From a bacterium UBP8_UBA817 (lineage in GTDB: Bacteria > Margulisbacteria > Marinamargulisbacteria > SXXA01 > SICP01), in assembly GCA_945888435.1 (NCBI GenBank), contig CAMCZW010000001.1:1-64000 (forward strand): 64,000 nt of DNA, written 5' to 3'. Within the stretch, counting starts at the first letter, position 1. Every line of letters begins with the position of its first letter. The position numbers and the translations under genes were made by a program. The notes below the pieces were generated by a model. It did not search any database. It was not told the DNA's origin and was given only the letters and a program-made list of their open reading frames with translations. This document shows, in pieces, positions 1-64,000 of this stretch.

Positions 1-272
1 TCGGCTGCAAAATCGACGCCGAAGTCCACACTAACAATGGCCGAATCGACGCAGTCATCCAAACCAAGACGGACATCTACATCTTTGAATTTAAACTCGT
101 CTTCAGCCCCACAAGCCCTGACGCCCTCACCCAAATCGCAAACGAGGCCTTAGCCCAAATCGACCACAAAAACTACTCCCAAAAATACAAAAATAACCCT
201 AATCCCATTCACAAAATCGGCATCGCATTTGATGGCAACACCCGAAATGTCGGGGCCATTGCGCAGCAATAA
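1..272 (+). CDS. PD-(D/E)XK nuclease domain protein, C-terminal part (5' end outside window)
   Basis: Open frame from the window edge to a TAA at 270-272, about 89 residues. It reads as the C-terminal nuclease-like domain found on AAA-ATPase-like proteins (PDDEXK_9/DUF1703 type). An Asp in GRIDAVIQT is followed by a beta strand with FEFKL, giving the D...ExK core. An Ala-rich helix ending in a Q-x5-Y pattern and a final KIGIAFD strand follow. In the family these sit behind an N-terminal ATPase domain that is not in this window. The stop is 2 bases before the MntA-type gene, so the genes may be co-transcribed. The family is often multicopy and of unknown role. The domain reading is confident; the full-length architecture is inferred. 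Confidence 0.7.
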   Translation, partial: GCKIDAEVHTNNGRIDAVIQTKTDIYIFEFKLVFSPTSPDALTQIANEALAQIDHKNYSQKYKNNPNPIHKIGIAFDGNTRNVGAIAQQ

Positions 273-274
273 AT

Positions 275-667
275 ATGATTGACACTATAATAAACACAAT
301 AAAAGCAACAATCCCCGATGTAATGGCAATTTACTTATTTGGAAGTATGGCCAGCGGAAATTTTACAAATGATAGCGATATCGATATTGCAGTTCTCACT
401 CACAAGGAAATTGAAAAGCAAACTCTTACTACAGCTAAAAACCAACTCTCACAAACCTTAAATCGAGATATTGATTTAATCGATTTAGTCTCCGCGTCTA
501 CCGTATTTCAATATGAAATATTAACATCAGCTAAACGAATTTTTGAGATCAGCAAAGATCAGGTAGATCCCATCGAAATTAAAATGATGGCCCTGTACCT
601 CGATTTTCAAGAAATGAGACAAGATCTCGTAGATCACATACAAAAAAGAGGGAGCGTCTATGAATAA
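275..667 (+). CDS. mntA: MntA-type nucleotidyltransferase antitoxin
   Basis: 130 aa, minimal nucleotidyltransferase fold. The diagnostic GS-X10-DXD motif is intact (GSMASGNFTNDSDID, about residues 23-37) and supplies the metal-binding Asp pair. The family (MNT domain antitoxins) neutralises a HEPN toxin by adding AMP to a Tyr next to the toxin's active site. The next gene is exactly such a HEPN protein and overlaps this one by 8 bases, so the two are translated together. Length and order match HepT/MntA type VII modules. No substrate specificity can be read beyond that. Confidence 0.85.
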   Translation: MIDTIINTIKATIPDVMAIYLFGSMASGNFTNDSDIDIAVLTHKEIEKQTLTTAKNQLSQTLNRDIDLIDLVSASTVFQYEILTSAKRIFEISKDQVDPIEIKMMALYLDFQEMRQDLVDHIQKRGSVYE

Positions 668-1067
668 TGTCATTTTAAATAAAGCAGCTTCTTTGGAAAG
701 ATGCATTAAACGTATCCAAGAAGAATATAGTGGATATGAAAAAGAGTTTAAAACAAACCATACCAAACAAGATGCCATTATTTTAAATATCGAAAGAACC
801 TGTCAAATCACCATCGATATGGGAATGACCACTATCAAAGAGAAAGGGTTGGGTATCCCTCAAAATAGTAGAGAGGTATTTGATATTTTAGCTAAAAACG
901 ACATGATTACGATGGAAATGTCATTAGAACTAAAGCATATGGTGGGATTTAGAAATCTAGCCGTACATACCTATCAGGAAATTGATTTAAATATCGTAGA
1001 ATCAATCATCACAAAGCATCTATCAACATTACTTCAATTTAGCAGCATCATGCTCAGGCAAAATTAA
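660..1067 (+). CDS. hepT: HepT-type HEPN toxin (DUF86), predicted RNase
   Basis: 135 aa, all-helical HEPN domain. The catalytic R-X4-H-X-Y motif is present as RNLAVHTY (about residues 97-104): Arg and His form the RNase site, and the Tyr is the residue AMPylated by MntA in characterised pairs. The start overlaps the upstream MntA gene by 8 bases. The gene ends one base before polA begins, so readthrough into polA is likely. All key residues are intact, so the pair looks functional rather than a relic. It sits next to a restriction-like PD-(D/E)XK protein, which suggests a small defence or stability island. Confidence 0.85.
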   Translation: MNNVILNKAASLERCIKRIQEEYSGYEKEFKTNHTKQDAIILNIERTCQITIDMGMTTIKEKGLGIPQNSREVFDILAKNDMITMEMSLELKHMVGFRNLAVHTYQEIDLNIVESIITKHLSTLLQFSSIMLRQN

Positions 1068-1068
1068 A

Positions 1069-3849
1069 ATGGCTAAAAAACTCCTCCTCATCGACGCGAT
1101 GTCTTTGGCATTTCGAGCGTATTACTCCATGCCGGAGTCTATGACGGCCCCAGACGGTAGCCCTATCGGTGCAGTACTTGGCTTTGTCAGCATGATTATG
1201 CAGGCCATCGAAAAGGTAAAACCCACGCATATCGTCGTGTGTTTTGATATGAAAGGCCCCACATTTAGGCATGATCTTTATAACGATTACAAAGGCCACC
1301 GGTCCGCACCTCCAGAAGCCTTCATCGCCCAAATCCCGGTATTTCGGTCGATCTTGGACGATATGGGGATTAAACGGGTTGAGCAAGCCGGATTTGAAGC
1401 CGACGATATCATCGGGACTCTCTCCGAAATTGCGGATAAAGTGGAAATGAAAAGCGTCATCGTTACCGGCGACAGTGACAGTCTACAGCTTGTCTCCGAC
1501 CATACCACCGTCATGATTACCCGAAAGGGGATATCGGATATCGTCATGCATACGCCAGAAACTGTCCTCACTCATTTTGGCATTTCATGCCACCAACTCA
1601 TTGATTTTAAAGCCCTCAAAGGCGATGCTTCCGATAATATCCCCGGCGTAAAAGGCGTTGGAGAAAAAACAGCATCTACTCTAATTAGAACCTATCAGAC
1701 CCTAGAAGGCATTTATGAAAATATCGATCAAATTACCCCCTCCGGCATGAGACAAAAATTAATCGATGGAAAAGCCATGGCCGAACTGTCTAAGGTGTTA
1801 GTCACCATTAAATTAGATGTCCCAATTCAGCCGCCTTTAGAGGATTTTGAATTTAACCCTGATTGGCAACAAATATTAAACGCATTCAAAAAATACGCAT
1901 TCAATTCGTTAATCCGGCGGTACCAACCCTATTTGCAAAATACCACACCAAATCCCACCATCGTAGAGACGCACGGCCGTGCGTCTCTACAATCCGATCC
2001 TGCCCCAGCAAAATACCCCTGCATCCTTACCCTACAATCGTTACAACAAATCCTACCCAACCTCCAATCCGGTTTCGCGATCGACCTAGAAACCACATCT
2101 CTAGCAATTATGGACGCCCAAATCGTAGGTATCTCACTATCTTGGGAACACGCACAGGGCGTCTACATCCCCCTAAATCCCTATGTCCTCCCACAAGATG
2201 CGCAAACCAGCTTATTTGACGCACCCGTAATCAAGGACCCTCTCTACAGCACTCGTTTCAGACTCAATCCATACCTAGAGTTACTCAAACCCATTTTAGA
2301 AAATCCTTCTATCCCAAAAACGACTCATAACGGTAAATATGAATGGGCCGTTCTTGCCAACTACGGTATCCAGCTTATGGGTATCCAATTTGATACGATG
2401 ATCGCGGCTTACCTGGTATTCCCAGGCGAGAGATTAGGGCTTAAAGAACTTGCGTCTCAACTGCTAGGCTGCGAAATGACCACTTACCAAGAGGTCACCG
2501 GCACGGGTAAATCCCAAATCAGATTTGACCAAGTTCCTATCGATAAAGCAACCCAGTACGCAGCAGCGGATTCGGACATGACATGGCGATTGACCCAACT
2601 TCTTAAACCAATGTTAGCCGAAAAGGGATTAGAAACCTTATTTAATGACATCGAACTCCCCACCTTGAAAGTCTTAGGAAAAATGGAAAGATCCGGCGTC
2701 AAACTCAATCACGTTTACCTCAAACAACTTGAAACTGAATTCGCCCAAAAACTGGTTATTTTGGAATCCCAAATTTACCAAGAGGCAGGCGGTCACTTTA
2801 ACATCAACTCCCCTCAACAATTAGGGGGTATCCTCTACGATAAACTCAATCTCCCCGTATTAAAAAAAACAAAAACAGGCCGCTCAACCGATGCCTCAGT
2901 CCTCGAAAAACTGGCGTCTCATCACCCCATCGCCAAGCTGATGATGGATTACCGCACGCTAGAAAAATTACAAAGCACCTATATCAAAGCATTGCCACAG
3001 TTAGTCAATCCAATGACGGGAAAAATCCACGCGTCGTTTAATCAAACGATTGCCGCCACAGGACGTTTATCCAGCACCACGCCAAATTTACAAAATATCC
3101 CCATTCGGACCGAAGAGGGGAGTAAAATTAGGCATGCGTTTATCCCATCACTTCCAAATGGACAATTACTCTCGGCGGATTACTCTCAAATCGAATTAAG
3201 AATTTTGGCCCATCTCTCAGAAGATCCCAATATGATGCTCGCCTTTAAAAACGGCGAAGATATTCACCAGGCCACAGCCTCACTGATTTTTGATACTCCA
3301 CTAGAAAGCGTGACCAAACAACAGCGATATCAGGCTAAAACTGTTAATTTTGGCATCATCTACGGACAATCGGCATTTGGATTATCCGAAACACTAGGTA
3401 TCGGCCGCAAAGAAGCCGCCCTCATTATCGAGGCTTACTATTTACGGTTTCCAAGCATCAAAGCGTTTATGGATAAAACCATCCAATTTGCCCGCGATAA
3501 CGGCTATGTCATTACAGAATTTGGCCGCAAACGACCCGTCCCCGATATCCACAGTAAAAACCCAGGCCTAAGACAATTTTCTGAACGCATGGCGGTTAAT
3601 ACCCGCATGCAAGGTACCGCCGCAGACTTGATTAAAGTGGCCATGATTCACATCCAAACGGATATTGAGAAAAAAGCCCTCAAAAGCCGCATGATTATCC
3701 AGGTGCATGACGAATTGGTATTTGATGTCTATCCTGGAGAAGAAGAAACGCTTAAAGAAATTGTCGTCACCCGAATGGAATCTGCGGCCACTTTTTCAAT
3801 TCCGCTCAAAGTAGATTCGGCCTTTGGATCAAGTTGGCAGTCGTTATAG
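1069..3849 (+). CDS. polA: DNA polymerase I
   Basis: 926 aa, normal family length with three domains. The N-terminal 5'-3' nuclease covers roughly 1-290 (LLLIDAMSLAFRAYY, then the GDASDNIPGVKGVGEKTA helix-hairpin-helix region). The 3'-5' proofreading domain covers about 315-520 and keeps its acidic residues (DLE at 339-341, NGKYE, FDTM, YAAADSD), so proofreading should be active. The family A polymerase domain follows (motif A DYSQIELRIL, motif B KTVNFGIIYG, motif C VHDELVF). It fills gaps in DNA repair and removes Okazaki primers. Residues 299-308 are encoded by a palindromic repeat (1963-1990) placed in the linker between the nuclease and proofreading domains. The gene starts just after hepT with no promoter of its own visible. 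Confidence 0.97.
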   Translation: MAKKLLLIDAMSLAFRAYYSMPESMTAPDGSPIGAVLGFVSMIMQAIEKVKPTHIVVCFDMKGPTFRHDLYNDYKGHRSAPPEAFIAQIPVFRSILDDMGIKRVEQAGFEADDIIGTLSEIADKVEMKSVIVTGDSDSLQLVSDHTTVMITRKGISDIVMHTPETVLTHFGISCHQLIDFKALKGDASDNIPGVKGVGEKTASTLIRTYQTLEGIYENIDQITPSGMRQKLIDGKAMAELSKVLVTIKLDVPIQPPLEDFEFNPDWQQILNAFKKYAFNSLIRRYQPYLQNTTPNPTIVETHGRASLQSDPAPAKYPCILTLQSLQQILPNLQSGFAIDLETTSLAIMDAQIVGISLSWEHAQGVYIPLNPYVLPQDAQTSLFDAPVIKDPLYSTRFRLNPYLELLKPILENPSIPKTTHNGKYEWAVLANYGIQLMGIQFDTMIAAYLVFPGERLGLKELASQLLGCEMTTYQEVTGTGKSQIRFDQVPIDKATQYAAADSDMTWRLTQLLKPMLAEKGLETLFNDIELPTLKVLGKMERSGVKLNHVYLKQLETEFAQKLVILESQIYQEAGGHFNINSPQQLGGILYDKLNLPVLKKTKTGRSTDASVLEKLASHHPIAKLMMDYRTLEKLQSTYIKALPQLVNPMTGKIHASFNQTIAATGRLSSTTPNLQNIPIRTEEGSKIRHAFIPSLPNGQLLSADYSQIELRILAHLSEDPNMMLAFKNGEDIHQATASLIFDTPLESVTKQQRYQAKTVNFGIIYGQSAFGLSETLGIGRKEAALIIEAYYLRFPSIKAFMDKTIQFARDNGYVITEFGRKRPVPDIHSKNPGLRQFSERMAVNTRMQGTAADLIKVAMIHIQTDIEKKALKSRMIIQVHDELVFDVYPGEEETLKEIVVTRMESAATFSIPLKVDSAFGSSWQSL
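1963..1990. repeat. In-frame palindromic repeat inside polA
   Basis: A perfect 28-bp palindrome with 14-bp arms starting GTAGAGACGCACGG. It is in phase with polA and encodes VETHGRASL plus one flanking residue, in a linker between two domains where extra residues should be tolerated. A sister palindrome with the same outer 10 bases lies in frame in the phosphopantetheinyl transferase gene at 39181-39209. A short mobile palindrome of this kind resembles, in behaviour only, the Rickettsia palindromic elements that insert into coding genes. Confidence 0.85.
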
Positions 3850-3930
3850 CCGACTGAAATAAAACGTATAAACAATCGATAACATAATACTCACAACGCA
3901 CTAACCACATACACCACAGGGAGTAATCAA

Positions 3931-4479
3931 ATGCTCAAAATTATTAGTTATGCCCCTGCCGATGTTATCGATAGAAAAATACAAGCCATAAAAAAAGAAA
4001 TAGACGATACTGTTGCAAGATCCCAAGCGCTATTTCAAGAAATTACACAAAATATTTCACAGTCAAAAGCGCCTGTTCGTAGCGCTTCGTATAGGGATTT
4101 TCGTTCACATCATTCCGACAGTTATCCCGCTTTACCAGAGCCAAAACCCCCACTACTAAAAGCATGTCAACAAGGTCGCCCGATTGACGTGATTAAAGAG
4201 TTAATGAATGCGTATAGAGGAAAAGGGGACCTCAAATCAGAAAAAAAATTACAAGAATATCTCAATTTAATTGCAGAAAATCTCCCTACAAATGGCTTCT
4301 ATTTCTTCTATGAATTTGAGCCGGTAGTAGACAGTAACGGATTTACACCTCACTATCATGCCCTTCAATCCGGAAGTGTAGAAACCCTGGAGTTGCTTTA
4401 CAAATTATGGTCTTCCCCGAAGATGAAAGGTAAGCATGAGGCTGCTATAAAAAAGACTTCCGTGAAAGGACCCCTATGA
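3931..4479 (+). CDS. Ankyrin-type protein, 5' part of a frameshifted gene
   Basis: 182 aa in frame, preceded by a good ribosome site (GGGAG, 7 bases before ATG). The N-terminal third is a short coiled region. Residues about 75-160 contain degenerate ankyrin units (PPLLKACQQGRPIDVIKELM, then NGFTPHYHALQSGSVETLELL). The reading ends abruptly in KGPL at 4479, in the middle of an ankyrin repeat. The repeat's continuation is in the next frame (RSDEPVMIAAQEEHYDTVIW). Dropping one G from the GG at 4468-4469 would fuse this gene with the next into one protein of about 416 aa. Read it as a broken gene or as a base-calling error. The style resembles the 959-aa ankyrin protein at 10167. Confidence 0.7.
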   Translation: MLKIISYAPADVIDRKIQAIKKEIDDTVARSQALFQEITQNISQSKAPVRSASYRDFRSHHSDSYPALPEPKPPLLKACQQGRPIDVIKELMNAYRGKGDLKSEKKLQEYLNLIAENLPTNGFYFFYEFEPVVDSNGFTPHYHALQSGSVETLELLYKLWSSPKMKGKHEAAIKKTSVKGPL

Positions 4480-4528
4480 AACTATCTGCACAGTTGGGAC
4501 ATACAAACGCCGTTCTGATGAACCCGTC

Positions 4529-5179
4529 ATGATTGCGGCACAGGAAGAGCATTATGACACTGTGATATGGATAATAAGTCAATATAGCGAAAGAGAGTTG
4601 CAAGATCTGATAACTAAGTTTGAAAAAATGATCAAATTGAACCCGATCATTGAAAAAATTATAGAGCATAGAAAAATGGTATTAAAAATTGAGGAACTTA
4701 ACAAAACGCTAATCTCCTTAGAAGCCAAAAAAGAATCTCAAATCCAGTTTAGGCTAACCCCAACAACACTCAAAGACTTTTCTCAAATCTTTCAAGGGTC
4801 ATCAACCGGTAAGCATAACTATTTCACTGAGCAGCATTTAGGAATTGTTGTCGATTATTTAAGACAGGAGATGTTTAAAACTCCTCAATTGGCCGATAAA
4901 TTTTGTGACGAAGCAGTAAAGCCTAATTATGAGTATAAAAAGGCAGCCAGAGGAGTTATACGGTTATGGGTAAGGCTATCACCAAGTGACAAAAGTCTAA
5001 TCGAAAAAGCGTTGAGTGACGACCATATCGAGAGTTGTAGAAACATGTTTTACGAATTCTCGAGCTGTAGCCCTCAAGAAATATTAGAAAAATGGAATGC
5101 AAATGGGGGCGTAAAAGAACGTATTTTAAAATCCTTGGAAATGAGTCATGAAGAAAGTACTATCGACCTCCCCCTATAA
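4529..5179 (+). CDS. Ankyrin-type protein, 3' part of a frameshifted gene
   Basis: 216 aa from an internal ATG. The true reading probably enters this frame near 4469, since the frame is open from 4466 and continues the ankyrin helix pair begun upstream. The rest is a predicted helical region without a family I recognise. There is no ribosome site in front of 4529, which supports the view that this is not an independent gene. The 3' end overlaps the next gene by 32 bases. Function unknown. Confidence 0.6.
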   Translation: MIAAQEEHYDTVIWIISQYSERELQDLITKFEKMIKLNPIIEKIIEHRKMVLKIEELNKTLISLEAKKESQIQFRLTPTTLKDFSQIFQGSSTGKHNYFTEQHLGIVVDYLRQEMFKTPQLADKFCDEAVKPNYEYKKAARGVIRLWVRLSPSDKSLIEKALSDDHIESCRNMFYEFSSCSPQEILEKWNANGGVKERILKSLEMSHEESTIDLPL

Positions 5180-6413
5180 TCTAGTCAAAAAGTTTGAAAA
5201 ACTAAGTTCCAGAGAAGAGCTTTCTCAATATCCGGTCGATGATCCGATCCGGGTGCTTGAATTGGTCTGGAAAAATACTCAAATCCCAAAGGATTTAGTC
5301 GACATCGAAATCCACCATCAAGACAAAGTTGAGGAGCTCATTAACTGCATGAAATACTGCCAATGGAAGGCACCAATTTTTGATTGGCACCAAAAAGGTA
5401 AACAGTGGGTTAGCGGCATCAATGACTTAGCGCTCGTCGCTTATCTCCAGCGAAAAATCACTCAAGATGAATTCCATCACCTAATGAGTATTTTTAATGC
5501 TAAACGCCAATTTGAAAATGGAGAGCCCCTCACAATCACCGGAAATACAGTCCGTAAGGACTCAGGGGTAAAAAAAGTCACGGTGACCATGCCAACATGC
5601 CAAGATAAAGTAGGGGTAATAGGCGTATCAGGAAAGGGGTATGATGAAGTTTATAAAGAGTTTCTTGATAAACTAGAAAAGTATAATAAAAAAGTTAAAA
5701 AGAAAATTGATATTAAAAAAGTAATCACCAAGATATTAGAGCTGCCTACTCATCTGAGCACCTTCATGGTCGTAGAATTACCCAAAAAATATATTCAAAA
5801 TCAAAAGATTCTGAGCGGAGTAATATTTAACCCGGATTTCTATGTGAGTCAGTTTTGTTTTGATAATTTTCCGACAGTGGATGCCTATAATCTTGGAGAA
5901 GATCATATCCAAATCCAATATCTATCCTATGCCATGCTCAATAGCTGTTTTGGCGAATTTAAGCCTTTGATGAGATTTGGAGTGCCCTCAACAGAGAGCC
6001 AAATTCCATTCAAACAACAAGGCAGACATATTGTTTCTATCATTGATCCAAGGGTAACGTGTAATTTTGTTGCACCTCACTTCTTTGAGGGCGGCCCAGT
6101 CATGACGGAAATCCATGATGCTCATATTCATGTTGCGCTGGCGTCTCAGTACAGTAAAGAGTTTGTTGACCAAATTTTTGCAATCATCCCCAAAGTTAAC
6201 AGTGTCATAAAGCTTGCAATGCAAAAGAGGATTCCAGACTATGAAATTGATAAAATGAATACGTATAAAGAAATGTTAATCGATTTAAGTATGCATTTTG
6301 CATCAGTATGTAACGGAGAGAACTATCCCCTTAAATTTCACATGACTCATCTCGCAGGACATCTTCAATTGACGCCTTGGTTTTTAGATCAGATTTTCTC
6401 AACTAACCCTTAA
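5148..6413 (+). CDS. Protein of unknown function, 421 aa
   Basis: A complete 421-aa reading frame that I do not recognise. It has no signal peptide and no obvious transmembrane segment. The middle (about 170-205) is very Lys-rich with a predicted charged helix (DKLEKYNKKVKKKIDIKK). The C-terminal half has a mixed alpha/beta look with several Cys and His (for example HFFEGGPVMTEIHDAHIHVA around 308-328). It overlaps the frameshifted ankyrin gene by 32 bases, suggesting translational coupling. It converges with gcvP, the two stop codons overlapping. Together with the neighbouring ankyrin genes it could belong to an accessory, host- or predator-directed set, but nothing in the sequence proves that. 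Confidence 0.7.
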   Translation: MKKVLSTSPYNLVKKFEKLSSREELSQYPVDDPIRVLELVWKNTQIPKDLVDIEIHHQDKVEELINCMKYCQWKAPIFDWHQKGKQWVSGINDLALVAYLQRKITQDEFHHLMSIFNAKRQFENGEPLTITGNTVRKDSGVKKVTVTMPTCQDKVGVIGVSGKGYDEVYKEFLDKLEKYNKKVKKKIDIKKVITKILELPTHLSTFMVVELPKKYIQNQKILSGVIFNPDFYVSQFCFDNFPTVDAYNLGEDHIQIQYLSYAMLNSCFGEFKPLMRFGVPSTESQIPFKQQGRHIVSIIDPRVTCNFVAPHFFEGGPVMTEIHDAHIHVALASQYSKEFVDQIFAIIPKVNSVIKLAMQKRIPDYEIDKMNTYKEMLIDLSMHFASVCNGENYPLKFHMTHLAGHLQLTPWFLDQIFSTNP

Positions 6414-9247
6414 GAGCAACTACAGATTAAATTTCGGTCACCATACGCATTATCGACCCTACCCACCGACGGCCAAAACTTACGGTCTTTTAAATACTCC
6501 AATGGATAGGCCGCTTCACGTCGTCCATACGGATGTGCCCAAGTATCTGAGGCAATTTCAACGGCGGTATGAGGTGCGTTTTTAAGGACATTATTTTCCT
6601 TGTCCGCCTTGCCGGACGCAATATCATCAATTTCTTTTTTAATGCTAATCATGGCATCACAAAAGCGATCTAGCTCCGCTTTGTCTTCACTTTCCGTGGG
6701 TTCAATCATCAAGGTTCCAGGGACAGGCCAAGACATCGTCGGGGCATGAAATCCATAATCCATTAATCGCTTGGCAATATCTTCAACTTCAACGCCAGCT
6801 GACTTTTTAAATGCACGGCAATCGATAATTAATTCATGCGCAACATGGCCATGAGTCCCCGTATATAACACCGAATACTCACCCTGTAGTCTTGCCTTAA
6901 TATAGTTGGCATTTAAAATGGCATATCGGGTGGCATTGGCGAGGCCCTCAAGCCCCATCAGTAAAATATAGGCATAACTAATCAACAAAATACTCGCACT
7001 TCCAAACGGCGCCGCAGAGACGGCATTCACTTGCTGAAGGTGTGAGGGCACAAGTGCATGTCCAGGCAAAAACGGAGTTAAATGCTTGGCCACACAAATC
7101 GGTCCCACACCAGGGCCGCCGCCGCCATGAGGGATACAAAAGGTTTTATGTAAATTAAGGTGACAGACATCCGCCCCAATCGCGCCCGGGCTGGTTAACC
7201 CAACTTGAGCATTCATATTGGCGCCGTCCATATACACTTGCCCGCCATTGGCATGGATAATCGTACAAATCTCTTGAATCGTCTCCTCAAAGACCCCATG
7301 TGTCGATGGATAAGTGACCATTAAACAGGCCAGCGACTCTTTATGCTGAGCTGCTTTTTCAGACAAATCTTTCACATCAATATTGCCTCTACTATCACAC
7401 GCCACTGTCACAACCGTCATCCCCGCCATCGATGCCGTTGCAGGGTTAGTGCCATGCGCAGACGATGGAATTAAGGCGACATTTCGGTGACTTTCACCCT
7501 TGCTATTCAAATATGCTTTAATCACAATCAATCCAGCCAATTCGCCTTGTGCGCCAGAGTTGGGTTGTATCGAGGTTGCATCAAATCCGGTTAATTTGGC
7601 CAAGTCTGATTCGAGTGTCTGGATAAGTGACGCGTACCCCAAGCAATGCTCTGCCGGTGCAAAAGGATGTAATTGAGAAAACCCTTTAAAACTTACGGGT
7701 ATCATTTCAACTGCAGCATTCAATTTCATTGTGCAAGATCCAAGCGGGATCATTGAGTGAGTCAATGATAAGTCCTTACCCATTAATTTAGACAAATATC
7801 TCATCATTTGAGACTCTGAATGATACGTATTAAATGAGGATTGAGTTAAAAATGGGGTTGATCTTAAATTGGAGGAGGGGAGGGTGTGATGAAATGAGGA
7901 TGGCGCCATTTTAAAAGAGGTATGCCCTTTGGCCTTTGCAAATAATGAAATCACTTTCATAATATCGTCGTCACTACAGATTTCATCTACAGAGATTCCA
8001 ATATGACCCGAAAGATCTTCTCTAAAATTAATCAGTACATGCCTAGAAAGGGCAATAATCTCTAAGCGAAGTGCGTCATCCACGGACAACGTCACCGTAT
8101 CAAAAAATACAGAATGGGTCACTTTGTAGCCTAGTTGAGACAGTCCTTCCGCCAATTCGAGCGCACGGTGATGCATCGCAGTCGCAATTCGTTTCAACCC
8201 ATCCGGTCCATGATACACCGCATACATCGCCGCCATATTGGCAAGTAATGCCTGGGCCGTACAAATATTAGAGGTCGCCTTGTCCCTACGGATATGTTGC
8301 TCTCGTGTCTGTAATGCCATCCGATACGCAGGATTACCATGACGATCGATGGATATCCCGATCATTCGCCCAGGGAGTTGGCGTTTAAACTCATCCTTTA
8401 CCGCAATAAATCCAGCATGTGGCCCGCCAAATCCCATTGGCACTCCAAATCGTTGAGCAGATCCAATAGCGGCATCCGCGCCCATTTCTCCAGGAGATTT
8501 AATCAAAGTTAATGCCATCAAATCGGTCGCCACCGCCACCAAAACTGATGCAGAATGCGCACGCTCAATCATCGAAGTCATTTCTCGCACTTCACCGGTG
8601 GCGGATGGATTTTGAAATAAAACCCCAAAAACATTCGATGTCAGCTCAGCCGATTCAACATCAGTAAGTTGTATCGTAATCCCCAATGGCTTCGCACGCC
8701 CAATTAAGACATCTACGGTTTGAGGAAATACACCCCTGTCTACTAAAAATACGCTCGCCTCTTTTTTATCTTTATGTCGGACACGATAAAGTAAAGTCAT
8801 CGCTTCAGATGCCGCTGTGGCTTCATCTAATAAAGAGGCATTGGCATTATCAAGACCGGTCAAATCACATACCATCGTCTGAAAATTAAATAACATCTCA
8901 AGCCGGCCCTGAGAAATCTCGGCCTGATACGGCGTATATTGGGTATACCATCCTGGGTTTTCAAACACATTTCGTAAAATCACAGGTGGAGTGACAGTCC
9001 CATAGTAGCCAAGTCCAATCATGGATTTTGCCACTACATTTTGCTGCTCAATCTCTCGGATATGCGCCAAATATCCCGCTTCCGACATCGCAGTTTTATA
9101 GGTCAGCTCAAGGGGCGCTTTACGAATCGATGCGGGAATGGTCTCATCAATCAACTGATCAAGAGTGTTAACCCCAATTGCGCTAAGCATCGCAGAAGTT
9201 TCTAGAAATGACGGGCCAATATGTCGGGACTCAAAGGAAATACTCAT
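6410..9247 (-). CDS. gcvP: Glycine dehydrogenase (decarboxylating), P-protein of the glycine cleavage system
   Basis: 945 aa, the single-chain form with both halves fused. It decarboxylates glycine and passes the aminomethyl group to lipoyl-GcvH. Both halves are visible: N-terminal FESRHIGP through the TAASEAM region, and a C-terminal half with the PLP-binding lysine in NLHKTFCIPHGGGGPG (about residue 699) followed by a glycine-rich loop. The T-protein gene gcvT is in this window at 44192; gcvH and lpd are not. The start ATG has GAGG about 8 bases upstream. It converges with the unknown gene at 5148. A TATAAT box lies about 37 bases before the start. Confidence 0.96.
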   Translation of the reverse strand: MSISFESRHIGPSFLETSAMLSAIGVNTLDQLIDETIPASIRKAPLELTYKTAMSEAGYLAHIREIEQQNVVAKSMIGLGYYGTVTPPVILRNVFENPGWYTQYTPYQAEISQGRLEMLFNFQTMVCDLTGLDNANASLLDEATAASEAMTLLYRVRHKDKKEASVFLVDRGVFPQTVDVLIGRAKPLGITIQLTDVESAELTSNVFGVLFQNPSATGEVREMTSMIERAHSASVLVAVATDLMALTLIKSPGEMGADAAIGSAQRFGVPMGFGGPHAGFIAVKDEFKRQLPGRMIGISIDRHGNPAYRMALQTREQHIRRDKATSNICTAQALLANMAAMYAVYHGPDGLKRIATAMHHRALELAEGLSQLGYKVTHSVFFDTVTLSVDDALRLEIIALSRHVLINFREDLSGHIGISVDEICSDDDIMKVISLFAKAKGHTSFKMAPSSFHHTLPSSNLRSTPFLTQSSFNTYHSESQMMRYLSKLMGKDLSLTHSMIPLGSCTMKLNAAVEMIPVSFKGFSQLHPFAPAEHCLGYASLIQTLESDLAKLTGFDATSIQPNSGAQGELAGLIVIKAYLNSKGESHRNVALIPSSAHGTNPATASMAGMTVVTVACDSRGNIDVKDLSEKAAQHKESLACLMVTYPSTHGVFEETIQEICTIIHANGGQVYMDGANMNAQVGLTSPGAIGADVCHLNLHKTFCIPHGGGGPGVGPICVAKHLTPFLPGHALVPSHLQQVNAVSAAPFGSASILLISYAYILLMGLEGLANATRYAILNANYIKARLQGEYSVLYTGTHGHVAHELIIDCRAFKKSAGVEVEDIAKRLMDYGFHAPTMSWPVPGTLMIEPTESEDKAELDRFCDAMISIKKEIDDIASGKADKENNVLKNAPHTAVEIASDTWAHPYGRREAAYPLEYLKDRKFWPSVGRVDNAYGDRNLICSCS

Positions 9248-9283
9248 GAAAATGCCTCACACTAAAAAATAAAAAAACAGGCA

Positions 9284-9289
9284 ATTATA
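9284..9289 (-). promoter_or_regulatory. Candidate -10 box for gcvP
   Basis: TATAAT on the minus strand, about 37 bases before the gcvP ATG, leaving a leader of roughly 30 bases. No convincing -35 is seen. No glycine riboswitch-like structure is visible in the 100 bases upstream. The RAYT element begins about 70 bases further upstream and has not disrupted this box. Confidence 0.45.
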
Positions 9290-9356
9290 GTAGCAAAGAA
9301 ATAGAATTATTGCGGTGAAATTTTATATAACTTAACTTAGGGCCAACTTATGATAG

Positions 9357-10086
9357 GGGTCGGAGCACAGGTGCCGGAGCGATGGTATGAAATTTGAAAT
9401 AAAAAATAGAAAACATTTTAAAAATAAATAAAATAACGTAATATAGTGGAATGCCTAGACAAAAACGCTACATCGCTGAAAATGGATGGTATCACGTCGT
9501 AAACCGAGGTGCAGCTCGAAGACATATATTTTTAAATGATGAATTAAAAGAAATATTCTTGAAAATTTTAGAATATGTGGCAAAAAAATATGAATTTAAA
9601 ATAGTGGCATTTTGCATTATGGGAAACCATTACCATCTATTAATTAACACCGTTCACGCAAATCTAAGTAACGGGATGAGAAGTTTAAATGCAATATATG
9701 CACAATCATTTAATAAATATCGAAAAAAAGATGGTCCGGTTTTTAGAGGAAGATATCAGTCTACTTTTATTGAAAATCATCACTATTTAAATAATGTGGT
9801 GAGATATATCCATTTGAATCCAGAATCTGCAGGGATAGTTCAAAAAAATGACCGATACTATTGGAGTAGCCATATCGATTACCAGGAAAATCAAAGCCGT
9901 TTTGATTGGCTTTATAAGATCACTTGGAATTCAATTAATGACTATAAAAAATACATCAATTCCGGAAACAGCGAAAAAATTTTGGATTATTACAAAAAGA
10001 ACAGAAAAAACTGCATTCTAAATTAAAAAATTAACTAAAATTGCGCTTAATTACCTTACGTTGCTCCGGCACCTATGCTCCGACCC
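9357..10086 (+). mobile_element. RAYT (REP-associated tyrosine transposase) element with terminal inverted repeats
   Basis: The left end 9357-9380 (GGGTCGGAGCACAGGTGCCG...) and the right end 10063-10086 are 24-bp inverted copies differing at one base. They bracket a single Y1-transposase gene. No clear target duplication is seen outside the ends. This arrangement, a RAYT gene flanked by a GC-rich palindromic repeat, is the known organisation of REP/RAYT systems. The AT-rich 70 bases between the left end and the gene hold its promoter. Confidence 0.8.
9451..10026 (+). CDS. rayT: REP-associated tyrosine transposase (Y1_Tnp, IS200/IS605 superfamily)
   Basis: 191 aa. The HUH motif is NHYHLLI (about residues 59-65). 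The likely nucleophilic Tyr is in IYAQSFNKY (about 89-97), followed by the hallmark VFRGRYQS and YIHLNPESAG segments. These enzymes nick single-stranded REP hairpins. All motifs are intact, so it is potentially active. TATAGT lies 3 bases before the ATG, so the message may be leaderless. It is the only gene between the inverted repeats at 9357 and 10086. Confidence 0.9.
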   Translation: MPRQKRYIAENGWYHVVNRGAARRHIFLNDELKEIFLKILEYVAKKYEFKIVAFCIMGNHYHLLINTVHANLSNGMRSLNAIYAQSFNKYRKKDGPVFRGRYQSTFIENHHYLNNVVRYIHLNPESAGIVQKNDRYYWSSHIDYQENQSRFDWLYKITWNSINDYKKYINSGNSEKILDYYKKNRKNCILN

Positions 10087-10166
10087 TTTATTATAATCAC
10101 ACTTAACAACTAGGAACTTTTAACCGATAATTACCCAGCACAACTCAGAACTTCAAAGGCTCAAAA

Positions 10167-13046
10167 ATGTACAAAACTCTCTCGCTCGTCACTGATTTTC
10201 CAGTAGTTTCTCCATCGCTTCAAGCAATTCAAGAAGAAGTTAGGGGGATAACCGCCAGCTTTCAAAATGATCCAAAATATCAATATCTCCACAAACAAAG
10301 AGTAGGTATTCAAAAAATACTCGACTTTTTACCATCCCTCGAAAAAATGTATAAATTACGAACTCCAGAAATTGCACGTGCATATTTTGCCCAATTTGCA
10401 GAAGAAGAAAGTGTAAGAAAAATATTAGACTTTGTAGTACTCGATGAAATACATAATGGAGTGCAGCTATTAAGCTGCTTAGAGAGCTTTAAGGGTTTAC
10501 TTGAATCTCTATATAAACAACTTAGCAAGCACTTAGGTGATTTTTTACTTGATTATGCGCATAGACAAATTGCACTTGCACTGGTTGACAGCAATCTGAC
10601 AATAGACAATTTAAAATTGAATATGGACATCCCATTAGATCTAGAAAAAAATAAATTACAGGGATTTTGTAAAATAACCTTATGGAAGCTGATGGAATTG
10701 ACTGGCTTGAAGCGTTCAGAGGTAGCTAAGGCTCTAGTTGATCAAAATAATTACAGACTAAAAATTGAAAGAGATCAAGCGGAATTTAGCAAGAAACTAG
10801 AAACTTGCAAAGCCTTTATTGCCGACTTTGGTCAACACGATCTAAAACCTGAGAGCGAGGCCGGTGTGCTCGTACCTAATAAAGAAATTATAAATATTAG
10901 TAGGGAACAATACAAAGAGTTAAATCCAGAAACCCAACAGTTAGTCAAAATTGAACTTTTTAAGTTTTTGCCGAGGCAATTTACCAATCCTAAAGGTAGC
11001 GGATCAACACCCATTTATACATCAAAATGGATTAGCGGGTTAACAGTGAAAAAAGAAGGAGGTAAGACCAGTCAAGTCAAACGCAAAGATGATTTTAAAC
11101 AGTGGGTAAGCGAAAATAGTTCAGAAGAAGACCAAAAGATCAATTTTATAAAAGCATTACTCAAGTTGGAAGAATTAAATGTCATTTCGGTTGTTCATTT
11201 TGCTTCAGGCGATCAAGGTATGAAAAGTAAACCAGAGCCCCCAAGTTTTCAATACCAACTCCCAAGCTCAGACTATACAGAAGAGGTGCCTACATTTAAA
11301 GATGAGATCGAGCAGTTCATCCCTCCACGGGAAAATTCAATTTTACCCCAAATACTAACCATGCAGAATATTGGTCACCGGTCGATCATCCAGTCAATGC
11401 TTAGTATCGCCACAGGAATGCCGCCAGAGTTACTCAAACAACTGATCAATCAAATCCCTAATATCAATACGACAGTGGAGACAGGTCAGGGAGGGAAAAA
11501 AACCTTGATTCAATATTTTTTCAGTGAAACATTATTTGGAAGTCCTCAGGAATCATTCACAATTATCGAATGGTTTTTAGCAAATCCAGAATTAGAAATC
11601 ACAAAAAAAATGATTAACGAGATAGTCACCAGTGAAAGAAGCTTTGGATTTAATATTTTAAGTTCACTATGTTTGCTTGGAATTAGGTATGAGCGCCCCG
11701 AAATATTAGATTATCTTTTACTTATTATCGAACAAAATCAAAAAGCAGTAATACCTAAAAAGGCAAATCAAGAAAGAGTAGATACACACCGGCTAGTAAA
11801 GTCGACAACAGAATTTCATACCCAAGTAAAAAATGAAGATTTAGAGAAAGAGTTAAGAGAATGTTTTAAGAATTTTTTAGATGCTTTAGCAAATAAAGAA
11901 AAAGCTTCAGAGTATTCTGTCGAATCTCAATCTAAATTTTTAGGGGTAATGATGAGTTTTATGCATATTACTGTGGTAAGGGCTCTTATTGCTCAAAATA
12001 TCGAAACGATTATTCAAAGAGTACACCCTAAAGCAATAGCCGCAGTGAGCGTCTTTAAAGATGCTAAAGAACATATGCACATGATTAATTATTTAGTCAG
12101 CAACAATGATCTAGAGTCCCTTAAAAAAGTAAAAGAAAGATGTGAAAAAGAGGGTGTTAACTTTAGTGAAATCATAAATACCCCCGACCGATATGGAAAT
12201 ACACCAATACATATCGCAAGCAATGCGGGATTTGATGAAATCATTCAATTTTTAATTGAAAATAATATAAATACAAGCTGTAAAAACAATAATGGAGAAA
12301 CTCCGCTTCATCTAGCTGCAAAAAGTGGAAAAATGGTAACTATAGAAATTTTAACAACCCACTCCAGAGAGTTAGCAACGTTAAGAGATCATGCCGGAAA
12401 TACCCCAATTATGATGCTTATTAAACACTCAGGTTCTGATCAAATCATAAAATTTTATAGATTGGTAGAAAAATTAGGAGGAATACAGGCTGTAATGGCA
12501 ATTCTGGATATTGCCAATTCAGCTGGGGCGCTACCCATTCATCTAGTTGCAGAAAAAGGATTAAGTATTGCATTTGAAGACCTTGCGATCAGGTATGTTC
12601 AGGGCAATAAACTCGATAAGCATCAGCGTTCAGTGGCCCACTATTTTATCGAAGGTGGACAAGATTTTCTTATGATGGAATGTTATAAGCGTCAAGTTGT
12701 ACGAAGGGAAGAGGTTGAGCAAATAGATGATCAGGGGGTAACACCAGTATTACTTGCATTTAAAAAAGGGTATTTTAGAACTGCAGATACGCTGTGTAAC
12801 CTGAGTAACTTTACATTTCAATGTAATTTTCTCCACGAAGTCATTAAGCTTCGTGATTTGACCGCCTTAAAAGTTGCAATACAGATCTTAGAAAGAAAGT
12901 TTAGTAGTTTCTTAGGAAACCTCAATAAAACAGCAGTTCGTAGTTTATTAGTTTTTAAAGGTGAAACTGCAATTTCAATTGCAAAGGCTATGAAGTTTGA
13001 AGGGGGAGTTATGCTGCTGGAAGAACTCCATCAAAAAACAATCTAG
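10167..13046 (+). CDS. Large ankyrin-repeat protein
   Basis: 959 aa. The first 650 residues are mainly helical and unrecognised. A clear ankyrin block follows at about 670-760: DRYGNTPIHIASNAGFDEII, then NNGETPLHLAAKSGKMVTIE, then HAGNTPIMMLIKHSG. More divergent units continue to the C-terminus (GALPIHLVAEKG, GVTPVLLAFKKGYF). There is no signal peptide. Ankyrin arrays mediate protein-protein contacts; in bacteria large solitary ones are common in symbionts and predators, but no target can be read here. It is a single-gene unit between the RAYT element and prfC, with TATAAT at 10092-10097 in its upstream region. Function unknown. Confidence 0.8.
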   Translation: MYKTLSLVTDFPVVSPSLQAIQEEVRGITASFQNDPKYQYLHKQRVGIQKILDFLPSLEKMYKLRTPEIARAYFAQFAEEESVRKILDFVVLDEIHNGVQLLSCLESFKGLLESLYKQLSKHLGDFLLDYAHRQIALALVDSNLTIDNLKLNMDIPLDLEKNKLQGFCKITLWKLMELTGLKRSEVAKALVDQNNYRLKIERDQAEFSKKLETCKAFIADFGQHDLKPESEAGVLVPNKEIINISREQYKELNPETQQLVKIELFKFLPRQFTNPKGSGSTPIYTSKWISGLTVKKEGGKTSQVKRKDDFKQWVSENSSEEDQKINFIKALLKLEELNVISVVHFASGDQGMKSKPEPPSFQYQLPSSDYTEEVPTFKDEIEQFIPPRENSILPQILTMQNIGHRSIIQSMLSIATGMPPELLKQLINQIPNINTTVETGQGGKKTLIQYFFSETLFGSPQESFTIIEWFLANPELEITKKMINEIVTSERSFGFNILSSLCLLGIRYERPEILDYLLLIIEQNQKAVIPKKANQERVDTHRLVKSTTEFHTQVKNEDLEKELRECFKNFLDALANKEKASEYSVESQSKFLGVMMSFMHITVVRALIAQNIETIIQRVHPKAIAAVSVFKDAKEHMHMINYLVSNNDLESLKKVKERCEKEGVNFSEIINTPDRYGNTPIHIASNAGFDEIIQFLIENNINTSCKNNNGETPLHLAAKSGKMVTIEILTTHSRELATLRDHAGNTPIMMLIKHSGSDQIIKFYRLVEKLGGIQAVMAILDIANSAGALPIHLVAEKGLSIAFEDLAIRYVQGNKLDKHQRSVAHYFIEGGQDFLMMECYKRQVVRREEVEQIDDQGVTPVLLAFKKGYFRTADTLCNLSNFTFQCNFLHEVIKLRDLTALKVAIQILERKFSSFLGNLNKTAVRSLLVFKGETAISIAKAMKFEGGVMLLEELHQKTI

Positions 13047-13069
13047 GTCTCCGACCTCTTTCTCAATAT

Positions 13070-13097
13070 TACCAATTACCCCAAAACCCACTATAAT
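13070..13097 (+). promoter_or_regulatory. Candidate promoter of prfC, leaderless
   Basis: TATAAT at 13092-13097 with a weak -35 (TTACCA, 13070-13075, spacer 16). Only 9 bases separate the -10 from the prfC ATG, and there is no Shine-Dalgarno sequence, so transcription should start at or within a few bases of the start codon. Confidence 0.55.
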
Positions 13098-13106
13098 CCA
13101 ACACCT

Positions 13107-14690
13107 ATGTCACAAGAACTAACCACCGAAATCAACCGCCGCCGAACTTTCGGCATTATCAGCCACCCAGACGCAGGTAAAACCACACTCACCGAAAAAC
13201 TCCTCCTCTTCGGAGGTGCCATCGTCACAGCCGGTGCCGTTAAATCCAAAAAAGCCAGTAGATATGCGACTTCCGACTTTATGGAAATCGAAAAGCAAAG
13301 AGGGATTTCTGTCGCTACTTCCGTCATGGGATTTGATTACAAAGGCTACAAAATTAACCTCCTCGACACCCCCGGCCACGAAGATTTTTGTGAGGACACC
13401 TACAGAACCTTAACCGCCGTCGATAGCGCCATCATGGTGATCGACTCTTCTAAAGGGGTAGAAGCCCAAACCTATAAACTTCTCGAAGTCTGTAAAATGC
13501 GTAACACTCCCATCATGACATTTATGAACAAAGTGGACCGAGAAGGCCATGACCCTATTTATCTATTAGATGAAATCGAAGATAAGCTTGGCATGACCGT
13601 CTGCCCAATGAGCTGGCCAATCGGCATGGGTAAATCCTTTCAAGGGGTTTACAGCATCTACGAAAAATCCCTTATTTTATTTAAAGCCCATGGCAAACAA
13701 AGTGAAGGCAATGTCGTCAGAATTTCAGACCTTAACTCTACCGAATTAGACAATGCCATCGGAGAAGATGCGGCCAAACAACTGCGTCACGATATTGAGT
13801 TAGTCACCGGCGTCTATCCCGAATTCACCCTAGAAGAATATTTATACGGCATCGTTACCCCTGTCTTTTTTGGATCCGCTCTCAATAATTTTGGCGTTAG
13901 GGAAATGTTGGATTTCTTCATCGTCCATGCGCCAGCCCCCCAACCACGAGACACCGACAACCGAAAGGTGGACCCAAGCGAAGCCAAGTTTTCAGGATTC
14001 ATCTTCAAAATTCACGCCAATATGGACCCCAAACACCGCGACCGAATTGCGTTTTTAAGGATATGTTCTGGAGAATTTGTCCGAGGCGAAAAACTAGTTA
14101 ATGTCCGTACTAAAAAAATAATTCGCCCATCTAACCCAACCGCCTTTATGGCCTCAAGCAAAGAGATTATCGACAATGCCTACCCTGGCGATATCATTGG
14201 CATCCACGACACCGGAAATCTCAAGATTGGGGATACTCTTACCATGGGAGAATCGATCATGTTTAAAGGTATCCCAAGCTTCTCTCCTGAGATTTTCAAG
14301 CGAGTCGTTAATCTGGATCCATTAAAAACAAAACAGCTCCACAAAGGCCTTGAGCAGCTATGTGAAGAGGGGGTGGCCCAATTATTTACCCGCCACTCTA
14401 ACGGCGACAAAATTGTAGGGACGGTAGGGGCTCTTCAATTTGAAGTCATTCAATTTAGATTACAACATGAATACGGAGCCGCCTGCCGATTTGACCCACT
14501 CCCATTTATTAAAGCCTGCTGGATCACCGCGCCAAGTGAAATTATTCAAAAATATGTCACCACTAGAACCCGAGAAATTGCTCTGGATGGCGAAGAACGC
14601 TTTGTATTTTTAGCCGAAACTCAATGGAGTCTCGAACGTGAAATCAAAGAGCAGCCTCAAATCAAATTCCACTTTACCTCTGAGTGGTAA
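13107..14690 (+). CDS. prfC: Peptide chain release factor 3 (RF3)
   Basis: 527 aa, the usual RF3 length. This translational GTPase recycles RF1/RF2 from the ribosome after termination. The G1 loop reads SHPDAGKTTLTE (about residues 18-29), switch II DTPGHEDF, and G4 NKVD, all near the N-terminus. RF3-specific domains II and III follow (HSNGDKIVGTVGALQFEV near 434-452). The start is fixed by the reading TTEINRRRTFGIISHPDAGK and by a promoter 9 bases upstream. RF3 is patchily distributed among bacteria. Confidence 0.96.
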   Translation: MSQELTTEINRRRTFGIISHPDAGKTTLTEKLLLFGGAIVTAGAVKSKKASRYATSDFMEIEKQRGISVATSVMGFDYKGYKINLLDTPGHEDFCEDTYRTLTAVDSAIMVIDSSKGVEAQTYKLLEVCKMRNTPIMTFMNKVDREGHDPIYLLDEIEDKLGMTVCPMSWPIGMGKSFQGVYSIYEKSLILFKAHGKQSEGNVVRISDLNSTELDNAIGEDAAKQLRHDIELVTGVYPEFTLEEYLYGIVTPVFFGSALNNFGVREMLDFFIVHAPAPQPRDTDNRKVDPSEAKFSGFIFKIHANMDPKHRDRIAFLRICSGEFVRGEKLVNVRTKKIIRPSNPTAFMASSKEIIDNAYPGDIIGIHDTGNLKIGDTLTMGESIMFKGIPSFSPEIFKRVVNLDPLKTKQLHKGLEQLCEEGVAQLFTRHSNGDKIVGTVGALQFEVIQFRLQHEYGAACRFDPLPFIKACWITAPSEIIQKYVTTRTREIALDGEERFVFLAETQWSLEREIKEQPQIKFHFTSEW

Positions 14691-14739
14691 AGTAAGGTCG
14701 TTGAATCAGTAGTTACACTGAACAGATCTTACACGCGTA

Positions 14740-14748
14740 TGTTATACT
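14740..14748 (+). promoter_or_regulatory. Extended -10 promoter of the accC-nusB-ribE operon
   Basis: TGTTATACT, an extended -10 element 43 bases before the accC ATG. No clear -35 at standard spacing, as expected for extended -10 promoters. A normal leader with GGAGAG follows, unlike the leaderless promoters elsewhere in the window. Confidence 0.5.
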
Positions 14749-14791
14749 CGCTTTTACCTCAAATTTAGTCTCAAAATCTTGGAGAGTAACA

Positions 14792-16147
14792 ATGTTCAAA
14801 AAAGTACTAATTGCTAACCGAGGCGAAATTGCAATTCGTGTCATTAGAGCCTGTAAAGAACTTGGTATCGAAACAGTCGCTATTTATTCAGAAGGCGATC
14901 GCCATTCTCTCCATGTCCGTTTTGCTGACGAAGCCATTTGTATCGGACCCGCAGCTGCAGGTCGAAGTTATTTAAATATCCCAGCGATTATCTCTGCCGC
15001 CGAAATTTCCGGTGCAGAAGCCATCCATCCAGGATACGGATTTATGGCCGAAAACGCCGATTTCAGCGAAATTTGTGCCGCAAACAATATTGTCTTTATC
15101 GGGGCATCTCCCCAAAACATTCGCTTAATGGGCGACAAAAGCGAAGCAAAAAAAACCATGAAAGCCACCAAGGTCCCTACAGTCCCAGGATCTGAAGGGA
15201 TCGTTAAAAACGAAGCCGATCTAGAAGACATCATCGCTAAAATCGGCCTCCCCGTCATGATAAAAGCCTCAGCCGGCGGCGGCGGAAAAGGCATGCGAAT
15301 GGTCAAGGTCAAAGAAGAACTTCGTACCGCCTACCGAACAGCAGTAGCAGAAGCCACTGCCGCATTTGGTAATGGCGAAGTCTATGTTGAGCGACTCATT
15401 CGAAATCCACGTCACGTCGAAATCCAGATTTTATCTGACCAACATGGTCACGCCATTCACTTAGGCGAGCGAGATTGCTCCATACAACGTCGTCACCAAA
15501 AACTGATTGAAGAATGCCCATCTCCGGCACTCGATCAAAAACTCCGAAATAAAATGGGGGATGCCGCCATTAAAGCGGCTAAATCCATCAACTATCAAGG
15601 TGCTGGTACCATCGAGTTTTTACTTGATAGTAACGGCGAATTTTATTTTATGGAAATGAATACCCGAGTTCAGGTCGAACATACTATTACCGAGATGATC
15701 ACCGGTGTCGATATCGTCAAAGAGCAAATCCGAATCGCATACACGGGTAAGTTAAGGCTCAAGCAAAAGGATATCGAGTTTAGAGGCCATGCCATAGAAC
15801 TAAGGATTAACGCCGAAGATCCCGACAAAAACTTTGCCCCATGCCCCGGCGTAATCGACCTCTTTTTACCTCCTGGTGGTTTTGGCGTCCGTATCGATAG
15901 CCACATCTACCCTGGCTACCAAGTCCCTCCACACTACGATTCTCTACTTGGCAAACTCATCGTCTGGGGTAATGATCGAGAAGAAGCGATTGCCAGGGCC
16001 ATTCGCGCTCTTGATGAATTTGTCATTGATGGCGTTAAAACCACAATTCCATTTCATCAATGGGTATTATGTCATCCTAAATTCCAAAGTGGCGATATCA
16101 GCACTCACTTTATCGAAGAAAACCCCCGCATCATCGAGGCCAACTAG
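14792..16147 (+). CDS. accC: Biotin carboxylase subunit of acetyl-CoA carboxylase
   Basis: 451 aa, standard length. It carboxylates biotin on the AccB carrier using ATP and bicarbonate, the first step of fatty acid synthesis. Visible: N-terminal [18 protein letters not shown], the ATP-grasp glycine loop [12 protein letters not shown] (about 163-174), and [18 protein letters not shown] (about 287-304). The start has GGAGAG 6 bases upstream. accB is not adjacent, which is somewhat unusual. nusB begins on the last base of the stop codon. Confidence 0.97.
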
Positions 16148-16596
16148 TGGGTAAGCGACATACAGGACGGAAATTAGCGATGCAGGCCCTCTATCAGGCC
16201 GAAATGCGCCATGTTGAAAGTATCGAAGAAATTGTGGAAGAGCACATCATGCTCCCAAGGCAATACTCAGATGAAACTAAGGAATGGGCCTCTTTTCTAG
16301 CCATAAAAACATGGGAAAAACGTCCGGAAATCGATCCGTTAATTACCAAGCAAGCTAAAGGCTGGCAATTTAGCCGCATCAACCCCATCGATAAAAGTAT
16401 TTTGCGGATGGCGTTATTTGAAATGAATAATACCCGCACTCCCAAAACAGTAATTTTGGATGAAGCCATCGAAATTGCAAAAAAATACGCAACCGATGAT
16501 TCTTCAAAATTTATTAATGGGATTTTAGGTGCATTACTTAAAGAGGGCATGCTTGCAACTGAAGACCCTATCCTAAAAGATTCAAACGGAGACTAA
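16147..16596 (+). CDS. nusB: Transcription antitermination factor NusB
   Basis: 149 aa, helical NusB fold. N-terminal GKRHTGRKLAMQALYQAE is the conserved boxA-RNA binding helix; the C-terminal half has PKTVILDEAIEIAKKYATDD and FINGILGAL, typical of the family. It acts with NusE in rRNA antitermination. It starts at GTG 16147, overlapping the accC stop by one base (TAGTG), so it is translationally coupled. It is followed 3 bases later by ribE, giving an accC-nusB-ribE operon. Confidence 0.95.
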   Translation: MGKRHTGRKLAMQALYQAEMRHVESIEEIVEEHIMLPRQYSDETKEWASFLAIKTWEKRPEIDPLITKQAKGWQFSRINPIDKSILRMALFEMNNTRTPKTVILDEAIEIAKKYATDDSSKFINGILGALLKEGMLATEDPILKDSNGD

Positions 16597-16599
16597 ACC

Positions 16600-17187
16600 G
16601 TGTTTACCGGCATCATCCAGGCCATGGGCCAGGCGATTTTAATTCAGGATCATAACGGCGGTAAAGTCATTGTCTTCACCGCCCCAAAAGAAATCCTCAT
16701 AGAACTAAAAATCGGGGATAGCATCTCCGTCAGCGGCGCATGCTCAACCGCCATCGAAATCACCGAAACCACCTTCAAAGTCGATTACTTACCCGAAAGT
16801 CTCGCCAAAACCACCATCAATGAGTTGACCGTTGGCAGCACTATCAATCTCGAGCTCTGCCTCACACCTCAAAGTCGAATCGGAGGGCATTTCGTCACTG
16901 GTCATGTGGATACGGTAGGTCAAATCTCAAAACTCTCCCAGGACAATCCATGGGGTATTATCGAAGTCACTTTCGACCAACAATGGGGCAAAAACGTCGT
17001 CGATAAAGGCTCCATCACCATTGATGGCATCAGCCTAACTGTTGTTGATCGTACACCCATATCTCTCTCTTGCCATCTCATCCCCCATACCTTTGCCAAT
17101 ACGATTTTAGGGCAAAAAAAAGTAGGGGATAAAGTAAATCTTGAATTTGATGTCTTAGGTAAATATGTCCTAAACGGGGCGAGATAA
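16600..17187 (+). CDS. ribE: Riboflavin synthase, alpha chain
   Basis: 195 aa. It dismutates two 6,7-dimethyl-8-ribityllumazine to riboflavin. The internal duplication typical of the trimeric enzyme is visible: FTGIIQAMGQ and the N-barrel, then the second barrel with GHFVTGHVDTVG (about 90-101) and DGISLTVVD. The start is GTG at 16600, fixed by the invariant FTGII N-terminus. The other rib genes here, ribBA-ribH, are 2.4 kb downstream. No FMN riboswitch is seen at either place. The last 18 bases overlap the convergent gene at 17170. Confidence 0.95.
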   Translation: MFTGIIQAMGQAILIQDHNGGKVIVFTAPKEILIELKIGDSISVSGACSTAIEITETTFKVDYLPESLAKTTINELTVGSTINLELCLTPQSRIGGHFVTGHVDTVGQISKLSQDNPWGIIEVTFDQQWGKNVVDKGSITIDGISLTVVDRTPISLSCHLIPHTFANTILGQKKVGDKVNLEFDVLGKYVLNGAR

Positions 17188-17709
17188 GACAAATAATTCA
17201 GGCGGAATCGGGTAAATCAAAAAAGTACCTGTTCGGCATTGAGGACAACAGGTGAGGGGCGGTTTCTCAGGGGGCTTCACCACGGTAATCTCAGATAAAA
17301 AATCAAATGTAGGCCAGCACTGGGCCGTCGTACAATAGATAGCCACAAGTGGATCCGTGTAGCTCTCTAGTAGGGAACGATGAGAAATAATTCCGATTGA
17401 ATTTAGGTCAGTCTTGCCAAGAACCTCGCCTAAAAGTGGAAATAATAAATTAATCTGATATCTGGAAATTAAGAAATTCGCAAAGCTGGTTTTAATATCC
17501 GGAGCTAACCCCGCCAAAGCCGCTGCATACTCTGGCGCAGCACGCATAGTCTGGATATCCGTAAACGCATCAAAACCATCCACCAAAGAATGGATAGCAG
17601 ACGTCAACGCTTCGATAGTGCAGACTGCAAGAATTTTGAACACTGAATAATTGAAACTGTTTTCTACAAGGTGAAAAGCACTAAATAAAAGTGTAACACC
17701 AGAAATCAC
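17170..17709 (-). CDS. Hypothetical protein, 179 aa, with C-terminal CxxC
   Basis: A GTG-started frame without a recognisable family. The N-terminus is hydrophobic and mostly helical; the C-terminus has CCPQCRTGTFLIYPIPPE, a possible metal-binding CxxC. No ribosome site is seen, and the upstream side abuts palindromic repeat A (17741-17847), with an in-frame stop just upstream. It lies downstream of the PP2C gene on the same strand and may be co-transcribed across the repeat. It overlaps the ribE tail by 18 bases. It may be a real small protein or the remnant of a larger one. Confidence 0.55.
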   Translation of the reverse strand: MISGVTLLFSAFHLVENSFNYSVFKILAVCTIEALTSAIHSLVDGFDAFTDIQTMRAAPEYAAALAGLAPDIKTSFANFLISRYQINLLFPLLGEVLGKTDLNSIGIISHRSLLESYTDPLVAIYCTTAQCWPTFDFLSEITVVKPPEKPPLTCCPQCRTGTFLIYPIPPELFVLSRPV

Positions 17710-17740
17710 GATTTCAAAAAATCCAGCTCAATATCTAAGG

Positions 17741-17847
17741 TAATACTCACCCACCAACCTCCCTCTCTGTGCCAAAGAGGGAGGCTCAAGGAGTAATCCT
17801 TACCAGTTCCCCTCTTTGGAACAGAGAGGGGTTAGGGGTGAGTATTA
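17741..17847. repeat. MITE-like palindromic repeat, family A, copy 1
   Basis: 107 bp with 12-bp perfect terminal inverted repeats (TAATACTCACCC and its complement). It contains inner inverted segments built on CCCTCTCTG..CCAAAGAGGG. There is no ORF. It lies between two minus-strand genes and ends 5 bases before the PP2C stop codon, so it forms the 3' region of that gene and could act as a terminator or processing hairpin. Further copies are at 38868-39086 and 61450-61539. Confidence 0.85.
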
Positions 17848-17851
17848 TCTA

Positions 17852-19423
17852 CTAGATATGCAATTCCCCAATAACCTTAGCAACCTCAGCAGAAAGATAA
17901 GGTAAACATGTAGTATAAACTCTTCTCAACGTCAGTTCACTGCTTGATGATTCAAAGATAAGTTTATCAAGCGGATTCTCCGCTTTTACTGCTTTTCGTT
18001 TGCGAGTAGAGGAAACTCTCTCAGAGTAGGAGCTTAAAGCGTCTCGCAATTGAGCCAGTGAATTTCCAAAATTATCTCCATCTTTAACACCATTGATCAA
18101 CGACTCTGCAATACAATGAAGACAAACAGTTAAAGAGCGGGGATCTTTTTTAGGAGAAAGAGTGAGCGTTGGCCACACTGTTTTTAACTGAATAAATTGC
18201 GGATCTTCAGCGACCGCGGGATCAGAAACCGGTGCAGATAATGTAGGGAGATACCTCATCACAACTACCGTGTTATCATCTTTTTTACCGTGGTTCATAG
18301 AAAAGTCTGCGGGAGCTTCAATTCTAAGATAATCAAATCTGGCTTTAAATTCGACAAAGTAAGGGGCTGTATCCTCGCCCTCCAAATGACTGCCCGGGGC
18401 AAATGTTGCAGCTGTGGTCTCGGCTAAATTACTAGCCACCATTTGCGAAATTGCTTGAGATGAATGAGCAGGATGATGCTTAACTGTCTCTGAAATAATC
18501 CTTTGAATCCTTGGTAACGGCAGACAATCCCACATACAGTCAGATCCGCCCACCACAATATCCCCAGGAGCTAACTGAACACTCGAGAAAATTTGGCGAG
18601 AAAACTCAGATAACGAAATATGCTTTCGATCTCCAGAGCTACCATCCCTTAAGAAGTCTTGATAAGAATTATCCAGTATCGTCATCACAATCTGATCCAG
18701 AGTTGCATCATAGTAAGCGATACGTTTCTTATCAGTAGACTCTAATGGAGGCTTTGGTGAAAACTCATGAAATGGAAACTGAGTAAAATAAGAAGTAAGA
18801 AGGCTATGTAACTCGTTACCACAAAGTTGAGCCGGCATTTTATCTAAAAAGTTAGAAGCCTCTTGCTGATTACTATAGGTGCTCAATCCGTACTGAACAA
18901 ATTTAAGGTGACCCTCTTTATCAAAAATAGCGTATGACGAATCCCCATATGTACAAATTTGGGCAACCCCATGATCATCAACCATACAAAATCCAAGAGT
19001 GCTCGCAGCAGCATGATCCCCATTTAAGCTAAATAAATCATACGGAGTAATAAATGCATCCCCGTTGCTTTTAGCATTTAAATAATAGGCCTTTAAGATA
19101 AACTTAAAAATTACCAGGGCCGGAGGAAGTCTATATTTTGCAGCCTGATCAATCGCAATCTGTAATCCATTTGTATGTCGATTAGCAATCACATCAGCAG
19201 TAATATCCACAAAAAACTGAGAAAGAACTTTACTATTAGGCGATTGCCCACCCCCAACACCATCGGCTACAACAGAAATGCCATTGCCACAAAATCCACT
19301 ATCTTCGCCCAAAGGAGCATGGGGTTTCGCCAGTGGAATATAAATAGATCCAGAATCAAAAGAAACAGAGTTAGGGGTAAATTGGGATGCAGAAGACAAG
19401 ACTTTAAAAGAAAAACAGGCCAT
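17852..19423 (-). CDS. PP2C-family serine/threonine phosphatase
   Basis: 523 aa with a metal-dependent PP2C core. Key pieces: VVADGVGGGQSPNSK (about residues 52-66, metal-binding Asp), a distant ICTYGDSSYAIF strand, GDIVVGGSDCMWDCL (about 293-307) and a late KKDDNTVVVM (about 379-388) with the last metal Asp. The layout resembles eukaryote-like PP2C/PTC7 phosphatases rather than the SpoIIE type. Inserts and a 120-aa helical C-terminal extension make it longer than the usual 250 aa core. There is no signal peptide. SD GGAG is 9 bases before the ATG. Its substrate is unknown; no kinase gene is adjacent. Confidence 0.85.
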   Translation of the reverse strand: MACFSFKVLSSASQFTPNSVSFDSGSIYIPLAKPHAPLGEDSGFCGNGISVVADGVGGGQSPNSKVLSQFFVDITADVIANRHTNGLQIAIDQAAKYRLPPALVIFKFILKAYYLNAKSNGDAFITPYDLFSLNGDHAAASTLGFCMVDDHGVAQICTYGDSSYAIFDKEGHLKFVQYGLSTYSNQQEASNFLDKMPAQLCGNELHSLLTSYFTQFPFHEFSPKPPLESTDKKRIAYYDATLDQIVMTILDNSYQDFLRDGSSGDRKHISLSEFSRQIFSSVQLAPGDIVVGGSDCMWDCLPLPRIQRIISETVKHHPAHSSQAISQMVASNLAETTAATFAPGSHLEGEDTAPYFVEFKARFDYLRIEAPADFSMNHGKKDDNTVVVMRYLPTLSAPVSDPAVAEDPQFIQLKTVWPTLTLSPKKDPRSLTVCLHCIAESLINGVKDGDNFGNSLAQLRDALSSYSERVSSTRKRKAVKAENPLDKLIFESSSSELTLRRVYTTCLPYLSAEVAKVIGELHI

Positions 19424-19580
19424 GAGGGATCACTCCAAAAATTTAGATTCCCCATGACCCTCTGTTGTCAAGAATTGTAAAAAAGAAAGATAATTATAGC
19501 AAAAAAAATAAAAAAGTCAAGAAATGGAAATATTCCGATGATCCCATTCATTGGCCATATAAACTTGATCATAAATCATT

Positions 19581-19586
19581 TATACT
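19581..19586 (+). promoter_or_regulatory. Candidate -10 box of ribBA, leaderless
   Basis: TATACT 9 bases before the ribBA ATG, with no Shine-Dalgarno sequence in between. The spacing equals that at prfC. The -35 is not convincing. Confidence 0.45.
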
Positions 19587-19595
19587 ACGCTCATC

Positions 19596-20801
19596 ATGAT
19601 CAAATTTAACACTCCCGAAGAGGCCATCCAAGATATCCAAAACGGCAAAATGATTATCGTAGTCGATGACGAAGATCGCGAAAACGAAGGTGACTTAGTT
19701 ATGGCGGCCCAACATGCCACTCCCAATGCGATCAACTTTATGATCAAATACGGTAAAGGCCTCGTATGCCTCCCCGTCACTGACGAAATTCTCAATCACC
19801 TAGAACTCCAAGACATGGTCAATCGCAATCGAGATCAACTCAAAACGGCATTTACAGTTTCCGTTGATGCTTCAAAAAAACATGGCATCTCCACCGGCAT
19901 CTCCGCCTCCGATCGCGCCAAAACCATTCAAGTCTTCATCAATCCCAAAAGCACCAAAGAAGACCTCGTCGCTCCCGGTCACATATTCCCACTCCGAGCG
20001 AGAGAAATGGGCGTCCTAAGACGTGCAGGCCATACCGAAGCCGCCGTTGACCTGGCCCGAATGGCGGGGCTTATACCTGCAGGCGTCATTTGCGAAATTA
20101 TCAATGACAACGGCGAAATGGCCCGTGTCCCAGACTTAGCCAAATTTGCCAAACTTCATGACCTCAAAATGATTACAATTAAAGGTTTAATCCAATACCG
20201 CGTCCAAAAAGAACGCTTTGTCACCCGACTGGAAACCACAAGATTACCGACTCAATTTGGCGATTTCGAACTTCATTTATACAAAGATATCCTCAATAAC
20301 AAAGAACATGTCGCTCTCACCAAAGGGGCCATTAACTCCGATCTCCCCGTCCTCACCCGCGTCCACTCTGAGTGTTTGACTGGAGACATTTTCCAATCCC
20401 TCAGATGCGATTGCGGTCCACAATTGGCAGAAGCTATGAAAATGATCGAAAAAGAAGGCGGTGGCGTAATTCTATACATGAAACAAGAGGGTAGGGGCAT
20501 TGGCCTTGAAAACAAACTCAAGGCCTACAATATCCAGGACCAAGGCGTAGACACTGTCGAAGCCAATATTCGCCTAGGCTTTGCTCCCGATTTACGAGAC
20601 TACGGAGTAGGGGCCCAAATTCTCCTCGATTTAGGTATACGAAAAATGAGACTGATCACCAATAACCCCACAAAAGTGGTTGGACTAGAAGGCTATGGAC
20701 TTGAAATTACAGAAAGAGTCCCCATCGTCATTAAGTCAAATCCCCACAATAAAGACTACCTGACCACCAAAGCCGAAAAAATGGGGCATTTATTCAAATG
20801 A
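19596..20801 (+). CDS. ribBA: Bifunctional 3,4-dihydroxy-2-butanone-4-phosphate synthase / GTP cyclohydrolase II
   Basis: 401 aa. The N-terminal RibB domain (about 1-200) has the acidic loop [16 protein letters not shown] and the [16 protein letters not shown] segment. The C-terminal RibA domain has the zinc site [17 protein letters not shown] (about 265-281) and the [10 protein letters not shown] motif. It supplies both precursors for riboflavin. It overlaps ribH by 4 bases (ATGA), so the two are coupled. The promoter is probably leaderless (see 19581). Confidence 0.96.
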
Positions 20802-21313
20802 GACATACATTTGCACCAACAGAAGCTGTTTGGACGACAATTAAAGAGTTTGTCGCCGCCAATCACCCAACCATTGGTGTGGTAGTCGCCCAATTTAATC
20901 AACACTTAACCCAGCAGCTTCAAGAGGGCGCGATGCAGGTGTTGCAAGATGCAGGGATTTACAACAATAAACTCATTCTTCTAGAAGCTCCCGGCGCATT
21001 CGAGTTGCCAGTTTTGGCCAAGCACCTCATTAAAACCGCCAAGTGCCATGCGGTAATCTGCTTAGGTGTGGTTATTCAAGGCGATACTCCACATTTTGAT
21101 TTTGTCTGTACCGAAGCCGCTCGCGGCATCCAAAATATTGCTCTCGATACCGGCTGCCCTGTCATTTTCGGAGTCCTTACCACCAATACCTACGAGCAAG
21201 CCGAACTTCGCGCCAACCCCGAAAAGGACAATAAGGGTGGCTACGCAGCTTTAGCCGCTCTACAAACTCTAATGGCGATTCATCAACTCCCAGAAAACTC
21301 CATGATATACTAA
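20798..21313 (+). CDS. ribH: 6,7-dimethyl-8-ribityllumazine synthase
   Basis: 171 aa. It condenses the RibB and RibA/D products; its product is used by RibE. Family marks: [45 protein letters not shown] (substrate and catalytic His region), and [16 protein letters not shown]. It starts within the ribBA stop (ATGA). An unknown DegV-like gene follows after 4 bases. ribD is not in this window. Confidence 0.95.
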
Positions 21314-21317
21314 CCGC

Positions 21318-22832
21318 ATGGCCGAAAATCTAAATGACTTCAAAGATCAAATCAACCGTAAACTAAACGATATCGACGAAATCCGGTCGATGATGTCCAG
21401 CGAAAGTAACGCCAACGACACCCCCGAAAAAGAAACCCTCCTCAGAAATATTTCTCAAGCATTTATCGAAAAGACAAGCGAAGAAGAAGAGCGGAAAGTC
21501 TTATCCGACTTCGTCAACTTAAAATCAAGCGGAAAGACAGATAACTATCTCAAAGCCATCAATCAATTTGGGCCAGAAACACTCGGAAAAGAAAACTGGC
21601 TAATTGGCTTGGTCGGCATGCTCTACGATAAAAATATGACTGATCCTACCGTCATGGATGCCCTGGTTACCCGATTAATCGAGCATTTGGATGACCGCGA
21701 TATTTTCTTCGTCCGATCCATCGTTAAAGGGATACTCACTAGAGCAAACGAAATCCCAGAAAAAGCCAGAAAACGCCTCATTTCTTACTTAATGCATCCC
21801 CAATATCGCGTTTTCCTCCAAAAATACCAAGGCCAGTACGTCGGCGAAGAACTCAAAGAAATGATCGGCACTCTCTTCGATAAAATCGCAAATCCAGGGC
21901 AAAAATACAAACTTTTAGAAGAACTAGGTCGCCAAGGCGTTAGCCCAAAAAAACAACTCAATCTTACCCCCATTAAAAATTCTGCATTTTCTAACAAAGC
22001 CAAACATAAAATCTATATTGATAATAATGATCCGGAGAGTAGCCATCCCATTCAATGGAAAGTCAGACGAGCTGATGAGGCCTCTCAAAGCGAAAAACGC
22101 ACTATCATACTCGCGCCACTAGCGGCAATGGGGACTCATGCTATCCCTAATGTCACATTACTCGAAACTTCATCTGCAACACTCCAAAAAGAAATCATTG
22201 AGAGCATAAAGCGTCTCCTTCATACCGGATACGAAAAAATTGACTTAATCCTGCCACATCATCAGGTTTTTTCATTCACAGATTTTGCAACAGAATTAAC
22301 CCAAAAATATGGCGCCCGTGTCGAAGTCATCGACAGTAAAACCTATGGTCTGGCCTTACGCCGAACGGTTGAGGAATGCAGCCGAAGCTTCATCAATCAA
22401 AAGCCCACTCAAGATATTTCAAGTCTCGTCCAAAAAATCACCAAAAATACTCATTATTGGCTAATGCCAAAAACCAATCTCGGTATCAGAAAAACCATTT
22501 GGTACAACAATATCCCAAGTAGTATGAGCAAATTTGAACTTCATCAAATCCCAATGATTCGTTTTGAAGAAGAAGGCTGTACTACTAAAAACAAAAATAT
22601 CTTCGCTGACAACATCGAAGAAGTACTAAAGGACATCAAGAACCTAATCGCGAGTTCTAGCCAAATCCCACGAGAAGTACTTATCGAGCAAACCGCAGGG
22701 ACAGCAATGGATATCCCTAATCTCCAAGCTAAGCTCCAACGCATCCTCCCAGCTAATCGAATTAAAATCGTATCCGCAGACCCACAAGTCGCCATAGAAC
22801 TTAGAGACTACATCGGAATCTGCCTGCGTTAA
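21318..22832 (+). CDS. Unknown protein with a DegV-like C-terminal half
   Basis: 504 aa. The first 230 residues are helical and charged, with no family I recognise. From about 255 the pattern resembles fatty-acid-binding DegV/FakB proteins: a Ser-Ser-containing start (LLETSSATLQKEIIESIKRL), then a strand with YEKIDLILPHH, then ARVEVIDSKTYGLALRR matching DegV 'vIDS', and a terminal alternating strand/helix region ending in ICLR. The usual final H-x-GPG of DegV is missing, so fatty acid binding is doubtful. It starts 4 bases after ribH without a ribosome site, so it may be read as part of the ribBA-ribH operon. The assignment is tentative. Confidence 0.5.
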   Translation: MAENLNDFKDQINRKLNDIDEIRSMMSSESNANDTPEKETLLRNISQAFIEKTSEEEERKVLSDFVNLKSSGKTDNYLKAINQFGPETLGKENWLIGLVGMLYDKNMTDPTVMDALVTRLIEHLDDRDIFFVRSIVKGILTRANEIPEKARKRLISYLMHPQYRVFLQKYQGQYVGEELKEMIGTLFDKIANPGQKYKLLEELGRQGVSPKKQLNLTPIKNSAFSNKAKHKIYIDNNDPESSHPIQWKVRRADEASQSEKRTIILAPLAAMGTHAIPNVTLLETSSATLQKEIIESIKRLLHTGYEKIDLILPHHQVFSFTDFATELTQKYGARVEVIDSKTYGLALRRTVEECSRSFINQKPTQDISSLVQKITKNTHYWLMPKTNLGIRKTIWYNNIPSSMSKFELHQIPMIRFEEEGCTTKNKNIFADNIEEVLKDIKNLIASSSQIPREVLIEQTAGTAMDIPNLQAKLQRILPANRIKIVSADPQVAIELRDYIGICLR

Positions 22833-22896
22833 ATAAAACGGACTGTTGCAAAAATAAAATAATGCCACACAAATCTCACCACCGCTGTGAGAACAG

Positions 22897-22913
22897 TTGG
22901 CATAATTTTTGCA
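22897..22913 (+). promoter_or_regulatory. Sigma-54-type promoter (-24/-12)
   Basis: TTGGCATAATTTTTGCA. The invariant GG and GC are separated by exactly 10 bases and sit in good TGGCA and TTGCA contexts. The predicted transcription start is near 22925, about 40 bases before a 52-codon ORF with its own ribosome site. A sigma-54-dependent activator gene is in this window at 37477. The match is clear by eye, but a genome-wide background count was not possible. Confidence 0.6.
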
Positions 22914-22964
22914 TTTAAAAAATAAACAAAGGGTATGGGGAGATCACACTACTAGAGGAAGCGA

Positions 22965-23123
22965 ATGATAAGTGAAAACTTCTTACCCCCAAAATCACAA
23001 GTAAAAAAGAGAGAAAAAATGACAATATTCAAACCAATCAAAAAAAGAAGCAAACGAGAACTATCTCAAGAAGAAAAACAAGAAATTAAATCCTTGTTAG
23101 AATCGGCGTTGAAGAAGATCTAG
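22965..23123 (+). CDS. Small basic protein, 52 aa
   Basis: ATG preceded by AGAGGAA at good spacing, 52 codons, ending TAG at 23121. It is rich in Lys, Glu and Arg (KPIKKRSKRELSQEEKQEI) and ends in an amphipathic helix (LLESALKKI). A second ATG at 23019 also has a purine-rich site upstream. It lies 50 bases downstream of the sigma-54-type promoter and just before repeat B. No family recognised; a small regulatory or nucleic-acid-binding peptide is possible, but that is inference. Confidence 0.5.
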   Translation: MISENFLPPKSQVKKREKMTIFKPIKKRSKRELSQEEKQEIKSLLESALKKI

Positions 23124-23140
23124 GACATAATCATCTAATC

Positions 23141-23292
23141 ACTAACACCCCGTCACTCCGTGCCACCCCTCTCTGAGAGGGGAATTAGTGAGGCGACATC
23201 TATCCAATAAAAAAGTTAGCCAATCCGAAAATTCCCCTTCAGTGAAGGGGTGGCACGCCGGATCTTTAGCGGAGGAGGGACGGGGTAGTTAA
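23141..23292. repeat. MITE-like palindromic repeat, family B, copy 1
   Basis: About 150 bp. It starts CACCCCGTCACTCCGTGCCA and ends with the complementary block (GGTGGCACG ... GACGGGGTAGTT). Two inner hairpins, CCCCTCTCTGAGAGGGG and CCCCTTCAGTGAAGGGG, lie within it. It fills the gap between the 52-aa ORF and the 3' end of the HATPase gene. An inverted, shortened copy lies at 26453-26568. Confidence 0.8.
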
Positions 23293-23903
23293 CTCTTCGT
23301 AGGAACCAAAACCTGAAAGTAAACGCGATGTGTATGCAGTGACTCCGATACAGAAGACACCTTAATCCCCAAATCCAATTTATAGCCCTTCAAAATCGAT
23401 AAAATACCTAATCCAGAGGAATCGCTTCCATCACCCAAAAATGACTTTTCAAGTTGAGACAAAAATAAGGCCTCGGCATCCGTTGTCGAGTGAAGCAGGG
23501 TAATAAAGTCCGCCAACCGATTACGGTTATGATCATCCGTGACATTCACAGATTCAATTTGGACATAATCCTTAAAGTGACGGATGGAAATGGTAATCAA
23601 TTTATTTTGATCAGATGAAAACTTAACCGCGTTTTCAATTAATTCATTAATGATAGTGGAGAGTAAAATCTCAACCTTGCGAGACAAGTAAAAGCTATAG
23701 GATTGATACTGAGCCAAATAATCTGAGGTCAGGCTGCATCGTTCCCACTTAACCATAAAATCAAGAGGGAGGACAAAGTCCATGGAGAGTTCAGGATAAT
23801 CTCTATCCCCAAATTTTGGAGTTTTATATAGACCATACATGATTTCAGAACGAGTATCTAAGTTTGCCATATTATTAAATGTTTTCGATAAGTAACCCAT
23901 CAT
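23289..23903 (-). CDS. HATPase-fold regulator (slr1658/DUF6272-like, anti-sigma-kinase type)
   Basis: About 204 aa. A GHKL ATPase fold is suggested by the N-box IINELIENAVKFSSDQN and a later G-box-like GDGSDSSGLGILSILKGY. It lacks a HisKA domain, like the SpoIIAB/RsbW type. Proteins of this form accompany STAS proteins, as here, in cyanobacterial slr1658/slr1659-like pairs. A longer frame exists from 23924, but AAGAGG sits 4 bases before the ATG at 23903, so I use that start. It overlaps the STAS gene by 29 bases. With the SpoIIE phosphatases at 27345 and 39703 it could form a partner-switching circuit. Confidence 0.75.
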   Translation of the reverse strand: MMGYLSKTFNNMANLDTRSEIMYGLYKTPKFGDRDYPELSMDFVLPLDFMVKWERCSLTSDYLAQYQSYSFYLSRKVEILLSTIINELIENAVKFSSDQNKLITISIRHFKDYVQIESVNVTDDHNRNRLADFITLLHSTTDAEALFLSQLEKSFLGDGSDSSGLGILSILKGYKLDLGIKVSSVSESLHTHRVYFQVLVPTKS

Positions 23904-24216
23904 ACAACCTCTTAAATAATCCAATAATTTTATCCTGCCATGGGCTGGTCTTGGATAGCCTGATGGTCATAGGCTTAGTGGATTGACGCGCGATAAATAC
24001 AAATCGGCCAAGTGCGGCAATGCCAGAACTATTTAAAAAATCGAGTCCCGTAATATCAATAAGATAAGAACTCTGAGCCGGATCACTGATTCCAGTCAGA
24101 ATATGTTGAAAAGGCTCTTCATAAGAAGATGGGGAGGGAAGTCTCATTTTGCCCGAAATAACAGCCACTGAGGGCTTTGAGCAATCAACTTGATAAGAAT
24201 CTGTCTTAATTATCAC
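23875..24216 (-). CDS. STAS-domain protein (slr1659-like anti-anti-sigma type)
   Basis: 113 aa, single STAS domain. The signature LIDITGLDFLNSSGIAALGRF (about residues 53-73) contains the SSG loop whose Ser is phosphorylated in SpoIIAA/RsbV proteins. It starts at GTG 24216 with GGAG 7 bases upstream. It overlaps the HATPase gene downstream. The expected logic is that the HATPase partner phosphorylates the STAS Ser and a SpoIIE-type phosphatase reverses it. Which output is controlled is not visible. Confidence 0.8.
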   Translation of the reverse strand: MIIKTDSYQVDCSKPSVAVISGKMRLPSPSSYEEPFQHILTGISDPAQSSYLIDITGLDFLNSSGIAALGRFVFIARQSTKPMTIRLSKTSPWQDKIIGLFKRLYDGLLIENI

Positions 24217-24308
24217 TCTAGAACTCCAGAAAAAGAAAAACTACATTGTGCATCATAATCAAAGCAAGACTAATCATATTGTACCACCATTTTAAGCAAA
24301 AATGAGAT

Positions 24309-25289
24309 ATGATTATCAACATGAACCTACATCACAGCGTAAGTCATATTCCAGCCATATCTGCTGACTTAAGCAATCCCCTCGATCAGTTAAAAGAGTG
24401 GATTAAGACTGAAGAAGAGCTCTCTAAATTACAACTCCTACAGCCAAATTGTGTGTCAAAGTTAATAATACCCAAAAATAATCAGATTAAAACAATTATC
24501 TTACTTCTCCATGGGTTCGCCTCCGGCACCTGGGTTTTCGAAGGCTGGCTAAAATCCCTCCCTCAAGATCCCAACACTCTCATCATCGCCCCAAGACTTC
24601 CCGGCAGCGGCTTCATGACCGAAGTTCAACCTGACTCCCAATATCTCCCAGGTGCAACCCAATCCCAAACCTACGAAGACATGGTCACCGCATGGATCAG
24701 CATCTGCCAAACCATTGGCGGCGACATCCTCATCGCAGGACATTCAAGTGGCGGCACACTCGCCTACCGCCTAAGCCAACGCCATCCTGTCAAAAGTCTT
24801 TTCCTCATCGCCCCATTTTTCGATACCGAAGACCTTCTCCCCAAAATCGTCTTCTCCTCCGTCCAATGGATACAGCACCACCTTAAACTCCCAGTCCACA
24901 AAGCCCTCAACCACATCCCGTGGCGACTAAAAGAAAGTTTCAACACCGGGGCCACCGATTTGCCCGGCCACTCCACAATGACCCTTGGCCAGCTTTATTC
25001 CATCTACACCTACGCCAACACTTTATTTCGCACCAAAGATCTCCCCCAAACAAATTCCATCTGGCTCACTGCCTCAGAGTACGACACCCGCTCAAGCTTT
25101 ACCGCAATCAAACGCCTCATCAAACGTCTCAAAAATCCTAAAACCAAAATAGAAACCAATATCACCATCTTCCCAAAATCCCGCCAAGTTCCCCACGCCA
25201 TGGTCCACCCCCTCCAAAATAATTTAGATGACATCACCGGATTCCTTAAGGGGCAGTTTTTGCAGTGGGTTAACCAAGCCACCCGTTAA
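24309..25289 (+). CDS. Alpha/beta-hydrolase, carboxylesterase/lipase-like
   Basis: 326 aa from the first ATG, but the ATG at 24321 (MNLHHSVSH) is more likely. The first ATG lies inside a TATGAT -10-like box (24308-24313), 7 bases before the second. Fold marks: LLLHGFASGTWVFEGW (oxyanion HG), nucleophile elbow AGHSSGGTLAYR (Ser about residue 147), an Asp in ASEYDTRSS (about 259) and a His in VPHAMVHP (about 300), so the catalytic triad is complete. There is no signal peptide. Substrate unknown; carboxylesterases of this size act on short or medium acyl esters. Confidence 0.8.
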   Translation: MIINMNLHHSVSHIPAISADLSNPLDQLKEWIKTEEELSKLQLLQPNCVSKLIIPKNNQIKTIILLLHGFASGTWVFEGWLKSLPQDPNTLIIAPRLPGSGFMTEVQPDSQYLPGATQSQTYEDMVTAWISICQTIGGDILIAGHSSGGTLAYRLSQRHPVKSLFLIAPFFDTEDLLPKIVFSSVQWIQHHLKLPVHKALNHIPWRLKESFNTGATDLPGHSTMTLGQLYSIYTYANTLFRTKDLPQTNSIWLTASEYDTRSSFTAIKRLIKRLKNPKTKIETNITIFPKSRQVPHAMVHPLQNNLDDITGFLKGQFLQWVNQATR

Positions 25290-25352
25290 TCACCCTAACA
25301 ATCACCTGAAAACCACCTAAAAATCAAAAATTCCAGATTAATCCAAACAATC

Positions 25353-25377
25353 GTGGGCGTATGCAATACGCCCCTAC
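25353..25377. repeat. Short palindromic repeat (GTAGGGGCGTAT type)
   Basis: An imperfect palindrome with perfect 8-bp arms GGGCGTAT and ATACGCCC around GCA, extended to GTGGGCGTAT at the left and CCCCTAC at the right. On the minus strand its edge supplies the TAG stop codon of the hypothetical gene at 25374. It is different in sequence from the GTAGAGACGC palindromes. Confidence 0.65.
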
Positions 25378-26378
25378 AATTTTGCATCCTCAACATCATC
25401 CAACCCACCCTCACTTTCCGATCCACTCTCCAAAGCCGCTTCCCATCCCTCAAACATCTTTTCCCGAGCCGCATGGCCTTCCTCTAACTTTTTCTTTGCA
25501 GCCAACAAATGCGCATCATCATCCGTAAACAAAGTTTTACCAAACAGTAAATTCTTAGGTGCAATTTTCGTTAGCGCCTGATCCCCAGGATGAATAAACC
25601 TAAGCGCAATATTCCTCGCCCGCCTGATAAACCCTTTACGAGTTGTACTATTTAAAAAAGCATCATCCAGCGCCTTATGAAATTCATCATTTCGAGAGGC
25701 ATGAGTAGGAGATTTTCCAAGTAAATTCCCACCATCACTAGTAAACATGGCATAACAATGGCCGCCATTAAGCCGATTACGGTTTTCCCCAATTCCTTTA
25801 AAAAGGATACTCTGAGTCTTAGATCTCAACGTTCTTTGAATTTCCAACCAGCCTTTTTTTCTCTTGTATTCAGCCTCTCTCCGAGCCAGTTTTACATCAC
25901 GTTCCACAATATCAATAATAAAATGGCGTTCCAAAAACTCATGATCCCCATCTTTCTCTGCTGTCGTAATATCCTCTTTCAATTGAGCCTTTAAATCCGC
26001 CTGATGCTCTTTCAAAAGCGCATATTCCTCACTATCCACATCCAAAGAGTCCTCCACCATCCGCTTCAAAAACTCATAAGCCCGATCCTTAAAAGTACTA
26101 CCAGGCACCATCTTAGGACCATATCGAGCAGCCCGCCAGTTTTTAGGGGTAAACACCTCCCTAACCACAGGTGATCCTGTAGGCGTCACATCGTCAGAAG
26201 GCTCTTTTTTAATAGGTGTTTTGGGAGTAGGGGGATGAGATCCCGTAAGAACCCCACTCCATTCATGATCGGCGAGTGGGCCTAATCCTTTAGATGCAAG
26301 GTAGTTATTTAAGTTGAATTTGATGTCATCAAGAGGAACAGAGCGTAGGGGTGAAGTAGCAGTAATTTTTGAGAGCAA
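25374..26378 (-). CDS. Hypothetical charged protein, 334 aa
   Basis: Not recognised. The N-terminal 90 residues are Pro/Ser/Thr-rich and probably disordered (PPTPKTPIKKEPSDDVTPTG). A long charged helical middle (about 120-200) and a folded-looking part with LNGGHCYAMFTSDGGNLLG (about 214-232) follow. The C-terminus is acidic (SGSESEGGLDDVEDAKL). Its stop codon lies inside the palindromic repeat at 25353, so the present C-terminus may have been set by that insertion. It resembles in style the other accessory proteins of this window, but no homology is claimed. Confidence 0.65.
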   Translation of the reverse strand: MLSKITATSPLRSVPLDDIKFNLNNYLASKGLGPLADHEWSGVLTGSHPPTPKTPIKKEPSDDVTPTGSPVVREVFTPKNWRAARYGPKMVPGSTFKDRAYEFLKRMVEDSLDVDSEEYALLKEHQADLKAQLKEDITTAEKDGDHEFLERHFIIDIVERDVKLARREAEYKRKKGWLEIQRTLRSKTQSILFKGIGENRNRLNGGHCYAMFTSDGGNLLGKSPTHASRNDEFHKALDDAFLNSTTRKGFIRRARNIALRFIHPGDQALTKIAPKNLLFGKTLFTDDDAHLLAAKKKLEEGHAAREKMFEGWEAALESGSESEGGLDDVEDAKL

Positions 26379-26452
26379 GGGGATTCTCCGAAAGTAAATT
26401 TTTACCCAATGGTAGTGGAGAGGTCGCGATTCTTGTAGCCCCTACGTTCCCA

Positions 26453-26568
26453 AACTACCCCTTCACTGAAGGGGAATTTTTCGGATTGGCTAATTTTAAG
26501 GATTAGATGTCGTCTTACTAATTCCCCTCTCAGAGAGGGGTGGCACGGAGTGACGGGGTGTTAGTGAC
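26453..26568. repeat. MITE-like palindromic repeat, family B, copy 2 (internally deleted)
   Basis: An inverted version of the copy at 23141-23292. The shared parts include the CCCCTTCACTGAAGGGG hairpin, the TCGGATTGGCTAA spacer and the CCCCTCTCAGAGAGGGG hairpin, ending GTGACGGGGTGTTAGTGA. About 35 bases next to one end are missing here. It sits in the 395-bp gap 26379-26773, in which I see no gene. Confidence 0.8.
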
Positions 26569-26602
26569 TGAATTGGCTACCTGAGTAACAGAAAATCGGA
26601 GT

Positions 26603-26658
26603 AAGGCCCTTCGATACACCCGCCGTCGCCAAGGCTATGGCGGGCACTCAGGGACCTT
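26603..26658. repeat. Imperfect inverted repeat around CCCGCC...GGCGGG
   Basis: AAGGCCCTTCGA near the left and CAGGGACCTT near the right bracket a central CCCGCCGTCGCC / TATGGCGGG inverted pair. It is GC-rich compared with its surroundings and lies in the same gene-free gap as repeat B copy 2. It looks like another short mobile palindrome, but no second copy is visible in this window. Confidence 0.35.
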
Positions 26659-26773
26659 TTCGGTCTACTTCGAAATTCTCTAGATCAGTGAGATCAAACA
26701 ACGTCAGTGATACCCATATGGGATTATGGATTACGGGAATAGTGTAGGGGGGAAACTTGTGGGTATAAGACTA

Positions 26774-27250
26774 TTAAAAAACATATGCAATCGAAACCTC
26801 ATTAAGACCAATTTGAAGAGTGAATGGATTAGTATGATGGTACTTATTCTTCATATGCATTTCAAAAGTTTTCTCTGAACTTCGTTTCGCCTGATCGGAT
26901 TTAAGAAACGCACCAGCAAAAACAGATACTGCACCACTTAAATACAGCAGATTTTTAAGAGGACGATAATCTTGCTCTATACGAGCAATATCATTTTCAT
27001 ATGTCGTTTCAGTATTTTTAATCTGAGTAGTGATTAAAAGAGTCATGATACCAAATGCAATAGAAAGATTGCCTTGACTATTACGACTTTCTTTTTTTTC
27101 AATTGCATCATTACGAATCTGTAATTCTTGTAAATCAAGATCTTTTAGATATCTTTCACTATAAGGATTAAACTGACTTTCAGTTGCAAAAGAAAAAGAC
27201 TTAGCAAATAAATTTGTACTTGAAATTGTAAATATCAATAATAAAACCAT
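26774..27250 (-). CDS. Small exported or membrane protein of unknown function
   Basis: 158 aa from the internal ATG at 27250. The N-terminus VLLLIFTISSTNLFAKS is a signal-peptide core but lacks the positive residues expected in front. An upstream ATG at 27266 followed by eight A residues is one base out of frame. With seven A's the start would read MKKIIMVLLLIFTISS, a textbook signal peptide. A hydrophobic segment lies about 65-80 and another near 100-115; the last residues (VSIAYVF) look like a beta-strand end. No family recognised. It is downstream of the SpoIIE gene's 3' side, same strand, 94 bases away. Confidence 0.6.
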   Translation of the reverse strand: MVLLLIFTISSTNLFAKSFSFATESQFNPYSERYLKDLDLQELQIRNDAIEKKESRNSQGNLSIAFGIMTLLITTQIKNTETTYENDIARIEQDYRPLKNLLYLSGAVSVFAGAFLKSDQAKRSSEKTFEMHMKNKYHHTNPFTLQIGLNEVSIAYVF

Positions 27251-27344
27251 AATTATTTTTTTTCATTAAATTCAAACCTCAGGTACTATATTTCGTAAAT
27301 TTAGGAGGATTATTACGCGATATTGTTCATATGGCAATATCAAC

Positions 27345-29462
27345 TCAAACCACCTTCGCCACAATAAACGTCACATCATCATGAAACACCCCAGCCGAAA
27401 ACTCCTCCAAATCCTCCACCAATTTACCCTTAATAGCTTCCGCACTCTCCCCCAAATTCGCCAAAACCACATTCTTCAATCGATCCTCTCCATAATATTC
27501 AGCATCAACATCACCTCTGGCCACGGCCTCAGTAATCCCATCTGAAATCACAAGCAGAATATCCCCAGGATTCAATCCAAATTCAATCTGCTGAAAGTCG
27601 GCTGCAGTCAAAATATCCGTAAATCCTAACCCCAGTGGAAAATGATCGAGTGCAATGGTCTCAAATGAGCCTAGGTTGGCGCGATAGATGAGTAGGTTGT
27701 CATGACAGCCGCTAGCGACCACTTGGCGTGTGGTGGGGTCAAAACGGAGTGATGCGATGGTCATGGGGCGTTGCTCTTGGAGTCTTTGGAGGTTGGCGTA
27801 GAGGATTTGGTTGGCGGCATGATTGAGGTCTTTTGGCGAGATGGTTGGGGTGGAGTGGAGGATGGAGGTGATGATGCTTTGAACCATGAACATGACTAGA
27901 CCAGATGCGAGGCCGTGGCCGGTGACATCGCCTAGAAAAATCCAGGAATAGCCGCCGACGTTGATGACATCGTAGTAGTCGCCACCGACTTCATCTGCGG
28001 GTTGCATGAAACAGGCCAAATCCATGCCGGAGATGGTGGGGGATTTGGGAAGGATATCCATTTGGATATTCTGGGCGACGGTGAGTTCTGCGGATTTTTT
28101 GGTTTGGACGATGCGGTCCAGGGCTTGGGGGATTTGGAGGCGAACGGCGTTGAATAAATCGATGTCGTCGGAGTTGATGGGGTCTTCGCTTAATTTTTTA
28201 CCGAGTAAGATCAAGCAAATTAAATCGCCTGAGGGAGAAAAACAGGGGATGACCGCATGTGCCCCTAGCAACTTAAGAGTTTGTACATCATGGTCAGAAT
28301 CGCGAGTAGATAAAGTGGCATTTGCTTGGACCATCGCAGTTAATGCCGGATATTGGGAAATAGTAAAAGAGGATTCTGGATGTCTAAAATCGACAAAACG
28401 ATCTTGGGTCTCATGCTTCATTTCATAAAATTCAGGAAACGCGACTCGGACATCGGAGAACTCGGCATCATCCCCAAAGTGGGTTTCAACCACATGAACC
28501 ACATCTTCTAAAGAAGTCGATTTTGAAAATCCGTCAGAAAATTTCCCGAGTACTACCCTAAAACTATAGTGCCCCCTCAAAAAAAGTTTTTCTGCCGTCG
28601 TAATAATACGTAATCGTAATTTTTCAAAGGTAAAACCAGTGGTAAGTAACAGGATAGAAACGACCATAATTAGTGAAAACGTAATATATTCAGAAATATA
28701 AAATCGAAATAGAAGAAGAGTCGTGATGGCCACAGACAAATAAATACCGGCAGACACCAGGTTGGCCATGGTTCTAGAAATAATCAAATTGATATCTAAA
28801 AGCTGTTTCTTAGTGAGCGCATACATAATCATGCTGACATAAAGAACGACACAGACATTATCGAATCTAAAATTAGCGTTTTCAGCTATACCCATAAAAA
28901 AAGCAACAACGGAGACCATAATAATGACAGTTCCCCATAAAAAATACCGCATTTGATCACGTAAGTGGCCCGTACTATTTCTGAGTCGCCAAATGGCAAA
29001 GCCCAAAGCCAAAATCGCAACCGAAATCACATAGACCGAAAATAAGTCATACACAACGCCAGTGGACATCGTAAGCGTCGGGTGACCCTGCGTATATGTA
29101 ACAGATTTAAAGAATTCAAAATCAAAAATATTGGATAAATTGAAAAAAATCGCCAAGCCATAAGACAGATAAAGAAAGATAGGTTTAAGCCTAGTTTGAG
29201 TAAAGTGGACGATAAAATGAAAGTAAAACCCAGTACATAATGTGGCGCCAAAATGGGATAACTTATACCAAAATAATGGGGTCTGATATGCAATCAGAGG
29301 CGTTAAAAAAAAGATGTCTCCAAAAATCCATAAAGTAAGCATCAACAAAAATACAGAAAAAAGTTGATGCAAAAAAGACTTTGGATGCTGAATAAAGATA
29401 AAAACGCTTAACCCGAATGTAAATGAGAGGGCAAAAATAGAAGAAAGTAAAAAAGCGTCCAT
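27345..29462 (-). CDS. Membrane-bound SpoIIE-type PP2C phosphatase with sensor region
   Basis: 705 aa. Residues about 1-230 hold around seven or eight transmembrane helices, then a GAF-like region (about 310-460), then the SpoIIE/RsbU PP2C domain. PP2C marks: ADEVGGDYYDV (metal site), FLGDVTGHGLASGLVM, and GDILLVISDGITEA, followed by a late VFHDDVTFIV. It would dephosphorylate a phospho-STAS protein in response to a membrane or ligand signal. SD AGAGG is 6 bases before the ATG. It follows the reductase-aminotransferase gene by 9 bases, so it is the last gene of that operon. The STAS/HATPase pair at 23289-24216 is a plausible partner. Confidence 0.88.
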   Translation of the reverse strand: MDAFLLSSIFALSFTFGLSVFIFIQHPKSFLHQLFSVFLLMLTLWIFGDIFFLTPLIAYQTPLFWYKLSHFGATLCTGFYFHFIVHFTQTRLKPIFLYLSYGLAIFFNLSNIFDFEFFKSVTYTQGHPTLTMSTGVVYDLFSVYVISVAILALGFAIWRLRNSTGHLRDQMRYFLWGTVIIMVSVVAFFMGIAENANFRFDNVCVVLYVSMIMYALTKKQLLDINLIISRTMANLVSAGIYLSVAITTLLLFRFYISEYITFSLIMVVSILLLTTGFTFEKLRLRIITTAEKLFLRGHYSFRVVLGKFSDGFSKSTSLEDVVHVVETHFGDDAEFSDVRVAFPEFYEMKHETQDRFVDFRHPESSFTISQYPALTAMVQANATLSTRDSDHDVQTLKLLGAHAVIPCFSPSGDLICLILLGKKLSEDPINSDDIDLFNAVRLQIPQALDRIVQTKKSAELTVAQNIQMDILPKSPTISGMDLACFMQPADEVGGDYYDVINVGGYSWIFLGDVTGHGLASGLVMFMVQSIITSILHSTPTISPKDLNHAANQILYANLQRLQEQRPMTIASLRFDPTTRQVVASGCHDNLLIYRANLGSFETIALDHFPLGLGFTDILTAADFQQIEFGLNPGDILLVISDGITEAVARGDVDAEYYGEDRLKNVVLANLGESAEAIKGKLVEDLEEFSAGVFHDDVTFIVAKVV

Positions 29463-29471
29463 CTCTAACCT

Positions 29472-32400
29472 CTATCTGAAGGCAGAAGAAACTACTTTAA
29501 GTGGAGAGAATTGAGCAACAAAAGAAATACAATTCACGATTTTGAGGGCCTCATCTTTGGTTAAAGTTAGTGCGGGTTCGATACGCACAATATTACCACT
29601 GTTTAGGGTAAATGCGACCAAAACCGGATACGGCGCCAATTTCATACATGCCCCACAAAAAAGTGCAGAAACATAATCTTTTAATGCCGACATCTGAAAG
29701 GGGAATTTTGAGTCATCCAATTCAAGCCCAATCATCAGTCCTTCGCCACGCACTTTTCGGATCAGCGACTTGCCTTCAAGAGATTTGAGAGAGGAGATAA
29801 TAAAATCACCCATTTGTTGGGCATTGTCTTGCAAGTTTAAGTCCTGGGCTTTTTTAAGCGCATTTAATGCAACAAAAGCACCCACTTGATGATTAAAGTG
29901 AGAATCGGCTAATGCCATATACGGGGCATTGTTTTTCTTGGCTTCACGATAAACCGGGTCACTCACTAATACACAGGCATTAGGGAATGTCATATCGCTT
30001 AAGCCTTTGGCGACAGTGATAATATCAGGAGTAAGAAATTTACGCTGAAAGTTAAAACAAGTTCCCGTGCGATATAAGCCGGATTGGATTTCATCGAGTC
30101 CAATTAAATAATGGTGGTCTTGTCTGGCTTTTTGAATATGCTCAATCACTGATTTGGGTATCGGTCTAATCCCGGCTTCACCTTGGATCAACTCAAACCA
30201 CACTAGTCCAACCGGATATCGCTTAATAAGGGTATCAAATTGACTTGTGAAATCGGGTTTCCATGGGTCTAAAAATAAAACATGATCATAAAGCGGCCCA
30301 AATGGCGTACGGTATTTATCTTTGGCGGTACCGCTTAGAGACAATAACGTTTTACCTGCAAACCCACCTTTAAAGACAATAATATAAGGCTTTTCTGGGC
30401 AGGCAAGTAATGCCATCGACATTGCCATATCTACCGCACTTGCACCGCTGACGGAGATAAAACAGCGAGACAATCCTGATATCCGGCACATCTCTGCTTT
30501 AAGCTGAGAACTATAATTGGTCGCTTGATTAAATGTCGCCAAATGATCTGTCATATCAGCTGGGCTATGGCCACGTAAGCTGCATCCAAAACTACCCAAG
30601 GCATCGATACATTCCACATCTTGATTTTGCTTATTTCTAATCTTAAGGATGCTCTGATGGGCACTGACCACCATATTAGCCATCCCAATCGCAGTCAGAA
30701 GCAATTTAAGTTTAGGATTAATATATTTTTGATAGTAGGTAAGCGTCATCTGATGAGAATCTCCAATCTCATTCATCTGATTCAAAATACTTGCAGGGAT
30801 TGTTACCGACGTCGTAATTGAACGAATAATCGATATCAAAAGCAATAAATTGTAGGCATAAGTGGAGGTATGCAAAATACAATTATCGATGGTATTCCAT
30901 GGCTTATAGGTAGTGCTATCGACACAGAAAACCGCCGATGGAAGTTGATAATTTGTGAGCGTCGGTCCTGCAACCATTCCCGCAAATTTAAATGGAAGCA
31001 CCGGAAGCTGGTCTAATGACAAAGACGAAATATCAATAAACATCGGGATACGAAACGACACTAGTTGACGACTGCTCTCTTTGATTTTCTCAATGGAGTC
31101 TTGATCAGTAAGTGTCATCAACACCCCCGCAACCAAATGCGGCGTCTTCTGAATTCTAGCCATTAATTCTGGAAGGGTTTTAAAAAAACTAACTCCTGGG
31201 CGAGTATCCAAATCAAAGGAGGCCAGCGGCTGGCTCATCGCCGATAAACTACCATCAGGATCAAAACAACAAAATTGATGTCTCGTTTTAGACCCTTGCC
31301 GACTTAATTTGATTAATCCATCAACAGCTTCATATCTGGAACTGCAAAAAAACGACTTAAATGGACGTCTAAGCGGTTGGGTGGATAGAGATTGAGCCAA
31401 ATGATCTAGCAACAACCCTGCCTGCGCACATTCCTGATGAATAAAGGACTGTAAAATCGTCGGTCTCTGAGTCTGATTAAGCGTTAAAATCGAGTCAATG
31501 ACATCATTCATACTTCCTGTATAAAGCGCGGGCTGAATAGCAGGAAGTGTCACGAATAACTTTTCAATAATACGCGCAGGCTCTAAAAGATACGGACTAA
31601 CATCAATAACCGAAGTAAGCCCATCTGTCTGAAATGGTTTTTCACTAGGAAACACCAAATGCCTAAGCGAAAACCCTTCTTGCTGAAATAAAAGAGAAAA
31701 AGAATATTCTGGCACAGTTTCACGTAGATAATCCGTAAAAAGCGATACCCATTCATCAAATGGAACTGTCATGACAGGACTTAACCGGCTCGTCAGTTTT
31801 TTCAAGGAAATCAGATCATAGTGATTGGGATTTACCACATTAAAAATGTCATACCCAGTTGATGCTTTTTGAGCAATCGCAACAACCGCATCCCGTACAA
31901 AATTAACGGGGCTAAAATCCAATTGAAAATCCACATCCGGGAAAATTCGGCGTTTCACACAAAATTCTGGAATATAATTAAACAGATCCTGAGGATTACC
32001 AATACCAGTTTCTAAGTCAGTCATGACATTACCTAGGCGTAACACAGAGACGGAAATCCCTTGTTTAGCCGCATTTTGAAGCAACTTTTCAGCGACCCAC
32101 TTGGACTTGATATATCCCAAATGCATCGCAAATGGTTCATCGGGTAATGGCGCTTCAGAAAAGGGCTGATCGCTGGATACACCAAACGATAGCATCGCCG
32201 AATAACTGGAAATAAAATTGAATTTTTTAAGCCGATTCAAGATTGCAAATTTAAGGAGATGTTGGGTAGAGCCGAGTGCCGTCCCACGGATCATCGAATA
32301 CGAAAATGCAAAGTTAACTAGTCCCGCACAATGAACGATCGAATCCACTAAAAAGGAGAGCGCGCGATACGTATCTACCGGCAATCCAAAATAATTTTCA

Positions 32401-32807
32401 GATAAATCCCCTTTAAATACAGTAATTCGATGATCATCACCCTCATGCCAAAGTCGACGGGATTTCATACTCATGATCAAGCGAGACTTGGCATGATCTT
32501 GAGAATCTCCACGTACAACACAATAAACATGAGCATCCGTTTTCCTCAAATAAGAAGACAAGACATGAGACCCAACAAACCCAGTTGTGCCAGTTAATAA
32601 AATGGCTTTAAAAGGGGGAGTAGGGGGCGTCCTATCCTCAGGAAACTCCATCGAAAATGAGGTGTCCGATTTTAAAATATCTAATTCAGGTTCACGCTGG
32701 TCGGTATCAATAGAATAACGCTGAGCTTGTTTCAACTTTTCCAAAATTATTGTTTTTTGTGCGGGAGACAAGCAATCAAAAACGCGCTTAAAATCCTCAT
32801 TTAACAT
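29472..32807 (-). CDS. Thioester reductase fused to tandem class III aminotransferase domains
   Basis: 1111 aa from the ATG at 32807, chosen because GAGGG lies 5 bases before it; a start at 32819 is possible. Residues about 70-440 are an NAD(P)-binding thioester reductase as in carboxylic acid reductases and NRPS terminal domains (LLTGTTGFVGSHVL; catalytic YIKSK near 230). Residues about 470-700 look like a decayed aminotransferase. Residues about 740-1100 are an intact class III PLP aminotransferase (GLDEIQSGLYRTG, PLP Lys in ITVAKGLSD near 940). Expected reaction: acyl-thioester to aldehyde, then to primary amine. The substrate donor is the carrier-fused ligase encoded just upstream, overlapping by 11 bases. 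The logic resembles TamH of tambjamine biosynthesis. Confidence 0.82.
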   Translation of the reverse strand: MLNEDFKRVFDCLSPAQKTIILEKLKQAQRYSIDTDQREPELDILKSDTSFSMEFPEDRTPPTPPFKAILLTGTTGFVGSHVLSSYLRKTDAHVYCVVRGDSQDHAKSRLIMSMKSRRLWHEGDDHRITVFKGDLSENYFGLPVDTYRALSFLVDSIVHCAGLVNFAFSYSMIRGTALGSTQHLLKFAILNRLKKFNFISSYSAMLSFGVSSDQPFSEAPLPDEPFAMHLGYIKSKWVAEKLLQNAAKQGISVSVLRLGNVMTDLETGIGNPQDLFNYIPEFCVKRRIFPDVDFQLDFSPVNFVRDAVVAIAQKASTGYDIFNVVNPNHYDLISLKKLTSRLSPVMTVPFDEWVSLFTDYLRETVPEYSFSLLFQQEGFSLRHLVFPSEKPFQTDGLTSVIDVSPYLLEPARIIEKLFVTLPAIQPALYTGSMNDVIDSILTLNQTQRPTILQSFIHQECAQAGLLLDHLAQSLSTQPLRRPFKSFFCSSRYEAVDGLIKLSRQGSKTRHQFCCFDPDGSLSAMSQPLASFDLDTRPGVSFFKTLPELMARIQKTPHLVAGVLMTLTDQDSIEKIKESSRQLVSFRIPMFIDISSLSLDQLPVLPFKFAGMVAGPTLTNYQLPSAVFCVDSTTYKPWNTIDNCILHTSTYAYNLLLLISIIRSITTSVTIPASILNQMNEIGDSHQMTLTYYQKYINPKLKLLLTAIGMANMVVSAHQSILKIRNKQNQDVECIDALGSFGCSLRGHSPADMTDHLATFNQATNYSSQLKAEMCRISGLSRCFISVSGASAVDMAMSMALLACPEKPYIIVFKGGFAGKTLLSLSGTAKDKYRTPFGPLYDHVLFLDPWKPDFTSQFDTLIKRYPVGLVWFELIQGEAGIRPIPKSVIEHIQKARQDHHYLIGLDEIQSGLYRTGTCFNFQRKFLTPDIITVAKGLSDMTFPNACVLVSDPVYREAKKNNAPYMALADSHFNHQVGAFVALNALKKAQDLNLQDNAQQMGDFIISSLKSLEGKSLIRKVRGEGLMIGLELDDSKFPFQMSALKDYVSALFCGACMKLAPYPVLVAFTLNSGNIVRIEPALTLTKDEALKIVNCISFVAQFSPLKVVSSAFR

Positions 32808-34839
32808 AGCTACCCTCATAAGATGTGATTGACGTCAGTGGTTTAATCCCAAGTTCAAAAAATACTCGATTGAGCAACGCAGGATCGGCTTGGCTCAATT
32901 TACGGGACTGCTCTTTGGATACTAACGCTTCAATATCGGCCACGCAGTGAGTCCTAAGGAGATCATCTAAAGAAATAGAGATGGAAAATCGGATATCCAG
33001 TGTCGTCAAAAACTCAACAAATTGCATAGATGAAAAACTATCCCACTGGATCGGGGCATTAGCTGATGTCATGGCCTGAGTGAAAATAGAATTAAAAATA
33101 TCTAGGATATCAAAGTGTTCAGTCGATTTATCTTCAGAAGACCAGACGAAAACCGACTCGATTTGCCCACTAAGACATTGCTCTTTAATAAATGATCTTT
33201 TTAATTTACCACTTGATGTTTTAGGCATAGATGCTGGTTTAATCAAAATTAATCGACCAAGGCTAATCCCAAATTCATCCTGTATCGCAGCTTTAATTAG
33301 TCTGACAATCGGAGAAAAATCCGCAAGATGAAGATGCGAGCGCTTAAGCTCAGCCACAATCCCTACTTGTTCAGCAGCTCCTGATGTAAACGAAAACGCG
33401 ACGACGCCATGACAATAAAAGGCATCGCCAGAGTCTTCACAAACTCGCTCGATATCATGAGGGAAATAGTTTTTTCCATTCACAATAACGACTTCTTTAA
33501 TTCGGCCAGTTACATGAAGATGTTGATTGTGATTAAAAAAACCAAGATCGCCAGTACGCATATAGGGACCAGCCCCAGTCGAGGTAAAGGCATGAAATGT
33601 CTCCTTTGTTTTTTCAGGATCATTCAAATATCCCATTGCTACCGAAGTCCCTGACAACCATATTTCGCCAATGGTATTGGGCGCGCATACCGTTAATGTA
33701 TCAGGATTAACAATTTTAACCGTCATCTCATCGTAAAAAATTCCAGACGAGACGACATTTTTATAGACTTGGCCATTCCCTAAATCGAGAGTCGTGGCCA
33801 TCGGATCTTCAAAAAATGGCTTCGCAGTAACCATCAAAGTTGCTTCCGCTAACCCATAGGATGGACAATGCGCCGACCCAGAAAATCCAAACCTAGAAAA
33901 TGATTCTGTAAACCGATCAAGTGTCCCCATATGAATCGGCTCTGACCCATTATAAGCCGAGGTCCAGCACGATAAATCGAGCGAAATATCCGTATCCAAT
34001 CGCTTAAGGGCTTCAACACAATGGTCATACCCAAAATTAGGGCCTCCCGTATGATTAACCCGATATTTTGAGATAATTTCTAGCCATTTCAATGGGTTTT
34101 TAACAAAATGCGCCGGCGTCATTAAATGGGCAATATGGCCGGTATAAAGAGGCTCTAAAATACCGCCAATCAACCCCATATCATGAAATTGAGGTAGCCA
34201 GGAGGCACTCACAGTCTCAGTAGTGAGTCCAAAAGACTTTTGAATATATTTCACATTCGAAAGTAAATTACTTTGCGATACCATCACGCCTTTAGGTGCG
34301 CTGGTAGAGCCAGACGTATATTGCAAAAACGCCAGAGAATTCGCGTGGATATCCGGCATCACAAACTGAGACGCAAGTGACAAATCAATACCATCGGTAG
34401 AAATCAATCCAAGTGACTCAGAGAGTTCTGAAAATTTTTGACTACAGTGTCTTAGTGTTGCCGCATCAGTAAATGCCAATGTGGCACCGGCATTGTTGGC
34501 AATTAGCATTAGCCGATCAATTTGCTTGCGATTTCGAGGAGGGTAGGCCGGAACTGCAACCGCACCCGAGTATAGGCATGCGACAAAGCCAATCACGAAG
34601 TCGATCCCTTGAGGGTATAAGAGTAAAATGGGTCTTCCCAAAATATCTGGATACTGCTGAGTGAGTAAAACCGCCAATGCTTTCGCTGTTCGGTTTATCT
34701 CAGAAAATGTAATAGATGTTTCATTTAAAGATTCAGATAAAAAAGTGAATGCAATGGACTGATCTAATGCGTCAAAATGAGTTAAAAAATGTGATGTGAG
34801 TGTTGAACTTAGTGTATGTGCGTGACAAATAGGCAACAA
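32797..34839 (-). CDS. Fatty acyl-AMP ligase fused to an acyl carrier domain
   Basis: 680 aa, TTG start with a strong GGGGGG ribosome site 7 bases away. Residues about 1-575 form an adenylating enzyme of the FAAL type: GAVAVPAYPPRNRKQIDRL, P-loop YTSGSTSAPKGVMVS, MRTGDLGFF, and the C-terminal Lys in PKTSSGKLKRSF. The C-terminal 90 residues form a carrier domain with WDSFSSMQF, whose Ser (after Asp) would carry phosphopantetheine. It activates a fatty acid and loads it on its own carrier, as TamA does. The phosphopantetheinyl transferase at 39123 could install the prosthetic group. Chain length and modifications cannot be read. Confidence 0.87.
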   Translation of the reverse strand: MLPICHAHTLSSTLTSHFLTHFDALDQSIAFTFLSESLNETSITFSEINRTAKALAVLLTQQYPDILGRPILLLYPQGIDFVIGFVACLYSGAVAVPAYPPRNRKQIDRLMLIANNAGATLAFTDAATLRHCSQKFSELSESLGLISTDGIDLSLASQFVMPDIHANSLAFLQYTSGSTSAPKGVMVSQSNLLSNVKYIQKSFGLTTETVSASWLPQFHDMGLIGGILEPLYTGHIAHLMTPAHFVKNPLKWLEIISKYRVNHTGGPNFGYDHCVEALKRLDTDISLDLSCWTSAYNGSEPIHMGTLDRFTESFSRFGFSGSAHCPSYGLAEATLMVTAKPFFEDPMATTLDLGNGQVYKNVVSSGIFYDEMTVKIVNPDTLTVCAPNTIGEIWLSGTSVAMGYLNDPEKTKETFHAFTSTGAGPYMRTGDLGFFNHNQHLHVTGRIKEVVIVNGKNYFPHDIERVCEDSGDAFYCHGVVAFSFTSGAAEQVGIVAELKRSHLHLADFSPIVRLIKAAIQDEFGISLGRLILIKPASMPKTSSGKLKRSFIKEQCLSGQIESVFVWSSEDKSTEHFDILDIFNSIFTQAMTSANAPIQWDSFSSMQFVEFLTTLDIRFSISISLDDLLRTHCVADIEALVSKEQSRKLSQADPALLNRVFFELGIKPLTSITSYEGSYVK

Positions 34840-34898
34840 TAATCCCCCCTTCCCATAGGTAGGCGCACTATATCAAATTAAAAATTCCTAAACAACAC

Positions 34899-35666
34899 TT
34901 AAGCGCGGATCGACAAAAATATCCGATAGATCACTTCATCCAAATGGTCACACCCACTAGATAAAATAGGAAGTACTTCCGCAGGATCACATTCTCCCTC
35001 TCTCAAAAGCGTGCTCATCCCCACAATGACATGAAGCGGCGTGCGTAAGTCATGACTCATTTGCGATAAAAAGAGGGTTTTCTCATGATTGTACCTCCTG
35101 GCCATCTCCATCTCTTCCCTAAAAGTCTTAAGCTGAGAGCTGACCATTTCTTCTAGATTTTGGTTAAGCCTAGTCAACTGCCGATACAAATCTCGGGTAG
35201 AAGAAATAGTTAAAATACGCTCCATCACCACTTCAAGTTGGCTCCTAATGACATACAGCCATCGGGTATCCCCTGGTCGAACTGGCAAAATAATTACGCC
35301 ATGCAACTGATGATTGGCGACAATCGGACATAGTAATTGCGCGCCTTCTAATCCTAGTTGATCAAAAATAATATTCGCAGAAGTGGAGATATTTAGTAAC
35401 TTCGGCCATTCATCTTTTTGAATAAAATAGTGAATTGGAGAGTGGCGAAGTAAACAAGAATGTTGACTCTCTTCCTGAGGGGACACTCGTACAATATCCC
35501 CCGTTGATGTGGATTCTGGCCGAAATAAAACATAGGCGCACCAAGTGTCAAAATACTCCGATAAATATGAAATAACCGACCAATAGGCATCATCACATTC
35601 TTCTGTATGCAGCAGCCTCTTAGAAATTAACGCAATGACACCCTCAGTAGTAGCCAAAAAACTCAT
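34899..35666 (-). CDS. GAF-HisKA protein lacking an ATPase domain
   Basis: 255 aa. A GAF-like N-terminal part (about 20-150), a coiled coil (about 155-195) and a HisKA dimerisation helix with the phospho-accepting SHDLRTPLHVIVGMS (about 206-220) are present. The protein ends right after HisKA (YRIFLSIRA), so no HATPase domain exists. The next gene, 59 bases downstream, has no frame to extend it. It overlaps the hybrid kinase gene by 4 bases (ATGA) and shares its layout. It could be a phosphotransfer partner or a heterodimer subunit of that kinase. The missing domain may also mean degeneration. Confidence 0.72.
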   Translation of the reverse strand: MSFLATTEGVIALISKRLLHTEECDDAYWSVISYLSEYFDTWCAYVLFRPESTSTGDIVRVSPQEESQHSCLLRHSPIHYFIQKDEWPKLLNISTSANIIFDQLGLEGAQLLCPIVANHQLHGVIILPVRPGDTRWLYVIRSQLEVVMERILTISSTRDLYRQLTRLNQNLEEMVSSQLKTFREEMEMARRYNHEKTLFLSQMSHDLRTPLHVIVGMSTLLREGECDPAEVLPILSSGCDHLDEVIYRIFLSIRA

Positions 35667-37393
35667 AAGGCATTACCTAAACAAAGTCTAGAAATACACT
35701 GCAAAATATCCTGTAACGTAGCAGGTTTAGAAAGATAGTCATCAAATCCATATGACAAGCACCGCTCTCTGTCACCAGACATTGCCTGTGCGGTTAGCGC
35801 CACAATCGGGCAAGGTATCCATCCCTGGATTTTTTTAATGCAGGATAGGGCATCTATCCCATTAAACATTGGCATTCGGATATCCATTAAAATTAAATCA
35901 TAATGATTCTGACGAGCAGCTTCAATGGCCGCGGCACCAGAGTCCACAATATGCAATTGAAATTCATCTTTTAGCAACAGCGACGCATATTCCCGATTTA
36001 GCAAATCATCGTCACATAAAAGTACCGACAACTGGCGATAATCCGGATGAGGGAAAACGGCTTCTTTCGCAAGCATCACCATTGGTAGTCCCACATGAGA
36101 GTGATGCATTGGGACATGAAAATGCACACGTGTCCCCACGTCGGCGGTCACATCCACCCAAATTTGCCCGCCTAATAACGAAATAATATCCACGCAAATC
36201 GATAACCCCAACCCCCATCCGGTCACTTCCGAGGCATGATCCGTCAGCGGCTCAAACAAATAAGGATGAAGTGCGTCCGAAATCCCGCAACCCGTATCCT
36301 TAATACAAATTTCCAAGACCGGTTTGGGGGAATCTCCATCTCTAATCCAGGTACTGAGCCCAATACGGCCAGACGAGGTATGTTTAATCGAATTAGACAG
36401 CAAGTTCATAATCAGCTGATTTACTTTTACTGCATCCAAAAAGTACCGTGACTCCAAAGAATGATGATGCATTACCTCATATTGAACTGGTTTACCTTTT
36501 AAAAGATGTGAAAGCGTCTGATCAATTTCCCCAAAAAAAGCACGAAGTTCGACCTGCGTATAATCAATTAAATGATGAGAAGTAGGAGGCGCATCAAAAT
36601 TTAAAATATCATCTAACAAATGTCGTAGCCGATCGACACTACCACCTAATAACGCGACTGCGTTAGGAACTTGGGGAGGATCAATTTCCTTTAAAATCAT
36701 GGCCTGAGTTAACCCTCTGATGACTTGTAACGGAGTTCTTAAATCATGAGTAATTTTGGCTAAAAAATCAGTTTTATATCTGGCTTCATGGCGATGCAAA
36801 AGTTTGGCCTGATTAAGTTCTACTGCTTGTGTATTCATTTTCTTTTGGAGTTGAGAATTAAAACGTCCCAACTGACGATTAGCTTCCTCCAAATCCTCTA
36901 AAGATAAAATTCTCTCAAAAACCAACACTAATTCTGCACATAAAACCGATAAAAAGTTCAATTCATTTTCAGAAAAATCTGATTTAGACTTTGGGGGGCC
37001 TATCAAAATAATGCCATGGAATGTATTACGGGTCCTCACCTGAACACATAAAAAAGACTCCTCCAAAGAAAAGTGCGGCAGAAAATCAGAAAGAGACTTT
37101 GGAAATAACATAGCCTCCAGGATCGGTGTATTAGAGATTGTCGGTAAAAGGGATTCCAAATGTTTTTCATATTCAAAAGACATAAGTTGAGTCGGGATAT
37201 CTCCTGCAAAAATTGGAGAATAGTGTAAAAACCGCTGCCGAAATCCATAGGAAGACGGAAACACAACCACAAAACGAGGAGATAATAAGGTCATGATTTT
37301 CTGAGAAATCAATTCAAAAACACGTGATCTGTGCTTAAGTGGAACCAGTTGAACAATAATGGCAGAAAGCTCTGCAGATAAATCAAAAGCCAT
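35663..37393 (-). CDS. Hybrid sensor histidine kinase with receiver domain
   Basis: 576 aa from ATG 37393. The longer GTG start at 37411 lies just after a promoter -10 box and is unlikely to be transcribed. GAF-like region about 25-175, coiled coil to 215, HisKA with THDLRTPLQVIRG (about 221-233), HATPase with NQLIMNLLSNSIKHT, KDTGCGISDALHPY and GWGLGLSICVDII, and a C-terminal receiver (LSVLLCDDDLLNREY, LILMDIRMPMFNG, Lys in YLSKPA). There is no membrane segment, so the signal is cytosolic. It is the first gene of the predicted operon with the acyl-ligase and reductase and is divergent from an NtrC-type regulator. Confidence 0.88.
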   Translation of the reverse strand: MAFDLSAELSAIIVQLVPLKHRSRVFELISQKIMTLLSPRFVVVFPSSYGFRQRFLHYSPIFAGDIPTQLMSFEYEKHLESLLPTISNTPILEAMLFPKSLSDFLPHFSLEESFLCVQVRTRNTFHGIILIGPPKSKSDFSENELNFLSVLCAELVLVFERILSLEDLEEANRQLGRFNSQLQKKMNTQAVELNQAKLLHRHEARYKTDFLAKITHDLRTPLQVIRGLTQAMILKEIDPPQVPNAVALLGGSVDRLRHLLDDILNFDAPPTSHHLIDYTQVELRAFFGEIDQTLSHLLKGKPVQYEVMHHHSLESRYFLDAVKVNQLIMNLLSNSIKHTSSGRIGLSTWIRDGDSPKPVLEICIKDTGCGISDALHPYLFEPLTDHASEVTGWGLGLSICVDIISLLGGQIWVDVTADVGTRVHFHVPMHHSHVGLPMVMLAKEAVFPHPDYRQLSVLLCDDDLLNREYASLLLKDEFQLHIVDSGAAAIEAARQNHYDLILMDIRMPMFNGIDALSCIKKIQGWIPCPIVALTAQAMSGDRERCLSYGFDDYLSKPATLQDILQCISRLCLGNAL

Positions 37394-37401
37394 AGTCAAA
37401 A

Positions 37402-37429
37402 AGGATAGCACAGATACGTCGCGTCACAA
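37402..37429 (-). promoter_or_regulatory. Promoter of the hybrid kinase / fatty amine operon, leaderless
   Basis: Minus strand: TTGTGA (37429-37424), spacer 16, extended -10 TGCTATCCT (TATCCT at 37407-37402). Eight bases then lead to ATG 37393 and there is no ribosome site. It is back to back with the promoter of the regulator at 37440, so the two units share a very short control region. Confidence 0.6.
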
Positions 37430-37439
37430 TAATAAGATG

Positions 37440-37468
37440 TTGAAGAATAAGTGACCGGTAAATATAAT
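37440..37468 (+). promoter_or_regulatory. Promoter of the NtrC-type regulator, leaderless
   Basis: TTGAAG (37440-37445), 17-base spacer, TATAAT (37463-37468), then 8 bases to the ATG at 37477. No Shine-Dalgarno sequence. A good housekeeping-type promoter by match and spacing. Confidence 0.7.
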
Positions 37469-37476
37469 GGCAATCT

Positions 37477-38835
37477 ATGCAAAATGAAAAAAAGCCAGCC
37501 GTATTAGTAATCGACGATGACACCTTAATTTTAGAGTCCATGATATTGACCATGGCCGCCCGCTACACAGTAAGTACGGCAGAATCCAGCGATTCCGCAA
37601 TGGAAAAAATTAAAGTCCAAGCTTTCGACGCTATTTTGCTCGACGTCAAAATGCCAGAAAGTAATGGAGTTGAACATCTTAAGAAAATCAAGGAAGCCGT
37701 TAAAGAGGTTCCCGTTATCATGTTCTCTGGAGTATCAGACATTGCGCAAGTCATCGATTGCATTAAATCGGGTGCATTTAGTTATGTAGTTAAAGGTAGG
37801 GATTTAAAAGAGTTATACGAGGCCATCGACATTGCCATCATGTCCAGCAAGCCCGAGCCAAAAAAAAATACTCAAAATACCTCAAAAAGTGAAAACGCAA
37901 CCTGTATTATTGGTAAATCTTCACAAGCCACCATGGCATTTGAAGTTGCACGAGACATCGCACCTGCCAGGGACATCAGCATCCTTATCACAGGAGAAAC
38001 CGGCGTGGGTAAAGAGGTTCTCTCCCGCTATATCCACGAGCATTCAGGGTCAAAAAACTCACCATTTATTGCCATCAATTGCGGTGCTATCCCAGAATCT
38101 CTCATTGAGTCCGAACTATTTGGGCATGAAGCAGGAGCCTTTACCGACGCACATCAAAAACGAATCGGTAAATTTGAAGCGGCCAATGGAGGGACTATTT
38201 TTTTAGATGAAATCAGCACAATGCCCATCCATCTTCAGGTCAAACTTTTGAGAGTCCTTCAAGAAAAAAAGATCGAGCGCATTGGCAGCTGTAAATCCAT
38301 CCCCATCGATGTTCGACTCATCGCTGCCACCAATACCAATATCGAAACCGAAATCAGCGAAGGAAAATTTCGCCAAGACCTCTACTATCGGATTCGAGGA
38401 ATCGAAATCCAACTCCCCGCACTAAGAGACAGATCCGAAGATTTTGAATTATTTTTAACCAACTTTGTCACTTATCACACTAATAAATATCAATTGCCTA
38501 CTAAAAAAATATCCAAATCCCTCATCAATCTTCTCAAAATGGCCCCATGGAAAGGCAATATCCGAGAACTCTACCAATTCGCCGAAGTCCTCGTTTTTCT
38601 ACTCAAAAAAGAAACCGAAATCACCATCCAGAATTTCCCAAAACAATGCTTAACCAGACTATTGATGGATTACAGTATGCTCAAAAAGAATGATATTTCC
38701 GTCCAAAAAGCCATCATGAGACGCACGATTGATGCGTTTCAGGGAAATATCACCGCGACGGCTCAATTTTTTAATGTAGATCGATCTACGATCTACCGGT
38801 TATTGGGGGACGAAATTCCGGCGGATTCGCCTTAA
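37477..38835 (+). CDS. NtrC-family sigma-54-dependent response regulator
   Basis: 452 aa. Receiver about 1-125 (VLVIDDDTLILE; phospho-Asp in LLDVKMPESNG near 55; Lys in YVVKGRD). AAA+ domain about 145-375 with Walker A GETGVGKEVLSRY, the sigma-54 contact loop GAFTDA where the consensus is GAFTGA, and Walker B GGTIFLDEI. A Fis-type helix-turn-helix ends the protein (NITATAQFFNVDRSTIYRLL). It is transcribed divergently from the hybrid kinase, so the kinase (and the GAF-HisKA protein) is the likely phosphodonor. A candidate target promoter of the sigma-54 type lies at 22897. The Gly to Asp change in the contact loop is unusual. Confidence 0.92.
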   Translation: MQNEKKPAVLVIDDDTLILESMILTMAARYTVSTAESSDSAMEKIKVQAFDAILLDVKMPESNGVEHLKKIKEAVKEVPVIMFSGVSDIAQVIDCIKSGAFSYVVKGRDLKELYEAIDIAIMSSKPEPKKNTQNTSKSENATCIIGKSSQATMAFEVARDIAPARDISILITGETGVGKEVLSRYIHEHSGSKNSPFIAINCGAIPESLIESELFGHEAGAFTDAHQKRIGKFEAANGGTIFLDEISTMPIHLQVKLLRVLQEKKIERIGSCKSIPIDVRLIAATNTNIETEISEGKFRQDLYYRIRGIEIQLPALRDRSEDFELFLTNFVTYHTNKYQLPTKKISKSLINLLKMAPWKGNIRELYQFAEVLVFLLKKETEITIQNFPKQCLTRLLMDYSMLKKNDISVQKAIMRRTIDAFQGNITATAQFFNVDRSTIYRLLGDEIPADSP

Positions 38836-38867
38836 TACCTCACTGACTTAAGTCCACTAGTCCCAGA

Positions 38868-39086
38868 TAATACTCACCCCTAACCCCTCTCTGTTCCAAA
38901 GAGGGGAATAAAAAAAATTCCCCTTCCAGGAAGGGGTGGATCTGCCATTGCGTTAGCGATGGCAGAGACGGGGTAGTTACTTGGTATCGCTGAACACCCC
39001 GTCACTTCGTGCCACCCATCTCTAGAGGGGAATAAGTAAGTAGAGCCTCCCTCTTTGGAACAGAGAGGGGTTAGGGGTGAGTATTA
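38868..39086. repeat. MITE-like repeat, family A copy 2, interrupted by a family B element
   Basis: The arms 38868-38905 and 39049-39086 are perfect inverted copies over 38 bp, starting TAATACTCACCCCTAACCCC. A family B element (38917-39040) fills the space between them. The nested order shows that B inserted into A. There is no gene in the 287-bp gap 38836-39122. It lies between the 3' ends of the regulator and of the phosphopantetheinyl transferase, so a hairpin here could terminate both. Confidence 0.85.
38917..39040. repeat. MITE-like palindromic repeat, family B, copy 3 (nested)
   Basis: Begins with the CCCCTTCCAGGAAGGGG hairpin and ends AGAGGGGAATAAGTAAG, with ACCCCGTCACTTCGTGCCAC inside. 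It differs at only a few positions from the copy at 58152-58283, suggesting recent spread. Embedded in family A copy 2. Confidence 0.85.
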
Positions 39087-39122
39087 TCTTAGATCAAAAG
39101 AAGTAGACGCTTATTAGATTAA

Positions 39123-39737
39123 TTACCCATCAACCCAACATACCGCGCCGAAATATCCGATTGGTAAAATTTCGGTGATAGTAGAGACGCCCAGATTGGG
39201 CGTCTCTACGGGGATTGTGAAAATTCCTTTACCCGATGCTTTTGTGGTGGCTTCTTTTTTTGTCCATAATTCAAAAAATTTATTTTCTTTATTTTTGGGA
39301 GAGGTGGTCCTTAATTGGGTTTGGTCTTGTGCGGAAAACACTCGGGCAGCGACGGCGTCCATTGAATGGACTGAGCGTTGATATTCGATATCGATACCGA
39401 CTTGGTGGGATGAGATAACGATTGCGATCAAATCTTGGGCATGACTCATATTGAAATGAAGATGAGAGGCTTGGGAGAGGTAGGGCTTCCCTAATGAGGT
39501 GTATGAAAATGAAATAGAAGTAGGGGGGCAAGATAATTCTTGGGCCAAGACCGTTTTTAAAAAATAGCGAGCAGCTAAAAATCGGCGGCCAGCCTCTGAG
39601 ACTTTAAATGACTCGTATCTATTTTTCTCTAACTCATCTAAATAGGAGAGGGCGTCACTCTCAGACCATTTTGATCGAATATCACATAAAAAAAGATGAG
39701 AGTTAAACTGAAGCGGGTGCCGCGTCATCACATACAT
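39123..39737 (-). CDS. 4'-phosphopantetheinyl transferase (Sfp/AcpT type)
   Basis: 204 aa. It transfers phosphopantetheine from CoA to carrier-protein serines. Motifs: GRRFLAARYFLK, LGKPYL, HFNMSHAQD, the metal-binding VGIDIEY (about 110-116) and FFELWTKKEATTKASGKG (about 150-167). Just after the last motif, residues about 177-186 (VETPNLGVST) are encoded by the palindrome at 39181-39209. The catalytic motifs are intact, so activity is likely. The start region overlaps the SpoIIE gene by 35 bases. The nearest obvious substrate is the carrier domain of the acyl-AMP ligase at 32797. Confidence 0.88.
   Translation of the reverse strand: MYVMTRHPLQFNSHLFLCDIRSKWSESDALSYLDELEKNRYESFKVSEAGRRFLAARYFLKTVLAQELSCPPTSISFSYTSLGKPYLSQASHLHFNMSHAQDLIAIVISSHQVGIDIEYQRSVHSMDAVAARVFSAQDQTQLRTTSPKNKENKFFELWTKKEATTKASGKGIFTIPVETPNLGVSTITEILPIGYFGAVCWVDG
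39181..39209. repeat. In-frame palindromic repeat inside the phosphopantetheinyl transferase gene
   Basis: 29 bp with 13-bp perfect arms GTAGAGACGCCCA and TGGGCGTCTCTAC around GAT. It is read in the same phase as the polA copy (VET...). It shares the outer 10 bases GTAGAGACGC with that copy, while the inner arms differ, each copy keeping its own symmetry. The insert adds about ten residues after the last catalytic motif. Confidence 0.85.
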
Positions 39738-40785
39738 GAAGAATCACCAATGTCCGGTCATCGTCCATCGCCGCACCCCCAGAAAACTCAGAAACACGGT
39801 CTAAAATAATTGTCTTGGCATCGGCAGGAGAAAGCAAGTATGTATCTTTAAAAATTTGAATTAAGGCATCCGTACCCAACATTTCAGACTCTGAGTTTTT
39901 AACCTCAAGTAATCCATCTGTATAAAACATCAAGCGATCACCAGGCATAAGCTGGATTTCTTTTTCCTCATATACTTCATCAGAAAACATCCCTAAAAAC
40001 ACACCTTCGGTTTCTAAGACTAAATGACTTTCATCTTTTCTAATCACCACACAAGGATGATGCCCTGCCTTGGTATAAACAAACCGTCGAGTTTCGATAC
40101 TAAGTACTCCAAAAAAAGCAGTCACATAGGGGACTTCAGAATTAGAAATAAACTTACAAATGACACTATTTGCTTGTCGTAAAATCTCTGCAGGAGAGCT
40201 TAAATTAGCGCATAATTCCCGCAAAATACCCGAAGTTAGCGCCATCACCAATGCAGACGCAATTCCATGCCCAGCAACGTCACCAATGGCAATTCCAAGT
40301 TGTTGCGACCGGGTATCCACATACTGAGTGACACCTGGTAATGAATGGGTTTGGGTAGTTGCGGAAATACGATTACGACTAACAAGGGTATAAAAATCAC
40401 CACCCACATTTTCAGCGGGTATACAGGCCATGGCAAATTCAATTCCAGGGATAGAAGGGATCTCAGCCGATAACAATCCCTGTTGAACGTTCTTCGCCAT
40501 TTGTAATTCTTTATGGTACTTATCTTCAATTTCATGGATACCGGTTGCAAAAACGCCGCTTCCTTCCAATCCTTCTAATATTGACGAGGGAATCACTTGT
40601 TTGGAGTCATCCAAAATCTCATCAGTTTCTCGATTAGAAGGCTTTTCTGCAGGAACATACTTAAATGACACCACAAGGCCAATTAAAAATAAAAAAAATA
40701 CCCAACGGGGAGCGTCAATAAAGTCGGTAGCTATATACCCACCGGTCAATAAGACGATAAAGAGAAAATCTAATTTTGAAATCAT
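39703..40785 (-). CDS. Membrane-anchored SpoIIE-type PP2C phosphatase
   Basis: 360 aa from ATG 40785, with GGAAAA upstream. A longer frame from 40860 merely translates the tRNA-Cys gene and is rejected. Two N-terminal transmembrane helices (DFLFIVLLTGGYIATDF; VFFLFLIGLVVSF), a linker, then the PP2C domain: AENVGGDFYTLV, GIAIGDVAGHGIASALVMA, TKAGHHPCVV, GDRLMFYTDGLLEV, MDDDRTLVIL. All metal-binding Asp residues appear present. It may regulate a phospho-STAS protein, like the paralogue at 27345. It directly follows the tRNA gene and overlaps the phosphopantetheinyl transferase gene. Confidence 0.9.
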   Translation of the reverse strand: MISKLDFLFIVLLTGGYIATDFIDAPRWVFFLFLIGLVVSFKYVPAEKPSNRETDEILDDSKQVIPSSILEGLEGSGVFATGIHEIEDKYHKELQMAKNVQQGLLSAEIPSIPGIEFAMACIPAENVGGDFYTLVSRNRISATTQTHSLPGVTQYVDTRSQQLGIAIGDVAGHGIASALVMALTSGILRELCANLSSPAEILRQANSVICKFISNSEVPYVTAFFGVLSIETRRFVYTKAGHHPCVVIRKDESHLVLETEGVFLGMFSDEVYEEKEIQLMPGDRLMFYTDGLLEVKNSESEMLGTDALIQIFKDTYLLSPADAKTIILDRVSEFSGGAAMDDDRTLVILHVCDDAAPASV

Positions 40786-40800
40786 TTGATTTTTCCATGA

Positions 40801-40874
40801 TGGAGGCGGCGCCCAGATTCGAACTGGGGATAGAGGTTTTGCAGACCTCGGCCTTACCACTTGGCTACGCCGCC
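40801..40874 (-). tRNA. tRNA-Cys (GCA)
   Basis: 74 nt with encoded CCA. The acceptor stem GGCGGCG pairs with CGCCGCC, the discriminator is U, the anticodon loop CTGCAAA holds GCA (40840-40842), and the T arm carries GTTCGAATC. All stems pair. It lies between purB and the SpoIIE phosphatase on the same strand. Confidence 0.97.
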
Positions 40875-40917
40875 AATAAACAACAAGGTTAACCGAAGTC
40901 TATTGGATTAAACATGA

Positions 40918-42213
40918 TTAAGCAACAAAAACACGATTAAAAATATCATCCACATGACGCGTGTAAGAATCAAAACTAAAAATGTCCTCTAGCACCTTGG
41001 CAGACAAGCAAGATGTTATTTCAGAATCTGTTTTTACTTTCTCAAAAAAATCTACCTGTTCCACAAAAGCTGAGATGGCATTTCGTTGAACTAATTTATA
41101 CCCATCTTCACGGCTCATCCCAGTGCCAATTAACTTAAGCAGCAATTGTTGAGAGAAAAAGACATGATAGGACCTAGAAATATTAACTTTCATCTGATCC
41201 GCATTGACCGTCATATCACGCACGACGCGGGTCATGACCCCAAACATATAATCAAGTGCAATCGTCGCATCAGGAAAAATTACTCGTTCTGCCCCAGAAT
41301 GAGAAATATCTCGCTCATGCCATAAATTTTGATTTTCAAGCGCTGTCATAGCATACCCTCTAATCACACGGGCTAGTCCTGTCACCCGCTCACATGAAAT
41401 CGGATTACGTTTATGAGGCATGGCCGAAGACCCTTTTTGCTTGGATGAAAATGGCTCAATCACTTCATTAAACTCTGTTTTTTGCAGGGCTCTGATTTCA
41501 GTCGCTAACCGTTCTAAAGTTCCAGCGGTAATCGCAAGCGCATTCATAAACTCGGCATGACGGTCCCTCTGTAAAATCTGAGTTGAAGACCGAGACGCCT
41601 CAACCCCAAGACGCTCACATACAATCGCTTCAAGCGCAGGCGGCATATGGGCATAATTACCCACAGCGCCCGATACTTTACCCACTCTCATTGTTTTTAG
41701 GGCGGCTTCAATACGAGTCACATTGCGTTTCATTTCTTCATAAAACACAGTCAGTTTAAGACCAAACGTAGTCGGTTCTGCATGCACGCCATGGGTACGA
41801 CCCATACATAATGTAAAGCGATGCTCTTGCGCCCGCGCTTCAAGCACACGTTGAAACTCCGCAATATCCTCTAGCAAAATCGCACCAGAATCCTGGATTA
41901 AAAGCGAAAATGCCGTATCCACCACATCAGAAGACGTTAGCCCCAAATGGATAAATCGAGATGCTGGCCCAACATACTCGGCCACATTGGTTAAAAACGC
42001 GATGACATCATGTTGGATATCGGCTTCGATTTCATCGATGCGTTCCACATTAAAATCAGCCTTAGCAACAATCGTGTCATAATCCTCTTGAGAAATATTT
42101 CCCAACTGAACATGGGCAAAACATGCCGCTAGTTCAACATCCATCCATTTTTTAAACTTATTGGTGCTTTCCCACACCGCCGCCATTTTAGGGCGAGAAT
42201 ATCTTGAGATCAC
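40918..42213 (-). CDS. purB: Adenylosuccinate lyase
   Basis: 431 aa. It cleaves SAICAR and adenylosuccinate in purine synthesis. The superfamily signature is SSAMPHKRNPISCERV (about residues 262-277); the catalytic His region is in MGRTHGVHAEPTT, and HLGLTSSDVVDTA is present. The start is GTG at 42213, preceded by GGAGG at a long spacing of 10 bases. It is divergent from the nitrilase gene with 51 bases between them, and the tRNA-Cys gene follows. Confidence 0.96.
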   Translation of the reverse strand: MISRYSRPKMAAVWESTNKFKKWMDVELAACFAHVQLGNISQEDYDTIVAKADFNVERIDEIEADIQHDVIAFLTNVAEYVGPASRFIHLGLTSSDVVDTAFSLLIQDSGAILLEDIAEFQRVLEARAQEHRFTLCMGRTHGVHAEPTTFGLKLTVFYEEMKRNVTRIEAALKTMRVGKVSGAVGNYAHMPPALEAIVCERLGVEASRSSTQILQRDRHAEFMNALAITAGTLERLATEIRALQKTEFNEVIEPFSSKQKGSSAMPHKRNPISCERVTGLARVIRGYAMTALENQNLWHERDISHSGAERVIFPDATIALDYMFGVMTRVVRDMTVNADQMKVNISRSYHVFFSQQLLLKLIGTGMSREDGYKLVQRNAISAFVEQVDFFEKVKTDSEITSCLSAKVLEDIFSFDSYTRHVDDIFNRVFVA

Positions 42214-42250
42214 TTAAAAAAAACCTCCGTAGAAAACTTTGAACCATAAC

Positions 42251-42258
42251 TGTACAAT
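42251..42258 (+). promoter_or_regulatory. Candidate -10 box of the nitrilase-family gene, leaderless
   Basis: TACAAT (42253-42258) directly preceded by TG, six bases before the ATG at 42265, with no ribosome site. It lies in the 51-bp divergent gap shared with purB. Confidence 0.4.
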
Positions 42259-42264
42259 ACAAAC

Positions 42265-43080
42265 ATGAACAAGGTAAAACCAAACGCATCTATGACCATT
42301 GCCTGTATCCAGCTTAATGCAACGTCTGACAAACAGGCGAATCTCAAAAAAACAGAATCCCACTTACTACAAGCAATTTCGTTCGGCGCATCTCATATCT
42401 TTTTACCCGAAGTCTTTAATTATCGGGGTCCTAAAGCAACTCTCGCAGCAAATGCCGAATCTTTAACAGGGCCTAGTATTAACCTCCTCAAAAAGTTTGC
42501 AAAAGACCATCAAGTTTGGATTCACAGTGGCAGCATCTGTGAGGTAATCCCAAATTCAGAAAAAATGTACAACACATCCGTCGTCATTAATCCCGAAGGA
42601 AAACTCGTCGCAAAATACAGAAAAATGAATCTATTTGATGCAACTGTTGGTGATACCGTCATTACAGAATCAGAGTATTTTGAAGCCGGAAAAGCCATTG
42701 TCACTGCTGATATGGGCGGCCTGAAACTCGGATTAAGCATTTGTTTTGATTTAAGGTTTGGAACCATTTTTGAAAAATTAAAGAATAACGATGTTGAGGC
42801 AATTGCAATACCCTCGTCCTTTACAACTCCAACTGGAAAAGCCCATTGGGAAATTTTAATCCGCGCTAGAGCCATCGAAACACATGCCTATGTGATTGCT
42901 CCTAACCAAACCGGATTTGGCTCATCCAATGTCCCGACATATGGAAATAGCATGATCATTGATCCTTGGGGTACCATTTTAGCCAGGGCAAGTGAAGATT
43001 ATGAAGGCGTTATTACGGCGAATATTAGCCCTGAAAAAGCGCATGAAACCCGAAATATCTTTCACCGAAACAGAAAGTAG
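42265..43080 (+). CDS. Carbon-nitrogen hydrolase (Nit1/Nit2-type amidase)
   Basis: 271 aa, nitrilase superfamily. Catalytic Glu in IFLPEVF (about residue 47), Lys in KYRKMNLFD (about 119) and Cys in LSICFDLRF (about 162) form the E-K-C triad. The length and the KYRKMNLFD segment fit Nit1/Nit2 amidases that clear deaminated glutathione or alpha-ketoglutaramate; the exact substrate is not certain. A shorter start at 42292 is possible. hisC follows after 5 bases, so an operon nit-hisC-gcvT is likely. Confidence 0.85.
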   Translation: MNKVKPNASMTIACIQLNATSDKQANLKKTESHLLQAISFGASHIFLPEVFNYRGPKATLAANAESLTGPSINLLKKFAKDHQVWIHSGSICEVIPNSEKMYNTSVVINPEGKLVAKYRKMNLFDATVGDTVITESEYFEAGKAIVTADMGGLKLGLSICFDLRFGTIFEKLKNNDVEAIAIPSSFTTPTGKAHWEILIRARAIETHAYVIAPNQTGFGSSNVPTYGNSMIIDPWGTILARASEDYEGVITANISPEKAHETRNIFHRNRK

Positions 43081-43085
43081 TCATC

Positions 43086-44192
43086 ATGGTCTTTGATTTT
43101 TTTCGGAATACATTAAGCAAAATCACCCCCTATATCCCAGGGAAATCCATTGCAGAAGTAACCGAAAGCTTGGGTATTACGGATGTCATTAAATTGGCAT
43201 CAAATGAAAACCCATTAGGATGTCCGGTTAAACTCAACCATCTTGCGAACACATTTAAAAAAATTCATTATTATCCGCATCAAGAATCAGCCCCACTAAT
43301 TCAAAAATTAAGTGAAAAATTTGGGGTTAATAAATCTCAGATCGTCCTAGGTAATGGTAGCGACGAAATCATCCAAATGATTGCCGGTATCTTTTTAAAT
43401 CCAGATGATGAAATTATCACTTCAAAACACACATTTTCAGTCTATCAATTTGTCGCTTATCTGTTTGATGCGTCGGTGATCGAAGTCCCAATGCAATCCT
43501 ACCGCTATGATTTGGAGGCCATCTTAAACGCCGTCACACCTAAAACCAGATTAATCTTTATTGCCAATCCCAACAATCCAACTGGCACCATCATCACTCA
43601 TGACGAAATTACAGAGCTTTTAAATCGACTAGACCCTAAAATTATTGTGGTCCTCGATGAAGCCTATGCCGAATATGTCGATTCTCCCTACTATCCACGT
43701 GCGACAGAATTAATGCGGTCTCACCACAATCTCATCCTGCTAAGGACATTCTCCAAAATATACGGACTTGCCGGGTTAAGAGTTGGCTACGGCATCGGAT
43801 CCGAAGAAATCATACGGGCAATGCAAAAAATCAGACAACCATTTAACCTTAATTCTTTGGCACTAAAAGCTGGAGAATTGGCATTAGACGAAGCGTCTCA
43901 TATTGAAAGAAGCCTTATTTTAAATAAAAAAAGCAAGATTTTTTTATACAAAGAGCTAGATCGACTTGGACTCAATTATCTAAAATCAGAAGCCAACTTT
44001 ATTTGCATTTTCCTGCCAATCAGCGGCAAAGAAGCCATGGACCGACTGCTTCATGAAGGAATTATTGTCCGCCCTCTAGAAAGTTTTAAAATTGAAAATG
44101 CAATCCGCGTCACCACGGGAACATTGCCCCAAAATAAACGCTTTATCCAAGCGCTTACAAAAATACTTGCCCCCAAAGGAGACGATGAATAA
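43086..44192 (+). CDS. hisC: Histidinol-phosphate aminotransferase
   Basis: 368 aa, class I/II PLP aminotransferase. IKLASNENPLGCP is the typical HisC N-terminal motif, then LGNGSDEIIQ, NPNNPTGT, DEAYAEYVD, and the PLP Lys in RTFSKIYGLAGLRVGY. It makes histidinol phosphate from imidazoleacetol phosphate; many HisC enzymes also transaminate aromatic amino acids. No other his genes are adjacent, so an aromatic role is possible. It overlaps gcvT by one base (TAATG). Confidence 0.9.
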   Translation: MVFDFFRNTLSKITPYIPGKSIAEVTESLGITDVIKLASNENPLGCPVKLNHLANTFKKIHYYPHQESAPLIQKLSEKFGVNKSQIVLGNGSDEIIQMIAGIFLNPDDEIITSKHTFSVYQFVAYLFDASVIEVPMQSYRYDLEAILNAVTPKTRLIFIANPNNPTGTIITHDEITELLNRLDPKIIVVLDEAYAEYVDSPYYPRATELMRSHHNLILLRTFSKIYGLAGLRVGYGIGSEEIIRAMQKIRQPFNLNSLALKAGELALDEASHIERSLILNKKSKIFLYKELDRLGLNYLKSEANFICIFLPISGKEAMDRLLHEGIIVRPLESFKIENAIRVTTGTLPQNKRFIQALTKILAPKGDDE

Positions 44193-45253
44193 TGGATGCA
44201 CATCAAGTCAAAACGACTCACCTCAATAAAGTTCATAAAAAAATAGGGGCCAAAATGACGCCATTTGGCGGGTTTGAAATGCCCGTTTGGTATCAATCCA
44301 TTGCGGCCGAACATTTAGCCGTCCGTACCGATGTCGGGATTTTTGATATTTCTCACATGGGTGTCATTGTTATTACAGGACAGGACGCTTACGACTTTAT
44401 CCAAAAAATCAGCTGTAATGATGCCCAAAGAGCCAGAAATAAAAAAATGATTTACTCCATGATGCTCAATCAAAAAGGCCGAATCTTAGATGATATTATG
44501 TTTGGCGAACTGAGTCTCAATCAGTGGGTTATGGTGGTAAATGCCTCTAATCTCGAAAAAATATTAACCTGGATACAGCCCAAAATGACAGGCGATGTCC
44601 AAATCGAACAACGACTCAAAACCCATAGTTTTTTTGCAATACAAGGCCCCAATGCCATTGCAAAGCTTTCAAAAGCCTTAACTATTGATTTAAGTGCAGT
44701 TGAAAAATTTGGACTGACTGAAATTAAATTGCTCAATCAGGAGTGCGTCGTCATGAGAACCGGCTATACCGGAGAAGATGGTGTAGAGCTGTCACTCCCC
44801 AATGCCATCGCAGAAGAAATATGGACAACATTAGCATCCGCCGGCATTACCCCTTGCGGATTAGGTGCAAGAGACACCCTTCGTCTTGAAGCCGGCCTCC
44901 CACTCTATGGTCAGGAACTATCTGAAGAAATTACGCCTCTGATGACCAGATACCGCTGGGTAGTGAAATGGAATCACCCCTTTATTGGAAAAGAACAACT
45001 ATTACTCGAAGAAAAAAGTCCACAACCGTTTGCCACGGTCGGCATTAAAATGTCAGGAAAGCTGATCCCAAGAACCGGTTACGAGATTAAAGAAGGAGGA
45101 AGAATCACTTCTGGAACATTATCCCCAACACTAGGCCACCCCATCGCCATGGCATTGGTAGATCCAAAATATAGTAGCGAAGGACGCCAACTAACTGTTA
45201 TGATTCGTGGAAAAGAAGAAACAGGAATTGTAGTCCAGCTTCCTTTTATTTAA
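44192..45253 (+). CDS. gcvT: Aminomethyltransferase, T-protein of the glycine cleavage system
   Basis: 353 aa. It takes the aminomethyl group from lipoyl-GcvH to tetrahydrofolate. Family marks: MTPFGGFEMPVWY, DVGIFDISHMG (about 47-57), RTGYTGEDGVEL, and GLGARDTLRLEAGLPLYG. The start is in the hisC stop codon. gcvP is in this window 35 kb away on the other strand; gcvH is not in the window, so the gcv genes are dispersed. Confidence 0.95.
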   Translation: MDAHQVKTTHLNKVHKKIGAKMTPFGGFEMPVWYQSIAAEHLAVRTDVGIFDISHMGVIVITGQDAYDFIQKISCNDAQRARNKKMIYSMMLNQKGRILDDIMFGELSLNQWVMVVNASNLEKILTWIQPKMTGDVQIEQRLKTHSFFAIQGPNAIAKLSKALTIDLSAVEKFGLTEIKLLNQECVVMRTGYTGEDGVELSLPNAIAEEIWTTLASAGITPCGLGARDTLRLEAGLPLYGQELSEEITPLMTRYRWVVKWNHPFIGKEQLLLEEKSPQPFATVGIKMSGKLIPRTGYEIKEGGRITSGTLSPTLGHPIAMALVDPKYSSEGRQLTVMIRGKEETGIVVQLPFI

Positions 45254-45288
45254 CGATAACGACCCCAACCCCCTCAGGAGGCCATAAG

Positions 45289-45843
45289 ATGTCAAAACGC
45301 GCACTTATTTTACTAGCCGATGGATTTGAAGAAATCGAAGCTATAGCCGTCATCGATATCCTACGAAGAGCAGAAATCAAAGTTGCCATCACATCACTCG
45401 ACTTCAAATTAGTCGCAAGTGCACGCAAAATGATGATTAAAACCGATTATTTAATCGAAACTCTCCCAGATTACGAATTTGATATGCTAGTCCTCCCTGG
45501 TGGAAGTGAAGGCGTTAAAAATCTTGAAGAAAGCGAAGGCGCCAAAAGTTTAATCAGACGCTTTGAAGCCGAAGGGAAATATGTTGCCGCAATTTGTGCC
45601 GCACCATTAATTTTAGAACATATGGGCTTTTTAAAAGGCAAAAAAGCCACCAGTTATCCAGGTATTGCCGCTGAGTTAAAATCATGTGAGTACCAAGCCA
45701 ACTCAACAGTTGTCGTTGATGGAAAGCTGATTACCAGCCAAGGTCCGGCAACGGCCATCGAATTTGCACTGACTTTAGTTGAAGTTTTAAAATCAAAAGA
45801 AGCAAGAACTGCTATTGAAACGGCCATTATCTATAAGGGATAA
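45289..45843 (+). CDS. DJ-1/PfpI (ThiJ) family protein
   Basis: 184 aa. Rossmann-like fold with the nucleophilic Cys in AAICAAPLILE (about residue 104), the Glu in GFEEIEA (about 16), and a final QGPATAIEFAL. This is the DJ-1 subgroup, linked to protein or nucleotide deglycation and oxidative stress; the precise activity is debated. SD AGGAG lies upstream of the ATG. It converges with uppP after one base. Confidence 0.9.
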   Translation: MSKRALILLADGFEEIEAIAVIDILRRAEIKVAITSLDFKLVASARKMMIKTDYLIETLPDYEFDMLVLPGGSEGVKNLEESEGAKSLIRRFEAEGKYVAAICAAPLILEHMGFLKGKKATSYPGIAAELKSCEYQANSTVVVDGKLITSQGPATAIEFALTLVEVLKSKEARTAIETAIIYKG

Positions 45844-45844
45844 C

Positions 45845-46615
45845 CTATAACAGAATAAAGGCTAAACACATGCGATAAATCCCAAATGGGGTTAATCGCA
45901 ATCGTGTAAGCATCTTTAAAAACCATTTAATAGCCAAAATCGCCACCCCAAAAGACACCGCAAACCCAACCCCAATCAGCTGAACATCATAGGCTGTCAA
46001 AGTAGCCGCACTCTTAAGCAAATCAAAACATACAGCCGCCATCATCACGGGTACCGAAATAATAAATGAAAACTTAGCCGCAGTGGCATAATCCAGTTTC
46101 GCCAAAATCCCGCCCACAATCGTGGATCCAGACCGGCTCATCCCAGGCCAAAGGGCGACACATTGGCATAGCCCCACAATCAACGCCTGTTTGAATGTAA
46201 TCTGAGCCACATCACCCGCAGTCGGCTCAATCTTAAGTCTATCCACCAAAATCATAATCACTCCACCCACCGCCAGTGCATATACCACCGTCGAAGATCC
46301 AAATAAAAGCGATTTAATCACATCATGAAGCAATGCCCCTAAAATAAGAGCCGGCGTAATCGCGACCAACACCAATGCACTTTCACGGCTAAACCAATGT
46401 TTAAGTGAGAGATATCTTTTAAAAAAACTCCAATACACTATGACAACCGCCAAAATTGCACCCAGCTGAATCGCCACTTCAAAAGTAGCCGCATGATGAC
46501 CAAAGGATAAAAAATCCCCCATTAAAATCAAATGCCCCGTCGACGATACCGGAATAAACTCGGTTACCCCCTCAACAACACCTAAAATCGCTGCTTTAAT
46601 CACATCATTTATCAT
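45845..46615 (-). CDS. uppP: Undecaprenyl-diphosphatase
   Basis: 256 aa from ATG 46615; a longer frame to 46729 adds residues that do not fit the family and would cross the divergent gene's start. It recycles undecaprenyl pyrophosphate to the carrier lipid used in peptidoglycan synthesis. Both active-site motifs are present: EGVTEFIPVSSTGHLIL (about 15-31) and WPGMSRSGSTIVGG (about 155-168). Eight hydrophobic membrane segments are visible. No ribosome site is evident. Confidence 0.94.
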   Translation of the reverse strand: MINDVIKAAILGVVEGVTEFIPVSSTGHLILMGDFLSFGHHAATFEVAIQLGAILAVVIVYWSFFKRYLSLKHWFSRESALVLVAITPALILGALLHDVIKSLLFGSSTVVYALAVGGVIMILVDRLKIEPTAGDVAQITFKQALIVGLCQCVALWPGMSRSGSTIVGGILAKLDYATAAKFSFIISVPVMMAAVCFDLLKSAATLTAYDVQLIGVGFAVSFGVAILAIKWFLKMLTRLRLTPFGIYRMCLAFILL

Positions 46616-46652
46616 ATATAATTCATAATAAACCAAAACAGGGGGAAACAGA

Positions 46653-47798
46653 ATGGCAATCCGAAAAGCAGTAACAGAATTACCCAAAGCAGTACAACGA
46701 GTAATCCCAAGCGTGAGACACCACTCCACTCATCAAGAAAAAGCAATCCAAATCGCAGCCCGCATGCCTGTACAACGGGTTGTGACTCAATTCACACTAC
46801 AATGCGCAATACGACATTTGAGAAGCGCAGATCAAACTGTGGGAAGGCAAGTCACTTCAACACTGGTCGCTGCAGGAATGAAAGTCACAAAACCACTATG
46901 GAAAGGGTTATTTTATGCCGGAGAAAGTGTAAGCGATTTACACAAAGCCGCCCAATTTTATCGAGACCATAAAGTAGGCATTATTTTCCAAGGGGCTCGT
47001 GAAGCTAGTTATACTCAGAAAGAATGTGTAAAAGCTGCTCAGGAATACATCGACGCCATCAAATCAGCAAAATCTGGAGATTTAATCGCAGTCAAACCAA
47101 CGGCACTAATTTTAACTGATGACATTATAAAAATGAGCAAAGGGGAGTCTCTAGACCCCAAAAATCCTCAACTCGCTTTGGCCATCCAAGTTGTTACCGA
47201 AGCCAAACAAAAAGGAATCAGAATATTATGGGATGCCGAAGGCGCTCAAATCCAGGACACCATCAACCATGTAGGATGGACGCTTCAAAGCGTGGCAAAT
47301 CAAGATGGCCCATGCGTTTACAATACCTACCAAATTCATAAAGGCAATACCCCCGTCCAAGAGGGGATAGCTCTCGCCAAAGCCGGTGGATACTGTCATG
47401 CTGGAAAATACGTCAAAGGGGCCTATGACTACAAACTACCCAATGTCCAAGCGGCTTTTGATGCCTACCAACAATGGGCAGAAACGCTTCCAAACACGCC
47501 CGAAAGTGCCGCCATTTTTGGCACCCACAATCCAGTCCATGTAGAAACTCTCATCAAAAGAGAAATCCCTTTTGGAACGCTCATGGGATTTTCAACCAAT
47601 CTCGCACTTCAATATGCAGGCCCCACCACAGATGGCTTTAAATCCAATGTGGCTATTTTCTATGGAGACAAAAAGTGTGCCGATTTATTTTTTGGAAGAC
47701 GTGCCGAAGAGGTTCTCGATATGCACCCCGTCAGAGCCGCAGATCAATACACCTTCTGGAAAGCCGCCGCACAAACCCTATTGAGAGGGCGTCCATAA
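46653..47798 (+). CDS. Proline dehydrogenase-like FAD enzyme
   Basis: 381 aa. The barrel resembles PRODH: RILWDAEGAQIQDTI (the DAE strand), YNTYQIHKGNTP, GKYVKGAYDYKLP (RGAY in classic enzymes, here KGAY), FGTHNPVHVE and, near the C-terminus, FFGRRAEEVLDM with the paired arginines that hold the proline carboxylate. The N-terminal 110 residues are divergent and basic. Proline to pyrroline-5-carboxylate oxidation is likely, but the Arg to Lys change and the divergent N-terminus leave room for another substrate. No P5C dehydrogenase is adjacent. The following crcB overlaps by one base. Confidence 0.7.
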   Translation: MAIRKAVTELPKAVQRVIPSVRHHSTHQEKAIQIAARMPVQRVVTQFTLQCAIRHLRSADQTVGRQVTSTLVAAGMKVTKPLWKGLFYAGESVSDLHKAAQFYRDHKVGIIFQGAREASYTQKECVKAAQEYIDAIKSAKSGDLIAVKPTALILTDDIIKMSKGESLDPKNPQLALAIQVVTEAKQKGIRILWDAEGAQIQDTINHVGWTLQSVANQDGPCVYNTYQIHKGNTPVQEGIALAKAGGYCHAGKYVKGAYDYKLPNVQAAFDAYQQWAETLPNTPESAAIFGTHNPVHVETLIKREIPFGTLMGFSTNLALQYAGPTTDGFKSNVAIFYGDKKCADLFFGRRAEEVLDMHPVRAADQYTFWKAAAQTLLRGRP

Positions 47799-48166
47799 TG
47801 TGGCCTAGTCTACTCATCATCGGTATCGGTGGGGCCACAGGCTCCATCCTCCGTTGGCTAATCAGTAGCGTCGCCACGACACCTGCCGGCACATTCATCG
47901 CCAACATGATCGGCTGCCTACTGGCCGGCATCGCCATCTCCCTTATCGATAAATCCCAACACCCCTTACTCGCTCAAGGCATCATGATCGGCTTCATAGG
48001 TGGACTCACCACCTTCTCAACCCTCAGTGTCGAAACCACAACGCTCATCCAATCCGGAAGATTTTTATATGCATTAACCTATATCAGCATCAGCATTATC
48101 GCTGGCATCAGCTTAGTTATGATTGGAAGTTGGGTGGTAGGAATGCTAGAAATGAGTTTGAAATAA
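47798..48166 (+). CDS. crcB: Fluoride exporter Fluc/CrcB
   Basis: 122 aa starting at ATG 47798, inside the preceding stop codon (TAATG). A longer frame from 47675 only shadows the upstream gene. Four transmembrane helices and the family motifs are present: GIGGATGSILRWLIS, GTFIANMIGCLLAG (channel Asn) and GGLTTFSTLS (the TFS/Na+ site). It forms a dimeric fluoride channel. No fluoride riboswitch is visible, because it is embedded after another gene. Confidence 0.93.
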   Translation: MWPSLLIIGIGGATGSILRWLISSVATTPAGTFIANMIGCLLAGIAISLIDKSQHPLLAQGIMIGFIGGLTTFSTLSVETTTLIQSGRFLYALTYISISIIAGISLVMIGSWVVGMLEMSLK

Positions 48167-48183
48167 TCAAACAGGGTACCTAA

Positions 48184-48282
48184 AATTGCAGCCGATATGC
48201 GACGTTCAAAGAAGAGGCATCTCAAGAAGTGGTGCAAGAAGTTCTAGAAAAACTCTCCGCCTTATTACAATTGCGTTTTTAA
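48184..48282 (+). other. Possible C-terminal gene remnant between crcB and the Rrf2 gene
   Basis: A 32-codon open stretch without a start codon, ending TAA at 48280-48282, with protein-like content (FKEEASQEVVQEVLEKLSA) and a helical C-terminus. It looks like the tail of a lost gene. I do not recognise the family, and chance cannot be ruled out. Confidence 0.25.
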
Positions 48283-48329
48283 TTAAAAAATGATTTAATT
48301 CCTACTAATTCGATAGACATTAGGGATAT

Positions 48330-48737
48330 ATGATTTCCACAAAAAGTAAATACGGTCTTATGGCCATGTTAGAACTGGCATCGCAATTTCAAACTGGCCC
48401 CACTCAAGCAAAAAGCATTGCAGAACGCCACCAACTCCCATTAAGTTATCTTGAACAATTACTCGCAGAACTCAAAAAAAACGGCTTAGTTGTTAGTTTT
48501 CGCGGTGCCCAAGGCGGGTATGCATTATCCAAATCTCCAGAAGAAATTACAGTCTATCAAATCGTCACCTTACTTGAGGGCGACACAAAGCTTTCAGAAG
48601 GTCATAAAGGGTGTCTTGGATTAGAGTCCTTTTGGAAGGAAATGGATGCTAAAATAGCAACATTATTTAATATTACGCTTGCACAGCTAATTGTGAGCAA
48701 GCAAAGAGAAGAAAAAACACTAACTTTCAGCATATAA
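48330..48737 (+). CDS. Rrf2-family transcription regulator (CymR/IscR-like)
   Basis: 135 aa. Winged helix with ISTKSKYGLMAMLELA at the N-terminus, the recognition region LPLSYLEQLLAELKKNGLV, and the Rrf2 wing SFRGAQGGYALSK. Only one Cys (KGCLG) is found in the region where IscR has three cluster ligands, so it is unlikely to bind an Fe-S cluster in the IscR manner and looks more like the cysteine regulator CymR. It is the first gene of the sulfur operon, with AGGGAT before the ATG, and presumably senses the sulfur or cysteine state. Confidence 0.85.
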   Translation: MISTKSKYGLMAMLELASQFQTGPTQAKSIAERHQLPLSYLEQLLAELKKNGLVVSFRGAQGGYALSKSPEEITVYQIVTLLEGDTKLSEGHKGCLGLESFWKEMDAKIATLFNITLAQLIVSKQREEKTLTFSI

Positions 48738-48749
48738 AAAGGATAAAAA

Positions 48750-49676
48750 ATGGCCAATATTTATAACAATATTACAGAATTAATCGGGCAAACTCCTCTT
48801 ATCCGTCTCAGCAAAGTCACACAGGGCTTAGATGCCACCATCCTTGGTAAATGCGAATTTATGAATCCATGCTGCTCCGTTAAAGACAGGATTGGACTCG
48901 CCATGATTGAAGCCGCTGAAAAAGAAGGCCTCCTTAAGCCAGACTCCGTCATCATCGAGCCTACTAGTGGAAATACAGGTATTGCCCTGGCATTTGTCTC
49001 TGCAGTCAAAGGCTACAAAATCATTTTAACCATGCCAGAATCCATGAGTATCGAGCGCAGACGCCTTCTTAAAGCACTTGGCGCAACACTTGAACTCACA
49101 CCGGCTCATTTAGGGATGCGAGGGGCAATTGAAAAGGCCAATGAATTAGCAGCAACAATCCCAAATGCATTTATTCCTCAGCAATTTCAAAATCCAGCCA
49201 ACCCACTAGTCCACCGTGAAACCACGGCATTAGAAATCTGGAATGATACCGATGGAGACGTAGACGCACTTGTAGCTGGCGTCGGTACCGGCGGATCCAT
49301 TAGCGGTATCGGAGGCGTATTTAAAGAAAGAAAAATCGGATTTAAAGTCATTGCAGTTGAACCACGGGACTCTGCTGTTATTTCGGGCGGCGCACCCGGA
49401 CCTCACATGATCCAAGGGATTGGCGCTGGATTTGTCCCCGCAAACCTAAATCGATCCATTGTAGATGAAGTCGTCACTGTTTCTAATGAAGCCGCCCTCG
49501 CCATGGCCAGACGCTTGGCCAAAGAAGAAGGCTTGCTTGTGGGGATTTCAGCAGGGGCCAATGTTCATGCCGCCATCGAAATTGCCAAACGGCCAGAATT
49601 TAAAGGTAAAACCATCGTCACCATCTTATGCGATTTTGGCGAAAGATATTTAAGTACAATTTTATACGACGAATAA
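48750..49676 (+). CDS. cysK: Cysteine synthase (O-acetylserine sulfhydrylase)
   Basis: 308 aa, fold II PLP enzyme. PLP Lys in [12 protein letters not shown] (about residue 45), [12 protein letters not shown] (about 71-82), and [10 protein letters not shown] for phosphate binding. It makes cysteine from O-acetylserine and sulfide. SD AAGGAT. Second gene of the operon; the sulfide could come from the sulfite reductase encoded downstream. Confidence 0.95.
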
Positions 49677-49687
49677 GGAGATTACAG

Positions 49688-49897
49688 ATGCAATTATCAA
49701 TTAACGGCGAAAAAAAACTGATTGAAAAGGATCACCTCACCATTACTGAATTACTCACAATTCAGGAAGTCAAAATGCCTGAAATGGTGACCGTTGAACA
49801 CAATGGCGACATTTTAGACCGAGCTTCATTTGATACAACGTCAGTAGGTGATGGAGATGAAATCGAATTCCTCTATTTTATGGGAGGCGGCCAATGA
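49688..49897 (+). CDS. hcyS: Sulfur carrier protein, HcyS/ThiS/MoaD-like, with extended tail
   Basis: 69 aa, ubiquitin-like. SD AAGGAG before ATG 49688; a longer frame from 49628 is a shadow. The core (MQLSINGEKKLI ... VGDGDEIEFLYFMGGGQ) is typical of ThiS-like carriers, but it ends GGGQ instead of GG. In the Wolinella succinogenes homocysteine pathway the carrier HcyS carries an extra C-terminal residue that a JAMM protease removes before thiocarboxylate formation. Here a JAMM protease gene and an adenylating enzyme gene lie three and two genes downstream. It overlaps the next gene by 4 bases. Confidence 0.85.
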   Translation: MQLSINGEKKLIEKDHLTITELLTIQEVKMPEMVTVEHNGDILDRASFDTTSVGDGDEIEFLYFMGGGQ

Positions 49898-51129
49898 AGT
49901 TTGAAACCAAAGCCATCCATGGGGCATGTGAGCCGGATCCAGTAACGGGGGCCACAACTTATCCGATTTACCAAACCGCATCGTTTGAATACGAAACCGC
50001 TCAGGAACATTCGGATGTGTTTCATGGCCGAAAGTTTGGACACCAATATTCACGTGTGACCAACCCAACCGTAACCTCATTTGAAAGCCGGATTAACCTG
50101 CTATCCAATGGATTAGGGACTATCTGCACATCATCAGGAATGTCGGCCATCAGTACTGCATTAATGGCACTCACGGGTGCAGGCGATCATATTATTACAG
50201 GCAAAACATTATTTGGCGGCACTCACTATTTATTTAGACATGTTCTTGAAAATTTTGGAGTTGAGTTTTCAATCGTAGCGAGTACTGATGTATCCGCGTA
50301 TGAAAATGCAATACGCCCTAATACTAAGGCCATTTTCTTAGAAACCATCGGTAACCCAAAACTAGATGTCCCTAATTTAAAAGCCATCAGTGACATCGCC
50401 AAAAAACATAATATTCCACTAGTCGTTGATTGCACGACAGTGACGCCATATTTATTAGACGCAAAAACTATCGGAATCGATATCATCGTCCTTTCCACAA
50501 CCAAATATCTATGTGGAAGCGGCACAACCGTCGGCGGATCCATCACCGATTTAGGCAACTACGATTGGAAAAACGCCAAAAGCGATAAAATTAAGGAACT
50601 CACCAAAAAATTAGGTGAAATGGCCTTTTTAGGTCGCGCAAGACGCCAAATCCAGTCTAATATCGGCTCGATTATGGCACCAATGAATGCGTTTATTGCA
50701 GCTCTTGGACTCGACACCTTATCTTTAAGGATGGAAAAACATTGCCAAAATGCGCTTGAATTAGCCCAATTTTTTGCTCATCATCCTAAAGTGAAATCCG
50801 TGGCGTATCCAGGACTTCCAACACATCCAGATCATGCCATTGCCAAAGCGCAATTCGGCAACCGATTTGGCGGATTAATTACGATTCGCGTCGGCAGTAA
50901 AAAAAATGCCTATCATGTAATCGATGAAACCAAATTGGCCAGAACCCTAGTCAATATTGGCGACACTAAAACATTAGTGGCCCATCCTCAATCCACTATC
51001 TACCGCGACTTCACGCTAGACGAAGCGGGAGAATTGGGCGCACACGAAGACGCCATCCGAATTTCGGTAGGTTTAGAACATATCGATGACTTAAAAGCCG
51101 ACTTTGATCAGGCATTACAAGGAATTTAA
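49894..51129 (+). CDS. metY: O-acetylhomoserine sulfhydrylase-type PLP enzyme (MetY/Cys-Met family)
   Basis: 411 aa, Cys/Met metabolism PLP family. TYPIYQTASFEYE, YSRVTNPTVTSFE, the PLP Lys in LSTTKYLCGSGTTVGG (about residue 206), and HPQSTIYRDFTLDE near the C-terminus. It is coupled to the sulfur carrier gene by an ATGA overlap, as expected if the carrier thiocarboxylate is its sulfur donor for homocysteine. Family members can also be methionine gamma-lyase or cystathionine synthase; the context favours sulfhydrylation of O-acetyl- or O-succinylhomoserine. Confidence 0.88.
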   Translation: MKFETKAIHGACEPDPVTGATTYPIYQTASFEYETAQEHSDVFHGRKFGHQYSRVTNPTVTSFESRINLLSNGLGTICTSSGMSAISTALMALTGAGDHIITGKTLFGGTHYLFRHVLENFGVEFSIVASTDVSAYENAIRPNTKAIFLETIGNPKLDVPNLKAISDIAKKHNIPLVVDCTTVTPYLLDAKTIGIDIIVLSTTKYLCGSGTTVGGSITDLGNYDWKNAKSDKIKELTKKLGEMAFLGRARRQIQSNIGSIMAPMNAFIAALGLDTLSLRMEKHCQNALELAQFFAHHPKVKSVAYPGLPTHPDHAIAKAQFGNRFGGLITIRVGSKKNAYHVIDETKLARTLVNIGDTKTLVAHPQSTIYRDFTLDEAGELGAHEDAIRISVGLEHIDDLKADFDQALQGI

Positions 51130-51941
51130 TGATGAGTTTAAGAGAAGATCAAATCGAAAGATATAGCCGCCACATCATCCTCCAGGACATCGGGGGCAAA
51201 GGCCAAGAAAAGATTTTAAACAGTAAAGTCTTAATCATTGGCGCTGGAGGTCTTGGCGCTCCGGTCGCACTGTACCTTGCTGCCGCAGGAGTAGGAACGC
51301 TTGGTATTATTGATGGCGATGTCGTAGACGCAAGCAACTTACAACGCCAGGTGATTCACTTCACCGCAGATATCGGCAAGCCTAAAGTCCAATCTGCCAA
51401 AGAGAAAATCGAGCAAATCAATCCCGATGTCAAAGTCATTACGTACTATGAATTATTTACTTCTGAAAACGCCATGCGCATTTTGGCCGACTATGATTTT
51501 GTGATTGATGGTACCGATAATTTCCCGGTAAAATTTTTAATTAATGATGCATGTGTGATGGCTAAAAAACCATTTTCACATGGCGGCATTTTACGATTTG
51601 ATGGTCAGACATTAACGCATACACCTGGTCATGCCTGTTACCGATGTGTGTTTCACAGCCCGCCTCCAGCAAACGCAGTCCCCACTTGTTCGCAAGCAGG
51701 GGTACTTGGCGCAATCGCGGGAATGCTTGGGACCATTCAAGCTGCTGAAGCCTTGAAATTTATAACGGGTGTTGGCGATTTACTTACCAATCGGATGATG
51801 ATTTTTGATGCCAAAAAAATGAACTTCAGAACCGTCAAAGTTAAAAAGAATCCAAAGTGTCCAGTATGTTCAGAAACACCTGAAATCACCAGTTTAATTG
51901 ACTATGAACAAGCCGTCTGCGATCTCAAAGACCGTCATTAA
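51129..51941 (+). CDS. hcyF: E1-like carrier-activating enzyme (MoeB/ThiF/HcyF)
   Basis: 270 aa. Nucleotide loop GAGGLGAPVALYLAAAG (about 36-52), DGDVVDASNLQRQVIH, zinc Cys pairs in CYRCVF and CPVCSE, and the catalytic-loop Cys in PTCSQAGVLG (about 189). It adenylates the C-terminal glycine of the small carrier so that sulfur can be attached. It starts within the metY stop codon (TAATG). It lacks a C-terminal rhodanese domain, so sulfur must come from another protein, plausibly the TusA domain two genes downstream. Confidence 0.9.
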   Translation: MMSLREDQIERYSRHIILQDIGGKGQEKILNSKVLIIGAGGLGAPVALYLAAAGVGTLGIIDGDVVDASNLQRQVIHFTADIGKPKVQSAKEKIEQINPDVKVITYYELFTSENAMRILADYDFVIDGTDNFPVKFLINDACVMAKKPFSHGGILRFDGQTLTHTPGHACYRCVFHSPPPANAVPTCSQAGVLGAIAGMLGTIQAAEALKFITGVGDLLTNRMMIFDAKKMNFRTVKVKKNPKCPVCSETPEITSLIDYEQAVCDLKDRH

Positions 51942-51954
51942 TAAGGATAAAAAA

Positions 51955-52368
51955 ATGAATATAAAAATTACTAAACAAGTCATCAGAGACATGACCAACC
52001 ATGCGAAAGCATTAAAACCTATTGAATGTTGCGGGTATTTAGCCGGTCAAAATGGAGAAATCACCACCCAATTTGAAATGACCAATGTCGATAATAGTTT
52101 CGAGCATTTTAGCTTTGATCCTAAAGAACAATTTCAAGTGGTTAAAGATGCCAGAAACCAAGGGCTTGAGCTGATGGCCGTGTATCACTCACACCCAGAA
52201 ACACCGGCCCGCTTGTCAGAAGAGGACCTCAGGTTATTAAATGATCCCAATATGATTTACATTATTGTGTCTTTAATGAATCGGGAAGCAGATGTAAAAG
52301 CCTACAAAATCGTCAAGAAATCCGAAGAAGACGTAACGATTGAACTCGTTGCCATCATCGAAATATAA
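51955..52368 (+). CDS. hcyD: JAMM/MPN metalloprotease (Mec/HcyD-type)
   Basis: 137 aa from ATG 51955 with AAGGAT upstream; a longer frame overlapping the previous gene is less likely. The zinc site is VYHSHPETPARLSEED (HxH-x7-S-x2-D type, about 81-96) with a Glu near the N-terminus (PIECCG). Related enzymes cut cysteine off CysO (Mec) or trim the carrier tail (HcyD). Since the carrier here ends GGGQ, trimming to expose the GG end is the likely first task; release of an amino acid from the carrier is also possible. Confidence 0.88.
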   Translation: MNIKITKQVIRDMTNHAKALKPIECCGYLAGQNGEITTQFEMTNVDNSFEHFSFDPKEQFQVVKDARNQGLELMAVYHSHPETPARLSEEDLRLLNDPNMIYIIVSLMNREADVKAYKIVKKSEEDVTIELVAIIEI

Positions 52369-52380
52369 CAGGAGAATTAA

Positions 52381-54726
52381 ATGTTAAAATTTTATGAAAA
52401 CTCAAGCGTTTTAGTCAGTGAACAGGAACAATTTGAAAGAGACATTCAAATCTTTATCAATGGAGAAATGAATCCCATCCAGTTTAAAGCCATTCGTGTT
52501 GCTCATGGTGTGTACGAGCAAAGAGAACGTGAAACCTATATGATCCGTATTAGGTGTGCAGCGGGCGGGATTACACCTATGCAATTACGAAAAGTAGCAT
52601 TATTAGCTGAAAAGTACGGCGCAGGCGAAGTCCACTTTACCACTAGGCAAGAAGTCCAAATCCATGACGCTAAAATTGACCAGGTAATGGACATTATCCG
52701 TGGATTAAACGAAGTCGAACTCAGCTCAAGAGGCGGCGGCGGAAACACCATTCGTAATATTTTAACCTCTCCAGACTCAGGCGTTGATCCTGAAACCACA
52801 TTCGACGTCGATCCTTACGCCATCGAACTCACTACCCGTTTAATCAACGAACCAGATAGCTGGAACTTGCCAAGAAAATTCAAAATCGCAATGTCACACA
52901 ATTCCAAAGATTCCACATACTCCCAAGCCACCTGTCTTGGATATGTCGCTGAAATCAGAAATGGCCAAAAAGGCTTCAAAGTATTTTGCTCCGGCGGAAT
53001 GGGCGCACGTCCAATGGTCGGTAACGAATTATTAGAATGGATACCCGACACTCAGGTTTACCACGTGGCCAGAGCGTTAAAATCAATGTTCGACGTTCAC
53101 GGTAACCGACGAAGCAAGTTTTCCAGCCGAATTAAATTTTTATGGAAAAAACTGGGCGACGATGATTTTAAACGAAATTTTCATGAATATTATGATCAGA
53201 TTAAAGACGATGCCAGCTTAAATCTAGTGTTACCAGTCGTTGAAAACAAGGCCAATGACACCATCACGCTTCCAGTGATTAACGAATCCGGCGACGCATT
53301 CGACACCTGGAAATCCAGATATGTATTTGACCAACTTCAACCTGGATTGAAATCAGTTAAACTCCCACTTAAATTAGGAGATTTACTCAAAGAAGACGCA
53401 GATCTATTATGCGACTTTTTAGATCATATCGGAGAAAACACGATTCGATGTGACCGCGCGCAAAATATCCGCCTAAGAAATATCCCAGAAAAATATATCG
53501 GGAATCTCTACAACGTTATTACCAAAATGAAAATGACATTGGCCGCATTGCCTCCATTTATCGGCAACATGATCAATTGTACTGGTGCGCAAACTTGTAA
53601 ATTAGGGATTTGCTTACCACGTGGACTATCCGATGCGATTTGTGATCGTTTAATCCGGACGGACCTCAAATTAGACGAAATTACAGACTTCAAAGTCAAC
53701 ATGTCTGGTTGTCCGAATACTTGCGGAATGCACCACGTTGCCGACCTTGGATTTTTTGGTAAAATTGGCCGAAAAGATGGCGAAATATTCCCAATGTACA
53801 ATGTCATGGCCGGTGCAAGAACTGGACATGCAGGTGAACTACAATACGCAGAACGCGTCGATGAAGTCGCATCTAAATATGTCCCGGATTTCGTTCACGA
53901 TTTCCTAGCCGTTTGGATCGACAAAAAAGACGCCTACAAAAACAATTATATTGAATTCCTTGAGAAAGAAGGTAAGGCCCTTATCAAGTCACTCTGTGAG
54001 CATTACCGTGACGTCCCCACCTATGAGCAAAACCCTGAGGTTTATCACGATTGGGGCCGTAACCGAAAAATGACATTGGATGACATGGGCGCGGCAGAAT
54101 GTTCAGCAGGTATGTTTGACATGATTGACGTCGATAAAAAAGAAATTGAAGCCCAAAGCGAAGCCGTTAAAGTAGGACTTACTGGCAATGCACTTGAGGA
54201 AAGCCTTTATAATATCGCCTTTCGTGCCTCCAGAATGCTACTCGTCACCCGAGGATTAGATGCCAAAACGGATGCTCAGATTTTTGAGTATTTCCAAAAG
54301 CATTTTATTACAACAGGTCTTATCGAAACTCAATTTACCGATGTCACATCACTTGCCAAATTAGGTCTTAAAGCCGAATTGGTTAAACATCAGGAAACAG
54401 TTTTAGCACTTGGACAAGCCGTCATCAATTTATACAAAAATATGGATGACTCACTCCGCTTCAAAACCGATGTCAAAGCCGCAGAAGCAACCCCTTCAAC
54501 CGGCCCAACACAAAAAGACTACCGCGGAATCGCTTGCCCAATGAACTTTGTTAAAACTAAATTAGCCCTTGAAACCCTCACTAAAGGCGATCAGTTAGAA
54601 GTATTGTTAGACAATGGAGAACCCATTGAAAATGTTCCTAACTCTGTTGCTCAAGAAGGTCATAAAGTCCTTAAAAAAGAACAAGCGGCCGATGGTCACT
54701 GGAGTGTATTAATCGAAAAATGCTAG
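52381..54726 (+). CDS. Nitrite/sulfite reductase fused to a TusA sulfurtransferase domain
   Basis: 781 aa. Residues about 1-530 are a siroheme/4Fe-4S sulfite reductase: two ferredoxin-like half domains and the cluster Cys in NCTGAQTCKLGICLP (about 399-413) and MSGCPNTCGMHH (about 441-452). A helical region (about 540-695) follows. The last 75 residues are a complete TusA domain with its active Cys in DYRGIACPMNFVKTK. The fusion could hand sulfur from the reductase directly to a relay that ends at the carrier protein. SD AGGAG. It overlaps cysH by 7 bases. Confidence 0.88.
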   Translation: MLKFYENSSVLVSEQEQFERDIQIFINGEMNPIQFKAIRVAHGVYEQRERETYMIRIRCAAGGITPMQLRKVALLAEKYGAGEVHFTTRQEVQIHDAKIDQVMDIIRGLNEVELSSRGGGGNTIRNILTSPDSGVDPETTFDVDPYAIELTTRLINEPDSWNLPRKFKIAMSHNSKDSTYSQATCLGYVAEIRNGQKGFKVFCSGGMGARPMVGNELLEWIPDTQVYHVARALKSMFDVHGNRRSKFSSRIKFLWKKLGDDDFKRNFHEYYDQIKDDASLNLVLPVVENKANDTITLPVINESGDAFDTWKSRYVFDQLQPGLKSVKLPLKLGDLLKEDADLLCDFLDHIGENTIRCDRAQNIRLRNIPEKYIGNLYNVITKMKMTLAALPPFIGNMINCTGAQTCKLGICLPRGLSDAICDRLIRTDLKLDEITDFKVNMSGCPNTCGMHHVADLGFFGKIGRKDGEIFPMYNVMAGARTGHAGELQYAERVDEVASKYVPDFVHDFLAVWIDKKDAYKNNYIEFLEKEGKALIKSLCEHYRDVPTYEQNPEVYHDWGRNRKMTLDDMGAAECSAGMFDMIDVDKKEIEAQSEAVKVGLTGNALEESLYNIAFRASRMLLVTRGLDAKTDAQIFEYFQKHFITTGLIETQFTDVTSLAKLGLKAELVKHQETVLALGQAVINLYKNMDDSLRFKTDVKAAEATPSTGPTQKDYRGIACPMNFVKTKLALETLTKGDQLEVLLDNGEPIENVPNSVAQEGHKVLKKEQAADGHWSVLIEKC

Positions 54727-55457
54727 CCAGTATGGACGCCCTCAATCGCGACTTTGAGCATAAAACTGCCCAGGAAATCGTTGACTACTTTGTAAAAACG
54801 ATGGGGCAGGGGGTTATGCTCGCCTCGAGTTTGGGGGCCGAAGATCAAGTACTCACCCATATGGCGGTCAATGCATCGCCATCTGTGCGGATTTTTGTAC
54901 TAGACACCGGACGGCTTCATCCAGAAACGTATCTGGTTATGGCCCAAACCCAAAAAAAATACGACATCAAGCACGAAATCTACTTCCCCAATCAAGATCA
55001 TGTCGAAAGCATGGTCCGAGAAAAAGGAATTAACCTATTTTATGAAAGTATCGCCAACCGAAAAGAGTGCTGCAATATCCGCAAAGTAGAGCCCCTCAAA
55101 CGCGCACTCTCCACTTGCACGGCCTGGATTACTGGACTTAGAAAATCCCAAGGCGTCACTCGCACGGACATGAAAGTCATCGAATGGGATGCCGCCCACA
55201 ACATCATCAAAATCAACCCGCTGGCCAATTGGTCAGAAGAAGAAGTTTGGACGTATATCAAGCAAAACGAAATCCCCTACAACACCCTTCACGACCAACG
55301 CTACCCGAGTATCGGATGCGCCCCATGCACCCGCGCAGTCTCCCCAGGAGAAGACGTCCGCGCCGGCCGCTGGTGGTGGGAAACCCCCGACCAAAAAGAA
55401 TGCGGCCTCCACATCAAAGACGGTAAAATCATCCACCCAACCAAGGATCAAAAATGA
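54720..55457 (+). CDS. cysH: Adenylylsulfate (APS) reductase, assimilatory
   Basis: 245 aa. It reduces APS to sulfite with thioredoxin. [12 protein letters not shown] is the PP-loop-type nucleotide region; the four Cys for a 4Fe-4S cluster are visible as KECCNIRK (about 117-124) and GCAPC (about 199-203), and the catalytic Cys is in the C-terminal KECGLH. The cluster Cys residues mark it as an APS rather than a PAPS reductase, so an APS kinase is not needed. It starts at 54720 or at ATG 54732. Confidence 0.93.
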
Positions 55458-56335
55458 ACCAATTAGATAAACTAGAGGCCCAAAGCGTCTACCTCCTCCG
55501 CGAGGCCTACAAAGAATTCAAAAGTCTTTGCATGCTCTGGTCCGTCGGAAAAGACAGTACCGTCATGCTATGGCTAACCCGAAAAGCATTCTTCGGTCAT
55601 GTCCCCATCCCACTTGTTCATATCGACACCCATTATAAAATCCCCGAAATGATCCGCTACCGTGACGCCATCGCACTCGAATGGAAACTCACGATGATTT
55701 ACGGCGAAAACAAAACCGCCCTCGACACCAAACAAACCTTCCCAGACGGCGCCATTGACCGTATCTCATGCTGCAAAGCCCTCAAAAGTGATGCCCTCAA
55801 ACACACATTATCCGGCACATGGCCCAGATATAAACTCAACCATGACACTCAAAAATATGACCTAGATACCAATACCGCACCCTACACCGGCGTCATCGTC
55901 GGTGCCCGCGCAGATGAAGAAGGCAGCCGCTCTAAAGAACGCTATTTTTCTCCACGAGACAAACAAAATGATTGGGATGTCGGAGACCAACCCCCAGAAT
56001 TCTGGAATCAATACAAAACCGATTTCCCACCAGGAACCCATATTCGCATCCACCCATTACTAGACTGGACCGAACTGAATATTTGGGAGTACATCGAAAG
56101 AGAAAATATCCCAATTACCGACCTTTATTTTGACCAAGGCGAAGGCAAACGCTATCGATCCCTAGGCTGCTATCCATGCACCACTCCAGTAGAATCCACC
56201 GCCACAACAGTTACAGAAGTCGTCAATGAACTAAGAACCGGGAAATTTGCCAATATTGCAGAGCGTTCTGGCCGAGCGCAAGATAAAGAAGATGGCGGCG
56301 GGCTAGAAACCTTAAGACGCGAAGGATATATGTAA
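55454..56335 (+). CDS. cysD: Sulfate adenylyltransferase subunit 2
   Basis: 293 aa. The ATP-pyrophosphatase-type loop is [14 protein letters not shown] (about 28-41); further family marks are [27 protein letters not shown] and [13 protein letters not shown]. With CysN it makes APS from sulfate and ATP. It overlaps cysH by ATGA. CysN follows directly. Confidence 0.96.
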
Positions 56336-58144
56336 ATGACCCCCAACAATAAAACCGACCAAATGAATATCGTGATCGTAGGCCATGTGGACCATGGTAA
56401 AAGCACGCTCATCGGTCGCTTATTGGCCGACACGGGCTCACTCCCTGAAGGCAAACTCGATCAAATTAAAGCCATGTGCGAAATCAACTCAAAACCATTT
56501 GAGTATGCCTTCTTACTAGATGCCCTCAAAGACGAACGCGCTCAAGGGATTACCATCGACACGGCCAGAAGCTTCTTCAAAACAGAAAAACGACATTACA
56601 TCATTATTGATGCCCCCGGACACATTGAATTCCTCAAAAATATGATCACCGGCGCTGCCAGAGCCGAAGCGGCCTTACTTCTCATCGACGCCAACGAAGG
56701 TGTCAAAGAAAACTCAAGACGCCATGGTTATATGCTCTCCATGCTCGGCATTAAACAAGTTATCGTCCTCGTCAATAAAATGGATTTAGTCAATTATGAC
56801 CCAGAGGTCTACAGCAAAATCGTAGATGAATACACACAATTTTTAGCCCAAATTCATGTCACGCCTAAAACATTTATCCCAATTGCGGCAAGAGAAGGCG
56901 AAAATATTGCCTCCAAATCCACAAAAATGCCTTGGTATGCAGGTGAATCAGTCTTATCTCTCATCGACGACTTTGAAAAAGAGAAAGAAAAAGACAATCA
57001 GCCATTCCGCATGCCCGTTCAGGATATCTACAAATTTACGGAACAAAACGATGATCGCCGCATTGTCGCAGGTACGATCGAAACTGGCTCCATTACCGTC
57101 GGTACACCCATCATTTTCCATCCATCAGGTAAAAAATCGACCATTAAATCAATCGAAGTATTTAATGCAGCCGCCAAACAAAAAGCAGGAGTAGGGGGGG
57201 CCGTCGGCTTCACTCTCACCGAAGAACTCTACATTAAACCCGGCGAACTGATGTGCACTCAAAACGAGTTACAGCCCAAAGTCGGCTCCAAATTTAGAGC
57301 CAATATCTTTTGGTTAGGCAAAGCGCCCATGATTAAAGATAAAAAATACAAAATCAAATTGGGTGCCGCAAGAGGTAATGCCTACTTAGCCGATGTCGTC
57401 ACCGTTCTCGACGCATCAAGCCTCGTCAGTGACACGCAAAAAATAAAAATCGACCGTAATGATGTGGCCGAATGTATTATCGAAACAATCCGCCCCATTG
57501 CCTTTGATTTAAACCATGACATCGAAACACTCGGCCGATTTGTCATCATCGACGATTACGAAATCGCAGGCGGCGGCATTGTCACCGAAAAAATAAGCGA
57601 CGAAAACACCGTCGAAAAAGGTGCAGAGCGCCGCAACTTCACATGGACAAAATCCAAGATTTCTCCCGAAAAACGAGCCCGAAACATGGGCCAACGTCCA
57701 TGCCTGCTCCTCATCATCGGAAAACAGGAAACCGAAAAATACGACTTAGGTGTAGCTTTAGAAGAAGCCCTCTTTAATCAAGGTAAAACCGTCTACTTTT
57801 TAGGAATCTCCAATATGCTCCTCAGCATGAACCGCGACGCACGGCGAAGAAACACCGAAGACAGAGACGAACATATCCGCCAAATTGGAGAAATTGCCCA
57901 TATCATGGCCGACGCCGGCACCATCATGATCAGCGCTATCTCAGAAATCGAAGATACCGAAGCAAGCACTCTCAAAAGCTTGGTCAACCCCTACATGGTC
58001 AAAATCATCGCCAACGGCAACACAGATCTCTATGACCAAAAAGCCGATCTCATCATCGATACACAAGCCTCCGTCCAAGACCGAGTAAAAACCATCATTG
58101 ACTTCCTAAACAGCGAAGAAACGTTTAATCCGAAGGAAATATAA
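56336..58144 (+). CDS. cysN: Sulfate adenylyltransferase subunit 1 (GTPase) with a degenerate C-terminal APS-kinase domain
   Basis: 602 aa. CysN domain about 1-440: [15 protein letters not shown], switch [19 protein letters not shown]. The C-terminal 160 residues match the CysC (APS kinase) fold in order and spacing ([27 protein letters not shown]), but the key sites are gone. The Walker A GLSGSGKST is replaced by [12 protein letters not shown]. The DGDN-V-R-x-GL substrate motif reads [12 protein letters not shown]. The FISP motif reads AISEIED. APS kinase activity is therefore unlikely, consistent with an APS reductase in the operon. The domain may have a structural or regulatory role. Confidence 0.92.
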
Positions 58145-58151
58145 ACTTCTA

Positions 58152-58283
58152 CTTACTTATTCCCCTTCCAGGAAGGGGTGGATCTGACATTGCGTTAGCG
58201 ATGACAGAGACGGGGTAGTTAGTTGGTATCACTGAACACCCCGTCACTTCGTGCCACCCCTCTCCAAGAGGGGAATAAGTAAG
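58152..58283. repeat. MITE-like palindromic repeat, family B, copy 4
   Basis: 132 bp with 14-bp perfect terminal inverted repeats CTTACTTATTCCCC. It contains the CCCCTTCCAGGAAGGGG hairpin and ACCCCGTCACTTCGTGCCAC. It fills most of the gap between the sulfur operon and topA and lies 9 bases upstream of the topA -35. Nearly identical to the nested copy at 38917-39040. Confidence 0.85.
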
Positions 58284-58292
58284 GCAGGGTCA

Positions 58293-58321
58293 TTGACAAA
58301 ACAATTCCATCACTTCAATAT
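58293..58321 (+). promoter_or_regulatory. Promoter of topA, leaderless
   Basis: Perfect -35 TTGACA (58293-58298), spacer of 17, -10 CAATAT (58316-58321), then 8 bases to the topA ATG; no ribosome site. It lies just after a family B repeat. Confidence 0.65.
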
Positions 58322-58329
58322 AGCTCCCC

Positions 58330-60444
58330 ATGTCAAAACATCTTGTAATTGTAGAGTCTCCTGCCAAATCCAAAACCATCTCTAAATTTTTAGGGAGTGA
58401 CTATGTGATTGAAGCGTCTTACGGCCATGTCCGTGATTTGCCAGAACACACACTTGGCGTGGATGTAAAAAATGATTTCGAACCTAAATACACCCTAATG
58501 GCCGACAAGAAAAAGGTCATCCAAAATCTTAAAAAACAAGCCAAGACGGCCGACACCATTTACCTCGCGACTGACCCTGACCGCGAAGGAGAAGCCATTG
58601 CATGGCATGTCCAAGCAGCAATCGAAGCTGATCCAAGCAAAATCAAACGAATCGTATTTAACGAAATTACCGAAACCGCCATTAAAAACGCCATCAATAA
58701 TTCAAGAGAAGTAAATATGGATTTAGTTGATGCCCAACAAGCCCGTCGAATTCTGGACCGGCTCATTGGATATAAACTAAGCCCAATTTTGTCTTCTAAA
58801 ATCAGACGCGGCCTCAGCGCTGGACGTGTTCAATCTGTCGCAGTCAAAATTATTTGTGACCGAGAAAAAGAAATTATTGCCTTTATCCCTAAAGAATATT
58901 GGTTAATTGATGTCACCCTTGAAAACGACGATAAAAAACAAATTGTCTCACGTGTATTTGCCACACCAAGTGCAGATACTCCAATCGAAATAGATAATGC
59001 AATTCAGGCAGGCAGTATCGAAATACATCTCAAAACATCAGTATTTAGCGTTGATCAAATCAATAAAAAACAAACGAATCGTTATCCTCAACCGCCATTT
59101 ATCACCTCAACTCTCCAACAAGAAGCAGCCAGAAAGCTAAATTGGACAGCCAAAAAAACCATGATGATTGCTCAGCAATTATATGAAGGGGTCGAAATTA
59201 ATGGTGAGGCCACGGGACTTATCACCTATATGAGAACCGATTCCACCCGTATCGCCGATGAAGCCGTCGCCCAAGTAAAAGGTGTGATTAGCTCTACTTA
59301 TGGCAACGACTATGTCTCTCATGCCAAACCAAAAGCCTCCACTAAAAAAGGGGTTCAAGACGCGCACGAAGCAATTAGACCTTCATACCTCACACGCCCA
59401 CCTGAAACACTAAAGACAACATTACCATTAGACCAATTTAAACTTTATAAACTGATCTGGGACCGTTTTATTGCGTCTCAAATGAAGCCAGCCTTAATCG
59501 ATAATACCCAAATCATCGTCAAAGCAGCCAATGCATCTGACAACTATTATCTAAAAACCACTGGATTTGTCGTTCTTTTTGATGGATTTTTAAAAGTCTA
59601 TGAAGAAGGAAATGATGAAACAGAAGATGGCGCATCAGATTCAGACGAAAGTAAATTACCTGCGCTAAAAGAAGCTGAAGTTCTCACCAGTAAAAAAATG
59701 ACAAGTGATCAAAAATTCACTACACCTCCTCGCAGGTTTACAGAAGCCAGTCTCGTTAAGGAAATGGAAGAAAAAGGCATCGGACGACCATCTACCTATG
59801 CCCCAACAATTTCCACAATTGTAGACCGAAAATATATTGAAAAAGACAAGAAATCCTTACTTCCAACCGAGTTAGGAATGATCGTTAATGATCAGTTGGT
59901 CAAATATTTCGACAATATCGTCGATGTCGCATTTACCGCCGAAATGGAAGCCAAACTCGACGAAATCGCCGAGAAAAAACATCCATGGAAAGACCTTATC
60001 AAATCATTCTACACCCCATTTGAACTCAAATTAATCAATGCCAAAGAACAAATGGAAAAGGTGAACACCGACAAGCCAACAGATGAAGTCTGCCCAAATT
60101 GCGCAAGTCCAATGGTCATCAAAATCGGACGTTTTGGCGAATTTATGGCGTGTACCAACTACCCAGAATGTAAAACAACCAAATCCATGGCCAGCGAAGT
60201 AGGGGTTAATTGCCCAGAATGCAGTAGCGCCATCATCGAGAAAAAGACCCGAAAAGGCAAAGTATTTTATGGTTGTTCAGGCTTCCCGAACTGCAAATTT
60301 GCAACCTGGGATAAACCAGTCAATGTTCCCTGCGAAGTATGCAAATATCCAGTCACTGTCCAAAAAGGCAACAAAACTAGTTGCACCAAATGCAACCCTC
60401 CAGCTCCACCTAAAAAGTTTGTTAAAAAAGCAAAAAAAGAATAA
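58330..60444 (+). CDS. topA: DNA topoisomerase I
   Basis: 704 aa, type IA. Toprim domain at the N-terminus (HLVIVESPAKSKTISKFLG; TDPDREGEAIAWHV with the acidic DxD), the catalytic Tyr in ITYMRTDSTRIADEA (Tyr about residue 299), then PRRFTEASLVKEMEEKGIGRPSTY. Two C4 zinc ribbons (about 583-660: CPNCASPMVIKIGRFGEFMAC; CPECSSAIIEKKTRKGKVFYGC) and a Lys-rich end. It relaxes negative supercoils. The start follows a leaderless-type promoter. Confidence 0.97.
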   Translation: MSKHLVIVESPAKSKTISKFLGSDYVIEASYGHVRDLPEHTLGVDVKNDFEPKYTLMADKKKVIQNLKKQAKTADTIYLATDPDREGEAIAWHVQAAIEADPSKIKRIVFNEITETAIKNAINNSREVNMDLVDAQQARRILDRLIGYKLSPILSSKIRRGLSAGRVQSVAVKIICDREKEIIAFIPKEYWLIDVTLENDDKKQIVSRVFATPSADTPIEIDNAIQAGSIEIHLKTSVFSVDQINKKQTNRYPQPPFITSTLQQEAARKLNWTAKKTMMIAQQLYEGVEINGEATGLITYMRTDSTRIADEAVAQVKGVISSTYGNDYVSHAKPKASTKKGVQDAHEAIRPSYLTRPPETLKTTLPLDQFKLYKLIWDRFIASQMKPALIDNTQIIVKAANASDNYYLKTTGFVVLFDGFLKVYEEGNDETEDGASDSDESKLPALKEAEVLTSKKMTSDQKFTTPPRRFTEASLVKEMEEKGIGRPSTYAPTISTIVDRKYIEKDKKSLLPTELGMIVNDQLVKYFDNIVDVAFTAEMEAKLDEIAEKKHPWKDLIKSFYTPFELKLINAKEQMEKVNTDKPTDEVCPNCASPMVIKIGRFGEFMACTNYPECKTTKSMASEVGVNCPECSSAIIEKKTRKGKVFYGCSGFPNCKFATWDKPVNVPCEVCKYPVTVQKGNKTSCTKCNPPAPPKKFVKKAKKE

Positions 60445-60455
60445 TTTAACCCATT

Positions 60456-60569
60456 ATGGTCAAAACCATTAAATCTTATATCTATAAAATCTTCATCGAA
60501 AATTGGACGCTTAAAATCATTGCAGGCGTCATCACCGCCGTCGTCTACCTAATTACACGCTCCCACTAA
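60456..60569 (+). CDS. Small single-pass membrane peptide, 37 aa
   Basis: ATG at 60456, ending TAA at 60567. N-terminal basic part VKTIKSYIYKIF, then the single transmembrane segment IIAGVITAVVYLI, a short basic end. The stretch NWTLKIIAGVITA resembles the N-terminal membrane anchor of YbbR/CdaR proteins, but nothing else of that family follows. It is placed between topA and panC, 12 bases after the topA stop codon, same strand. The ribosome site is weak. It may be a real micro-protein or the remnant of an anchor. Confidence 0.45.
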   Translation: MVKTIKSYIYKIFIENWTLKIIAGVITAVVYLITRSH

Positions 60570-60586
60570 TCCAACCAGGAGAGGCC

Positions 60587-61432
60587 ATGCAAACCGTTTC
60601 CACTGTAAAGGACCTCCAGGCTCTCTTAAATCCACTTAAAGAAAAGAATAAGTCCATCGGCCTAGTCCCAACAATGGGGGCCCTCCATAAAGGCCATCTA
60701 TCCCTTATTCAAGAAGCAAAAAAACACTGCGATATCGTCGTCGTCAGTATATTCGTAAACCCTACCCAATTCGCCCCGCATGAAGATTTAGATCAATACC
60801 CAAGACCCATCGAAAAAGACAAGCTGCTCCTAAATGACGCCAATGTCGATATCCTATTCACACCAACAGACATCGACATATATCCAAACGGTAAAATAAA
60901 CACTACTCAAATCGAATTACCCCATCTCTCCACACAACTCTGCGGGAAAACCCGCCCACACTTTTTCAAAGGCGTCTTAATGGTCGTCAATCGACTATTT
61001 GGTATCGTCCAACCGACCCATGCATTTTTTGGAGAAAAAGACTTTCAACAACTCACCGTTATCACCCATATGGTAAGCGACCTCCACATGCCCATCCAAG
61101 TCATCGGCTGCCCCATCATCCGAGAACAAGACGGACTCGCCATGAGCTCCCGCAATATCTACCTCTCCCCACAACAACGCCAAAACGCCCAAGCCATCCA
61201 CCACAGTATGCAAACCGCCAAAGCCCAGTTCGCCAAAGGTGAAACCTCCGCACAATCTCTCATCGCCACCATGTCCAAAATCCTCACAGACGCCAACTTC
61301 AAAATCGACTACATCCAAATCATCGACCCCAAAACACTAGCGGATGTAGATCAAGTCCAACCCGGAACCAGAATCGCAATTGCAGCGTATCAAGGAACAA
61401 CAAGATTAATCGATAATACTTCGCTTCTCTAA
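60587..61432 (+). CDS. panC: Pantoate-beta-alanine ligase (pantothenate synthetase)
   Basis: 281 aa. It joins pantoate and beta-alanine using ATP. HIGH-type motif GLVPTMGALHKGHLSLI (about 25-41), FVNPTQFAPHEDLDQYPR, GEKDFQQL, and SSRNIYLS (the KMSK equivalent). SD AGGAGAGG before the ATG. panB and panD are not adjacent. It probably shares the topA transcript. Confidence 0.96.
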   Translation: MQTVSTVKDLQALLNPLKEKNKSIGLVPTMGALHKGHLSLIQEAKKHCDIVVVSIFVNPTQFAPHEDLDQYPRPIEKDKLLLNDANVDILFTPTDIDIYPNGKINTTQIELPHLSTQLCGKTRPHFFKGVLMVVNRLFGIVQPTHAFFGEKDFQQLTVITHMVSDLHMPIQVIGCPIIREQDGLAMSSRNIYLSPQQRQNAQAIHHSMQTAKAQFAKGETSAQSLIATMSKILTDANFKIDYIQIIDPKTLADVDQVQPGTRIAIAAYQGTTRLIDNTSLL

Positions 61433-61449
61433 CTTGCTTATTCTAGCGT

Positions 61450-61539
61450 TAACACTCATCCCCCTTACCCCTTCTCTGTCCCAAAGAAGGGGAGAAAATA
61501 GCCCCTCTTTGGAACAGAGAGGGGTTGGGGTGAGTGTTA
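61450..61539. repeat. MITE-like palindromic repeat, family A, copy 3
   Basis: 90 bp. Ends TAACACTCA and TGAGTGTTA, with arms built of CCCCTTCTCTGTCCCAAAGAAGGGG and a CCCCTCTTTGGAACAGAGAGGGG segment (each hairpin-forming). It lies in the 171-bp gap between panC and rnhC, and its hairpins could end the panC transcript. Confidence 0.8.
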
Positions 61540-61591
61540 TGGGGAGTCATAGGCTCAAAGTAAAACATTCTCTGTAATCACCCTAAAGTGC

Positions 61592-61597
61592 TATCAT
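61592..61597 (+). promoter_or_regulatory. Candidate -10 box of rnhC, leaderless
   Basis: TATCAT six bases before the rnhC ATG, no ribosome site in between. The -35 is unclear. The pattern agrees with the other leaderless candidates. Confidence 0.4.
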
Positions 61598-61603
61598 TAC
61601 AAA

Positions 61604-62593
61604 ATGGCATTCCCCACAACAAAAGAAGACTATTATGACCGAATGAAAGAGGTTCTCGAAAAAAACCGCTTCATCGTTAATCCCTATCGCCATATTAATT
61701 ACGGTATCCAATTTATCGTCTTCCAAGGGGATGTGTCCGGTATTGTCCGTATCTACGACGGCAAAAAAGGATTAAGAGCCGACACCTCCCAAGTCCTCGA
61801 AGTCAATCTCAAACAACGCATCGATAACCTGCTCAAACCCATCGAATTAGAAAACGGAAAACTACTTCGCTTTACCTCCGACACTATTCCCGATGCCAAC
61901 CCCGAAGCCCTTCTCGAACAAAACACCCCCAAAAGCGACCCCGAAGAACTCATCGGTGTCGATGAATCCGGAAAAGGGGATTATTTTGGACCTTTAGTCG
62001 TTGTCGCGGTCTACACCAACCCCAGCATTTCAATCTCATTAAGAGAGATGGGCGTTAAAGACTGTAAAGTCTTATCAGATGACAAAGTAAAAGTTCTCTC
62101 TAAAAAAATTAAAGAATTAACCGCCCACTCCGTCATTGCAATGGCCAATAAAAGCTATAACAGCGTCTATGCTCAAGCGCAAAACCTCAACCATATTTTA
62201 TCCTGGGCCCATGCCAAAGCCATCGAAACTATTTTGGAACAAACACCATGTAATTTTGCGCTATCCGATCAGTTTGGTAATCCCCAAATGATTAGAGCCC
62301 AACTCTATGCCAAGGGCTGTCCCATCACCCTATATTCACGACCCCGTGCCGAAGAAAATATTGCAGTCGCCGCCGCCAGTGTCATCGCCCGTGCGACATT
62401 TTTAGAATATCTCGACGAAATCAGTCAAAACATGAAAGTCACCATACCCAAAGGAAGCACCGACATCGCCATCAAAACCGCCCAAAAACTAGTCGATATG
62501 TACGGAAAAGATATTCTGCCGTTAGTCGCCAAGCTCCACTTTAAGCTGACAGATCAGATTAAATTCCCAGAAGAAGCCCAGAATCCAGGTTAG
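61604..62593 (+). CDS. rnhC: Ribonuclease HIII
   Basis: 329 aa. The N-terminal substrate-binding (TBP-like) domain is about 1-100, the RNase H domain about 115-320 with GVDESGKGDYFGPLVVVAVY (D-E-S-GKGD; the first acidic pair), then DCKVLSDDKVK, SWAHAKAIE (third acidic position) and IAVAAASVIARATFLE. It cuts RNA in RNA-DNA hybrids. The type is known from Firmicutes, Chlamydia and Aquifex and is not usual in gammaproteobacteria, which is informative for the host lineage. Its last 4 bases overlap the convergent pirin gene. Confidence 0.93.
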   Translation: MAFPTTKEDYYDRMKEVLEKNRFIVNPYRHINYGIQFIVFQGDVSGIVRIYDGKKGLRADTSQVLEVNLKQRIDNLLKPIELENGKLLRFTSDTIPDANPEALLEQNTPKSDPEELIGVDESGKGDYFGPLVVVAVYTNPSISISLREMGVKDCKVLSDDKVKVLSKKIKELTAHSVIAMANKSYNSVYAQAQNLNHILSWAHAKAIETILEQTPCNFALSDQFGNPQMIRAQLYAKGCPITLYSRPRAEENIAVAAASVIARATFLEYLDEISQNMKVTIPKGSTDIAIKTAQKLVDMYGKDILPLVAKLHFKLTDQIKFPEEAQNPG

Positions 62594-63297
62594 GGAATAT
62601 CCATAACCAAAACGCGACAGTCCGTTTTGGCCAAAATCTTGATGTCATCACGACCCGAAATCCCAATCCCATCACGCAATCCAAGCACCTGATCTTCGAC
62701 TTCAACAGACCCGTCAATGACCATCACAAACATATTATTTTTAGATGAAATCTTGGTATAAGTAAGGCTTGTGCCTTGAGATAAATTCCCAATACAAAAC
62801 TGGACATCCTGATGAATCCCCAATGCCTCAGTTGCCGTATCAATCGATTGAACAATCGGTATCCATTGATCTTTAACCGAAAAATCAAATTTCTTTTGAT
62901 CATAGCGAGGAGTGACATTTTTAGTTTTAGTAATAATCCAAATTTGAAAAAGTTTAACCCACTCTTCTTTGGACGCATTAAATTCAGAATGAGTAATGCC
63001 ACTACCAGCGGACATGACCTGAACTTCACCAGTCGTAATAATGGACTTATGCCCAATACTATCCTGATGCGCTAAAGCCCCTTCAAGAGGGATGGTAATG
63101 ATTTCCATATTGTCATGGGGGTGAGCGCCAAACCCCATGCCCGGAGCCACCTCATCGTCATTAATCACTCGCAACACGCCAAAGTGAATCCGCTCGGGAT
63201 TATGATAAGACGCAAAACTAAATGTATGGGCAGATTTAAGCCACCCATGATCGGCAAATCCTCGTGAAGATGCAGGAAAAAATGTTAATTGAGACAT
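62590..63297 (-). CDS. Pirin family protein (YhhW type)
   Basis: 235 aa, bicupin. Metal-binding and family motifs: GFADHGWLKSAHTFSFASY, GFGAHPHDNMEIITIPLEG (His and Glu ligands, about 55-74), and MSAGSGITHSEFN (about 93-105). Related YhhW proteins show quercetin 2,3-dioxygenase activity; the in vivo role is unclear. AGGAGG lies 8 bases before the ATG. It follows queF by 12 bases on the same strand. Confidence 0.92.
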   Translation of the reverse strand: MSQLTFFPASSRGFADHGWLKSAHTFSFASYHNPERIHFGVLRVINDDEVAPGMGFGAHPHDNMEIITIPLEGALAHQDSIGHKSIITTGEVQVMSAGSGITHSEFNASKEEWVKLFQIWIITKTKNVTPRYDQKKFDFSVKDQWIPIVQSIDTATEALGIHQDVQFCIGNLSQGTSLTYTKISSKNNMFVMVIDGSVEVEDQVLGLRDGIGISGRDDIKILAKTDCRVLVMDIP

Positions 63298-63309
63298 AAA
63301 AATAACCTC

Positions 63310-64000
63310 CTATTGTCTAGGTAAACGGCAGGGATAAAGTGGTGGAAAGTCAAAATGGGTTGACCTAAATGGATTAATATCTAGCCCCCCTCGTCTCGTA
63401 AACCGCGCATACACGGATAATGACGTCGGCTGACAGTACTCTAAAATATCAGAAAACATCATCTCCACGCAGTGTTCATGAAATCCCTGATGATGACGAT
63501 ATGAAATCAAATACTTAAGTAGCCCTTCTTGGTTAATTTGCCCACCAGTATAATCAATTTGAATACTCGCCCAATCCGGTTGATTGGTCACCGGACAAGT
63601 GCTGCGAAACAAGTGAGTCGTCAGTGTCTCTTCGACTTCTTTAACAGAAGCCGATAAAAAGTCAGGTGTTGGGGTATAAGTAGAAGTCGCAATAGGCAAT
63701 TCATCTAAACAAAACCCTTCCAAAGAAGTCACCAAAAACTGGGCGCTATCCAGTGGGAAAAGTTTAAACTCGACATCCGCACCAGCCACAGCAGTTAAAT
63801 CAGCAATCACCAGAGTTTCCAACTCCGCCCAATCGGCCACCTGATAAGAATTTAAGCTATTCAAATAAAGTTTGAGAGATTTAGATTCAATTAAAAAAGG
63901 GCTTAAACAAGGTACCGACAATTCAGCAATAGCCACCTGAGGTTTGCCTGAAGGAAGCGCCCACGAAATCTCATAAGCGGTCCAAAGATCTGTACCTTTC
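63310..64000 (-). CDS. queF: NADPH-dependent 7-cyano-7-deazaguanine reductase (queuosine synthesis), 5' end outside window
   Basis: The frame runs open to the window edge; a GTG at 63936 is not the start, because the upstream codons continue the conserved reading (DLWTAYEISWALPSGKPQV). This is the long, two-domain QueF form as in E. coli. Catalytic Cys in FRSTCPVTNQPDW with its Asp, then GFHEHCVEMMFSDIL and SVYARFTRRGGLDINPFRS. It reduces preQ0 to preQ1 for tRNA queuosine. About 50-60 N-terminal residues lie beyond the window. Confidence 0.95.
   Translation of the reverse strand, partial: KGTDLWTAYEISWALPSGKPQVAIAELSVPCLSPFLIESKSLKLYLNSLNSYQVADWAELETLVIADLTAVAGADVEFKLFPLDSAQFLVTSLEGFCLDELPIATSTYTPTPDFLSASVKEVEETLTTHLFRSTCPVTNQPDWASIQIDYTGGQINQEGLLKYLISYRHHQGFHEHCVEMMFSDILEYCQPTSLSVYARFTRRGGLDINPFRSTHFDFPPLYPCRLPRQ

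Follow-up and report, generated by a model that had tools for sequence, protein, structure and literature searches.

Co-variation of a 7TM-SpoIIE sensor with the neighbouring synthase at a predicted fatty-amine locus of Marinamargulisbacteria

What might fatty-acid enzymes make when they are encoded in one run with sensor kinases and a membrane phosphatase, and which of these neighbours, if any, responds to the product? The question is raised by a minus-strand gene run at 27345-37411 of a 64,000-nucleotide stretch of DNA (the window; contig CAMCZW010000001.1, from the uncultured bacterium UBP8_UBA817), which profile searches of the window's open reading frames (ORFs) against Pfam and NCBIfam verified as real. 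The run comprises a hybrid histidine kinase (35663..37411, with an alternative ATG start possible at 37393), a small HisKA protein (34899..35666), a fatty acyl-AMP ligase (FAAL) with an atypical C-terminal carrier (32797..34839), a thioester reductase-aminotransferase fusion (29472..32819), and a 7TM-SpoIIE membrane phosphatase (27345..29462); an NtrC-type sigma-54 activator response regulator is divergent from it on the plus strand (37477..38835). An earlier interpretation made from the letters alone (the sequence-only reading) had named most of these domains. Pfam found the HisKA-HATPase-REC architecture of the kinase, the domains of the NtrC-type regulator, and a SpoIIE domain with a HisKA_7TM N-terminus at 27345, all as that reading had proposed. 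Its GAF-HisKA protein kept the HisKA dimerisation domain (9.6e-11, with no other match) and lost the rest, as profile searches detected no GAF domain in this protein or in the hybrid kinase, and no ATPase domain in the former. The overlap of 4 bases that it gave is exact, and the overlap of 11 bases holds only when translation of the reductase is taken to begin at codon five; from the first ATG, the overlap is 23 bases. It left out a degenerate aminotransferase, a 4'-phosphopantetheinyl transferase (PPTase), a STAS/HATPase pair at 23289-24216, and a second SpoIIE phosphatase (39703..40860, minus strand; SpoIIE 1.8e-48). This last gene adjoins purB class-wide, and its true start lies later because the ORF start overlaps tRNA-Cys.

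The 7TM-SpoIIE gene (HisKA_7TM 1.9e-14, with the 7TM part at 28791-29435; SpoIIE 8.9e-33) is separated from the fusion gene by 9 bp. It lies at a class-wide site running from ribH to purB, and a comparison with 26 related genomes (nearly all fragmented draft assemblies) placed orthologs at the equivalent site across the class. The gene directly before it is biosynthetic and differs by genome: FAAL plus reductase-aminotransferase in the window, and elsewhere an alpha-oxoamine synthase, an AfsA-type enzyme, FAAL plus an acyl reductase, NRPS/PKS genes, and others. Within the class, we counted 24 cases in which a 7TM gene has a neighbour on its own strand no more than 111 bp upstream, and an acyl or small-molecule enzyme precedes 19 of them (one with a 161-aa membrane protein between, and three belonging to the uncharacterised LBL_2463 family). 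The 7TM gene of G019 has an AfsA hotdog synthase beside it (4.9e-24), and that of G001 a BioF/SPT/CqsA-type alpha-oxoamine synthase (5e-46) whose match to BioF is better than its match to the autoinducer-synthase model; both families make known signals in other systems. Where the SpoIIE protein lacks a 7TM domain (G011, G016, G020, and G025), no synthase of these kinds was recognised immediately upstream. Nine of the sampled sister-class 7TM kinases adjoin recO without a synthase, which means that the link between a 7TM domain and a synthase is not universal. HisKA_7TM sensors also occur in Deinococcota and archaea among the control genomes.

Three genomes of a single genus (G019, G021, and G023) separate the parts of the site that change from those that do not. 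Among them, the SpoIIE domain is 76-85% identical and the flanking genes 51-91% identical, but the 7TM sensor is just 20-30% identical. Their synthases are unrelated except for a common N-terminal leader (clear between G019 and G021, weak in G023), and a promoter-like stretch upstream is likewise shared; a topology test on this trio was marginal (p-AU 0.048). Sensor trees over the wider set placed the 7TM domains that lie beside amine-forming PLP synthases in one clade, with support of 94/89, 98/97, and 96 in three trees, and of 500 shuffles none reached so low a value; "PLP amine synthase" is a label that pools two enzyme families and was picked during the analysis. This clade spans three families and includes both SpoIIE and kinase outputs. 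The window's sensor (G000) groups with that of G014, the genome that shares its synthase; the SpoIIE tree shows the taxonomic pairing of G000 with G001, a grouping that the 7TM data reject (p-AU 0.003). Sensors linked to NRPS/PKS genes fall into several clades (3-4 changes). Sensor sequence clades thus appear to track synthase chemistry for the PLP type and not for NRPS/PKS. Taken across the class, these comparisons show that the synthase and the apparently matching 7TM sensor are swapped together, while the phosphatase and the partner-switch genes stay. The pattern suggests that a synthase and its cognate receptor move as a pair, as would fit quorum-sensing-like signalling through 7TM-SpoIIE proteins.

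We regard the 7TM-SpoIIE protein as the candidate sensor that co-varies with the synthase, and as a more telling link than the kinase and NtrC genes. The G001 locus carries a kinase 30% identical to the window's hybrid kinase and an NtrC-type ortholog 47% identical to its regulator. We lean towards the view that the locus is a chemical-signalling unit in which a fatty amine, or a simple derivative of it, would be sensed by the 7TM part of the adjacent SpoIIE phosphatase, with synthase and sensor replaced together; the kinases and the NtrC protein would probably add another input or output to this circuit. More tentatively, signalling cassettes of this kind may occur throughout the Margulisbacteria, joining diverse synthases and cognate 7TM sensors to SpoIIE or kinase outputs that stay fixed; in the window, the signal would be a fatty amine made by a single-chain, pseudo-dimeric aminotransferase. 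The synthase kinds under this broader reading are fatty amine, alpha-oxoamine, AfsA-type, acyl reductase, NRPS/PKS, KASIII, and thioesterase.

Parallels exist in other bacteria. In CqsA/CqsS and LqsA/LqsS, a PLP enzyme for a lipid-derived signal is encoded beside a multi-TM receptor, much as the alpha-oxoamine synthase of G001 is at the equivalent position; the output of those receptors is a kinase, whereas the receptor proposed here is a SpoIIE phosphatase and the synthase type varies by species. In the pherotype-polymorphic ComQXP and Agr systems, hypervariable signal-making and sensing parts are exchanged together and the effector is conserved, but those systems vary a peptide, whereas here entire enzyme families are exchanged. 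Nothing relevant came up when the mostly open-access literature was searched for quorum sensing in Margulisbacteria, for 7TM/SpoIIE receptors, and for fatty-amine signals, and no published account of exchanged synthase and 7TM-SpoIIE receptor pairs was found. If the proposal is correct, it supplies a set of candidate pairs of synthase and receptor in a phylum for which no described cell-cell signal was found, adds the 7TM-SpoIIE phosphatase to the classes of signal receptor, and provides within one genus a natural series (constant phosphatase, varied sensor and synthase) with which orphan HisKA_7TM sensors could be matched to their ligands.

The same arrangement could serve stress or envelope control: the amine (elsewhere a lipopeptide) would be an antimicrobial or a surface lipid, while the 7TM-SpoIIE protein would sense the membrane or environment and switch the cluster on without being a receptor for its product. 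The NRPS/PKS products of G009, G012, and G026 do resemble ordinary secondary metabolites with thioesterase release, and the adjoining two-component and NtrC genes suit the regulation of a biosynthetic cluster. We nevertheless judge this explanation unlikely, as it does not account for replacement of the sensor, rather than the phosphatase, alongside the synthase, or for the single clade that unites sensors of reductase-aminotransferase loci with those of alpha-oxoamine synthase loci across families, and AfsA and single small synthases suit signals more than antibiotics. The sequence-only reading had put the operon under the putative control of the kinase and the NtrC regulator. A scan for sigma-54 (-24/-12) promoters gave matches rarer than expected by chance, with no match where the operon begins, and sigma-70 promoter-like and terminator-like matches showed no excess over shuffles.

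Whether the product is a fatty amine depends on the enzymes; judged from motifs and alignment, ligase, reductase, and aminotransferase all have their catalytic residues. The 680-aa ligase matches AMP-binding (3.7e-52) and a DIP2-like AMP domain, its best single-function NCBIfam matches are FAAL families, and it contains the adenylation motifs YTSGST, HDMG, TGRIKE, and TSSGKLKR with the catalytic Lys. The carrier attributed to it was borne out in part: Pfam recognised no carrier domain at the C-terminus, but WDSFSSMQF is collinear with GGNSLIATQ of relatives and so aligns the carrier Ser, about five residues before it being missing. This atypical, shortened carrier would be loaded by a Sfp/HetI-type PPTase (39123..39737, minus strand; ACPS 2.3e-13, HetI 3e-32) whose gene lies some 1.7 kb upstream of the run, beyond its kinase end, and a syntenic PPTase is found in the same-family genome G001. 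The FAAL would then activate a fatty acid as acyl-AMP and load its own carrier.

The 1115-aa fusion has an SDR-type reductase at its N-terminus (~31887-32597; NAD_binding_4 1.9e-47, TIGR01746 above its cutoff) and a class-III aminotransferase at its C-terminus (~29523-30614; Aminotran_3 4.5e-43), as the sequence-only reading had it. Aligned to class-III enzymes, the aminotransferase keeps SGASAV and the hallmark residues E876, D909, PLP Lys K938, and substrate Arg R1079, the last four in both orthologs, and has lost HG(S/T)TFGGNP. The region between the two domains (~30654-31538) appears to be a pseudo-aminotransferase, without the Lys but with HTST; the HG(S/T)T motif, which acts in trans from the dimer partner, is kept there in both orthologs. 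Comparison of this middle region with 13 class-III enzymes by hhalign gave an E-value of 4e-4 at a probability of only 34.5%, and hhalign of the pseudo-aminotransferase against the aminotransferase domains of the two orthologs was unsupportive (E 0.099); the assignment therefore leans on the collinear motifs. Structure prediction from two-sequence alignments gave a mean pLDDT of 36 for the fusion and 39 for the 7TM-SpoIIE protein. A search of relatives found a full-length ortholog in another family (P0011; 35-36% identity, E 1.4e-193), followed after 58 bp by the same 7TM gene, and because it aligns over nearly the whole length, the full-length fusion is more than chance. Aminotransferase-only matches in relatives resemble ordinary stand-alone enzymes of class III and were not considered further, and Bacteroidota matches of the genome scan cover the reductase part only.

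The enzymes are best read as a partly supported route from fatty acid through acyl-carrier and aldehyde to amine. The N-terminal reductase would free the acyl chain as a fatty aldehyde and the C-terminal aminotransferase would convert it to the amine, the dead partner in the same chain lending the Thr that contacts the PLP phosphate in trans; these steps are drawn from knowledge of the families and from the residues present. That the aminotransferase uses another substrate (for example of amino-acid type), or that the reductase proceeds to the alcohol so that no fatty amine forms, is quite unlikely. The aminotransferase's missing motif and the shortened carrier would suit such an outcome, and we know of no characterised enzyme with the same three-part layout; against it, both orthologs retain the Lys, Asp, Glu, and Arg, the motif absent from the aminotransferase is found in the conserved pseudo-aminotransferase, and the aminotransferase of TamH accepts an aldehyde set free by its reductase, according to the available part of PMC9594044.

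That part of the source describes TamA and TamH of Pseudoalteromonas tunicata, a ligase-carrier and a reductase-aminotransferase fusion, which together make the fatty amine tail of tambjamine YP1 from a fatty acid, and it describes no 7TM-SpoIIE neighbour. The parallel drawn earlier with this pair stands in function only (ligase fused to carrier, the carrier being atypical in the window, and reductase fused to aminotransferase). TamH (941 aa) has an N-terminal aminotransferase and a C-terminal AAR-family reductase without a pseudo-aminotransferase (PMC9594044, available part), whereas the window protein runs from SDR-type reductase through pseudo-aminotransferase to aminotransferase; these differences in layout and reductase family rule out orthology and make the window fusion an analogue. 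PigE of prodigiosin MAP biosynthesis (NF053554) has the window's order, reductase then class-III aminotransferase, and is the second-best NCBIfam match overall (2.9e-52, covering the aminotransferase part), but its score is far under the equivalog cutoff (178 against 850 bits) and its N-terminal part resembles an AAR-like protein of G023, not the SDR-type reductase. The Ca. Marinamargulisbacteria ortholog locus L023 carries an extra stand-alone condensation domain between the ligase and reductase genes, and at that locus the amine may therefore be coupled to another moiety. A tambjamine-like pathway, with the amine an intermediate of a larger natural product and the other genes elsewhere, could draw on that domain and on the functions shared with TamA/TamH but is very unlikely, given the differences from TamH and the lack of any pyrrole (MBC) gene recognised by inspection among the window ORFs, an absence the sequence-only reading had already remarked. 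A fatty amine made from a fatty acid is the probable product of these genes, as the enzymatic part of the earlier proposal had it.

On the signalling reading that we prefer, the sensed amine would act through the phosphatase, which contains the PP2C acidic motifs EVGGDYYD, GDVTGHG, SDGITE, and HDDVT. It would dephosphorylate a STAS protein against a HATPase kinase, altering gene expression by partner switching of the RsbU type (PMC12143880, available part). The proposed substrate is a STAS-type phosphoprotein of the slr1659 superfamily (23875..24216, minus strand; NF047705 2.2e-20, below the curated cutoff) with the acceptor-Ser motif LNSSG, and the proposed kinase is a DUF6272/RsbW-like HATPase (23289..23924, minus strand) whose matches, HATPase_c 8.7e-4 and DUF6272 3.2e-4, are weak and score below the gathering score. 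As in SpoIIE/RsbU/SiaA modules, a sensor-SpoIIE phosphatase, a candidate HATPase kinase, and a candidate STAS substrate are encoded close together, but the sensor here is a HisKA_7TM domain co-varying with an adjacent small-molecule synthase. In the window, the STAS/HATPase pair is 3 kb off from the locus and a gene of the opposite strand intervenes; the pair is syntenic class-wide, and in G019, G021, and G023 the STAS orthologs adjoin both the HATPase and the 7TM-SpoIIE genes.

The minus-strand gene run described in the sequence-only reading is present as stated, and its two enzyme assignments largely held. The fatty acyl-AMP ligase (FAAL) gene (32797-34839, minus strand) has FAAL families as its top NCBIfam matches and intact adenylation motifs. 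The carrier assigned to its C-terminus is less canonical: this part has no Pfam match, and it can be aligned to canonical carriers from related loci, with WDSFSSMQF under GGNSLIATQ and about five residues absent before the carrier Ser. The claimed thioester reductase (TR) and aminotransferase (AT) do share one gene (29472-32819, minus strand), in which an N-terminal SDR-type TR scores above the TIGR01746 cutoff and has a Tyr236/Lys240 pair, and a class-III AT is C-terminal.

The roughly 300 residues that separate TR from AT have no Pfam match and, in an hhalign comparison (E 4e-4, probability 34.5%), run collinear with class-III aminotransferases. This pseudoAT lacks the PLP Lys (VAGPTLT) and retains HTST(Y/F)xxN; the C-terminal AT retains Lys938, Asp909, Glu876, and Arg1079 and lacks HG(S/T)TFGGNP. 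Class-III aminotransferases are dimers in which the Thr of the HG(S/T)T motif extends into the partner's active site. Because of this, and because the complementary loss is common to both orthologs despite a mere 36% identity, we infer that the fusion is a single-chain pseudo-dimer with one active site. The full-length fusion was found in only 2 of 74 phylum genomes, the window genome and G014, a "Candidatus Marinamargulisbacteria" MAG that has the closest full-length homolog. Whole-genome searching assigned this MAG to the same class as the window genome, which puts the window in the phylum Margulisbacteria. The gene order in G014 is FAAL-carrier, stand-alone condensation domain, TR-pseudoAT-AT, and 7TM-SpoIIE, the last gene being truncated where the contig stops.

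In many genomes of the class, the 7TM-SpoIIE gene (in the window, 27345-29462, minus strand), which encodes a membrane phosphatase, lies in one setting, with accC-nusB-ribE-ribBA-ribH on one side, SpoIIE2 (a second SpoIIE gene) and purB on the other, and a STAS/HATPase pair adjoining; several loci end at contig ends, leaving one flank visible. In G001, from the window's family, purB, SpoIIE2, the PPTase (4'-phosphopantetheinyl transferase), NtrC, and a kinase are all kept. The genes directly upstream of 7TM-SpoIIE vary between genomes: FAAL and reductase-AT (window, G014); an alpha-oxoamine synthase (G001 and contig C406 of G009); an AfsA-type hotdog protein and a HAD-like protein (G019); a 420-aa protein and a methyltransferase (G021); FAAL and a reductase that is related both to PDB 9e4s and to the PigE N-terminus (G023); NRPS/PKS with FAAL, thioesterase, or terminal reductase (G009, G012, G017, G026); a reductase with KASIII, methyltransferase, or alpha/beta hydrolase (other G012 contigs); PKS or a 4HBT thioesterase (G003); and LBL_2463-family proteins (G007, G008). 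Such an enzyme precedes, often with overlap, 19 of the 24 class HisKA_7TM genes that have a same-strand gene no more than 111 bp upstream. SpoIIE proteins without 7TM had no recognized synthase of these kinds directly upstream in the class genomes.

The loci of three congeneric genomes, G019, G021, and G023, were compared one gene at a time. Amid conserved locus genes (LexA 67-78% identity, HATPase 51-70%, STAS 76-88%, MFS 71-81%, ParB 79-84%, SpoIIE2 86-91%, SpoIIE catalytic domain 76-85%), the 7TM part is only 20-30% identical and the synthases are unrelated enzymes. Identity recovers past the membrane segment, at a point that differs by pair. A promoter-like stretch upstream of the synthases is kept, as is a similar N-terminal leader (61% between G019 and G021 in the aligned portion of residues 1-70, about 32% with G023), as though the enzyme body that follows it had been exchanged.

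Enzymes whose genes precede 7TM genes in G012 and G007 carry a leader of independent type, KAEDIAF. We searched the whole class for it with a degenerate DNA pattern that allowed one mismatch; the pattern matched exactly only in those genes and twice with one mismatch in G008; the reversed control pattern had no matches in the class. The N-terminal KAEDIAFK(V) motif occurs at L118:590-1882, L120:2369-3484, and L075:1956-2684 (G012) and at L108:4851-6011 and L109:9220-9984 (G007). It is short, at times repeated, and stands ahead of unrelated enzyme bodies; docking, targeting, and a processed leader are candidate roles.

A branch with support of 94/89 in the tree built from 25 7TM domains of the class sets apart the domains that adjoin amine-forming, PLP-dependent synthases (of reductase-AT or alpha-oxoamine synthase type). 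The split was recovered in 94% of bootstrap trees, and 0 of 500 shuffles was as low. The group spans three families and fused outputs of either SpoIIE or kinase type, and the second 7TM of G009, which adjoins NRPS/PKS, is placed outside it. It persists when sister-class sequences are added to give a tree of 49 rows (96) and in a reduced set (98/97); NRPS/PKS-linked 7TMs form no single clade. The SpoIIE domain tree tracks taxonomy: support is 100/99 for family f13, with the genus trio inside it, and 94/90 for the window genome paired with G001. The 7TM data reject the latter pair (p-AU 0.003) in favor of the window genome with G014, which has the same synthase type, and marginally reject the trio (p-AU 0.048).

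Among 25 7TM genes sampled from the sister class, 9 adjoin recO without a synthase and form a separate 7TM clade; several others follow a reductase-like, ketosynthase, SDR, or methyltransferase gene. The HisKA_7TM histidine kinase directly before the recO-like gene is conserved in L135-L138, L140, L141, L143, L148, and L150. Other sister-class proteins have one or two tandem HisKA_7TM domains (L139, L149, many frames of about 1090 aa), and a response-regulator-like gene follows both sampled genes (L139, L149). Upstream of 7TM kinases in L142 and L152 (G062, G035) are 803- and 951-aa proteins, one with a region resembling AAR-like reductase.

We propose that FAAL would convert a fatty acid to acyl-AMP and then acyl-carrier, with the PPTase supporting the carrier, that TR would reduce this to an aldehyde, and that pseudoAT-AT would yield the amine. 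The adjoining 7TM of the SpoIIE phosphatase would sense the product and pass the signal on via STAS protein dephosphorylation, as gene coupling and co-variation suggest; the kinases, together with the NtrC regulator, would act as a further branch. The TR-AT sensors fall in one clade with those of alpha-oxoamine synthases, enzymes whose products likewise bear an amine on an acyl chain, and this lends an amine product indirect support. The proposed route draws on family knowledge and on the TamA/TamH cascade (the tambjamine ligase-carrier and reductase-aminotransferase pair), which has been measured (PMC9594044). RsbU, a SpoIIE-type phosphatase, is switched through binding of a partner protein (PMC12143880). 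In the open-licence literature we found no paper on signaling in Margulisbacteria or on synthase-linked 7TM-SpoIIE receptors. The single elements are of known kinds; their combination, and the swapping of entire synthase families with matching sensors, appear to be new. With moderate confidence, we regard the locus as a so far undescribed variant of synthase/receptor signaling.

Several window genes near the run were absent from the sequence-only reading: an Sfp/HetI-type PPTase (39123-39737), SpoIIE2 (39703-40860), the STAS protein (23875-24216), and the HATPase (23289-23924). The SpoIIE2 ORF start is too early, because tRNA-Cys (40801-40874) overlaps its 5' end. The product of 34899-35666, read as a GAF-HisKA protein, proved to have HisKA alone, an incomplete kinase with no GAF detected. 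GC skew dips strongly within 24001-27250 (to -0.33 at 24-26 kb), between the STAS and 7TM-SpoIIE genes; this stretch also has a plus-strand alpha/beta hydrolase gene and two orphan ORFs (25374-26378, 26774-27250), neither with a Pfam match. A 523-aa ORF (17852-19423) without a Pfam match is PP2C-like by eye (ADGVGGGQSP) and, if PP2C, would bring the phosphatases around this site to three, counting the two SpoIIE genes. The 9451-10026 gene resembles, by eye, a REP-associated (Y1-type) transposase.
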